From contig JAZGBI010000013.1 of the NCBI GenBank assembly GCA_036476315.1, forward strand, positions 1-34,197: a DNA stretch of 34,197 bases, given 5' to 3'. A program made the position numbers and the translations under genes. Shown one piece after another: positions 1-34,197 of the stretch (position 1 is the first letter of the stretch; each line of letters begins with the position of its first letter). The notes beneath the pieces were generated by a model, which saw nothing but the letters and a program-made list of their open reading frames with translations, did no database searches and was not told the origin of the DNA. Source of the stretch: Candidatus Neomarinimicrobiota bacterium (GTDB lineage Bacteria; Fidelibacterota; Marinisomatia; Marinisomatales; S15-B10).

Positions 1-123
1 GGGACAGTGTGAGGCCGGTTTTACCAGCGAAAGATCCTTTGGGATCCGGTAGATACAGACGTTCAAAAAACTCCCAAACACGGCTCCCATTGCGAACGGA
101 AAGATCCAGGTGACGAATATCAC
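1..123 (-). CDS. pilD: Type IV prepilin peptidase, N-terminal part (cut by window edge)
   Basis: The last reading frame on the minus strand runs off the left edge. It opens with a hydrophobic segment and then reads [20 protein letters not shown] followed by ASHCP. This is the hallmark N-terminus of prepilin peptidases (GSFLNVxIYRxP, then the His-Cys-Pro that begins the cytoplasmic CxxC domain). These inner-membrane aspartic proteases cleave and N-methylate type IV pilins. The catalytic aspartates lie outside the window. I chose a GTG start at 121-123, 8 bases after the stop of the upstream receiver gene, because an in-frame stop lies just upstream; an ATG 11 codons further in is an alternative. 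The gene follows the receiver gene in the same direction, with pilT further upstream, which fits a pilus locus. Confidence 0.82.
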
Positions 124-131
124 GACACAAC

Positions 132-515
132 CTACTCACTACCTATGAGTTCATCTATCAGCGGAAGAAGCTGGCTTATCTTGAAAGGTTTGCTCAGGAA
201 CTTGTCTGCTCCTGCTTCCAGCCCGACCTTTTCGTCGCGCTCACTTCGCTTGGCAGTAACGATGATTATGGGGATTTGTCGAAACCTTTGATCGAACTTC
301 AGTAATCTGCAAACGTGGTATCCATCCAGCTTGGGAAGAAGTACTTCCAGCAGGATGAGGTCTGGACTCTTTGATCGAGCCATGTTTAGCCCCTGGATGC
401 CATCTGCAGCGCCTATGACGTTCATTCCACGCTTTTCAAGTCTCTCAGTGACGGCTGAGACGACTTCTTCCTCACTATCCACAATAAGGACGGTCTTTTT
501 CTTATCGGCGGCCAT
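132..515 (-). CDS. Single-domain response regulator with Glu at the phospho-acceptor site
   Basis: A 127-residue stand-alone receiver (REC) domain with no output domain. The fold signature is intact: VLIVD at residues 9-13, the conserved Thr87 in IIIVTA and Lys109 in SKPF. The phospho-acceptor is not Asp but Glu57 ([11 protein letters not shown]; the codon GAA is clear), and the second acidic-pocket residue is Ser14 instead of Asp. In CheY-like proteins Asp-to-Glu often mimics the phosphorylated state, so this may be a constitutive or pseudo-receiver; that is inference. An SD-like AGAGGA lies about 10 bases before the ATG. It lies just upstream of pilD and downstream of the ABC exporter and pilT genes, so a role in pilus function or motility is plausible but unproven. 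Confidence 0.9.
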
Positions 516-538
516 TTGCTATTATCCTCTTTGAAAAA

Positions 539-574
539 GGCTAGGGCTGAGGCTGAGACTTAGGCTAAGGCTTG
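539..574 (+). repeat. GGCTNAGGC-type degenerate repeat, left flank of the S23 gene
   Basis: A run of degenerate hexamers of the type GGCTGA / GGCTAA on the plus strand. It contains AGGCTAAGGC at 562-571, whose exact reverse complement GCCTTAGCCT lies at 1025-1034 on the other side of the four-helix-bundle gene. The last codons and stop of that gene are written in this repeat. Confidence 0.7.
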
Positions 575-948
575 GATTCCAGAGTTTTGATAAGCGCATT
601 TAGTTCCTCAATGATATCTCTTGTAGATCTAACTAAGGCATTCCTTGTCTTTTCGCTAATGTAAGACAACGCCACGCTGACCATTAGTTGACTGATCAAC
701 TCATACGAACTGCCACGCGAAATCTTATGCACAGCATCCTGTGGATAGAAGCGCGTTTTATCTTTAGACTCAAAACGGCCAAACCCCTCAGCAATATTAT
801 GTGTTATAGAATTTGCAGACCTACGCATATCCGATATCAACCCAAACCTTTCATCCAAAGGATAATTCTTCGTGGTCCCGTAAATCCTTACCAATAATTC
901 GAAAGCTTGTTGCCATATGGGCATTTCTGTAAAGTCCTTGTAGCTCAC
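565..948 (-). CDS. Four-helix-bundle protein of the 23S rRNA intervening-sequence (S23) family
   Basis: A 127-residue protein with the family hallmarks in order: an N-terminal MPIWQQAFELLVRIY helix, RFGLISDMRRSANSI near residues 39-53 and NIAEGFGRFESKDKTRFY after it, then two more amphipathic helices. The family (Pfam 23S_rRNA_IVP / TIGR02436) forms small pentameric helical bundles and was first seen in 23S rRNA intervening sequences; its molecular role is not known. Here it is not inside an rRNA gene. It lies between the ABC permease gene and the receiver gene, and the whole unit (539-1035) is bounded by inverted low-complexity repeats. Residues around 70-80 differ from the usual family text (YPQDAVHKI), so the third helix may be altered. 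Family assignment is firm, function open. Confidence 0.88.
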   Translation of the reverse strand: MSYKDFTEMPIWQQAFELLVRIYGTTKNYPLDERFGLISDMRRSANSITHNIAEGFGRFESKDKTRFYPQDAVHKISRGSSYELISQLMVSVALSYISEKTRNALVRSTRDIIEELNALIKTLESKP

Positions 949-953
949 CCCTC

Positions 954-1035
954 CTTTCCTTCGCCTTCGCCTCAGCCTTCGCCTTCTCTCCTTCTCCTTA
1001 GCCTCCGCCTTCGCCTTGTTGTTCGCCTTAGCCTC
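954..1035 (+). repeat. CTTCGC/CTTAGC-type degenerate repeat, right flank of the S23 gene
   Basis: About 80 bases of degenerate CTTCGC, CTCAGC and CTTAGC hexamers. On the minus strand they read as GGCGAA/GGCTGA/GGCTAA, the same motif as the left flank but inverted. The block ends directly at the stop codon of the ABC permease gene (1036) and so fills the whole gap in front of the four-helix-bundle gene. Confidence 0.7.
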
Positions 1036-1839
1036 CTACAGCGATCTTCTCTTGAACAGTTTCAGCGACAAAAGCAAGAAGACCCCTGGGTATAATAATC
1101 CGTAAACCAAGAACCACTTGGCATAATCCGGGCCGCTGCCAGGAAGCGGACTAAAAATGGACGCCACTGTGACTTCTGTCAAATGAGGAATAAAATAATA
1201 TGAGATCATGGAGAGCCAGCGCCAGATTCCCTCTGAATTCGCGTGCATCAAAGACAGGCTTTGCGAAAAATAACCCATGGCTACAAATACGAGCCCCATC
1301 ATGGGTGCCAGGAACCTCGGAAGTCTCATCAAAAAGAAAAATGTGAGGCTCAGGTAAATAATTACTTTAACACAGCCCGACAGATATGAAAGTGTTGTCG
1401 AAATTGAAACACCCCACTGACCCGAATAGACTGTTGAGCCCACGATGGGAAGAATCATGACCAGATACGCCGCACAACATAGAATGAAGGCCCCCAAGAA
1501 CTTCCCCGTGAGGTATTGACTTCTGGTGAGCTGTTTTGAGAGGACAATGTCCAATATGCCACTTTTCTTGTCACCGGAAAAGGTGTTCATGGCAATCAGA
1601 AATCCAATTAGGAATACGCATATTTCGGAGTAGAAAAGCCCCCCCTGCAACATGAGAGCGCTCCGTTCCAGGGACCGGTCTGAACTTGCATATCCCAGGA
1701 CTTGACTTGTCAGCGCAGGACTAAGAGAGATAAGACTCATGGAAAATGCCAGAACGAATCCGATAAGAGCCAGAATCAGTATCTCCGAGCGGTGTCGCTC
1801 CACCGAATAGGTCAATCGCGCGATGGCAAAGACCTTCAC
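1036..1839 (-). CDS. ABC-2 type transporter permease
   Basis: A 267-residue polytopic inner-membrane protein with about six hydrophobic segments (around 24-45, 75-100, 117-135, 145-170, 178-196 and 240-260). Residues 86-108, with FSGDKKSGILDIVLSKQLTR, match the cytoplasmic loop typical of ABC-2 permeases, where a short helix contacts the ATPase. Its start overlaps the stop of the ATP-binding gene by 4 bases (ATGA), so the two form a translationally coupled exporter. The substrate cannot be told from sequence. The position between pilT and pilD suggests a link with the cell surface but does not prove it. Confidence 0.85.
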   Translation of the reverse strand: MKVFAIARLTYSVERHRSEILILALIGFVLAFSMSLISLSPALTSQVLGYASSDRSLERSALMLQGGLFYSEICVFLIGFLIAMNTFSGDKKSGILDIVLSKQLTRSQYLTGKFLGAFILCCAAYLVMILPIVGSTVYSGQWGVSISTTLSYLSGCVKVIIYLSLTFFFLMRLPRFLAPMMGLVFVAMGYFSQSLSLMHANSEGIWRWLSMISYYFIPHLTEVTVASIFSPLPGSGPDYAKWFLVYGLLYPGVFLLLSLKLFKRRSL

Positions 1840-2588
1840 TCCCTTTTCGCCTCTTCGTAAACAGTGAGAAACAATTCTTCCAGGCTTGCAGCTTTTCCCT
1901 CTGCCATTAGGTCCGAGGTTTGACCCTCCATCACCATTTTTCCCTCCCTTATCAACCCAATTCGGTCCGAAACCAGCTCCACTTCTGTCAGACGATGGGA
2001 TGAAAGAAGTATTGTCACGCTTTCGTTCTTCAATTCCGTCAGAATTGATGTTAATCGTTTCGACGCGAGAGGGTCCAACCCCGAGGTGGGTTCATCGAGA
2101 ATCAACAGGTCCGGTGACCCTATGAAGGCTTGAGCCAGGGCTACTTTCTGTCTGTTGCCCTTCGAAAGGTCGCCGATTTTCATATCCATGATAGGATCCA
2201 GAGCCATCATATCCCGGACTCTATCCACTTCCACACTAACCATCCCACCGTTCCCGTCCGATGCCACGTGTCCCATTACAGACAGAAATTGACCTACCTT
2301 CAGGTGTGGATAGAACAGATGCTCCTCGGGAAGATATCCGATTCTTGCCGGCAATCGGGCTCCGGTGAAGTCGTGACCCATGATACTGATCTTTCCCGCG
2401 TCGGGGATGCAAAGGCCTATCAGCATGCGTAAAGTCGTCGTTTTCCCCGCGCCGTTGGGACCCAGAAAACCATATATCTCATCCTTCTCCACTTCCAAGG
2501 ATAGGTCATCCACTGCAAGAACATCGCCACGTCCACGGGCTCCCCTGAATTGTTTTCTCAAGCTCAGGGCTTTTAGCGCGGGTGCCAC
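1836..2588 (-). CDS. ABC transporter ATP-binding protein (partner of the ABC-2 permease)
   Basis: A 250-residue nucleotide-binding subunit. Walker A is GPNGAGKTTTLRM near residues 43-55, the signature is LSKGNRQKVALAQAF, Walker B is LLILDEPTSGLDP and the H-loop is LLSSHRLTE. The order and the DrrA/NatA-like tail fit ATPases of ABC-2 exporters. The start taken is GTG at 2586-2588; no clear ribosome-binding site precedes it and the frame stays open upstream, so the true start could lie a little earlier. The gene is followed by the permease with a 4-base overlap and preceded by pilT with a gap of 118 bases. Substrate unknown. Confidence 0.88.
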   Translation of the reverse strand: MAPALKALSLRKQFRGARGRGDVLAVDDLSLEVEKDEIYGFLGPNGAGKTTTLRMLIGLCIPDAGKISIMGHDFTGARLPARIGYLPEEHLFYPHLKVGQFLSVMGHVASDGNGGMVSVEVDRVRDMMALDPIMDMKIGDLSKGNRQKVALAQAFIGSPDLLILDEPTSGLDPLASKRLTSILTELKNESVTILLSSHRLTEVELVSDRIGLIREGKMVMEGQTSDLMAEGKAASLEELFLTVYEEAKRE

Positions 2589-2706
2589 GGTTACAGGGAG
2601 ATGAACGCTAACATACCGAAGAACAGATCTACAAGAAGAGATGTATTCGTCGTAAGGGGTGGACTATGTGAGGTTCGTGGAAGCAAGATCTCACCTCATG
2701 TAGAGA

Positions 2707-3786
2707 CTATCCTATGAGGCTCCGAAAAATTTTCGGATCGCTCGATTTGGAGCTTGCATCCTCCAGAGTTATCATCCTCTTCTTTACCAGTAGTGCCAGA
2801 GACTGATCCAGCGTCTGCATTCCGTGTTGAGCCCCTGACTGGATGACACTGACTATCTGATGTGTCTTATCCTCACGTATAAGATTCCTGACAGCTCTCG
2901 TGCCCACCATCACCTCGACGGCCGGGACCCGACCCTCATTATCTGCTCGTGGCAAAAGTTCCTGGTAAATGACTCCCTCCAGGCTATTTGACAGTTGGAG
3001 CCGGATTTGCTGCTGCGCGGCTCCCGGGAAAACATCAATAATGCGGTCCACCGTTTGTGCAGCTCCGGGAGTATGCAGTGTGGCCAGCACGAGGTGACCT
3101 GTTTCTGCTCCGGTAAGCGCCGCCTGAATTGTTTCCAGGTCGCGCATTTCACCTACGAGGATCACATCGGGATCCTGTCTCAGCGCATGTTTCATAGCGG
3201 AGGCAAAGGAGAGCGTGTCGGCACCGATTTCTCGCTGTGAGATGATGGATTCCTTGTCGCGGAAGAGATATTCGATGGGATCTTCAATGGTAATGATGTG
3301 CTTATTCTCCACTTCATTCAAATGATTTATCATGGATGCCAGGGTCGTCGACTTCCCGCTTCCTGTGGGACCGGTCACAATGACCAGTCCCCTCGGTTTG
3401 AACACCAACTCCTTACAGATTTGCGGTAGCCCCAGATCTTCGACCCCAGGGATTTCCCAGTTGATTAACCTGAATGCGATAGTCTCCGTGCCGCGCTGAC
3501 GACTCGCGTTGACACGAAACCTCGCCAGACCAGGAATGCTGTAGGAAAAATCCAGCTCCAGATCCCTCTGGAATACTTCGAACTGATCCTCATTGGTGAT
3601 GCTCTGCAGAGTTGCTTTGCTCCACTCCGGCGTCACCTCAGGATATCCCTCGGCCGCGACAAGCACGCCATCGATACGAAAGATGGGTATCCCGGGTACC
3701 TTGAGATGCAAATCCGATGCCTCCGTTTCGATCATCAGGCGCAACAGGTCATCGATCTGCATGTCCTTCTTTTTTGGTTCCGGCAT
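2707..3786 (-). CDS. pilT: Type IV pilus retraction ATPase PilT
   Basis: A 359-residue hexameric secretion ATPase of the PilT type that depolymerises pili during twitching. Seen in order: a PAS-like N-terminal domain with ASDLHLKVPGIP (23-34), Walker A GPTGSGKSTT (139-148), the Asp box IEDPIEY, a Walker B-like DVILVGEMRD, the His box HLVLATLHT and the C-terminal VRNLIRE motif that matches the AIRNLIRE retraction signature. That last motif and the length separate PilT from PilB. It is preceded by the RCK-domain gene (gap 94 bases) and followed by the exporter genes; other pilus genes lie at both ends of the window. Confidence 0.95.
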   Translation of the reverse strand: MPEPKKKDMQIDDLLRLMIETEASDLHLKVPGIPIFRIDGVLVAAEGYPEVTPEWSKATLQSITNEDQFEVFQRDLELDFSYSIPGLARFRVNASRQRGTETIAFRLINWEIPGVEDLGLPQICKELVFKPRGLVIVTGPTGSGKSTTLASMINHLNEVENKHIITIEDPIEYLFRDKESIISQREIGADTLSFASAMKHALRQDPDVILVGEMRDLETIQAALTGAETGHLVLATLHTPGAAQTVDRIIDVFPGAAQQQIRLQLSNSLEGVIYQELLPRADNEGRVPAVEVMVGTRAVRNLIREDKTHQIVSVIQSGAQHGMQTLDQSLALLVKKRMITLEDASSKSSDPKIFRSLIG

Positions 3787-3880
3787 TTTGCCTGACTAAA
3801 ACCCTCTCAACATAAGAATGGACAGTGTAGAAAGAAGGCGTAACTCACTTCTGGGCCTGATTTTCGTACCTGCATGGACC

Positions 3881-4738
3881 TTATGCGTCCAAATGAGATT
3901 GGATGACGATTGCTCTTTCATTCTTTTTTACCATGTATTCTCCCTCAGGATTTATCACAACTGATTTCCTGCTCTCTTCTTCTAAGCGATATCCGGCCTC
4001 TTTCAACTTCCGTTCAATAAAGGCATCCAAAGAGGATGTATCTGCAGCCAGGATCTCCTTGACTCCAATCCTTTCTTCCTGCAGGAACACACTTATCAAG
4101 ATCCAGCTGTGCTCCTTCCAGAAATGATCGAATAGATCGGTGAATGATCTGTCGACAAACTCAGGGGGAATTCCTACTGTACGGAGCCGGGCGCCGGAAC
4201 TTCTGGTCAGGAGGGCTTCCACTGTCTGAGGAACACCAGGATCCAGCACACGTGAGGCAACCAGAAAGGCATCCAGATCGGCGTTGAGGATTATCTCATC
4301 CGCGTTGGCTCGTCTGAGATGGTCCAGATTGTCTCGTTCCGCAAGGCAGGCCAGGACTTTTACGTCTGGATATAGACTCTTGATGGCGAGGCATGCAAAA
4401 ATGGTCTTCTCATCTGGCTTTGACCTGTCCGAAAACCTGTCCGAAGAAAGAATTATTGCTGCGGCACAGTCCTTCAGGTTGGCTCCCTGGAGGACGCTTT
4501 CTCGCGTGTAGTCTCCCTGCACGAACTTGAAGTCAACCGTCGGAGACCTGCTTATCAAATCCTCAACGACCTCCTTATCTTGACTGTTCACGAGAACGAT
4601 TCCCAGTCTGCCGTCATCGTTCACGGTCTTGAGGGATTCCACGACGTGGTCAACGTTCTTGTTCCACCCGCAGAGAACGATTCGCCTGCCGGATTTCCCT
4701 TTTCGTGACAACCCTTTTGTCCGATTCCGCCTAAGCAT
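3881..4738 (-). CDS. Pore-less RCK/TrkA-N domain protein (K+ channel regulatory module)
   Basis: A 285-residue soluble protein. Residues 19-150 form a Rossmann-like RCK/TrkA-N domain: RRIVLCGWNKNVDHVVESL, a VLVN strand, FVQGDYTRESVLQGANL, AIILSSD and KVLACLAERDN. This resembles the cytoplasmic ligand-binding domain of MthK-type potassium channels and ion-efflux regulators. The C-terminal part (about 185-285) could be a second, degenerate RCK or TrkA-C half. No transmembrane segment and no TVGYGD selectivity filter are present in the protein or in the 363 bases upstream. The basic N-terminus MLRRNRTKGLSRKGKSGRR looks like the linker that normally follows the second pore helix. It may therefore work with a pore encoded elsewhere, or be a channel remnant. 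Confidence 0.72.
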   Translation of the reverse strand: MLRRNRTKGLSRKGKSGRRIVLCGWNKNVDHVVESLKTVNDDGRLGIVLVNSQDKEVVEDLISRSPTVDFKFVQGDYTRESVLQGANLKDCAAAIILSSDRFSDRSKPDEKTIFACLAIKSLYPDVKVLACLAERDNLDHLRRANADEIILNADLDAFLVASRVLDPGVPQTVEALLTRSSGARLRTVGIPPEFVDRSFTDLFDHFWKEHSWILISVFLQEERIGVKEILAADTSSLDAFIERKLKEAGYRLEEESRKSVVINPEGEYMVKKNERAIVIQSHLDA

Positions 4739-5101
4739 TTTTCTTTAGATTTGAGATGACGACGATCATACAGTGGAGTACAATTTACTGATAAAATGTG
4801 TGTCAGGCTTCAGAATTCATCTTTGGGAAGTCGTGTTCGTTGCATAACGATGGGTGAGAAAAAGGGACTATTTCTCGTCATGATTCATTAATTTCGCCTG
4901 ATCTATTCACCAAGAAGCCACATAGGTCAGAGAGAAGCATAATAACCAGATTCAGACAAAGATAACGTGTCCAAAATACCCCCAAAAGCAAATTTCAAAT
5001 CAATTATTAAGGTTCTTAATATCAAATTCATATACTCTGTGTTCACCCTGTCCCGATCAAGCGGGATGTGCTTAATGAATAGTACAGGTTAGGTAGAACA
5101 G
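4739..5101. other. Divergent intergenic region between RCK gene and Yip1 gene
   Basis: AT-rich spacer between two divergent genes, so promoters for both should lie here. I see a possible -10 box TATACT at 5031-5036 for the rightward gene, without a good -35, and a small hairpin TCCCG-atcaag-CGGGA at 5051-5066. No coding remnant, and in particular no potassium-channel pore fragment, was recognised. Confidence 0.4.
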
Positions 5102-5629
5102 ATGACCAGAATTCTGAATCGCATTGTTCGTGCTGCCATTCTTGATCCTGAACTATATGAAGAGGTTGAAGCCGACCGGAGTGCGTCGGGGCAGGCAATG
5201 GTGGTCGTCGTTCTTTCAAGCCTGGCGGCCGGAATAGGGAGCATTGAAACAGTGGGACCTGGCGGTATTTTCCTGGGAACCATCATAGCTCTCATAGGAT
5301 GGTTTGTCTGGGCCTATCTCACCTATCTTGTTGGAACAAAACTCCTCCCTGAACCCTCGACCGATGCAGATACCGGTGAATTGCTCCGGACTATTGGCTT
5401 CGCAAGTTCACCCGGCTTGATACGGGTGCTGGGTGTTATACCAGGACTTAGAGTGGTTGTCTTTCCACTCGCTGCCGTTTGGATGCTGGTAGCCGTAATA
5501 ATCGCGGTGAGGCAGGCTCTGGACTACCAGAGTACGATTCGCGCCGTAGGTGTTTGCGCTGTCGGCTGGATCGTGCAGGTTCTGGTCCTTGTTGTCCTTT
5601 TCTACGTACTCGGCGTCCGGGAAATCTAA
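5102..5629 (+). CDS. Yip1-family integral membrane protein
   Basis: A 175-residue membrane protein with about five hydrophobic segments (30-50, 57-78, 100-115, 118-138 and 148-172). The start MTRILNRIVRAAILDPELYEEVEAD and the pattern of a first helix pair, a charged loop with a Pro-rich ending (KLLPEPSTDAD), then FASSPGLIRVLGVIPGLR match the bacterial Yip1 domain family (PF04893). The role of these proteins in bacteria is unknown. The start ATG follows GGTTAGGTAG. The gene stands alone and is followed by a long palindrome that could terminate its transcript. Confidence 0.75.
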   Translation: MTRILNRIVRAAILDPELYEEVEADRSASGQAMVVVVLSSLAAGIGSIETVGPGGIFLGTIIALIGWFVWAYLTYLVGTKLLPEPSTDADTGELLRTIGFASSPGLIRVLGVIPGLRVVVFPLAAVWMLVAVIIAVRQALDYQSTIRAVGVCAVGWIVQVLVLVVLFYVLGVREI

Positions 5630-5651
5630 CCCCACTCATCTTCTTAAACTG

Positions 5652-5685
5652 AACCTTGAAAAGGTTTCGAAACCTTTTCAAGGTT
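5652..5685 (+). terminator. 34-bp perfect nested palindrome, probable terminator
   Basis: A perfect 34-base palindrome centred on TTTCGAAA and followed by TTT. It is itself made of two smaller hairpins: AACCTT-GAA-AAGGTT, then TCGA, then AACCTT-TTC-AAGGTT. It lies 22 bases after the Yip1 stop codon and is followed by a T-run, so a Rho-independent terminator is the simplest reading. The double-hairpin design is unusual. Confidence 0.6.
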
Positions 5686-5806
5686 TTTAACTTCATAGAG
5701 AAAAATAATTCACAAATTAAAATAGTTTACTGGATTTCATAACTTCTCTACCTTATATTAGGTCACGCAACGGTTCTGAAGGAAACCAGTGGGGTCGAGG
5801 TGACGG

Positions 5807-6112
5807 ATTAAAATAGTCAAGGGTAAAATCGGAAGTGAGACTGTCATCAAGGAGGATACACGACTGGACGGTCTCATAATCGGATCCACAGAAGTTTCCC
5901 AGAATACGACATTTGCCGTGCGTGGCGAGATCATTGGAGATCTTACCATTAAGAAGAATGCCAGAGTTCATCTTTACGGCACGGTCAACGGCGACATAGT
6001 AAATGAGGGAGGTCGACTAAAAGTTTACGGGATAGTGGGGGGAAAGATAACCAGAAAGGGAGGCAACACCACCATCGATTCCAAGGCTATCGTCCTCGGT
6101 GATATCGAATGA
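5807..6112 (+). CDS. Small bactofilin-like beta-helix protein, apparent ATT start
   Basis: A 101-residue reading frame whose residues 35-100 show the periodic pattern of a right-handed beta-helix: GEIIGDLTIKKNARVHLYG, then TVNGDIVNEGGRLKVYGIVG, then GKITRKGGNTTIDSKAIVLG. Small bactofilin-like (polymer-forming cytoskeletal) proteins have this repeat. The frame begins after a TGA at 5801-5803. The first ordinary start, GTG at 5918, has no ribosome-binding site and would cut off conserved-looking residues (IIGSTEVSQNTTFAVRG). An ATT codon at 5807-5809 lies 6 bases after the strong SD GAGG (GAGGTGA, 5797-5803). ATT is a known but rare start (infC), so it is the best start by sequence, though ATA at 5813 or a sequencing error cannot be excluded. 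Confidence 0.6.
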   Translation: MKIVKGKIGSETVIKEDTRLDGLIIGSTEVSQNTTFAVRGEIIGDLTIKKNARVHLYGTVNGDIVNEGGRLKVYGIVGGKITRKGGNTTIDSKAIVLGDIE

Positions 6113-6999
6113 GAAGCCAAGTTGCTGTTACTTCTGGCACGTTCATTTACGCAGACAAAAGGGCTTGCCCCTCGTCCATCTTCATTTCATTACGATGGAT
6201 AAATAGCACAGCGTAGAGGTGCAGCGGCGGACCAATTCACAATTGACTGGAAAAACTTTGGCAAGAGCCTTTGCCTCGTTCGTACACTCAAACTCAAAGT
6301 CTAGGGCAAATTAGATTGCTCCTCTCGGTGGCACACAGACCCATAGTGGAACTGGCATGCTCAGGTCTCATGGGAAAAACTGGCAGCCCTCCCCCTTCGT
6401 CTGGTTGATTTCACATAACCTACACATAACCTGAAAAAAACTTAGGACACCCGGCTCCGGTACGATTTTCGTTCAAGTACTAACCGGCTAGTTATGGGAC
6501 ATTAAGTTTTACACACCCTCAATGACATTTCAAATGGTACGAGATCCTTCGAGATTGGGCGAGATGGCCTTTTTCCCATCTGGCTGGTAAGATCTAGATC
6601 TATTCAGGACGATAGGAAAATGTCGAATTTCGGTACGGAAAAGCGTGCGACAAACGTGAAGTGATTATGTTCCCGAAGTGAGAACGGCGGTTACTGGGCC
6701 ACCACCGCAGTTTTCATACTCGAGAAACTTGTGGCAACCTTTTTCTCTCACCCCTGTCTCATCAACTGGAACGCCCCTACGATGCGCCCGTCATCATTCC
6801 TGACAGGAAACAGCTCTACATTGGGCAGAACCCTGAAAACACCAACCTATTAGTAGTCCAAAGTATGCGTCTGGTCAGGGAGGTCGAATCAGACGGCGAA
6901 ACGGGTGTCTCCTGCAGGGGGACTGATCCACCAGCATGGAAGGCAGGAAGTGTTATTCTGGAAGGATATTCCGTCCGATCGAATTCCAGGCGGATGACA
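6113..6999. other. 887-base stretch without an intact gene
   Basis: No intact frame longer than about 60 codons with a convincing sequence was found. Visible are a short direct repeat (CACATAACCT twice, separated by one base, near 6410-6432) and a fragment on the minus strand near 6748-6980 that looks like the end of a PAS-type domain. The stretch is best read as decayed sequence plus spacer. Confidence 0.4.
6748..6980 (-). pseudogene. Possible PAS-domain remnant
   Basis: On the minus strand the frame ending at 6748 reads VFRVLPNVELFPVRNDDGRI and then VGAFQLM. This resembles the last two strands of a PAS domain (xxxFPVRDxxGxIxG). It begins directly after a stop codon, and the sequence just upstream in the next frame (ending LTRRILWTTNRLVF) could be its continuation across a frameshift. 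There is no start codon or ribosome-binding site. A decayed PAS-containing gene is likely; the parent protein is unknown. Confidence 0.28.
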
Positions 7000-7749
7000 C
7001 TATAAATTGAGGCCTACCGTAACAGAAACAGTGAGATTTTTCCCCGAGGGGTGAAGGCCGAAGTGGTATTTCCTCCTCAGGTTTCTTTCTCTCCTGCCTG
7101 AAATGACGTAGTCAGCCAGGAAACCGGCCTGAACCAGACCCGATCCCACCAACAACAATTGTCTGAAAGGAAAGGGAGTGTGGGGAGTCCCCCGCTGAGG
7201 GGGTTCCAACAGCAGGAACGGTCCGGCCACAGGAACCACGATTCTAGCCAGATCTTCCCCTCCCAGCGTGTAGTATCCTCCTATGGTCGCAGCATACGAA
7301 AAGAGAAGACCGGCAAGGTCAAAAATCTTCCGGGATTCCATCGAGGCAACCCTGAGTTCAAACATCACCTCATTTTTTAGAGCTTGAAACTGTATCACTT
7401 CATCTAGTTTTGTCGTTGCTAGAATATCCTGAGGCGAAAGGTTTAGCGTGTTCCCCTCATGGGTTTCGATTGTCCCACTGTTGCCGGGAATCTCCCGGCC
7501 CATCTGGCCTTTGATGATCGAACCATTTTTCAAGTAGACTACGTCAACAGTTTCCTCATCGGGAGCGACTGCCACAGTTCCCGTTGTTATCATTTCGGAA
7601 CTGTCAGATTTATCCAAACTGGAATTCAGGGTCTTTTCCCCCGTGGTTGCTGTCAGGTAGGAATTCTCACCAGCAGTCGTAACAGTGAGAATCAGGACAA
7701 ACAGAGAATTCTCGAGAACTATTACCGGCTTCAGCACCCGTTTCCTCAT
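7000..7749 (-). CDS. Hypothetical exported/membrane protein
   Basis: A 249-residue protein that I do not recognise as a named family. It has a basic, hydrophobic N-terminus (residues 1-26) that could be a signal peptide, a Ser/Thr-rich stretch, then VVYLKNGSIIKGQM (around 70-83). That element recurs in many FCB-group membrane proteins and precedes a small beta domain (to about 115). Two hydrophobic segments follow (about 145-180 and 195-215), with a basic tail. The arrangement suggests an envelope protein with a periplasmic small beta domain. There is no operon partner: the arginase-like gene lies 237 bases upstream across a hairpin. Confidence 0.6.
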   Translation of the reverse strand: MRKRVLKPVIVLENSLFVLILTVTTAGENSYLTATTGEKTLNSSLDKSDSSEMITTGTVAVAPDEETVDVVYLKNGSIIKGQMGREIPGNSGTIETHEGNTLNLSPQDILATTKLDEVIQFQALKNEVMFELRVASMESRKIFDLAGLLFSYAATIGGYYTLGGEDLARIVVPVAGPFLLLEPPQRGTPHTPFPFRQLLLVGSGLVQAGFLADYVISGRRERNLRRKYHFGLHPSGKNLTVSVTVGLNL

Positions 7750-7845
7750 AATTCTTTCACAATAACAGCTATTCCTTTCACTGGAAGATACTGAACCCGC
7801 AGCAAAAGCCAGCTAGGATAAGTCTGATTCTAATGTAGTCTATTT

Positions 7846-7882
7846 CCTAAACTCCTGTAGGCACAGTCCTACAAGAGTTTGG
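7846..7882. repeat. Imperfect inverted repeat (15-bp stem, 6-base loop)
   Basis: CTAAACTCCTGTAGG and CCTACAAGAGTTTGG flank the loop CACAGT; 13 of 15 positions pair. It lies about 105 bases downstream of the arginase-like gene and about 100 bases upstream of the hypothetical gene. It may end the first transcript, but there is no T-run on that strand. Confidence 0.45.
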
Positions 7883-7986
7883 GATAGGCAGGATTAATGA
7901 GGGAAAATTTGGAAGGGTACAGCAGGCTATGTCAAACGCGACCTGCCAACTTAAGAAATGGTCCTATTGATGGGGATTGGTCAATT

Positions 7987-8898
7987 TCATGCGATAAGGC
8001 CTGGTCCTCCTCTCAAAGCTTTCCCAACTCCGTCAACCAGTCTCTTGGCAAGTAGGCCTTCATTGTCTCGATTAACATTGAATTCTGTAACCACCAGACC
8101 CACAAATTTCTTGCTGGTTATGAACACGGTAAGTGCCTCAATTGTTTCATCAAAGCTCAGACCCTTATGATGAGGCACATCTGCCGCGGGGAAGTCGTCG
8201 AAATCGATCACGTCCACATCGAAATGAACGAGAATCGAATCCACCTCATTCTCCAGTTGGTGTACGACCTTCTTAGCTGAGTCTTTGGCTATCCCTTTAA
8301 TTCTGCTTAAAGGGTACTTAGCCATTTGACAGTTTGACAAAACTCCAGTTTCCCATGCATCAATTGACCCAGCCTCCTGATTGTAACCGAAAAGTACTAT
8401 GTTCTTTTCTGGGACGAGAGGGAATCGGGTACCTACGTGCGAAAGTAACTTCACTCCTTTTCCAATGATGTGTGCAAGACCCATCCCATCAAAGATCCCG
8501 GAAATCGTCGTATCAGGGATGTTCATATCAATATCCCCATCAAAATAGACCAGACCCAGATTCGGGCTATTCCTAATTATGGCGTCAAGTACTCCTACCG
8601 TAATTGTGCAGTCTCCTCCGAGAACTAACGGAAGAGAACCTTCCTGTATTATCCTATTTACCCGGCCAGAAACCTTCTTCGCTACTTGCACGACTAATTC
8701 CAGATTTTGACTTTTGGGATTATCCTTATCTGGTCGATATGAAACCTCTGGCAGATCACCAAAGTCGAGAACTTCTAACCCAGTTAGACGGATCTTTTCA
8801 AGCAGTGAAGCTTTGCGGAGTGCCTGCGGTGCCTTTTCTTGTCCCTTCTGCCTAGCCCCAGCACTGGACGGAACACCCAGAACTCCAATTCTTCTCAT
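7987..8898 (-). CDS. Arginase/agmatinase-fold protein with altered metal ligands
   Basis: A ureohydrolase-fold protein of 303 residues from the ATG at 8898; a TTG at 8919 would add seven residues, and neither start has a clear ribosome-binding site. MRRIGVLGVPSSAGARQKG is a typical arginase-family N-terminus. The three metal-binding blocks are present but changed: GGDC at 94-97 where classical enzymes have GGDH, FDGDID at 119-124 (Asp120, Asp122, Asp124) where they have DAHxD, and HFDVDVID with Asp227 and Asp229. TEFNVNRD (Glu272) is kept. So two His ligands are replaced by Cys and Asp. A subfamily with such changes seems to exist, but its substrate is unknown to me. Calling it a true arginase or agmatinase would be unsafe. 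It lies downstream of iolB behind a decayed fragment. Confidence 0.78.
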   Translation of the reverse strand: MRRIGVLGVPSSAGARQKGQEKAPQALRKASLLEKIRLTGLEVLDFGDLPEVSYRPDKDNPKSQNLELVVQVAKKVSGRVNRIIQEGSLPLVLGGDCTITVGVLDAIIRNSPNLGLVYFDGDIDMNIPDTTISGIFDGMGLAHIIGKGVKLLSHVGTRFPLVPEKNIVLFGYNQEAGSIDAWETGVLSNCQMAKYPLSRIKGIAKDSAKKVVHQLENEVDSILVHFDVDVIDFDDFPAADVPHHKGLSFDETIEALTVFITSKKFVGLVVTEFNVNRDNEGLLAKRLVDGVGKALRGGPGLIA

Positions 8899-8915
8899 AT
8901 ACTGGAGTTTTGAAT

Positions 8916-9135
8916 TCAATTGAGCAATCTTTCAACGTATGGGCGCATCTTCCTTACCATTCTCTCCAGGTCAATTGAGGAAGAGATGTCGTCGAATACT
9001 TGAGCAAAGGAGTACGACCTTTGCTGAATGGCAATGTTGGCCCTGAACGGAAGCGATTGGTGTTGATACCGTCGTGATATGCCAAGTAGAAGACACCGCC
9101 CCGCTTTGCTGTTGCCGTTTCACCACTGGCCGTCT
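8916..9135 (-). pseudogene. C-terminal fragment of an unidentified protein, frameshifted
   Basis: Two minus-strand frames together look like protein: GGVFYLAYHDGINTN in one, then after a shift RANIAIQQRSYSFAQVFDDI and SSSIDLERMVRKMRPYVERLLN ending at 8916. There is no start codon or ribosome-binding site, and iolB ends only a few bases upstream. It is most simply the tail of a deleted gene that once followed iolB. I could not name the family; the position makes an inositol-pathway gene possible, but this is a guess. Confidence 0.35.
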
Positions 9136-9139
9136 CCGT

Positions 9140-9913
9140 TCAGTCCAACAATCGGTCATATGGAGGAGTAAATTCAAACCCCGCATACGGCTTTCCTTCG
9201 AGGTGTCTGATAGCCCAGATATAGTACATGTGGTATCCCGGAGCAGACACCTGACTGTGGTCTCGGTTTCCGGTTATCACCAGCAAATCCTTGTTCTGAA
9301 TCTTGAAAACCTGACTTCCCAGCTCCCCATGACCATATCCTTCTTTCGGAGAAAACTCGTAGTAATAAATCTCCGGCTGTTCATGGTGGTGCGGGGGGTA
9401 ACTGCTCCACTTCCCTGGGAAATTCAGTACTTCTCCCAGGACCAACTTCGCTGCTTCGGGAGCAATAGATTGATCGAAGGCGAGGCGTACCAGCCGGTAA
9501 CATGTACCGTCAAGAAGGTCTTTTCCCCGGTGCTCTACGTCAATCTCAGAATGGGCATACACACGCCCTTCGAAGGTCTCCTCGTTCATGGTGGAGATGA
9601 TCGCCAGCCGAGTTTCTCCTTCAGCTGCAACTGTCAACGTCTCTCCTCTGGAGAAATGAACGACAGTGGGATTCTCTTCCACCCAACTGGTACGGTGAAA
9701 GCGGGTCTGTTCATCCCGATAGCGTAGCGAGCCTTTGCCTTCGATGACTACCACAGCCGTTTCCTCGGTATCCGATCCGACCTTTTCCCTGCCACCTGCT
9801 TCAAGAAGGAGGATCTGAAATTTCAATCCTGCTTCCGCCTCCAGGTCCGCGTAGTTGTTGAACCCGGGAGAAAAAGGACGACCCCTGTAGGAGGTAATCA
9901 GATCCACACTCAT
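9140..9913 (-). CDS. iolB: 5-deoxy-glucuronate isomerase
   Basis: A cupin-fold isomerase that converts 5-deoxy-D-glucuronate, the product of IolD, to 2-deoxy-5-keto-D-gluconate. Family features include GFNNYADLEAEAGLKFQIL near the N-terminus, the metal-binding YPPHHHEQPEIYYYEF, and a C-terminal HMYYIWAIRHLEGKPY. The protein has 257 residues if it starts at the ATG at 9911-9913. That ATG overlaps the stop codon of the transaldolase gene (ATGA) and has GGGGCAGG just upstream. The longer frame to 9946 is therefore not used. It is the last gene of the iolD-iolE-transaldolase-iolB set. Confidence 0.93.
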   Translation of the reverse strand: MSVDLITSYRGRPFSPGFNNYADLEAEAGLKFQILLLEAGGREKVGSDTEETAVVVIEGKGSLRYRDEQTRFHRTSWVEENPTVVHFSRGETLTVAAEGETRLAIISTMNEETFEGRVYAHSEIDVEHRGKDLLDGTCYRLVRLAFDQSIAPEAAKLVLGEVLNFPGKWSSYPPHHHEQPEIYYYEFSPKEGYGHGELGSQVFKIQNKDLLVITGNRDHSQVSAPGYHMYYIWAIRHLEGKPYAGFEFTPPYDRLLD

Positions 9914-10977
9914 ACCTGCCCCAGCATCCGCTGTCGTACAATGCACACGAAGTCATTGTACCCTTGCAGAAAGTCGTTCAGAGTGTGTACTGAGGGACCG
10001 AAGGAGGCGAACTCGTCAGGAGTCATCCCGTCCTCATAGAAGGCCCGGCGAAAGTCTTCGAAATTGTCTTCTAATTGTGCCAGAATCTCCGAGGGCACAT
10101 CCTCCTCCATACGCTGGACTACTTCGATGTTGGAGGCGTTGAATTGATTCCACCACTCGTATGGTATACTGATAACCACACTTCCGCCCAAGAATTGTGA
10201 CCAGTGAAAATGACAGCGAAAAGCCGCTGATAGGAGCTTTCCATGGTAGCCTCTTTTGTTAAAGATGCGGTAAGCACGTTTGAAAATCGCTACGCCAGCC
10301 CAGTTGATAACTCCTGGGTCGACGGTGATTCCGTGCTGGGCCATAACGCGGCGAAGATGGTCATCAATGCGGCCCACCATGATGGTAACATAAGGAGTGA
10401 GCGTCGAGGTGTCCACGCCATTCTCCAGGGCCCGTTTCCAACCTCGTTCGATCGCCTCAGCCGTTGCCACGGCCTGGGGGACGGAGAAGCTTACTGTAGC
10501 ATTGATGGTGATCCCACGGGCTGTCAGTTCCTCAATTGACCGCAACCCGGCAGGAACCACGGGGTTCTTGACTGCTATGTTCGGCGCCAGGCTTGCCAGG
10601 TGTTCTGCGTGCTGAACCATTTCTTCCGCGTTGCGGTAGTACTTGGGACTTACCTGCAAGGAAAGTTTTCCTTTCCGCCCGTCAGTACGCTCATAAACCG
10701 GCTCAAGAATAGCGGCCGCTCTTCGACCCACCTCATCCACAAGTAACCAGGCAATTTCATCCTCCGATTTCTCCGGGTGGTCCTTAATCAACCTGTCAAT
10801 GACGGGATTCCAAACATCGGGGTGAGACTCAACCGCTGCTTTCGTAATAATTGGATTCGAGGTAGCACCTACTGCCCCTTCATCCACAGCATGCTGCAGC
10901 AGGGCGTGATCGTTTGAGTCGTTCCACCAATCGCTGCCCAGCTCGCTGGTTAGTTGCATTTTGGTTTTCGCCATCAT
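9910..10977 (-). CDS. Transaldolase-family protein in the inositol operon
   Basis: A 355-residue TIM-barrel protein of the transaldolase family, longer than E. coli TalB (317). By hand alignment the active-site residues are: Asp20 or Asp23 (TalB Asp17), Asn41 in GATSNP (Asn35), Lys137 in IAVKNPVVPAG (the Schiff-base Lys132), Asn159 (Asn154; the same 22-residue spacing), Arg203 in MVGRI (Arg181) and Arg254 in SAAFR (Arg228). The last two bind substrate phosphate in TalB. The proton-relay Glu96 is Gln108 (LSLQVSP), and Phe178 is Met200. The start ATG follows AAGGAGCG. It sits between iolE and iolB, where other species have iolC or iolJ. I infer that it handles a pathway intermediate, possibly 2-deoxy-5-keto-gluconate; ordinary pentose-phosphate transaldolase is the alternative. 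Confidence 0.85.
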   Translation of the reverse strand: MMAKTKMQLTSELGSDWWNDSNDHALLQHAVDEGAVGATSNPIITKAAVESHPDVWNPVIDRLIKDHPEKSEDEIAWLLVDEVGRRAAAILEPVYERTDGRKGKLSLQVSPKYYRNAEEMVQHAEHLASLAPNIAVKNPVVPAGLRSIEELTARGITINATVSFSVPQAVATAEAIERGWKRALENGVDTSTLTPYVTIMVGRIDDHLRRVMAQHGITVDPGVINWAGVAIFKRAYRIFNKRGYHGKLLSAAFRCHFHWSQFLGGSVVISIPYEWWNQFNASNIEVVQRMEEDVPSEILAQLEDNFEDFRRAFYEDGMTPDEFASFGPSVHTLNDFLQGYNDFVCIVRQRMLGQV

Positions 10978-10989
10978 ACGCTCCTTGTA

Positions 10990-11883
10990 TTAAACATTAG
11001 CCACGGTGCTCAGGTAGGTCCGTGCGAGCCGTGCATAGTTTAGTGGATTGGCCCGGGAAGGATCCTGCTCCGCTTCGACGACCAGCCACCCTTCATAGCT
11101 GCCCTGCGCGACTAAGTCAAGGATCGGGGCAAAGTTAATCATCCCGTCTCCCGGTACCGTGAAAACGCCTGCCAGAACGGCAGCAAGAAACGAACTATCT
11201 TCTTGCCACACTCTCCTGAGTGCCGTTTGTCGAAGATCCTTCAGATGGATGTGTGCAATACGATTCTGGTGCTTTTTGACCAGTGTCCGAGGGTCTTCCC
11301 CGGCAAATTGCAGATGACCCGTATCAGCACACAGAAATACCTTGTCCGGATCCGTTCCGGAAAGGAGGCGATCGATCTCCTCTCCCGTTTGAATTCCCGT
11401 TCCCATGTGATGGTGTACCGCCGCGTGGATTCTGTAGGAAAGGCATAGCTCCCCAGCAAGATTCATACCTTTGATAACACGATCCCACTCCCGGTCAGTG
11501 AAAACAGGACGGGCCGAAAGGGGCTGATCCTGAACGTTGTGTACTGTACCGCTACATTCCGCCAGATTAATCACCGTGGTGCCCATCGCAGACAGAAACT
11601 TTAAGCGGTTCTCCAGGTGGGCAAGCTCATCGTCCAGACTGACCTCCCGGGCGAAATGGATGGAGTGCCAAGATGACGCCAGAGTAAGCCCATAGCGCCC
11701 CAAGAGAGGTTTGAGACGTTCCGGAACAGTAGGAAACTTGTGACCCAATTCCGTACCGGTATACCCGGCCGCCTGCATTTCCGCCAGGCACTGTTCCAAA
11801 GAAATGTCGCCGCCCAGCTCACGCAGATCATCGTTGCTCCAGTTGATGGGCGCAATTCCGACCCGAATGCTATTCTGGTTCAC
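10990..11883 (-). CDS. iolE: Inosose dehydratase (2-keto-myo-inositol dehydratase)
   Basis: A 297-residue xylose-isomerase-like TIM barrel. The start VGIAPINWSNDDLRELGGD is the IolE signature. Other matching blocks are YTGTELGHKFP, HHHMGTGIQTGEEIDRLL, CADTGHLQFAGEDP, IAHIHLKDLR and the C-terminal WLVVEAEQDPSRANP; these carry the His, Asp and Glu metal ligands. The enzyme removes water from 2-keto-myo-inositol to give 3D-(3,5/4)-trihydroxycyclohexane-1,2-dione for IolD. The start is GTG at 11881-11883, overlapping the iolD stop by 4 bases (GTGA), which indicates coupled translation. The transaldolase gene follows after 12 bases. Confidence 0.93.
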   Translation of the reverse strand: MNQNSIRVGIAPINWSNDDLRELGGDISLEQCLAEMQAAGYTGTELGHKFPTVPERLKPLLGRYGLTLASSWHSIHFAREVSLDDELAHLENRLKFLSAMGTTVINLAECSGTVHNVQDQPLSARPVFTDREWDRVIKGMNLAGELCLSYRIHAAVHHHMGTGIQTGEEIDRLLSGTDPDKVFLCADTGHLQFAGEDPRTLVKKHQNRIAHIHLKDLRQTALRRVWQEDSSFLAAVLAGVFTVPGDGMINFAPILDLVAQGSYEGWLVVEAEQDPSRANPLNYARLARTYLSTVANV

Positions 11884-13751
11884 GGGTAGTGGCGTTCCCC
11901 TTTCACTTTTTGTTCATAATCCCGGCGTGCTTCTTGAACCTTAGGCATCTCTGATACTTCAGCCACGGGTACATCCCACCACGACTCGTAGCCGGGGACA
12001 CGGGAGGGTTCCAGTTCGACAACTACCACAGTAGTGCGATCATTCTCCCGGGCGGTGGCAAGGGCCTTGGCAACTTCGTCGCTTGTTTCCGCCCGGAGTG
12101 CGGTAGCACCCAGGGAACGGGCATTTGCCACATAATCGATCTTAAGAAAGTCCCCGGTTAACTTCCCGCTGGCTTCCTCCCGGTAACGGAAGCGATTTCC
12201 GAACCCGGAACTCCCGCAACTTTTCGACAACCCGTTGATACTCCCAAATCCGTGGTTATCCAGCAGAATGATGATCAGCTTTTTGTCCTCTTGCAGGGAA
12301 GTGACGATTTCCGTATGCATCATCATGTACGAGCCATCCCCTACCATGACGAACACTTCTCCATGTTCCTTGGCAAATCGGACTCCCACCCCTCCGGGAA
12401 TTTCGTAGCCCATGCACGAATATCCGTATTCCATGTGGTACTGATCACCGTTTGTTACCCGCCACAATTTGTGCATATCGCCTGGGAGACTGCCGGCCGC
12501 ACACACCACTGTGTCATCCTCAGTCATAGCGGCATTTACCAGACCAATAAGCTCTGCCTGGCTTACCCGGTCCCCCTCTGGTTCAGGTTCCACCAGCCTG
12601 TCCACCTCCTGATCCCACTCGGTGCGCAGGGCGTCGATCTCTTCCCGGTAATCAGCAAAGACTGTATAAGAGTGTTCCACCAACTGCTCAAGCAGAGCCT
12701 GTAACGTCAGTCGAGCGTCGCCAACCAAAGGTAGGGCTTCATGTTTATGGGCGTCAAAACTGGCCACGTTGATGCCGATGAATTCGACCCGTTCATTCTG
12801 GAATTGAGTCTTGGATGCGGTAGTAAAGTCGGTCAGTCTGGTCCCAACGCAGATAACCAGATCAGCCCGGGAAGCAATCCGGTTTGCTGCCAAGGTTCCA
12901 GTAACACCGATGGCACCAAGGTTGCAGCGGTGGTTCCAGGGGAGTGCTCCTTTCCCCGCCTGAGTTTCACCTGAGGGAATGCCGGTGGCATCGCAGAACT
13001 GTTCCAGGGCTTCCTCGGCTGCCGAATACAGCACGCCGCCACCGGCAATCAGCAGCGGCCTCTCCGAAGCGGCAATGAGCTTTGCCGCCTGTCGGAGCGA
13101 CTCCTCCTCTGGCAGAGTCCGTGGAATGAGGTGTGTCCGTTTTTCAAAAAACTCCTCCGGAAAGGGAAACGCTTCCGCTTGGACATCCTGCGGCAGGGCG
13201 ATGGTGACGGCTCCGGTTTGAGCCGGGTCGGTCAGTACCTGCATTGCCATCGGCAGGGAGGTAGTGAGCTGTTCGGGACGGTTGATTCTGTCCCAATAGC
13301 GGCTCACCGGTTTGAAGCAGTCGTTAACGGATATTTCGGGACTCAGTGGATACTCCAATTGCTGGAGGACCGGTCCCACATTACGCCGGGCAAAGGTATC
13401 ACCCGGAAGCAGCAGCACGGGCAGCCGGTTGATGGTGGCACCGGCAGCAGCCGTGACCATATTGGTGGCACCGGGACCTATCGACGTGGTGCAAGCAAAG
13501 GCCCGCAACCGGCGGTGCTGCTTGGCAAAGGCGGCTGCAGCGTGAACCATGGCCTGTTCGTTCCTCGGGAAATAGTGTGTGAACTCCCCGTCCTGCTCCA
13601 GTGCCTGACCCAACCCAGCCACATTTCCATGACCGAAAATGCCCCACATCCCGGCAAAAAACGGTTGGCGGTCCCCATCCCGCTCGACCTGCTGGGCCTT
13701 CAAGAAACGAACCAGCGCTTGTGCCGTAGTCAATTTTACCGTATTACTCAT
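11880..13751 (-). CDS. iolD: 3D-(3,5/4)-trihydroxycyclohexane-1,2-dione hydrolase (TPP-dependent)
   Basis: A 623-residue thiamine-diphosphate enzyme, the usual IolD length. The N-terminal PYR domain has FFAGMWGIFGHGNVAGLGQA (31-50) and the cofactor-activating Glu65 in FPRNEQAMVHAAAAFAKQ. The central domain has LLIAGGGVLYS. The C-terminal PP domain carries GDGSYMMMHTEI (471-482) ending at Asn499 in LLDNHGFGSI, the Mg/TPP motif. It opens the ring of the dione to 5-deoxy-D-glucuronate. GGAG lies 8 bases before the ATG. It is the first gene after the deleted IS element. No good promoter was seen in front of it, so it may be read through from the transporter genes. Confidence 0.95.
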   Translation of the reverse strand: MSNTVKLTTAQALVRFLKAQQVERDGDRQPFFAGMWGIFGHGNVAGLGQALEQDGEFTHYFPRNEQAMVHAAAAFAKQHRRLRAFACTTSIGPGATNMVTAAAGATINRLPVLLLPGDTFARRNVGPVLQQLEYPLSPEISVNDCFKPVSRYWDRINRPEQLTTSLPMAMQVLTDPAQTGAVTIALPQDVQAEAFPFPEEFFEKRTHLIPRTLPEEESLRQAAKLIAASERPLLIAGGGVLYSAAEEALEQFCDATGIPSGETQAGKGALPWNHRCNLGAIGVTGTLAANRIASRADLVICVGTRLTDFTTASKTQFQNERVEFIGINVASFDAHKHEALPLVGDARLTLQALLEQLVEHSYTVFADYREEIDALRTEWDQEVDRLVEPEPEGDRVSQAELIGLVNAAMTEDDTVVCAAGSLPGDMHKLWRVTNGDQYHMEYGYSCMGYEIPGGVGVRFAKEHGEVFVMVGDGSYMMMHTEIVTSLQEDKKLIIILLDNHGFGSINGLSKSCGSSGFGNRFRYREEASGKLTGDFLKIDYVANARSLGATALRAETSDEVAKALATARENDRTTVVVVELEPSRVPGYESWWDVPVAEVSEMPKVQEARRDYEQKVKGERHYP

Positions 13752-13803
13752 AACTCTACTCCAGTAGTCAACTGTTACCGACCAAGAGGACCGATGTTGC
13801 TCT

Positions 13804-14102
13804 TGGCCTGCCCCCGTTGTTTGGATAACCTTCTAAGTTAGGGCATAGCGGTTTGTATTTCATGTAAGATTATTCTTCGTCATGAGTGAAAATGTGTTTC
13901 AACCACTCCCATCTCAAGAACTGCATCAGGGGTGGTCATCCCCTGGCTGATGAGAACCTCTGCTTCACTCAACTGTCGGATAATCAATTCGGGAGTGTAC
14001 CGGTTTCTGGAAATGACCATTCCTCCATTCTGGTTGTACCATGCCCTTACTTATCCAAAGGATCCTTCGGAAACATTGTTACAACTTTTGGGGTGCAGAT
14101 CA
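13804..14102 (-). mobile_element. Internally deleted IS3-family element (about 300 bp, MITE-like)
   Basis: On the minus strand the element begins with TGATCTGCACCCCAAAAG (end at 14102) and closes with an imperfect inverted copy ending CGGGGGCAGGCCA (13804). IS3-family ends commonly start TGA and contain CTGC-CCC. The first 58 bases (14045-14102) match 29757-29814 in 52 positions by eye. Inside is the first part of an IS3 OrfA. No second transposase frame is left. I could not find a convincing target duplication. Confidence 0.55.
13880..14020 (-). pseudogene. IS3-type transposase OrfA, N-terminal remnant (46 residues)
   Basis: The frame reads RNRYTPELIIRQLSEAEVLI then SQGMTTPDAVLEMGVV. This is the start of the helix-turn-helix domain of IS3 OrfA proteins (typically RxxYTPEQIIxxLREAEVLxxxGxxxxEAxxxLGVS). 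A GGAGG lies just before its ATG. It stops after residue 46, where the intact protein would run on to nearly 90 residues and be followed by the DDE integrase OrfB. OrfB is absent, so the element cannot move by itself. Confidence 0.6.
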
Positions 14103-14152
14103 GCTTCTCGGCACATTTTCGCAAGTCCCTCGATGTTCTTGTCCTTGAAACC

Positions 14153-14554
14153 TCACAGTATTACCCAAACGATGAGGACGGTAGACCACCCCATTGAAAG
14201 GTTCATCAACGCCGACATGAAAACACCTGCTGCCAGGAACCTTCTCAGATTTGCGTGATCGGCCACAAAACCGTCGAACAGTTTTCCGAAGCCATAGCCG
14301 TAGAAAATCGCCGACCCGATAATTCCCAGCTGTTCAGGCGAGAAGATATCCAGGTCTATGAGTGGTTTCTTGACCACGGACAGTGCCAACCGGCACGTAT
14401 AGGCAAATCCGTAACCGAGAGTTATGGACAGCATGACGGACTGCCGGCTTCGACTGTAGAGCCTGTCTACCTCCCGGCTGTCCTGAACCCGGGGCTTCTC
14501 TTCCCCGGCTGAGAAGAAACGTAGTGGACTGGTCAGTCTAACTCCCCCTCGCAA
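14153..14554 (-). pseudogene. Truncated OPA-type MFS transporter (GlpT/UhpC-like), N-terminal third
   Basis: A 133-residue frame. After a soluble lead it reads SITLGYGFAYTCRLALSVVK, then SPEQLGIIGSAIFYGYGFGK, then LFDGFVADHANLRRFLAAG and a third hydrophobic segment. This matches the first three membrane helices of organophosphate/phosphate antiporters and UhpC-type sensors, including the GxxxDxxNxRxFLxxG loop. Intact members have about 12 helices and 430 or more residues. The frame stops abruptly and the IS end follows 50 bases later, so the gene was probably cut by insertion and deletion. It overlaps the end of the binding-protein gene by 17 bases. A sugar-phosphate or inositol-phosphate carrier may have been lost here. 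Confidence 0.7.
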
Positions 14555-15479
14555 TGAGTTCGATCTTCACAGGGATCTCTTCGGGAATCTTCTCACCGTT
14601 GATCAGGCGGTAAGCATTTTCCACGGCCAGCCTTCCCATTTCATCGGCAAATTGGGCCACGGATCCTGCCATTACTCCCTTCTGGATAAGATCGCGGGCT
14701 TCGGGAAGAGCGTCGAACCCAATAACGACGATGTCACCTGTTCTACCGGCTGCGGCTATGGCTTCAATGGCGCCCAGGGCCATCAAGTCGCTGCAAGCAA
14801 AAAGAGCCTGGACCTCAGGATGAGATTGAAGGATGTTCTGGAAGACGTTGAATCCCTGGTCCCTCTCCCAGTTTGCCGTCTGGGATGCCTCAATCTCGAT
14901 TCCTGGCACCGTATCGATGGCTGAATGAAACCCCCTCAGGCGAGCATCCCCCGTCTCGTGACCCGGAATGCCTTCAAGGATGGCTACTTTTCCGGTTCCT
15001 TTCAGCCTTTGTATCAGATACTCGCCGGCAATTTTCCCCCCTTCAAAATTATCTGAGCCGATAAATGTCGCGTAGCGACCACCCGCCTCCTTCAACACTC
15101 CGGCATCCACTCGAGTATCCACCACCAGCACTGGAATCCGTGCCCGGTTAGCCTTGACGATGGCAGCCACTATCTCTTTCGAACCGCTGGGGGTAACGCA
15201 AATTGCATTCACCTTTCTCTGAATCATGTTCTCCACGATCTGCAACTGCTTTTCCGCGTCCACCTCGCGCTCGGCTGCCTGGACGATCAGGTTTATACCC
15301 AACTTTTCAGCGGCAATTTCCGCCCCTTTCTGCATTTCGATGAAGAAAGGATTGTTCAAGGTTTTCATGACGAGTGCAACGGATGGACCTTCTTGCGCAG
15401 TCTCCTTTCCGCGCTGACACCCCAACAATGCCACAAAGATCGCAAGAACTGTTACCAGAAGCGTGAGCTTGAGTTTCAT
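14538..15479 (-). CDS. Sugar ABC transporter substrate-binding lipoprotein (ribose/inositol type)
   Basis: A 313-residue periplasmic binding protein of the Peripla_BP_4/RbsB class. A lipoprotein signal is clear: a hydrophobic stretch then ALLGC with Cys21. The mature part shows VALVMKTLNNPFFIEMQKGA, IVVIGFDALPEA and the hinge-type pattern of type I binding proteins (NPFF, GSDNFEGG, GHETGDAR, SDLMALGAIEA). With the following permease and ATPase genes it forms an importer; the neighbours make myo-inositol or another cyclitol the likely ligand. The start lies 24 bases after the permease gene. Specificity is inferred from context. Confidence 0.88.
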   Translation of the reverse strand: MKLKLTLLVTVLAIFVALLGCQRGKETAQEGPSVALVMKTLNNPFFIEMQKGAEIAAEKLGINLIVQAAEREVDAEKQLQIVENMIQRKVNAICVTPSGSKEIVAAIVKANRARIPVLVVDTRVDAGVLKEAGGRYATFIGSDNFEGGKIAGEYLIQRLKGTGKVAILEGIPGHETGDARLRGFHSAIDTVPGIEIEASQTANWERDQGFNVFQNILQSHPEVQALFACSDLMALGAIEAIAAAGRTGDIVVIGFDALPEARDLIQKGVMAGSVAQFADEMGRLAVENAYRLINGEKIPEEIPVKIELIARGS

Positions 15480-15503
15480 CGTATTGACTACCCCCCGATT
15501 AAT

Positions 15504-16451
15504 CTACCGTCTTTGCTTTTTCAAAGTCATATCCATGAGAACCGCAAGGATAATGACACTTCCTATAACCGTCTGTTGAATGAATGAGGAAACGCCAAGA
15601 AGATTGAGGCCGTTTCTCAGGACTCCCATGATAAATGCGCCGATGAGGGTACCGATGACTCTCCCTTCTCCCCCCATGAGGCTCGTCCCTCCGATAACAG
15701 TGGCTGCGATGGCGTCCAGTTCGTACATGATGCCGGCGATTGGCTGGGCCGAATTCAAACGGGCGTTCAGGATAATGGCGGCCAGGCCACTGAGCATTCC
15801 GGAGATTCCATAAACCACTGTCTTGTGTACCCGCACATTCACGCCAGAAAGGAGTGCCGCCTCTTCGTTACCGCCGATGGCGTAGGTGTAACGTCCCAGC
15901 TTCGTCCGGGTCAATACAAAATGTGCGATCACGTAGACCCCAATCATGATGATGACGGGAGAAGGAATCCCCAGTACTTCTCCTGTTGCCAGAGACCGGA
16001 AGGGTGTTGGAAACCCTGAGATAGGTCTCCCCTGGGTATAAAGCAGAGCAGCCCCCCGTGCAACACTCATCATTCCGAGAGTCGAAATAAAAGGCGGCAG
16101 TCTCCCGTAGGATATGAGAACTCCGTTCACCAGACCGCACAGAAGCCCAACACCCAACCCCGCAACAACTGCAAGGGCAATTGGAGCACCGCCTTGAAGG
16201 GCACTTGCCAGCACAACTCCGGCAAATGCCATGATTGATCCAACGGATAGATCAATTCCCGCCGTGATAATCACAAACGTCAATCCCACGGCGATGATGG
16301 CGTTTATGGACGTCTGTTGAGCAACATTCAATAGATTCGAGACCGTCAGAAAATATGGCGTTAAGATCCAGAGCACAATGATCAGTACGATGAGTCCAAT
16401 CAACGTACCGAACTGGCGAGAATAGTGTAAAATGAAACTCTTTATCGTCAT
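15504..16451 (-). CDS. Sugar ABC transporter permease (RbsC type)
   Basis: A 315-residue inner-membrane permease with about 8-10 hydrophobic segments. LTFVIITAGIDLSVGSIMAF (residues 57-76) is the signature of the ribose/xylose/inositol permease family (BPD_transp_2), and the EAA-like contact loop is seen in GGNEEAALLSGVNVRVHK. Near the C-terminus, GGTSLMGGEGRVIGTLIGA is also typical. It starts two bases after the ATPase stop and is followed by the binding protein. One permease gene is present, so it is probably a homodimer. Confidence 0.9.
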   Translation of the reverse strand: MTIKSFILHYSRQFGTLIGLIVLIIVLWILTPYFLTVSNLLNVAQQTSINAIIAVGLTFVIITAGIDLSVGSIMAFAGVVLASALQGGAPIALAVVAGLGVGLLCGLVNGVLISYGRLPPFISTLGMMSVARGAALLYTQGRPISGFPTPFRSLATGEVLGIPSPVIIMIGVYVIAHFVLTRTKLGRYTYAIGGNEEAALLSGVNVRVHKTVVYGISGMLSGLAAIILNARLNSAQPIAGIMYELDAIAATVIGGTSLMGGEGRVIGTLIGAFIMGVLRNGLNLLGVSSFIQQTVIGSVIILAVLMDMTLKKQRR

Positions 16452-16453
16452 TC

Positions 16454-18025
16454 TCAGTCCGCCAGGGCCCGCTGCAGAATTTTCTCCTGAGTCGCCTCAC
16501 GTGAGGAGAATCGACCGGAGATCATCCCCTGGCACATCACCAGAATCCTGTCGCTCATGCCGATGATTTCCGGCAGCTCTGAAGAAATCATGATAATGCC
16601 AACACCCTCGGCAGTAAGCCTGTTCATCAACTTGTAGATCTCCACTTTCGAAGCCACATCAATCCCCCTCGTTGGCTCGTCAAAAATAAACATATCCGCC
16701 TGACTGCACAGCCATTTGCTCAGCACCACCTTCTGCTGATTTCCTCCACTCAAGAACGTCGCTTTTTGATCCAGACCGGTGGTTTTGATGGCCAGCTCCT
16801 TTACATACTGCTCCGCAGAACTGTTCTCCTCTCCAACGTTCATCACACCAAACGTCGCGAACCGATCTACACTGGGCAGACAGATGTTCTCCTTCAAAGT
16901 CAGATCCAAGACCAATCCCTGGGACTTTCTATCCTCTGTTAAGAATCCGATGCCAAGACTGATAGCCTGACGCGGCGATTTGATGTCGATCAACTGACGC
17001 TTAACATAGACTTTGCCAGAATCCATTCTGTCAACGCCAAAGATCACGCGTGCCAGCTGCGTCCGGCCCGATCCAAGAAGACCGGAAATGCCGAGAATCT
17101 CCCCTTTGTGAAGAGAAAATGTGATGTCTTTTAACATTCCCTTTTTGCAAAGATTCTCCACCCTCAGAATCTCTTCTCCCCGCGGGGATTTCTTTTTGGG
17201 GAAGTGTTCCTTTAGTTCCCGGTTGGCCATCATGCGGATGAGTTGATCTCGGGAGGTGTCTTTTATGTCCACGGTCGCGATATGCCGTCCGTCGCGGAGA
17301 ACTGTTACCTTGTTTCCTATTTGGAAAACCTCTTCCAGCCGGTGCGAGATGTAGATGATGGATACTTTCCTTTCCTTCAGTCGCCGTATGGCGGAAAAAA
17401 GCTGAGCAATTTCGTTATCGGTCAGGGCGGAAGTGGGCTCATCCATGATGAGGATCTTCGCGTGAAGCGAAAGAGATTTGGCTACTTCAACCATTTGCTG
17501 CTGGGCCACGCCCAGGTTCTTCACTACACTCCGGGCCGAGATCTCTACGCCCAGATCATCCAGAATCGCCTGGGCCCGCTGGAACATTCTCCTTTTGTCG
17601 ATCACCCCCATCTGGGTGGGCTCGCGACCAAGGAAAATGTTCTCTCCCGCGGTGAGTTGAGGGACAAGATTCAGTTCCTGATAGATGATGCTGATGCCGG
17701 CATCTTGAGCATACCTTGGATTTCTTATGTCTGTCTCCTCACCAAAGAGAATAATCTCTCCGTCCGTCTTCTGGTAGGCTCCGCCCAAGATTTTTACCAG
17801 GGTCGATTTTCCTGCGCCGTTCTCTCCAAGAAGTACGTGAACTTCCGCCTCATTCAGCTCAAAATGGACATTGTCCAGGGCGATGACCCCGGGGAACTCC
17901 TTCCGGATGTTGATCATCTTGAGTACGGTATTGTTGTCTGAGGTCTTCAAATGAGTTCTATTGCTTTGAGAAATGACGATGGAGCAGGAGCGGTCGGGGG
18001 TGGTGTTTTCGATAGAATATAACAC
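16454..18025 (-). CDS. Sugar ABC transporter ATP-binding protein, two-domain (RbsA type)
   Basis: Two fused nucleotide-binding domains, about 500 residues. The first has Walker A GENGAGKSTL, signature LGVAQQQMVEVAKS and Walker B ILIMDEPTSAL. The second has the degenerate Walker A GLLGSGRTQL usual in RbsA/MglA/XylG proteins, signature LSGGNQQKVVLSKW and Walker B MFIFDEPTRGID. The frame opens at a GTG at 18025, but the family normally begins about 10 residues before KMINIRKEFPGV. A TTG at 17950 or the ATG at 17917 is therefore more likely to be the real start; none has a strong ribosome-binding site. It is the first transporter gene after the two dehydrogenases. Confidence 0.9.
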   Translation of the reverse strand: MLYSIENTTPDRSCSIVISQSNRTHLKTSDNNTVLKMINIRKEFPGVIALDNVHFELNEAEVHVLLGENGAGKSTLVKILGGAYQKTDGEIILFGEETDIRNPRYAQDAGISIIYQELNLVPQLTAGENIFLGREPTQMGVIDKRRMFQRAQAILDDLGVEISARSVVKNLGVAQQQMVEVAKSLSLHAKILIMDEPTSALTDNEIAQLFSAIRRLKERKVSIIYISHRLEEVFQIGNKVTVLRDGRHIATVDIKDTSRDQLIRMMANRELKEHFPKKKSPRGEEILRVENLCKKGMLKDITFSLHKGEILGISGLLGSGRTQLARVIFGVDRMDSGKVYVKRQLIDIKSPRQAISLGIGFLTEDRKSQGLVLDLTLKENICLPSVDRFATFGVMNVGEENSSAEQYVKELAIKTTGLDQKATFLSGGNQQKVVLSKWLCSQADMFIFDEPTRGIDVASKVEIYKLMNRLTAEGVGIIMISSELPEIIGMSDRILVMCQGMISGRFSSREATQEKILQRALAD

Positions 18026-18122
18026 CGCACCCTGTCATCGATACCAGATAGGCGACGCTCCATAGCCAGTCGAGGAATTCGAATGTCACTCTGCCGGACA
18101 TGATGTCAACTGCTCTCGACGA

Positions 18123-19118
18123 TTATGTCTGGAGCATTACCAGCCTGTTCTCTTGCAGGGACTGTTTGGCTGCAAGTCCGATTTGAATAGCGAGCAGACC
18201 GTCCCTCCCGGTGACCGGAGGGTCAGAATCTTCCCTGATGGCTTTGAAGAACTCTCTTATTTCCTTCTTGTACGATTCCCGGTACCGTTCGACAAAGAAA
18301 TGGAGAGGCTTGTCGGCAACGACACCCTCCTCCGTGCTCAGAACGGTTTCGGTAGGAGTCCTGTTACCGGCCACCATGCTCCCGCGAGAGCCAAAAACTT
18401 CGATGCGTTGATCGTAGCCAAAAACGGCTTTGCGGCTATTGTCGATCACCGCGAGGGCTCCGCTTTTCAATCTCATCGAGGTTATGGCTGTGTCAACGTC
18501 CCCGGCGATGCCGATGGCACTATCTACCAGAACCGAACCGGCAGCATAGACTTGTTCCACCTCGCTTCCCGACAGATATCGGACCATGTCAAAATCGTGA
18601 ATCGCCATATCGAGAAAAATCCCTCCCGATGTTTGAACATACTCTACGGGTGGAGGAGAGGGGTCGCGGGATGTGATCTTGATGATATGGACGGAACCGA
18701 TCTTGCGGGAAGTAACAGCCGTCTTCAGACTCATGAAATCTGCATCGAAGCGACGGTTGAATCCTACCTGAAGTTTTACACCCTGTTGTCGGACGATCTT
18801 CAGAGCCTTTTCAATCCGGTCCGGATCAAGGGCAATCGGCTTTTCGCAGAAGACATGTTTCCCGGACAGGGCCGCTTTGATGACTTGCTCCGTATGAAGT
18901 TCAGAGGGCGAGCAGATGATAACCGCTTCTATCTGTGGATCCGAGAATATCTCTTCTGGGTTGAGAGTGGCGTTCAGTGCAAGATCTCTGGCCCACGTCT
19001 CATCCATGAATGGATCAGCTACTGTTTTGACCCGAGCGCCTCGCATTCTGAGGATGTTCTCCACACGGAGCTTTCCTATTCTGCCGGCCCCAAGAACGCC
19101 GACGGTCACAGACTTCAT
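18123..19118 (-). CDS. iolG: Gfo/Idh/MocA oxidoreductase, inositol 2-dehydrogenase type (copy 2)
   Basis: A 331-residue NAD-dependent dehydrogenase. The Rossmann motif is VGVLGAGRIG (Gly10, Gly12, Gly15), then FCEKPIALDP with Lys93, and FLDMAIHDFDMVRYL with Asp170 and His174. These correspond to the Lys97, Asp172 and His176 catalytic set of B. subtilis IolG. The probable reaction is oxidation of myo-inositol (or an isomer) to its inosose. Its ATG overlaps the stop of the preceding, paralogous gene (ATGA). Two dehydrogenases in tandem suggest different isomers, for example myo- and scyllo-inositol, but which is which cannot be read from the sequence. Confidence 0.88.
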   Translation of the reverse strand: MKSVTVGVLGAGRIGKLRVENILRMRGARVKTVADPFMDETWARDLALNATLNPEEIFSDPQIEAVIICSPSELHTEQVIKAALSGKHVFCEKPIALDPDRIEKALKIVRQQGVKLQVGFNRRFDADFMSLKTAVTSRKIGSVHIIKITSRDPSPPPVEYVQTSGGIFLDMAIHDFDMVRYLSGSEVEQVYAAGSVLVDSAIGIAGDVDTAITSMRLKSGALAVIDNSRKAVFGYDQRIEVFGSRGSMVAGNRTPTETVLSTEEGVVADKPLHFFVERYRESYKKEIREFFKAIREDSDPPVTGRDGLLAIQIGLAAKQSLQENRLVMLQT

Positions 19119-20143
19119 CCTTGCACCCTCACTGGCTTATTTTCCCTGCGCGACAATGCGGCAGCGGTGGCGATGTTGATCGCCGCCACGGCATCTTCAC
19201 CCGTAACGGATGGATCCGTTTCATTCCGGATACAGTCAAAGAACTCTTTGATCTCCTGGACGAATGCTTCTTTGAACCGTTCAACAAACGAATAGTGCGG
19301 TTTGTCCATAAACACACCGGTTTCCGTACTAAGCGTGGTACCGGTGGGTCTTGTATTGTCTGCCCGGACGCTTCCCAGAGAACCGAAAACCTCGACCCGC
19401 TGGTCATACCCATAGTGGGTCTCCCGACTATTGTCGATGATACAGAGCGCGCCGTCGGACATCTTCAGCGTTATCAGGGCAGTGTCAATGTCTCCGAGTC
19501 TTTCGAGCGCTGGATCGATGAGCACCGCACCCATGGCAAACACCTCTTCCACCTCGGAGCCGGTCAAGAAGCGGGCGGTGTCAAAATCGTGGATGCAAAA
19601 ATCGAGGAAAAGCCCTCCCGACTTTGGGACAAACTCAAGATCCGGTCTGACAGGATCTCGGTTAGTTATCGTAATAATGTGAGGTGCCCCCACTGCCCCC
19701 CTTTCAACAATCTCCCGCACTTTTCGGAAATCGGGATCGAATCTCCGGTTGAATCCCACCTGAAGCTTCACACCGGCTGTTCTAGCTGCCTCAACCGCCT
19801 CGGAAACGCCCCCCGGGTCAAAAGCAACCGGTTTTTCACAGAAAATATGCTTACCCGCCTGGGCCGCCCCCAGGATGAGATCAACGTGTGCAGTGGAGGA
19901 TGCCGCAATGACAACGGCCTCAATCTCCGGATCTTCGTAGACCTCCTTGGCACTCAATGACTTCACGGGAATCCCGGATTTTCTGGCCCATGCTTCATCC
20001 AGGTCTATATCAACAACTGATTTGAGTAATACTTCAGGTAAATAGAGTTGTATATTACTGGCATGCATCTTACCGATACGGCCGGCACCGATAAGTCCTG
20101 CAACGACCTGCCTGTCGTCTCGAGAATGTCCTCTACGGTTCAT
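19115..20143 (-). CDS. iolG: Gfo/Idh/MocA oxidoreductase, inositol 2-dehydrogenase type (copy 1)
   Basis: A 342-residue paralogue of the next gene. Shared blocks include AGLIGAGRIGKM (residues 15-26), HIFCEKPVAFDPGG, GVKLQVGFNRRFDPDF, FLDFCIHDFDTARFLTGSEV and NSRETHYGYDQRVEVFGS. The NAD motif and the Lys, Asp and His of the active site are all kept. The start ATG overlaps the regulator stop codon by 4 bases (ATGA), which fixes the start and shows coupling. The pair probably arose by tandem duplication. Role as for its neighbour: the first, NAD-dependent step of inositol breakdown. Confidence 0.88.
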   Translation of the reverse strand: MNRRGHSRDDRQVVAGLIGAGRIGKMHASNIQLYLPEVLLKSVVDIDLDEAWARKSGIPVKSLSAKEVYEDPEIEAVVIAASSTAHVDLILGAAQAGKHIFCEKPVAFDPGGVSEAVEAARTAGVKLQVGFNRRFDPDFRKVREIVERGAVGAPHIITITNRDPVRPDLEFVPKSGGLFLDFCIHDFDTARFLTGSEVEEVFAMGAVLIDPALERLGDIDTALITLKMSDGALCIIDNSRETHYGYDQRVEVFGSLGSVRADNTRPTGTTLSTETGVFMDKPHYSFVERFKEAFVQEIKEFFDCIRNETDPSVTGEDAVAAINIATAAALSRRENKPVRVQG

Positions 20144-21234
20144 GTGGGTTGCGCTGCAATGGTGGCAACGGACGATCGTTCCACCATGTATGATTTCAGC
20201 ACGATTCCTCGAGGCTTCTTGATCTGCCGCCGGATACGGGACATGATAAGCTTCATACTTTCCTGTCCCATCTCGTAAATGGGCTGGTGCATGGTGGTCA
20301 GGGAAATGGTTGTGAATGGCAAATCGTCGTACCCAACCAGGGAAATATCACCGGGAATGGAAATACCCAGCTGGTTTGCAGCCGCGTAGAACTGAAGAGC
20401 AATCCGGTCGTGCACGGCAAAGACAGCTGTTATTCTGTCTCTTTTGCCCAAGAGGTTGAGAGCGTGCTGAAAATATCGTTTCTCGACAAAAGGACCGGGC
20501 TCGGCAATAATAATGGAACTATCAATAGGAACATTGTGGTTCCCAAGGGCTTCCTTGTAGCCCTCGAGCCTCAGCCTCTCCGTGGAGAAAAGGGTGCTCA
20601 AGGTTATCCCTATTTTCCTGTGACCTTTCTTGATAAGATACTCTGTCAGTTCATAAGCCCCCTCAAAATTGTCCGTGGTCACATAGTCAATGCCGACTCC
20701 CTCCAGGGTGCGGTCGGCGAGGACAATGGGTATCTTTTTTCGTGCAAATTTGTCAATGATCTGCAGGTTCTTTTCATCCGCGGCTGCCGTGGGAACAAAT
20801 ATGACGCCACTCACAGAGTTCTCGATAAGACGATTGGCGTGAAACTCAGCCTTGACAAATAGGTCATCCGTATTGCAGATGATCAGGCTGTGTTTGCTTT
20901 TTGCAGCCTCATCTTCAGCCCCTCGTGCCAATTCGGGAGCATACCCCCTCCGGATATCCGGTATCAGGATGGCCACAATGGTCTGTTTTCCCGAATCTAC
21001 ATTCCTTTCGAGAACAAACGTTCCCAGCCGTTTCTTTCGTACCAGATAACCCATGTTCACCAGATTCTGCACCGCCTGTCGAACCGTCGTCCGAGCCAGA
21101 CCCGTTAGCTCAACCAGCTCCCTGTCGGTAAAGATCTTTTCATTGGGCTTGAACACCCCCTGTTCGATTTGCTCGATAAGCCAGGTCTGCAGCTGAAAGT
21201 AGGAAGGTACGGGACTGGTTCGGTCGATGATCAT
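20140..21234 (-). CDS. GntR-type DNA-binding domain fused to a LacI-like ligand domain (AraR-like regulator)
   Basis: A 364-residue repressor-type protein. Residues 1-75 are a GntR winged helix-turn-helix: PVPSYFQLQTWLIEQIEQG, then FTDRELVELTGLARTTVRQA and GYLVRKKRLGTFV. Residues 85-355 are a periplasmic-binding-protein fold as in LacI: VAILIPDIRRGYAPELARGA, VSGVIFVPTAA, YVTTDNFEGAYELTEYLI, SLVGYDDLPFTTISLTTMHQ. B. subtilis AraR has this same architecture. It is the first gene of the inositol operon and likely senses inositol or an intermediate and controls both divergent transcripts. The start ATG has TAGGAAA about 7 bases upstream. Confidence 0.9.
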   Translation of the reverse strand: MIIDRTSPVPSYFQLQTWLIEQIEQGVFKPNEKIFTDRELVELTGLARTTVRQAVQNLVNMGYLVRKKRLGTFVLERNVDSGKQTIVAILIPDIRRGYAPELARGAEDEAAKSKHSLIICNTDDLFVKAEFHANRLIENSVSGVIFVPTAAADEKNLQIIDKFARKKIPIVLADRTLEGVGIDYVTTDNFEGAYELTEYLIKKGHRKIGITLSTLFSTERLRLEGYKEALGNHNVPIDSSIIIAEPGPFVEKRYFQHALNLLGKRDRITAVFAVHDRIALQFYAAANQLGISIPGDISLVGYDDLPFTTISLTTMHQPIYEMGQESMKLIMSRIRRQIKKPRGIVLKSYMVERSSVATIAAQPT

Positions 21235-21275
21235 AGGTATTTCCTATCGGAGTAGCATATCCAATTGTCTGTACG

Positions 21276-21304
21276 ATTATACCAAAAGAAATCCTAAATG
21301 TCAA
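21276..21304 (-). promoter_or_regulatory. Consensus sigma-70-type promoter of the regulator/inositol operon
   Basis: On the minus strand TTGACA (21299-21304), exactly 17 bases, then TATAAT (21276-21281) with an upstream TG (TGGTATAAT, extended -10). Both boxes are perfect. The regulator ATG lies 41 bases downstream of the -10 box. Confidence 0.8.
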
Positions 21305-21547
21305 AGTAGTTAGGAATTCTCACGTCAGAACTCTCAACCTGCATAAACAGTGGAGCGTCAGGTTGTCTCCCTTCCGGAAATGAAGAGGTGATCGTTTTAC
21401 CCACTAATAATCAGACAATTACGCGTGAGAACTATGGGCAGAGAAAAAATGTTTGTTTTTCTCCGTTGGGTATATGACTTAGAATCGATGGAGCATTGAA
21501 GGGTTATTGGGGTTATTCTTCTCACAGGATGATTAAGTATTTAAGTA

Positions 21548-21573
21548 TATACAATTACTCTATACAATCACTA
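21548..21573 (+). promoter_or_regulatory. Tandem 13-mer, possible operator/-10 region
   Basis: TATACAATTACTC is followed directly by TATACAATCACTA (11 of 13 identical). It lies 36 bases before the phytase-fusion ATG, so the copies could be overlapping -10 boxes (TACAAT) or regulator sites with one helical turn plus 2-3 bases spacing. No strong -35 box was seen. Confidence 0.4.
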
Positions 21574-21608
21574 CATCCGAAAAGGCACTTGAACGGAGGG
21601 AATTTAGC

Positions 21609-22409
21609 ATGAAAACAAGAGGAGTTGCTGTTTCACTCTACGCTGCCATCGTGTTGATATGCATGATGGCCCTCCCCTATCAAGCTGACGCCCAGTCCGG
21701 TCGCATTACTGGAAGGGTTACAGATGCAGGGACGGGAAATCCTTTGCCTGGAGCCAATGTGGTTGTCAATGGAACAAACTTCGGGGATGCAACGAGTGTC
21801 ACAGGCGAGTTCCTGATCGCCCGCGTTCCGTCAGGAGAACATACTCTTAATGTAGACTACCTCGGCTTCGCAAGTCAGTCAGCGGAGATTACTGTAAGTG
21901 CCGATCAGGTAGTGATCCAGGACTTCTCCCTCTCGGAGCAGCCAATTGTCGGCGAAGAGAATGCGGGCATCTGGAAGTTTGAGGCGGAACCTGATGGAAA
22001 TTCAGAAAAGTTCCTCGTAGATTCCATCGGACCACATCTTGTGGCAGACGTGGAGGGACTTGCGATCTATTATGCCAACGATTCCAGAGGGTACCTGATT
22101 GCCTCCAGCCAGGGGAACGATTCCTACGTCATCTATGAGCGGGAGGAAAATCATAAGTACGTTGGGACATTCCGCATTGCTGCAGGTGAAACCATCGACG
22201 GAACGTTCGACACGGACGGTATTGACGTCTCCAATTTTGCACTTGCCCCCCTCTTCCCCGGCGGAATATTCGTCGTTCAGGATGGGAGTAATCCGGGGGG
22301 GAATCAGAATTTCAAGTGCGTCCAGTGGGAACTGATAGCTCGACTATTCGATCCCCCCCTGCTTGTCGATACACGGTGGGACCCACGGACAGTGGGCTCC
22401 GGGAAGTAA
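21609..22409 (+). CDS. Secreted CarboxypepD_reg domain fused to the C-terminal part of a beta-propeller phytase
   Basis: A 266-residue exported protein. Residues 1-28 are a signal peptide (cut after ADA). Residues 31-112 are a CarboxypepD_reg/plug-like beta sandwich (GRITGRVTDAGTGNPLPGAN to DFSLSEQ). From about residue 116 the sequence is that of the last blades of a beta-propeller phytase: EENAGIWKFEAEPDG, VEGLAIYYANDSRGYLIASS, YVIYEREENHKYVGTFRI, DGTFDTDGIDV, GGIFVVQDG and NQNFKCVQWELIA. Full enzymes have about 350 residues in six blades, so the first half is missing, with many of the calcium and phosphate ligands. An in-frame deletion is likely and activity is doubtful. GGAGGG lies 8 bases before the ATG. 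Divergence from the inositol operon fits an inositol-phosphate function. Confidence 0.82.
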   Translation: MKTRGVAVSLYAAIVLICMMALPYQADAQSGRITGRVTDAGTGNPLPGANVVVNGTNFGDATSVTGEFLIARVPSGEHTLNVDYLGFASQSAEITVSADQVVIQDFSLSEQPIVGEENAGIWKFEAEPDGNSEKFLVDSIGPHLVADVEGLAIYYANDSRGYLIASSQGNDSYVIYEREENHKYVGTFRIAAGETIDGTFDTDGIDVSNFALAPLFPGGIFVVQDGSNPGGNQNFKCVQWELIARLFDPPLLVDTRWDPRTVGSGK

Positions 22410-22430
22410 CCAGATACATAGTTAACGGCC

Positions 22431-23771
22431 ATGTGGCTAATCTCACTACTCATCCTCTGCGTCCTGTTCATCGTTTTCTCCACCACGAAGCTGAAGCTTC
22501 ACCCATTCGTGTCCCTTCTTCTCGCCGCCCTGGCATTTGGACTGCTCTCCGGGATGCCCCTCAGCACCATCAACGAATCCATTGTGGATGGTTTTGGCAC
22601 CACAATCGGATATATCGGCATTGTCATCGTCGCCGGCACAATTATCGGAACTTTTCTTCAAGAATCCGGCGGTGCTTTTGCCATGGCCAACACGATCCTC
22701 AAAGTGACCGGAAAGAAAAACGTTCCCATGGCCATGGGTATCATTGGCTATGTCGTGTCTGTCCCGGTCTTCTGCGATTCGGGATTCGTGCTACTGTCAC
22801 CACTGAACAAGGCTCTTTCCAAGAAAGCTGGAATCACTCTCGCCGCGAGCGCCATCGCCCTGAGCCTGGGACTCTACGCCACCCATACCATGGTACCACC
22901 GACCCCGGGACCCATTGCAGCCACGGCGATTCTGAATGCAGATATCGGACAGGTGATACTTCTCGGCCTTATGGTCTCCATACCTGCTCTGGTTATCGGA
23001 TGGCTCTTTGCCGTGAAAGTGGGGTCAAGAATTGATATTGATCCTGAGCCCGACCTATCCGAAGCCGACATCCAGGCAAGGATTTCCGAGGCACCTTCAG
23101 CGCCGAAGGCTTTCCTCCCCATTGTTCTCCCTATCATCCTCATCGTGTTGAGATCGATAGCCGACTTCCCGACGAAACCGTTTGGAGAAGGTTCGCTCCA
23201 GGAGGTGATCGGTTTTGTCGGACATCCGGTCATCGCACTTCTCGTGGGCGTTCTGATCGCATTCACGCTCCCAAGACGTTTTGACAAACAGATGCTTTCT
23301 TCCTCAGGTTGGATCGGACAGGCTCTGGCAAGTGGGGCAATTATTATCCTCATAACCGGGGCGGGTGGCGCTTTTGGCAAGATCCTGCAGAATTCGGGGA
23401 TCGCTGACATCCTGGGGGAAAACCTCGCTGGTGCGAAGCTTGGCATATGGCTCCCCTTTTTCCTTGCGGCAGCCATAAAATCGGCCCAGGGCTCTTCCAC
23501 CGTTGCCATTATTACAGCAGCTTCTCTTCTCGCCCCTCTGTTGGAACCCCTTGGATTTGACTCAGGCCTGGGGAAAGCTCTTACTGTAGTGGCCATTGGG
23601 GCCGGATCCATGGTGGTCTCCCACGCCAACGACAGTTATTTCTGGATCGTTACCCAGCTGTCAAATATGGACGTAAAGACAGGATACAGACTGCAGACTG
23701 TGGGGACCCTGGTTGTGGGTCTTGCTGCTGCAGTGATCGTCTGGGTTATTAGCCTTGTCTGGACACCCTAA
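22431..23771 (+). CDS. GntP-family gluconate/organic-acid:H+ symporter
   Basis: A 446-residue permease with about 12 membrane segments. Family features are KLHPFVSLLLAALAFGLLSG near the N-terminus, FGTTIGYIGIVIVAGTIIGT, VPVFCDSGFVLLSPLNKAL, HTMVPPTPGPIAAT and, near the C-terminus, AQGSSTVAIITAASL and SHANDSYFWIV. GntP members carry gluconate and related sugar acids. Here it may move inositol, a sugar acid or an aldonate linked to the pathway; substrate unknown. It starts 21 bases after the phytase-fusion gene and appears co-transcribed with it. No gluconate kinase gene is nearby. Confidence 0.92.
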   Translation: MWLISLLILCVLFIVFSTTKLKLHPFVSLLLAALAFGLLSGMPLSTINESIVDGFGTTIGYIGIVIVAGTIIGTFLQESGGAFAMANTILKVTGKKNVPMAMGIIGYVVSVPVFCDSGFVLLSPLNKALSKKAGITLAASAIALSLGLYATHTMVPPTPGPIAATAILNADIGQVILLGLMVSIPALVIGWLFAVKVGSRIDIDPEPDLSEADIQARISEAPSAPKAFLPIVLPIILIVLRSIADFPTKPFGEGSLQEVIGFVGHPVIALLVGVLIAFTLPRRFDKQMLSSSGWIGQALASGAIIILITGAGGAFGKILQNSGIADILGENLAGAKLGIWLPFFLAAAIKSAQGSSTVAIITAASLLAPLLEPLGFDSGLGKALTVVAIGAGSMVVSHANDSYFWIVTQLSNMDVKTGYRLQTVGTLVVGLAAAVIVWVISLVWTP

Positions 23772-23783
23772 CTAATCATCGGG

Positions 23784-24266
23784 ATGAACCAGTTCAAATT
23801 CATGAGGGCGTTCTACGGATTGGCCGTGAGCGCCACTATTGGTTTTGTAACCACTCTCTTCACCCGGCCGGAGAGTTAGGACAAACAACGGGGACTGGTG
23901 TGGGGAACAGTCTCCGATGCCCTCAATTTCTATAAGAGATCTCCTGGCAACGAATCAGGAAGCAGGCGAGCGGTTGGAACTGCTGTGCTGAAGGAGAGGA
24001 TACCTGAAAAAGTGGATCCGAATAACCTCCCATTTGTCTCGATTTCAAGACCGCTGGCAGACAGCTTAGAAGTGAAAGAAGGAGATCTTCTTTACCTGAG
24101 TGATAGACGGTGGTGGCTGGGAGGACTGAAATCCACCCACGCACTGTCGGGGGGAATTGTTGAGGATTATACCGAACCCGCGGTTGAAATGGGAGAAAAC
24201 AGCTACCAGCTTGTCATTTCGCCGAAAAGAAGAAAATACCGAATCATCATCGAGAAACTTTACTAA
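23784..24266 (+). pseudogene. C-terminal remnant of a sodium:solute symporter, with internal TAG
   Basis: The frame from ATG 23784 reads FKFMRAFYGLAVSATIGFVT then TLFTRPES, a TAG stop at 23877-23879, then in the same frame DKQRGLVWGTVSDALNFYKR SPG and a soluble tail to 24266. This is the last membrane helix and cytoplasmic tail of SSS-family sodium/sugar symporters, where RGLVWGT follows the last helix. Intact members have 12-14 helices and 550-700 residues. Almost all of the gene is lost. The part after the stop (about 120 residues) could still be translated from the GTG at 23898, but has no obvious function. Confidence 0.7.
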
Positions 24267-24315
24267 CCTGCATTGTTCCCCACTGCCACCCCGATTGAAC
24301 AGCTTTGCATTCAAC

Positions 24316-24333
24316 CTGCCTGCCGGCAGGCAG
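24316..24333. repeat. 18-bp perfect palindrome CTGCCTGCCGGCAGGCAG
   Basis: A GC-rich perfect palindrome in a less GC-rich spacer between two convergent genes. It is composed of two overlapping TGCC/GGCA units. It may act as a bidirectional terminator stem, though no T-run follows. Palindromes of this sequence type are also known as dispersed repeats in several bacterial lineages. Confidence 0.55.
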
Positions 24334-24365
24334 AGGTCACATTTGGTTTCCTTCGCTCACTACTA

Positions 24366-25061
24366 TTACCACGGCAAACCAATCGCACTCGTCAAAAACC
24401 GCATGAACGAAGTTGCGTCACTGCATACCTTACCGAATTGATCAATAAAGTCAGGCTTGCAGGCGTCCTCCTCACTTAATGCTGCGGAGGCAATGAAGTC
24501 TTTTCTTTTCAAATCTTCGATGAGTTGGTGGTCAGGGTCAAATCCCGTTGGTGCCCTCTTAAGCGAATCGCCTTTGAGCCTAAAGGTTGATTTGAAATCA
24601 TTGTCAGAAAGAACTCGCTTCCAGCTGGAAGGATCATCAACAATCGTGTCTCGGATCTTCGTCAAAGTACTCGTGTCCGGATGCCAAATCCCGACACCGC
24701 CAGAGACGTTTCCAGGCTCCAGGTGAAGATAGAAGCCCGGAGTGTGAACATCCTTCGCTCTTTCATGACGAAAATGGATACCGGCAGACGTCTTGTAAGG
24801 TGACTTGTCTTTTGAGAAACGGACATCCCGGTAAATGCGAAAGAGTGAGCCTCCCAGAGGCCTCGGATCAGCCAAATAGTGTTGACTTATCTTGGAGAGG
24901 TGCACGCCAAAATCGGCAATGAACCTTAGAAGTGGCTGTCGCACGTAAGACTCGTAGCGCCTTTTGTTAGCGAGAAACCACTCTCGATTATTGTTCTCCC
25001 GCAGTTCGCTCAAAAACTGAAAGAGTTCTGGGCTTATTTGCGCATCTACTGTCATCAACAC
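24366..25061 (-). CDS. DUF2461 (TIGR02453) family protein
   Basis: A 231-residue soluble protein. The family blocks are present in order: FLSELRENNNREWFLANKRRYES (17-40), GGSLFRIYRDVRFSKDKSPYKT (70-91), HFRHERAKDVHTPGFYLHLEPGN and GGVGIWHPD, then LKRAPTGFDPDHQLIEDLKRKDF. Function is unknown; the family is widespread in bacteria and fungi. The start is GTG at 25061, 5 bases after GGAGG; an ATG two codons further is possible. It stands alone and has no functional link with its neighbours that I can see. Confidence 0.9.
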   Translation of the reverse strand: MLMTVDAQISPELFQFLSELRENNNREWFLANKRRYESYVRQPLLRFIADFGVHLSKISQHYLADPRPLGGSLFRIYRDVRFSKDKSPYKTSAGIHFRHERAKDVHTPGFYLHLEPGNVSGGVGIWHPDTSTLTKIRDTIVDDPSSWKRVLSDNDFKSTFRLKGDSLKRAPTGFDPDHQLIEDLKRKDFIASAALSEEDACKPDFIDQFGKVCSDATSFMRFLTSAIGLPW

Positions 25062-25507
25062 CGGTTCCTCCCAGTTAAATTGGCTGTTGGTTCTTTCGAT
25101 TCGACAGAACTCTCTATTTTATAAGGACTTATAGTCTCTAGCCTCATTTGCCTTTAGCAAAGTTCCCCCTGAAATATAGGAATTTTCATGGGCCAGTTCA
25201 ATGGAACAACTGGTGCAATGCTGGACAGTCTTGAACTTGCCCCCACCGAGGTGACAAGGGACCTAGATGGCGACACCGCTTCATGCAATTTTGATCGAGG
25301 ATTCAGAGGATGATGCTCTATTACTGCTGCGTGAACTTCGGCGCGGAGGTATGGGACACAAGGGTCGTTAAGTTCCATTTTGGGGGTGGAATTGGACGTT
25401 TAAGAGGATGACGGAGAATGCCTAGAGGTAACGGGCATACCATACCGGGGTACATATGATATATTATTCAGACGATGCCACAAAGGAAAGGCTTGGTCCG
25501 ACCCCAG
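25062..25507. other. Intergenic region with a receiver-domain fragment
   Basis: 446 bases between the DUF2461 gene and the histidine-kinase stop. The only recognisable element is the N-terminal end of a receiver domain at 25267-25371; the rest looks like spacer or decayed sequence. Confidence 0.4.
25267..25371 (+). pseudogene. Truncated response regulator (first 29 residues of a receiver domain)
   Basis: ATG at 25267 opens a 34-residue frame: MATPLHAILIEDSEDDALLL then LRELRRGGMG. The first 28 residues are a typical receiver N-terminus (IxIxEDSEDDALLLLRELRRGG) with both acidic-pocket residues. It then runs into unrelated sequence and stops before the phospho-acceptor. An SD-like GAGGTGACAAGG precedes it. 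It is most likely a decayed partner of a two-component system; the kinase at 25508-26821 faces it from the other strand. Confidence 0.5.
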
Positions 25508-26821
25508 TCACACCCCCAGCGGAAGATAGACTTGGAATGTTGCACCCTTGCCGGGCTTACTCTGCACCGTGATGTCGCCACCGCTCTGCCTGACAATGCC
25601 GTAGATGGTGGGCAGTCCCAAACCAGTCCCGTCTCCCCTCTCTTTGGTGGTGAAAAAGGGCTCGAAGAGATGGTTCAAAGTTTCTTCATCCATTCCTATC
25701 CCTGTGTCAGCTACGGCAAGCATTACGTACGGTCCTGGCTCAAGGCCAGGTTGTTTCAGTGTCTGGTCTTCATCCAGCGTGACGTTGGCCGTCCTAATGG
25801 TCACCTTTCCGCCATCAGGCATGGCGTCACGAGCATTCATGGTAAGATTCAATATGACCTGCTCTATCTGAGAGGGATCAGCCTTCACCGTTTTCAGTCG
25901 GGGCTCTAGGTCAGTTACTAGAGTTATATTTTCGCCAATTGCATGCTCCAAAACGTTATCTACGTCTTCAATCACGTCGTTCAAGACCAGATCAGTACGC
26001 TTCAAAGGCTGCATGCGGCTAAAGGTAAGCAATTGGCGCGTTAAAGTAATGGCTTGGTCTACCGCCTTTCGGATCGCCTCGGCCTGATTGCGGTGTGGGT
26101 CATTTTTGTCCAGACCCGCTAAGAGCAGTTCATCATAGCCACTGATGAGAGTAAGAATATTGTTGAAGTCGTGTGCCACCTCAGCGGTGACCCGGCCAAT
26201 GGCTTCCAGTTTCTGAAACCGGGCAAGTTCATCTTCCATCCGTTGATGCTCCAGGGCCTCTTTGTAAAGGACCGCGTTTTCGACAGCCAGAGCGGCGTGA
26301 GAGGACATAGCCTCCAGAAACTCCTCGTCTTCGTGGGAAAACAAACCTTCCTTCTTGTTGAGAACCTGGAACACACCGATGATCTTTCCTTCCCGATTGC
26401 GCATGGGCATGCAGAGCACACTTTTCGTCATATAGCCGGTTGATTCATCAATTTTCTTGTAGAAGCGGGGATCCCCGTAGGCATCCTCAATCTTCACGGT
26501 TTCGCCAGTCTGAGCCACATGACCTGCAAGACCTGTTCCCAAGGGAAGACGAATCTTCAGCCATTCTTCCCCCTGCAGCACCTCCGACCAGATTTCTCCC
26601 TTTTCCTCATCCAAAAGATAGAGCGTACTCCGGTCTGCGTTAAGGTTTTTTGTCACCAGATCCACAATTACTGTCAGCAATCGATCTAGGTCCAGTGTGC
26701 CGTTCATGATCTGGCTTGCTTCCAGAACCGAGTGCATTCGGCTCACCAGGATCCGGTCAGCCTCGCGCCTCACATACCGGCGGTTTTCCCTCCGCGCTTG
26801 TTTCTGATCCTCTTTGCTCAT
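25508..26821 (-). CDS. GAF-domain sensor histidine kinase
   Basis: A 437-residue soluble hybrid of sensor and kinase. Residues 1-30 are basic/coiled. Residues 35-185 form a GAF domain (DRSTLYLLDEEKGEIWS, GTGLAGHVAQTGE, SVLCMPMRNREGKIIGVFQV). The HisKA box has AEVAHDFNNILTLISGYDEL with the phosphorylated His217. The ATPase domain has N-box NLTMNARDAMPDGG, G1 VADTGIGMD, F-box FEPFFTTK and G2 GTGLGL. There is no membrane segment, so it senses a cytoplasmic signal. No intact response regulator is adjacent; only a 29-residue receiver fragment lies downstream on the other strand. Confidence 0.93.
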   Translation of the reverse strand: MSKEDQKQARRENRRYVRREADRILVSRMHSVLEASQIMNGTLDLDRLLTVIVDLVTKNLNADRSTLYLLDEEKGEIWSEVLQGEEWLKIRLPLGTGLAGHVAQTGETVKIEDAYGDPRFYKKIDESTGYMTKSVLCMPMRNREGKIIGVFQVLNKKEGLFSHEDEEFLEAMSSHAALAVENAVLYKEALEHQRMEDELARFQKLEAIGRVTAEVAHDFNNILTLISGYDELLLAGLDKNDPHRNQAEAIRKAVDQAITLTRQLLTFSRMQPLKRTDLVLNDVIEDVDNVLEHAIGENITLVTDLEPRLKTVKADPSQIEQVILNLTMNARDAMPDGGKVTIRTANVTLDEDQTLKQPGLEPGPYVMLAVADTGIGMDEETLNHLFEPFFTTKERGDGTGLGLPTIYGIVRQSGGDITVQSKPGKGATFQVYLPLGV

Positions 26822-27069
26822 CTCAACTTCCCAATCTTTCTGATTCAGCCCGGTTCATGAATTGCCGAATATCCCGACAACAACCCTGCTCAAAATAGTT
26901 CGTGCACCGAGTGCCCAATGAGTGCCGACACCAGAACTATCAAGTTGAAAGAACCCCTTGGCGAGAGCAAATCCCTAGCCGAGTATCGGTGAGTCATCTC
27001 GTCAGGTTCACAGCAGCCAGGGCTGAAGCACAGCCTGAAGGTTTCCGTTCATGATCAAACATCGTATCG

Positions 27070-27091
27070 CCTTTCTGGAACCTTTCTGGAA
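27070..27091. repeat. Perfect 11-bp tandem duplication
   Basis: CCTTTCTGGAA occurs twice in a row. TTCTGGAA-type halves recall a regulator site, but nothing else supports that. Confidence 0.6.
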
Positions 27092-27190
27092 AGATACTTA
27101 AAACTAAATTGATATGAAATAAGACCCAAGATAAAATAAGTGGGAATATGCCAGCTCCTATCGCAAGAAAGGAAGGTCAGTTAAGGCATT

Positions 27191-27344
27191 AAATGCACTG
27201 GAAATAGCGTGATTCACAGTGAAAAATCTCTCATTATCTTTGGTACAAAAAGGGGGGCGGATCACCTGAATGTATTAGAAATAGCTGTATGAACATCTTA
27301 AGTTCCCTCATCATCATTGGTACAAAAAAGGGGGGCGGGCCACG
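27191..27344. repeat. Two-unit imperfect tandem repeat, 77-bp period
   Basis: Both units begin with (A/G)AATG-x-A-x-T-x-GAAATAGC and end with TTGGTACAAAAA(A)GGGGGGCGG followed by CAC. The ends are nearly identical, with the middle 25-30 bases diverged. GGTACAAAAA starts at 27242 and again at 27319. Conservation of the GGTACAAAAAGGGGGGCGG block between diverged copies suggests a constrained site. Confidence 0.65.
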
Positions 27345-27403
27345 GGTCAAGCCCTAAAGTTAAGAAGGGGTCTAAAGAATGGGGGCTGGCTGGCCTTAGG
27401 GAG

Positions 27404-27432
27404 TTGACAAATAGCAGGCAATCCGGCATTTT
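27404..27432 (+). promoter_or_regulatory. Possible promoter of the cyclase gene
   Basis: A perfect -35 box TTGACA at 27404-27409 is followed, after 17 bases, by CATTTT, a poor -10 box. It lies 45 bases before the ATG. The site is plausible only because of the -35 box and the position. Confidence 0.3.
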
Positions 27433-27476
27433 CTTACAGGTGGTGTTTATTACCTCTAACGATTGTGGTCTAGACC

Positions 27477-29471
27477 ATGCCTGAGCAAATCCGAAAACTG
27501 AGAGCCATCGTATTCACCGACATCGCAGGATTTACGGAACTCTCCGCTCAGGATGAGACAGCAGCCGTTGAACTCATTGACAAGCAGCGAGAACTGCTGA
27601 AGCCTATTGTTGAGGAATTTGGAGGAGAGTGGCTCAAGGAAATCGGTGATGGACTGCTTCTCAGTTTTCCCAGTTCATTAAAGGCTGTGAACTGTGGGAT
27701 AGAGATTCAACGCACAACAAAGGATATTGAAAATCTTAATCTCCGCATCAGCATTCATCAAGGCGATATTATTCAAATGGGCACGGATATTCTGGGTGAT
27801 GATGTAAACATAGCCTCACGAATTGAACCGCTTGCGGCAGTAGGTGGAATTGCCATATCGCATAAAATCCACCAAGATATTTCTGGAAGTCCAGAGTTCT
27901 CGACAAAGTATGTCGGACAGCCTAAGCTCAAAGGGGTAAAACAAGATGTAAAGGTCTATTGCATCGTTTCTCACGGGCTGCCTGAGACCAAAATGTCTGA
28001 GGTTTCAGCTAAACTTGAGAAGAGGCCTATCTCTTTGGCTAAGTGGGCTATCCCTACCATAACTGTTGTAGCGGTTGGTCTGTATTTTGTTCTTACGGCC
28101 AGCAAAGCTATTGATTCGATAGCTGTATTGCCTTTCGATAATCTCACACATGACCTCGAACAGGAATTCTTTGTTGAGGGCATTCATGAGGCCCTGATCA
28201 CCGAACTATCCAAGATTAGGGCATTGACGGTTTTGTCCCGGACGTCGGCGATGCATTACAAGGGGGCGGACAAAATGGTGCCTGAGATCGCGCGGGAGCT
28301 GGACGTAGACGCGCTCGTGGTGGGTTCGGTGCTGCGGGAGGGTGAACAGGTACGCATCACGGTGCAGTTGATCCACGGGTCCAGCGACCGCCACCTGTGG
28401 GCGCAGAGCTTCGAGCGGGAACTGAGCGACATCCTGAGGCTGCACAGGGAAGTGGCGCGGGCCATCGCAGAGGAAATACAGATCACACTGGCCCCGGAGG
28501 AGCGCGAGAGACTTTCGGGGGAATCTCGTTCCCTGAACCCAAAGGCATATGAGGCCTACCTGAAGGGGCGGTTTTATTTCTCACGCTTCGGGATGGAACA
28601 TCACCTTACCGCCCTGTCCTCCTACAAGGAAGCCATCGCGCACGACCCGTCCTTCGCCAAGGCATACGCCGCCATGGCAGAAGTGGGTTCCTTGCTCCTT
28701 CTGGGGGAAGCCACTAGCATAGCAGACTGCAGATTGTGGGCGAGGAAGGCGGTTGAACTTGACGACAAACTCGCAGAGGCACACACCGCTCTAGGCGTCG
28801 TGAGGATGCTCGAGTGGGACTGGATGCGGTCGGAGGCGGAGTTCCACAAGGCGATCGAACTCAATCCCAACTCGGTGATGGCCCACCAGTGGTATTCCCA
28901 GCTATTGCGGACGAACATGCGGTACGAAACAGCCCTCCTGGAGATCAAGCGGGCGGAGGAGCTCGATCCCCTGAATCTCTTTATAAAGACTATGGTAGGC
29001 TGGCCTCTTTTTAGCCAGCACCGCTATGAGGAGGCCATCGACCAGTGGGACGAAGTACTGAAAATGGACCCGGACTACGGGCTCGCCATCTACAACCAGG
29101 GGCTGTCCTACTGGATAATGGGGAGGCCCCAGGAGGTTCTTGACAGGGCTCGACAAGCCGCCAGCCGTATGGGAAAGGATGCCATTAATATACGCGTACT
29201 GACGGCGGCCGGGCATGCTCTCTCTGGTGAGGACGAGCGCGCACTGGAGATCCTAACGGGAGTGGAGGAGCACTACGGCATCGACCAACCCGGGTTCATT
29301 GCAGCCGTCTATCTGACACTTGGTCGGGAAGAGGAGGCCCTCAGCTGGCTCGAGAGGGGATACCGGACGGGCAGTCCGGGGTTGCCAAACATCACCTCGG
29401 AGCCGTTTTTTGACGATCTTCGCGACCATCCGCGCTTCCAAAAACTGCGTGTCAAAATCGGCCTGAAGTGA
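27477..29471 (+). CDS. Class III adenylate cyclase with membrane anchor, TolB-like domain and TPR repeats
   Basis: A 664-residue protein. Residues 8-165 are a class III cyclase domain with the full catalytic set: metal-binding Asp15 (FTDIAGFT) and Asp58 (KEIGDG), adenine-specifying Lys54 and Asp104, and transition-state Asn111 and Arg115 (DDVNIASR). One membrane segment follows (about 190-208). Residues 213-335 are a TolB-like/FlgO-type domain (IAVLPFDNLTHDLEQEFFVEG, HLWAQSFERELSDIL), and 350-650 are TPR repeats (AYEAYLKGRFYFSRF, AEFHKAIELNPNSV). The cyclase is thus cytoplasmic, with a large, probably periplasmic sensor half. No ribosome-binding site is clear. Base composition jumps near 28200: 27721-27780 is about 35% GC, 28381-28440 about 68%. 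Confidence 0.92.
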   Translation: MPEQIRKLRAIVFTDIAGFTELSAQDETAAVELIDKQRELLKPIVEEFGGEWLKEIGDGLLLSFPSSLKAVNCGIEIQRTTKDIENLNLRISIHQGDIIQMGTDILGDDVNIASRIEPLAAVGGIAISHKIHQDISGSPEFSTKYVGQPKLKGVKQDVKVYCIVSHGLPETKMSEVSAKLEKRPISLAKWAIPTITVVAVGLYFVLTASKAIDSIAVLPFDNLTHDLEQEFFVEGIHEALITELSKIRALTVLSRTSAMHYKGADKMVPEIARELDVDALVVGSVLREGEQVRITVQLIHGSSDRHLWAQSFERELSDILRLHREVARAIAEEIQITLAPEERERLSGESRSLNPKAYEAYLKGRFYFSRFGMEHHLTALSSYKEAIAHDPSFAKAYAAMAEVGSLLLLGEATSIADCRLWARKAVELDDKLAEAHTALGVVRMLEWDWMRSEAEFHKAIELNPNSVMAHQWYSQLLRTNMRYETALLEIKRAEELDPLNLFIKTMVGWPLFSQHRYEEAIDQWDEVLKMDPDYGLAIYNQGLSYWIMGRPQEVLDRARQAASRMGKDAINIRVLTAAGHALSGEDERALEILTGVEEHYGIDQPGFIAAVYLTLGREEEALSWLERGYRTGSPGLPNITSEPFFDDLRDHPRFQKLRVKIGLK

Positions 29472-29857
29472 AACGCTTGTCTACGGCCCCTTCTACCCCA
29501 TCGGAGGTCGACGGCTGTACCTGAGTGTTCCAAGGCTCCTCAAGCGATCTCCGCCGGTTGGTGACCGCGGCAGGAGGAGACGTCTACAAAATCTAGTCAA
29601 GGATCTTAACGTCGCAGAAGATGATTTGGCGAACGCCTTGGAAAAGAAATTCAAGGATTAGCAAACCGTAACTTAGATTGAATCATCGAAGTGATTACCT
29701 TTATGTATAACAACGGTTTGCTCTGGATTGCCGGGCTCGTGCGCAATTTCAAAGTTTGACCTGCACCCCAAAAATTGTACCAGCGTTTCCGAAGGATCCT
29801 TTGGATAAGTTAGGACGGGTCGCCTCACGGACACGTCCACCGAATGTCTTCAAGATT

Positions 29858-29873
29858 TGTGACATTTGTCACA
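29858..29873. promoter_or_regulatory. Exact CRP/FNR-type palindrome TGTGA-N6-TCACA
   Basis: TGTGACATTTGTCACA matches the E. coli CRP consensus core in every specified base. It lies inside the degenerate element, 36 bases before a terminator-like hairpin, with no gene start next to it. A cyclase gene lies close upstream, but a functional link is only a possibility. Confidence 0.4.
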
Positions 29874-29908
29874 GCATGTAATGAACCAGTTTGGTAAACT
29901 TGAAATCT

Positions 29909-29934
29909 AAAAGGGCTCGGATTCGAGCCCTTTT
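29909..29934 (+). terminator. Strong hairpin, probable bidirectional Rho-independent terminator
   Basis: AAAAGGGCTCG, loop GATT, CGAGCCCTTTT: a perfect 11-base stem with an A-run on one side and a T-run on the other, so it can act on both strands. Confidence 0.75.
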
Positions 29935-30017
29935 CCTTATGGATTAGGTGGAAGGGGAAGTACCTCCCAAGAATTAGGTCAAATTATGGGGGCTGGTTCA
30001 AAATGCGGAAGGACAAC

Positions 30018-30042
30018 AAAAAAGCCCTGTCAATGCGGGCTT
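30018..30042 (-). terminator. Probable terminator of the leftward pilus/receiver/PAS operon
   Basis: On the minus strand AAGCCC, a 9-base loop, GGGCTT, then a T-run. It lies downstream of the PAS gene and at the end of the TPR-like fragment. Confidence 0.6.
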
Positions 30043-30309
30043 AAACTCAGACATTTAAGGCACTCGGTGTTCAGAGTCGTTTCCTTATACAATTCTGCCC
30101 ACTTTGAATCCGGGTGGGCGCTTACGAGCTTCTTCTGTAACTCGCTAGCTTTGTCCTCATACCCCAGCCGACGATGACACTGGATAACATAGTGTACTAA
30201 TTAATGCTGGCACCCTGGCAGAAGTCGAATCGTCATCGATCACGCCCTCCAATCGCTGTATTGCTCCTCGCAGTTCTTCCCCGGTGGGCCAATGCATTTC
30301 AGTTCTCAC
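30030..30309 (-). pseudogene. Frameshifted TPR-like fragment
   Basis: Frame one begins MHWPTGEELRGAIQRLEGVI and DDDSTSARVPALIST. After a shift near 30195-30215 it continues as YVIQCHRRLGYEDKASELQK and KLVSAHPDSKWAELYKE, ending at 30030. The helical repeat pattern and the HPDSKWAELYKE ending resemble the tail of a tetratricopeptide-type envelope protein. The start (ATG 30297 or GTG 30309) lies 18-30 bases after the PAS gene, so it was once the last gene of that operon. Parent family uncertain. Confidence 0.42.
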
Positions 30310-30327
30310 CGAAATCAGTTACAGTTT

Positions 30328-31044
30328 CTAATTTGATAGATCCGGGTCCCCCTTTCCGTACAACTCGGGGTATGTCTCTTTGAGACACTCCGGACACATT
30401 CCATGGCTAAACTCCGCATCCGAGTGTTCCCCAATATAAGACTCGACCTGCTGCCAGAATCCTTCATCATCCCGTATCTTCTTGCACCTGGCACAAATGG
30501 GGATTAGGCCCGTTAGTGTTTTGACACTCTCAAGAGCTAGCTTCAGATCCGAAATAAGTCTTTCCCTCTCTTGCTCGGCCTTCTTTACGTCTGTGATATC
30601 TCGAGAAATTCCCATTTGACCCACTTTTGCGCCGTGTGAGTCGAAGAGGACTGAAGCAGCCAGTAAACAGGGAAAAGTCTCTCCGTTCTTCCGCTTGTTG
30701 AGAATTTCGTGGATATGTTGTTGATCCTTGATCGTTGATTCGTATACGGATCGACCCTCTGCTACATCTTCATAGAGGATATTTATGTGTTTACCTAAGA
30801 CTTCTTCGCGACGATATCCTAAGGTTTCTTCAGCCGCTCCGTTGAATTCTGTAATCCTTCTGTCATTATCTACGGCTATTATCATATCCATGGAGCTGTC
30901 AATGATGCTTCTCGTATATTCTCTCGTGTGTAGTAGTTCACGCTTTACGTGTTCCAACTCCTTCACGCGGTCACGCAGCTCCTGCAACTCTTCAACGAGT
31001 CTTTCCTCTGTTTTCTCGCCGCTGCTCAATTCATATTGCCTCAA
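30328..31044 (-). CDS. PAS-domain protein with C-terminal CxxC...CxxC module
   Basis: A 238-residue soluble protein. Residues 8-45 form a charged coiled coil, 46-150 a PAS domain (SIIDSSMDMIIAVDNDRRIT, FNGAAEETLGYRREEVLGKH, GQMGISRDITDVKKAE), then a linker helix. Residues 178-228 carry LTGLIPICARCKKIRDDEGF and AEFSHGMCPECLKETYPELY. The two CxxC pairs (Cys184/187 and 217/220) look like a zinc or iron site. This tail is known from many PAS and receiver proteins in environmental bacteria, without a known function. There is no kinase or cyclase domain. The frame opens at TTG 31044 without a clear ribosome-binding site, so the start is uncertain. It follows the receiver gene by 57 bases. Confidence 0.78.
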   Translation of the reverse strand: MRQYELSSGEKTEERLVEELQELRDRVKELEHVKRELLHTREYTRSIIDSSMDMIIAVDNDRRITEFNGAAEETLGYRREEVLGKHINILYEDVAEGRSVYESTIKDQQHIHEILNKRKNGETFPCLLAASVLFDSHGAKVGQMGISRDITDVKKAEQERERLISDLKLALESVKTLTGLIPICARCKKIRDDEGFWQQVESYIGEHSDAEFSHGMCPECLKETYPELYGKGDPDLSN

Positions 31045-31101
31045 TCATTCATGGGAGCTCCAGGTCCGCAATTATTTATTCACCTCAATGGCCAGCATGG
31101 T

Positions 31102-31494
31102 TCAATGATTCAGGTCAACAAACTTGTGTGTCAACGACACAATATCCCTTACAGCCAGAGGTTTATACAAGTAACCGTCTACCCCCATCTTCATTGCCTC
31201 TTCAATCAGCGACTCCGTCAGATATCCCGAAATGACGACGACTTTCGTGTCAAGATCACTGGCCTTGATCGATCTCAACACATCAATCCCGCTCATATCC
31301 CCGAGTTTTACATCCAGGAATATCAACGAATAAGAATTCTTCAGCGCAGACTCCAGGCCGGCTGCACCGGTCTGTTCGGTCTCAATGTTGATGCCAATTT
31401 CATTAAACAGATCAACAAAGAACTGGCATATGCTATGTTCATCGTCGATAACGAGCACTGATGGAGGCGAAGGGTTAAGGATGTCCTTTTTCAC
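31102..31494 (-). CDS. Single-domain response regulator at the end of the pil operon
   Basis: A 130-residue receiver with an intact site: acidic pair Asp17/Asp18 (VIDDEHS), phospho-acceptor Asp61 (LIFLDVKLGD), Ser89 (VVVISGY) and Lys111 (YKPL). There is no output domain, so it acts by protein contact. It starts at GTG 31494, overlapping the secretin stop by 4 bases (GTGA), which ties it to pilus expression. The PAS protein downstream may be its partner, but no kinase is nearby. Unlike the receiver at the other end of the window, this one can be phosphorylated. Confidence 0.92.
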   Translation of the reverse strand: MKKDILNPSPPSVLVIDDEHSICQFFVDLFNEIGINIETEQTGAAGLESALKNSYSLIFLDVKLGDMSGIDVLRSIKASDLDTKVVVISGYLTESLIEEAMKMGVDGYLYKPLAVRDIVSLTHKFVDLNH

Positions 31495-32804
31495 TTTAAT
31501 TTCCTCAAAATGTCCTCAGGTGGTAGTTGACCCTGTAATTCTCGGATCTGCTTCCAAGTATCGATATCCAGAATTTTGGGCGTTAGTAAGACAACTAGCT
31601 CAGTTTTCTGCCAGGTTCTTTGTGTTGATTTGAACAATTCCCCGATTATGGGTATGGAACCAATCACCGGCACCATCGTTTGGGCTGTCACTTCCGACTC
31701 CCGCATCAACCCTCCGAGGACAACCGTCTGCCCATCACCAACCACGACCTGTGTTTGCGCACTTCGCTTTGCTATGATAGGGATACCATCTGGAGTAAAT
31801 CCTTGCTGAAAGTTGGCCTGCGGCTCGAGATATACCGTGATCGTAGAATCATTATTGATATGGGGCCGTATTTTCAACCGGATGGTCGCATCTTTGAATT
31901 CATAGGAGGTAACTCCGAATTCATTCAACTTAGGATAAGGAATTTGATCACCTACCTCGATTATGGCGGTATGGTTGTCCAGGGTTATCAGATATGGGGA
32001 CGACAGCAAATCCAAATCAGCTGTTTTTGCCAGAAATGCAATTGCAATGTCTATGTCATAGTTGATGATTCCAATACCAAGGCCCGCACTAACGTTCGGA
32101 AAAGTGAGCTGTGTTGGGATTCTGTCGAGAGCGGTGAAGTCGGTTGCTGCAGCGCCCTCACCTGGAGAATTGAGCACATTGTTCAGCTGTGTAAACCAGT
32201 GTACCCCCCGTTCCGACTCTTCGGTGACCGACACTTCTGCTATGGCAGCCTTTATGTATACTTGCCGGGTAGGTCTGTCAAGCTCCCGTATCAGCCGTTC
32301 TATGGCAATCAATTTGGAGGGGGTATCTATGTAAATCACGGAGTTCGTTCGCTCATCGACAAAAGCGCTTCCTACCTCAGGCGTAACGACTTGGCCAATT
32401 GTTTGAGCCAAACTCCTGGCATCGGCGAATTCACAGACATAGCTGCCCAGCTGAGTTCGCACCTGAATTTCGCTCTTGTCCGCCACCACGTATTTCCCAG
32501 ACACACCCAACTGCTGAAATCCCAGGTCAAATAGTTCCGTGAGAATCGACAGTGCCTCCAGTGGCTCGACATCTTTCAAATCGAGGCTTATCTTTCGGCC
32601 TCGGACCGCCGGATCAGAGATAAACACAATCCCACTTTTCTCACTCAATATCCGAAGAACCTTTTCCAGTTCCACCTCCTTTACCGACACAGATAGTAGG
32701 TCTACTTCTCCTTCCTGTCCCCTGAGGGAATGGTGGCAAAACAAGTTCATAATGCTCAGCAGTATGACAAATGTCGATTTCTTGGAGATCCTCGGGAATA
32801 CCAT
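31491..32804 (-). CDS. pilQ: Type IV pilus secretin
   Basis: A 437-residue outer-membrane secretin. A signal peptide is followed by an STN-type domain (VSVKEVELEKVLRILSEKSG, SIVF-type strand, KISLDLKDVEPLEAL), an N1/KH-like domain (YVCEFADARSLAQTIGQVVT to RLIRELDRPTRQVYIKAAIA) and the C-terminal secretin core (ADLDLLSSPYLITLDNHTAI, VVLGGLMRESEV, VPVIGSIPIIGELFKS, ELVVLLTPKIL). It lacks the N-terminal AMIN domains of proteobacterial PilQ and is shorter than those (600-900). AGGAAGAA lies just before the ATG. It forms the outer-membrane pore of the pilus. Confidence 0.94.
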   Translation of the reverse strand: MVFPRISKKSTFVILLSIMNLFCHHSLRGQEGEVDLLSVSVKEVELEKVLRILSEKSGIVFISDPAVRGRKISLDLKDVEPLEALSILTELFDLGFQQLGVSGKYVVADKSEIQVRTQLGSYVCEFADARSLAQTIGQVVTPEVGSAFVDERTNSVIYIDTPSKLIAIERLIRELDRPTRQVYIKAAIAEVSVTEESERGVHWFTQLNNVLNSPGEGAAATDFTALDRIPTQLTFPNVSAGLGIGIINYDIDIAIAFLAKTADLDLLSSPYLITLDNHTAIIEVGDQIPYPKLNEFGVTSYEFKDATIRLKIRPHINNDSTITVYLEPQANFQQGFTPDGIPIIAKRSAQTQVVVGDGQTVVLGGLMRESEVTAQTMVPVIGSIPIIGELFKSTQRTWQKTELVVLLTPKILDIDTWKQIRELQGQLPPEDILRKLK

Positions 32805-32810
32805 TTCTTC

Positions 32811-33320
32811 CTATTCATACCTTTCATATTTGACAGTGAAAGTATCTCTTGGACTGGTCAGTACGATCAAAGTATCTATTATTGACTCAATACTGTATTC
32901 TCCAAACTGGTCACCTATTTCATAGAATTCCCCATTTATGACAGCATATGGCTTTAATTTGTCCATTACGATACCGGATACCGTTAGCGATGGACGTCGA
33001 ATCCTGGGTGGCTTTCTTCGTACGGCGGATACGACAGGCTTCGCCTTTTTCCTTAAGGTAAAAGGATCCCGAGTTTTCTTCGAATCCCACTTCTTATTCA
33101 GGGAATCAACGGTCTGAACAAACTTCTTGACAGGATCTTCCCTAATCTTTACAGCCTGAACCAGTGACTGGATGGTAATGAGGTCAATCATTAGCTCACC
33201 CATATCTTTCCGTCCTTCATCGGATGGCGAGATTGCCGAGAATACCCCGGAGAAATTCGCTGCCAGTACAACTACCAATAGGAACAGCAAAGAATATAAA
33301 ACCGCAGATTTGACATCCAT
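32811..33320 (-). CDS. pilP: PilP-like pilus assembly protein
   Basis: A 169-residue protein with one N-terminal membrane helix (8-28) and a proline/basic linker around residues 83-110 (TRDPFTLRKK, RRKPPRIRRPSLTVSGIV). A small beta domain follows: PYAVINGEFYEIGDQFGEYS. The RRPxLxVSGIV...AVINGxxYxxGD pattern is that of PilP and GspC-HR domains, which link the inner-membrane PilNO complex to the secretin. The position between pilO and pilQ supports this. Sequence similarity is weak apart from the beta domain; it has a membrane anchor instead of the lipobox of classical PilP. Confidence 0.72.
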   Translation of the reverse strand: MDVKSAVLYSLLFLLVVVLAANFSGVFSAISPSDEGRKDMGELMIDLITIQSLVQAVKIREDPVKKFVQTVDSLNKKWDSKKTRDPFTLRKKAKPVVSAVRRKPPRIRRPSLTVSGIVMDKLKPYAVINGEFYEIGDQFGEYSIESIIDTLIVLTSPRDTFTVKYERYE

Positions 33321-33321
33321 C

Positions 33322-33897
33322 CTACGTCTCTTCTTTCTCTGTCAACAGACTCAGCGCCAAGTCAAATTTAGTTGCTGACGATCTCTCTGGCTGCAGGACC
33401 GTAAAGTTTTCAATTAGAATCCACTCGGGATTTGACTCCAACTTTTCTAAGAATTTCAGAAAATCGCTGAACTTACCTTGTAGTGTGACCTGTAAGATCC
33501 TCTTTTCGTACCCAGGGTGCACTCTAATAGTCTTGTCTGTGAATTGAAGTTCCGACACCCTCAATTTCGTCCTGGAGCAGTATCCTTTGATTGTGGCCAG
33601 AATCGAGTCATGACTTCTTTCCCTCAACAGGCGGTCATCAAAATCAGAACTTAGTCGCCTTAGATCTTCAAGGTCCTTCTCAATCATATCGATAGCCGAT
33701 TCGACGTCGAATGCAATCAGATTTACGTAAGTATCATCCAGTCCAACCTGTTTCTCAAGAATGTCACTATACTTCCTCATTGGGGGCTTAAGAACGAGGA
33801 GAGAACTCAAGCCCATTATGGCCAGGTATCCCGAAATGGCTATGATCAGCCATTTGGGACGCAGGATTCTTATCCATAATCTAAATGGCAACCTCAC
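33322..33897 (-). CDS. pilO: PilO-like pilus assembly protein
   Basis: A 191-residue bitopic inner-membrane protein: a short basic cytoplasmic start, a membrane helix (about 18-37), a coiled coil (40-95) and a ferredoxin-like C-terminal domain (VTLQGKFSDFLKFLEKLESN, WILIENFTVLQPE). This layout and the KFSDFLKFLEKLE block fit PilO, which pairs with PilN to align the pilus machine. It overlaps the upstream pilN-like frame by 4 bases (ATGA) and is followed after one base by the pilP-like gene. Confidence 0.78.
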   Translation of the reverse strand: MRLPFRLWIRILRPKWLIIAISGYLAIMGLSSLLVLKPPMRKYSDILEKQVGLDDTYVNLIAFDVESAIDMIEKDLEDLRRLSSDFDDRLLRERSHDSILATIKGYCSRTKLRVSELQFTDKTIRVHPGYEKRILQVTLQGKFSDFLKFLEKLESNPEWILIENFTVLQPERSSATKFDLALSLLTEKEET

Positions 33898-34197
33898 CTG
33901 TAGAAACCCAGTGAGAAGACGATCTTCGTGTTGCTCTTTTCCTCGAGGAAGCTATTGCTTTCCACCTGCAGCCTGGAATACCTGAAGGCCATGGGTATAC
34001 TCTCCAACAGACTGATCCTCAAATTGTCCAGAGGTGTAATATCGTCTGTTTTTCCTCTCATGACCATATTGCCATTAATAGTGACCTCGGGCTTGTTCTC
34101 TCCCTCCTCCAATACCGGTCTGAATGAAATCTCTGTTAGAATGACATTTTCGGGAAGTCGGCGGGCCAAATCTATCAGTCGTGCGTACCATACGGAG
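33894..34197 (-). CDS. pilN: PilN-like pilus assembly protein, C-terminal part (cut by window edge)
   Basis: The frame is open to the right edge. It reads WYARLIDLARRLPENVILTE, then VTINGNMVMR and LLESIPMAFRYSRLQVESNS, and ends at 33894. The LARRLPENVxLT element followed by a GNM-type strand is typical of the periplasmic ferredoxin-like domain of PilN. The N-terminal membrane helix and the PilM-binding peptide lie outside the window. The 4-base overlap with pilO confirms the order pilN-pilO-pilP-pilQ. Confidence 0.75.
   Translation of the reverse strand, partial: SVWYARLIDLARRLPENVILTEISFRPVLEEGENKPEVTINGNMVMRGKTDDITPLDNLRISLLESIPMAFRYSRLQVESNSFLEEKSNTKIVFSLGFYR

Follow-up and report, generated by a model that had tools for sequence, protein, structure and literature searches.

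Inositol and inositol phosphates supply carbon and phosphorus in many environments. To my knowledge, the described routes for 2-deoxy-5-keto-D-gluconate (DKG), an intermediate of the classical myo-inositol pathway (IolG-E-D-B-C-J-A), all begin with the phosphorylation of DKG. In one variant, IolC is fused to DUF2090, a LacD-like class I aldolase which replaces IolJ as an alternative DKG-6-phosphate aldolase and acts after phosphorylation (PMC9007349). An analogy is offered by the sulfoglycolytic transaldolase SF-TAL (PDB 8bc3), a TAL-family enzyme which cuts a ketose with a non-phosphate acid at its far end. No publication connecting a transaldolase with iol genes or DKG was found in the open-access literature searched.

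The locus analysed here is on contig JAZGBI010000013.1 of a Candidatus Neomarinimicrobiota metagenome-assembled genome (MAG; GCA_036476315.1, 96% complete). The window, namely the whole stretch of DNA analysed, is 34,197 nt long. As shown in Table 1, a minus-strand run has tight junctions between iolD, iolE, a TAL-family gene, and iolB, and two iolG genes and a sugar ABC importer lie upstream. IolG, IolE, IolD, and an IolB-like protein are shared with the classical pathway. In contrast to that pathway, IolC and IolJ are unrecognisable and a TAL-family gene sits between iolE and iolB. The locus also differs from the IolC-DUF2090 systems in the absence of IolC and in the aldolase family. The original prediction of iolD, iolE, two iolG genes, and an importer was borne out, the three enzyme types scoring over their NCBIfam cut-offs; the ribose-type ABC system spanning 14538-18025 is a probable inositol importer. 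The claimed iolB was found to belong to the KduI/IolB family, but it reaches only 99 bits against the TIGR04378 cut-off of 205 and is therefore called divergent (45 bits to the IolB-like PDB 2qjv). Its frame was called as 9140-9946. With the alternative start ATG at 9913, the predicted four-base overlap with the TAL stop codon is seen as ATGA.

Table 1. Features of the iol gene run and its flanks (positions in the window).
Feature	Position	Strand	Basis
iolB-like 5-deoxy-glucuronate isomerase	9140..9913	-	PF04962 (KduI/IolB family), above the Pfam cut-off with 164 bits
TAL-family gene, 355 aa	9910..10977	-	PF00923 133 bits
iolE, myo-inosose-2 dehydratase	10990..11883	-	TIGR04379 375 bits, cut-off 290
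iolD, trihydroxycyclohexane-1,2-dione hydrolase	11880..13751	-	TIGR04377 928 bits, cut-off 715
133-aa piece, MFS-transporter N-terminus-like	14153..14554	-	by-eye resemblance to L154:7845-9218
ribose-type ABC periplasmic binding protein	14538..15479	-	PF13407 227 bits; RbsB below cut-off
ribose-type ABC permease	15504..16451	-	PF02653 158 bits; RbsC-type 335 bits, cut-off 398
ribose-type ABC ATPase	16454..18025	-	PF00005, two stretches; xylose/ribose-type 573/569 bits
iolG copy 2, inositol 2-dehydrogenase	18123..19118	-	TIGR04380 437 bits, cut-off 355
iolG copy 1, inositol 2-dehydrogenase	19115..20143	-	TIGR04380 413 bits, cut-off 355
GntR-type regulator with LacI-type sensor domain	20140..21234	-	PF00392, PF13377; first gene of the run
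predicted sigma-70-like promoter, TTGACA-17-TATAAT with extended TG	21276..21304	-	consensus match only, perfect
chimeric ORF: TonB receptor N-terminus and phytase C-terminal half	21609..22409	+

The operon had been said to lack iolC, iolJ, and iolA, and family searches of the 96%-complete MAG extended this absence to the whole genome. The best IolC profile match in it has 84 bits against a cut-off of 300, no PF01116 match (class II aldolase, IolJ-type) was obtained, and IolA stays below the TIGR01722 cut-off (204 against 448.5 bits). Are these genes also missing in relatives? I surveyed 245 Neomarinimicrobiota genomes (MAGs with missing parts), 15 of which have an iolE over the cut-off. Among these 15, IolC exceeds its cut-off only in G079, as a fragment of 262 aa that reaches only position 238 of the 309 in the model and lies on a 9-kb contig (L160) where no second iol gene was recognised. 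An IolJ-type class II aldolase is present in none of the 15, three of which have weak class II aldolase matches (54-57 bits) in frames of 455-463 aa. An IolA-type malonate-semialdehyde dehydrogenase over the cut-off adjoins the operon in two relatives (L036 and L043), as a further likeness to the classical pathway.

The TAL clade was likewise found in 15 of the 245 genomes, 14 of them shared with iolE (raw counts, kinship ignored). Fourteen loci retain the gene order iolE-TAL-iolB; since it recurs so often, the arrangement is not due to chance. Thus, the predicted co-occurrence with iolB, iolD, and iolE where IolC and IolJ are missing was found in these genomes. In G193, TAL and iolE are some 16 kb apart but belong to one cluster, which includes an ABC importer. 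Within the phylum, the clade occurs in iol loci only. Outside it, a "transaldolase family protein" of Clavibacter michiganensis plasmid pCI3 (WP_045530995) is 44% identical, and a more distant relative exists in Shinella; a plasmid search gave these two and no additional close homologues. In a tree of 28 TAL sequences, the Marinimicrobia sequences group with the Clavibacter homologue (support 98/96); because the branches are long, only this grouping is used.

The TAL-like protein belongs to the TAL_FSA family (PF00923, 132.6 bits; cut-off 27). It lies far under the NCBIfam transaldolase cut-offs (PRK03343, 116/367; TIGR00876, 78.5/233.75; TIGR00874, 43/396 bits) and under that of the fructose-6-phosphate aldolase (FSA) model TIGR00875 (52 bits, cut-off 246). 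In the alignment, the Schiff-base Lys137, Asp20, Asn41, Thr161, and Arg203 are retained in all clade sequences, except that the Arg is base-ambiguous in MED855; Asp20, Asn41, and Thr161 correspond to TalB Asp17, Asn35, and Thr156. On the other hand, Gln108, Thr198, Met200, and Ala252 replace TalB Glu96, Ser176, Phe178, and Ser226. This Gln/Thr/Met/Ala signature is present in 14 of 14 Marinimicrobia sequences and in the Clavibacter homologue, whereas 12 of 12 E-type comparison sequences have Glu/Ser/Phe/Ser. Glu or Gln at the acid-base position separates transaldolase from FSA, which has Gln59 (PMC13259622), and the same paper cites Stellmacher 2015 for residue swaps between TAL and FSA that interconvert both activities. 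Mutant PDB entries with swaps at the acid-base site exist (4rz5, 4rz6, 4xz9, 4rxg). The Neisseria E93Q entry 7oey was dropped as an analogue, since its aligned chain retains the acid-base Glu.

The enzyme resembles Escherichia coli FSA in the Gln, the Schiff-base Lys, and the Asp/Asn/Thr set, but it has Met200 in place of the proton-shuttle Tyr131 and a long transaldolase-type fold. In the predicted structure (pLDDT 87), the nearest solved folds are the actinobacterial and neisserial transaldolases 3r5e (Corynebacterium glutamicum) and 3clm (Z 38.5, 333 and 323 residues, 22% identity), a group whose E-type enzymes differ from this clade in the four signature residues. SF-TAL is a short, decameric, FSA-like protein, in contrast to the 355-aa long-type protein here, and gave a weak sequence match (33 bits) and a partial fold match (Z about 21.6, 196 residues). 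The matches listed by Foldseek and VIA-align are all transaldolase-family enzymes and thus give no clue to the substrate. Judged from its sequence, the enzyme is no ordinary transaldolase.

It is probable that the TAL-like enzyme cleaves unphosphorylated DKG and stands in for IolC and IolJ. IolG, IolE, IolD, and the IolB-like protein would convert myo-inositol to DKG as in the classical pathway. By established pathway chemistry, DKG is the sole open-chain ketose among the known intermediates, and its donor end is D-threo and fructose-like. The C5 ketone would be bound by Lys137 as a Schiff base, and cleavage of the C3-C4 bond would yield malonate semialdehyde and an enamine-bound dihydroxyacetone (DHA) unit. 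This unit may be released, as by an FSA-like aldolase, or transferred to glyceraldehyde-3-phosphate (G3P) as by a transaldolase, giving fructose-6-phosphate. Gene content, linkage, conserved catalytic residues, and the lack of a recognisable IolC or IolJ are read from sequence, and I infer the substrate, the bond cleaved, and the fate of the C3 unit. A kinase-free myo-inositol branch, in which a new TAL subfamily cuts DKG and the DHA unit is released or stored as fructose-6-phosphate, appears rather likely on these grounds. The absence in the focal genome of an IolA over its cut-off for malonate semialdehyde was counted against DKG cleavage, as was the low score of the IolB-like protein.

If true, direct cleavage would be another ending for the inositol pathway, parallel to the transaldolase route of sulfoglycolysis, and would explain why the pathway appears broken in the annotation of this uncultured marine phylum. 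It would also serve as a test case provided by nature for how the Glu/Gln switch divides transaldolases from aldolases.

The narrower form of this explanation, a strict transaldolase producing fructose-6-phosphate and malonate semialdehyde from DKG and G3P, is a tentative possibility. Arg203 and Arg254, the equivalents of TalB phosphate-site Arg181 and Arg228, are both retained, and the modelled fold is that of a full-length transaldolase. However, the phosphate-site Ser226 is replaced by Ala, and the acid-base Glu96 is an FSA-like Gln throughout the clade, at a position where swaps are cited as interconverting the two activities; because of Gln108, release is slightly favoured. Release would in turn require a DHA kinase, and a Dak1-family kinase was found in no TAL genome (one of 245 in the phylum), which counts against release and favours transfer. 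This absence covers Dak1 only, and glycerol kinase is able to phosphorylate DHA. Plain cleavage to free DHA seems at least as likely as transfer to G3P. Of the predicted replacement of IolC and IolJ, the conserved linkage and the absence of both genes are supported, and transfer giving fructose-6-phosphate is a tentative part.

Alternatively, the enzyme may act elsewhere, on another inositol isomer, on a side product, or in DHA recycling, with DKG cleaved by an unrecognised enzyme. The Clavibacter homologue with the same signature flanks a complete iol operon, which unlike the present one contains IolC, a Cgl0159-type aldolase, and IolA. Therefore, the family is not strictly bound to the loss of IolC and IolJ, and the enzyme may have an extra role. 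The Shinella relative lies in a cluster unrelated to inositol. Nevertheless, the Marinimicrobia operons show no other candidate for DKG cleavage, and DKG alone offers an open-chain ketose; action at another step is unlikely.

Could a kinase other than IolC phosphorylate DKG, the TAL-like enzyme then being a class I DKG-6-phosphate aldolase that yields dihydroxyacetone phosphate? The chief candidate is a PfkB kinase in an SSS-MBL-PfkB cassette immediately upstream of iolG/iolD in five genomes (G011, G194-G196, G198), with a focal orthologue on contig C74. It is closest to Thermotoga maritima TM0415 (175 bits), an inositol kinase that depends on pyrophosphate and serves another inositol pathway (PMC5931981), and not to IolC, as it gave no NCBIfam match. 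It is present without iolE in G024, where it adjoins IolM and IolO, and in G043, G088, and G189, whereas G013 and G048, both of which carry TAL, lack any match. A hidden IolC was rejected as the main reading on its grouping with TM0415 and its presence without iolDE. Moreover, the donors of known TAL/FSA-fold enzymes have a free C1 hydroxyl. A DKG kinase is accordingly doubtful. A plain pentose-phosphate transaldolase placed in the operon by chance is very improbable despite the common family and fold, given the separate ordinary talAB over its cut-off in the genome, the four altered active-site positions, the scores far under every transaldolase equivalog cut-off, and the restriction to iol loci.

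An Rfam search of the window gave no match. The predicted promoter is positioned upstream of the GntR-type regulator, a 53% orthologue of which adjoins iolG in G127. The relatives G193 and G127 have complete MFS genes in linkage with TAL. In relatives, the TonB receptor and the phytase, joined here in the chimeric ORF, are two genes immediately upstream of iolD.

As shown in the table, the TAL gene, a member of the TAL_FSA family, lies in the window, which is one entire 34-kb contig of a 2.6-Mb Marinimicrobia (Neomarinimicrobiota) MAG (112 contigs, 95.8% complete), placed in that phylum through its named relatives. It belongs to a minus-strand run of a regulator, two iolG genes, an ABC importer, iolD, iolE, TAL, and an iolB-like gene. 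A 4-base overlap joins iolD to iolE, iolE and TAL lie 12 bases apart, and an ATGA is common to the end of TAL and the start of iolB. The placement of TAL inside a tightly packed iol operon was confirmed. A 133-aa piece between the importer and iolD resembles the start of an MFS transporter. Since the relatives have complete TonB receptor and phytase genes, two separate genes directly upstream of iolD, a deletion seems to have fused the two in the window. A 48% homologue of the nearby GntP-family permease adjoins iolB in L045/L153, and the arginase-family protein scores below the arginase and agmatinase cut-offs.

Coordinates of the features discussed
Feature	Stretch	Positions	Strand
TAL, 355 aa	window	9910-10977	-
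GntP-family permease near the operon	window	22431-23771	
Arginase-family protein downstream of iolB	window	7987-8919	
266-aa ORF, TonB receptor start joined to phytase C-terminal half	window	21609-22409	
350-aa protein after iolE	L082	10744-11793	
350-aa protein after iolE	L086	10609-11661	
IolM and IolO, both over cut-off	L157 (G024)	3600-6891	
92-residue IolM (scyllo-inosose 3-dehydrogenase) remnant	L046 (C74, same MAG)	4926-5201	
TAL relative on a Shinella plasmid	L151	11806-13026	

The original prediction was that TAL replaces the IolC kinase and the IolJ aldolase. A family search of the whole MAG found no IolJ-type class II aldolase. No IolC was over the cut-off among its four PfkB proteins (heptose kinase, fructokinase-like, ribokinase-like, and TM0415-like), and no IolA among its aldehyde dehydrogenases. 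Both classical enzymes acting after IolB are missing from this genome. Since a separate canonical transaldolase is present, the pentose phosphate pathway does not depend on TAL.

Is this common in the phylum? The TAL clade and iolE (over cut-off) each occur in 15 of 245 genomes, 14 of them common to both (hypergeometric 1e-20, a statistic that ignores common descent). Contig ends mark the two exceptions; one contig (G141) begins inside TAL, with iolB next, and the other (G191) stops 3.5 kb after iolE. The order iolE-TAL-iolB is found in 14 loci. In G193, TAL and iolE are some 16 kb apart, an ABC importer adjoins TAL, and no iolB was seen in the stretches read. In both G191 and G193, iolE is followed by a 350-aa protein that matches no Pfam family, and neither cluster yielded iolB. 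None of the 15 iolE genomes has an IolJ-like class II aldolase, with weak matches to 455-463-aa frames in three; IolC is over the cut-off in one (G079), as a truncated fragment. Within the phylum, apart from that fragment, the TAL clade accompanies iol genes where IolC and IolJ are lacking. In two loci (L036 and L043), the operon is followed by a gene for an IolA/MMSDH-type CoA-acylating semialdehyde dehydrogenase, which agrees with malonate semialdehyde as the product.

A PfkB kinase might act as a hidden IolC. It lies with a sodium symporter and a PhnP-like hydrolase upstream of iolG/iolD in five TAL genomes (G011, G194, G195, G196, and G198), and the same trio is on contig C74 of the window's own genome. 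However, the kinase resembles TM0415 of Thermotoga maritima (175 bits), sharing its GRTGRGD motif. TM0415 is a pyrophosphate-dependent kinase acting on myo-inositol, although its authors noted that another pathway compound may be the true acceptor (PMC5931981). Four genomes that lack iolE have the kinase too, and in one of these it adjoins the Thermotoga-type pathway genes IolM and IolO. That pathway has no 2-deoxy-5-keto-D-gluconate (DKG), the product of IolB. No match was found in the TAL genomes G013 and G048. For these reasons the kinase is disfavoured as an IolC replacement, although this is not proof. In G024, the same symporter, hydrolase, and kinase accompany IolM and IolO, so two inositol pathways seem to be in use within the phylum. 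The IolM remnant beside the TM0415-like kinase on C74 (75% to the full G024 gene) suggests that the Thermotoga-type pathway was lost from this genome.

The AlphaFold model of TAL (pLDDT 87, pTM 0.87) best matches long-type transaldolases (Corynebacterium glutamicum transaldolase, Z 38.5, 2.3 A over 333 residues). In a 28-sequence alignment with TalB numbering, the clade keeps the Schiff-base Lys, the dihydroxyacetone-holding Asp and Asn, Thr156, and Arg181. In contrast, Glu96/Ser176/Phe178/Ser226, present in 12 of 12 ordinary sequences, are Gln/Thr/Met/Ala in all 14 Marinimicrobia sequences and Clavibacter; a Shinella relative has the Gln, Thr, and Met. As a check on the numbering, Glu, Lys, Thr, and Phe are spaced in the genome's own talAB just as in TalB. 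Since four active-site positions are changed clade-wide, the TAL clade is a specialised subfamily. Fructose-6-phosphate aldolase (FSA) and transaldolase are told apart at the Glu/Gln position, where the clade has Gln. Sautner and colleagues reportedly interconverted the two by residue swaps around this site in 2015. Mutant structures of such swaps (4rz5, 4rz6, 4xz9, and 4rxg) are among the structure matches. Swaps around this position interconvert the two activities, as Stellmacher 2015 is described in PMC13259622.

What may the substrate be? DKG is the sole open-chain ketose among the pathway intermediates. From C6 it reads CH2OH-CO-CHOH-CHOH, with the same D-threo configuration as fructose, and C3-C4 cleavage gives malonate semialdehyde. 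TAL could make this cut without phosphorylation. The window's IolB protein is divergent, which counts against the DKG reading. Gln108 of TAL, at the Glu96 position, favours release of the dihydroxyacetone unit. On the other hand, Dak1 is absent from all TAL genomes, which favours transfer of that unit, although a glycerol kinase could also phosphorylate free dihydroxyacetone. The predicted replacement of IolC and IolJ by TAL is well supported by the genome evidence. The precise reaction is unproven, and the transfer originally proposed, to glyceraldehyde-3-phosphate giving fructose-6-phosphate, is one of two candidate versions. The literature searched described no such DKG-cleaving step.

Outside the phylum, a Clavibacter plasmid has a 44% TAL homologue with the same residue signature, adjoining a complete iol operon with IolC, Cgl0159, and IolA. 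This ties the subfamily to inositol independently, and it means that IolC and IolJ are not necessarily replaced wherever the enzyme occurs. The Shinella relative lies between the E1 and E2 genes of a 2-oxoacid dehydrogenase-like complex, with genes for two phosphatases, a class II aldolase, and triose-phosphate isomerase nearby. This cluster is perhaps another uncharacterised sugar pathway.
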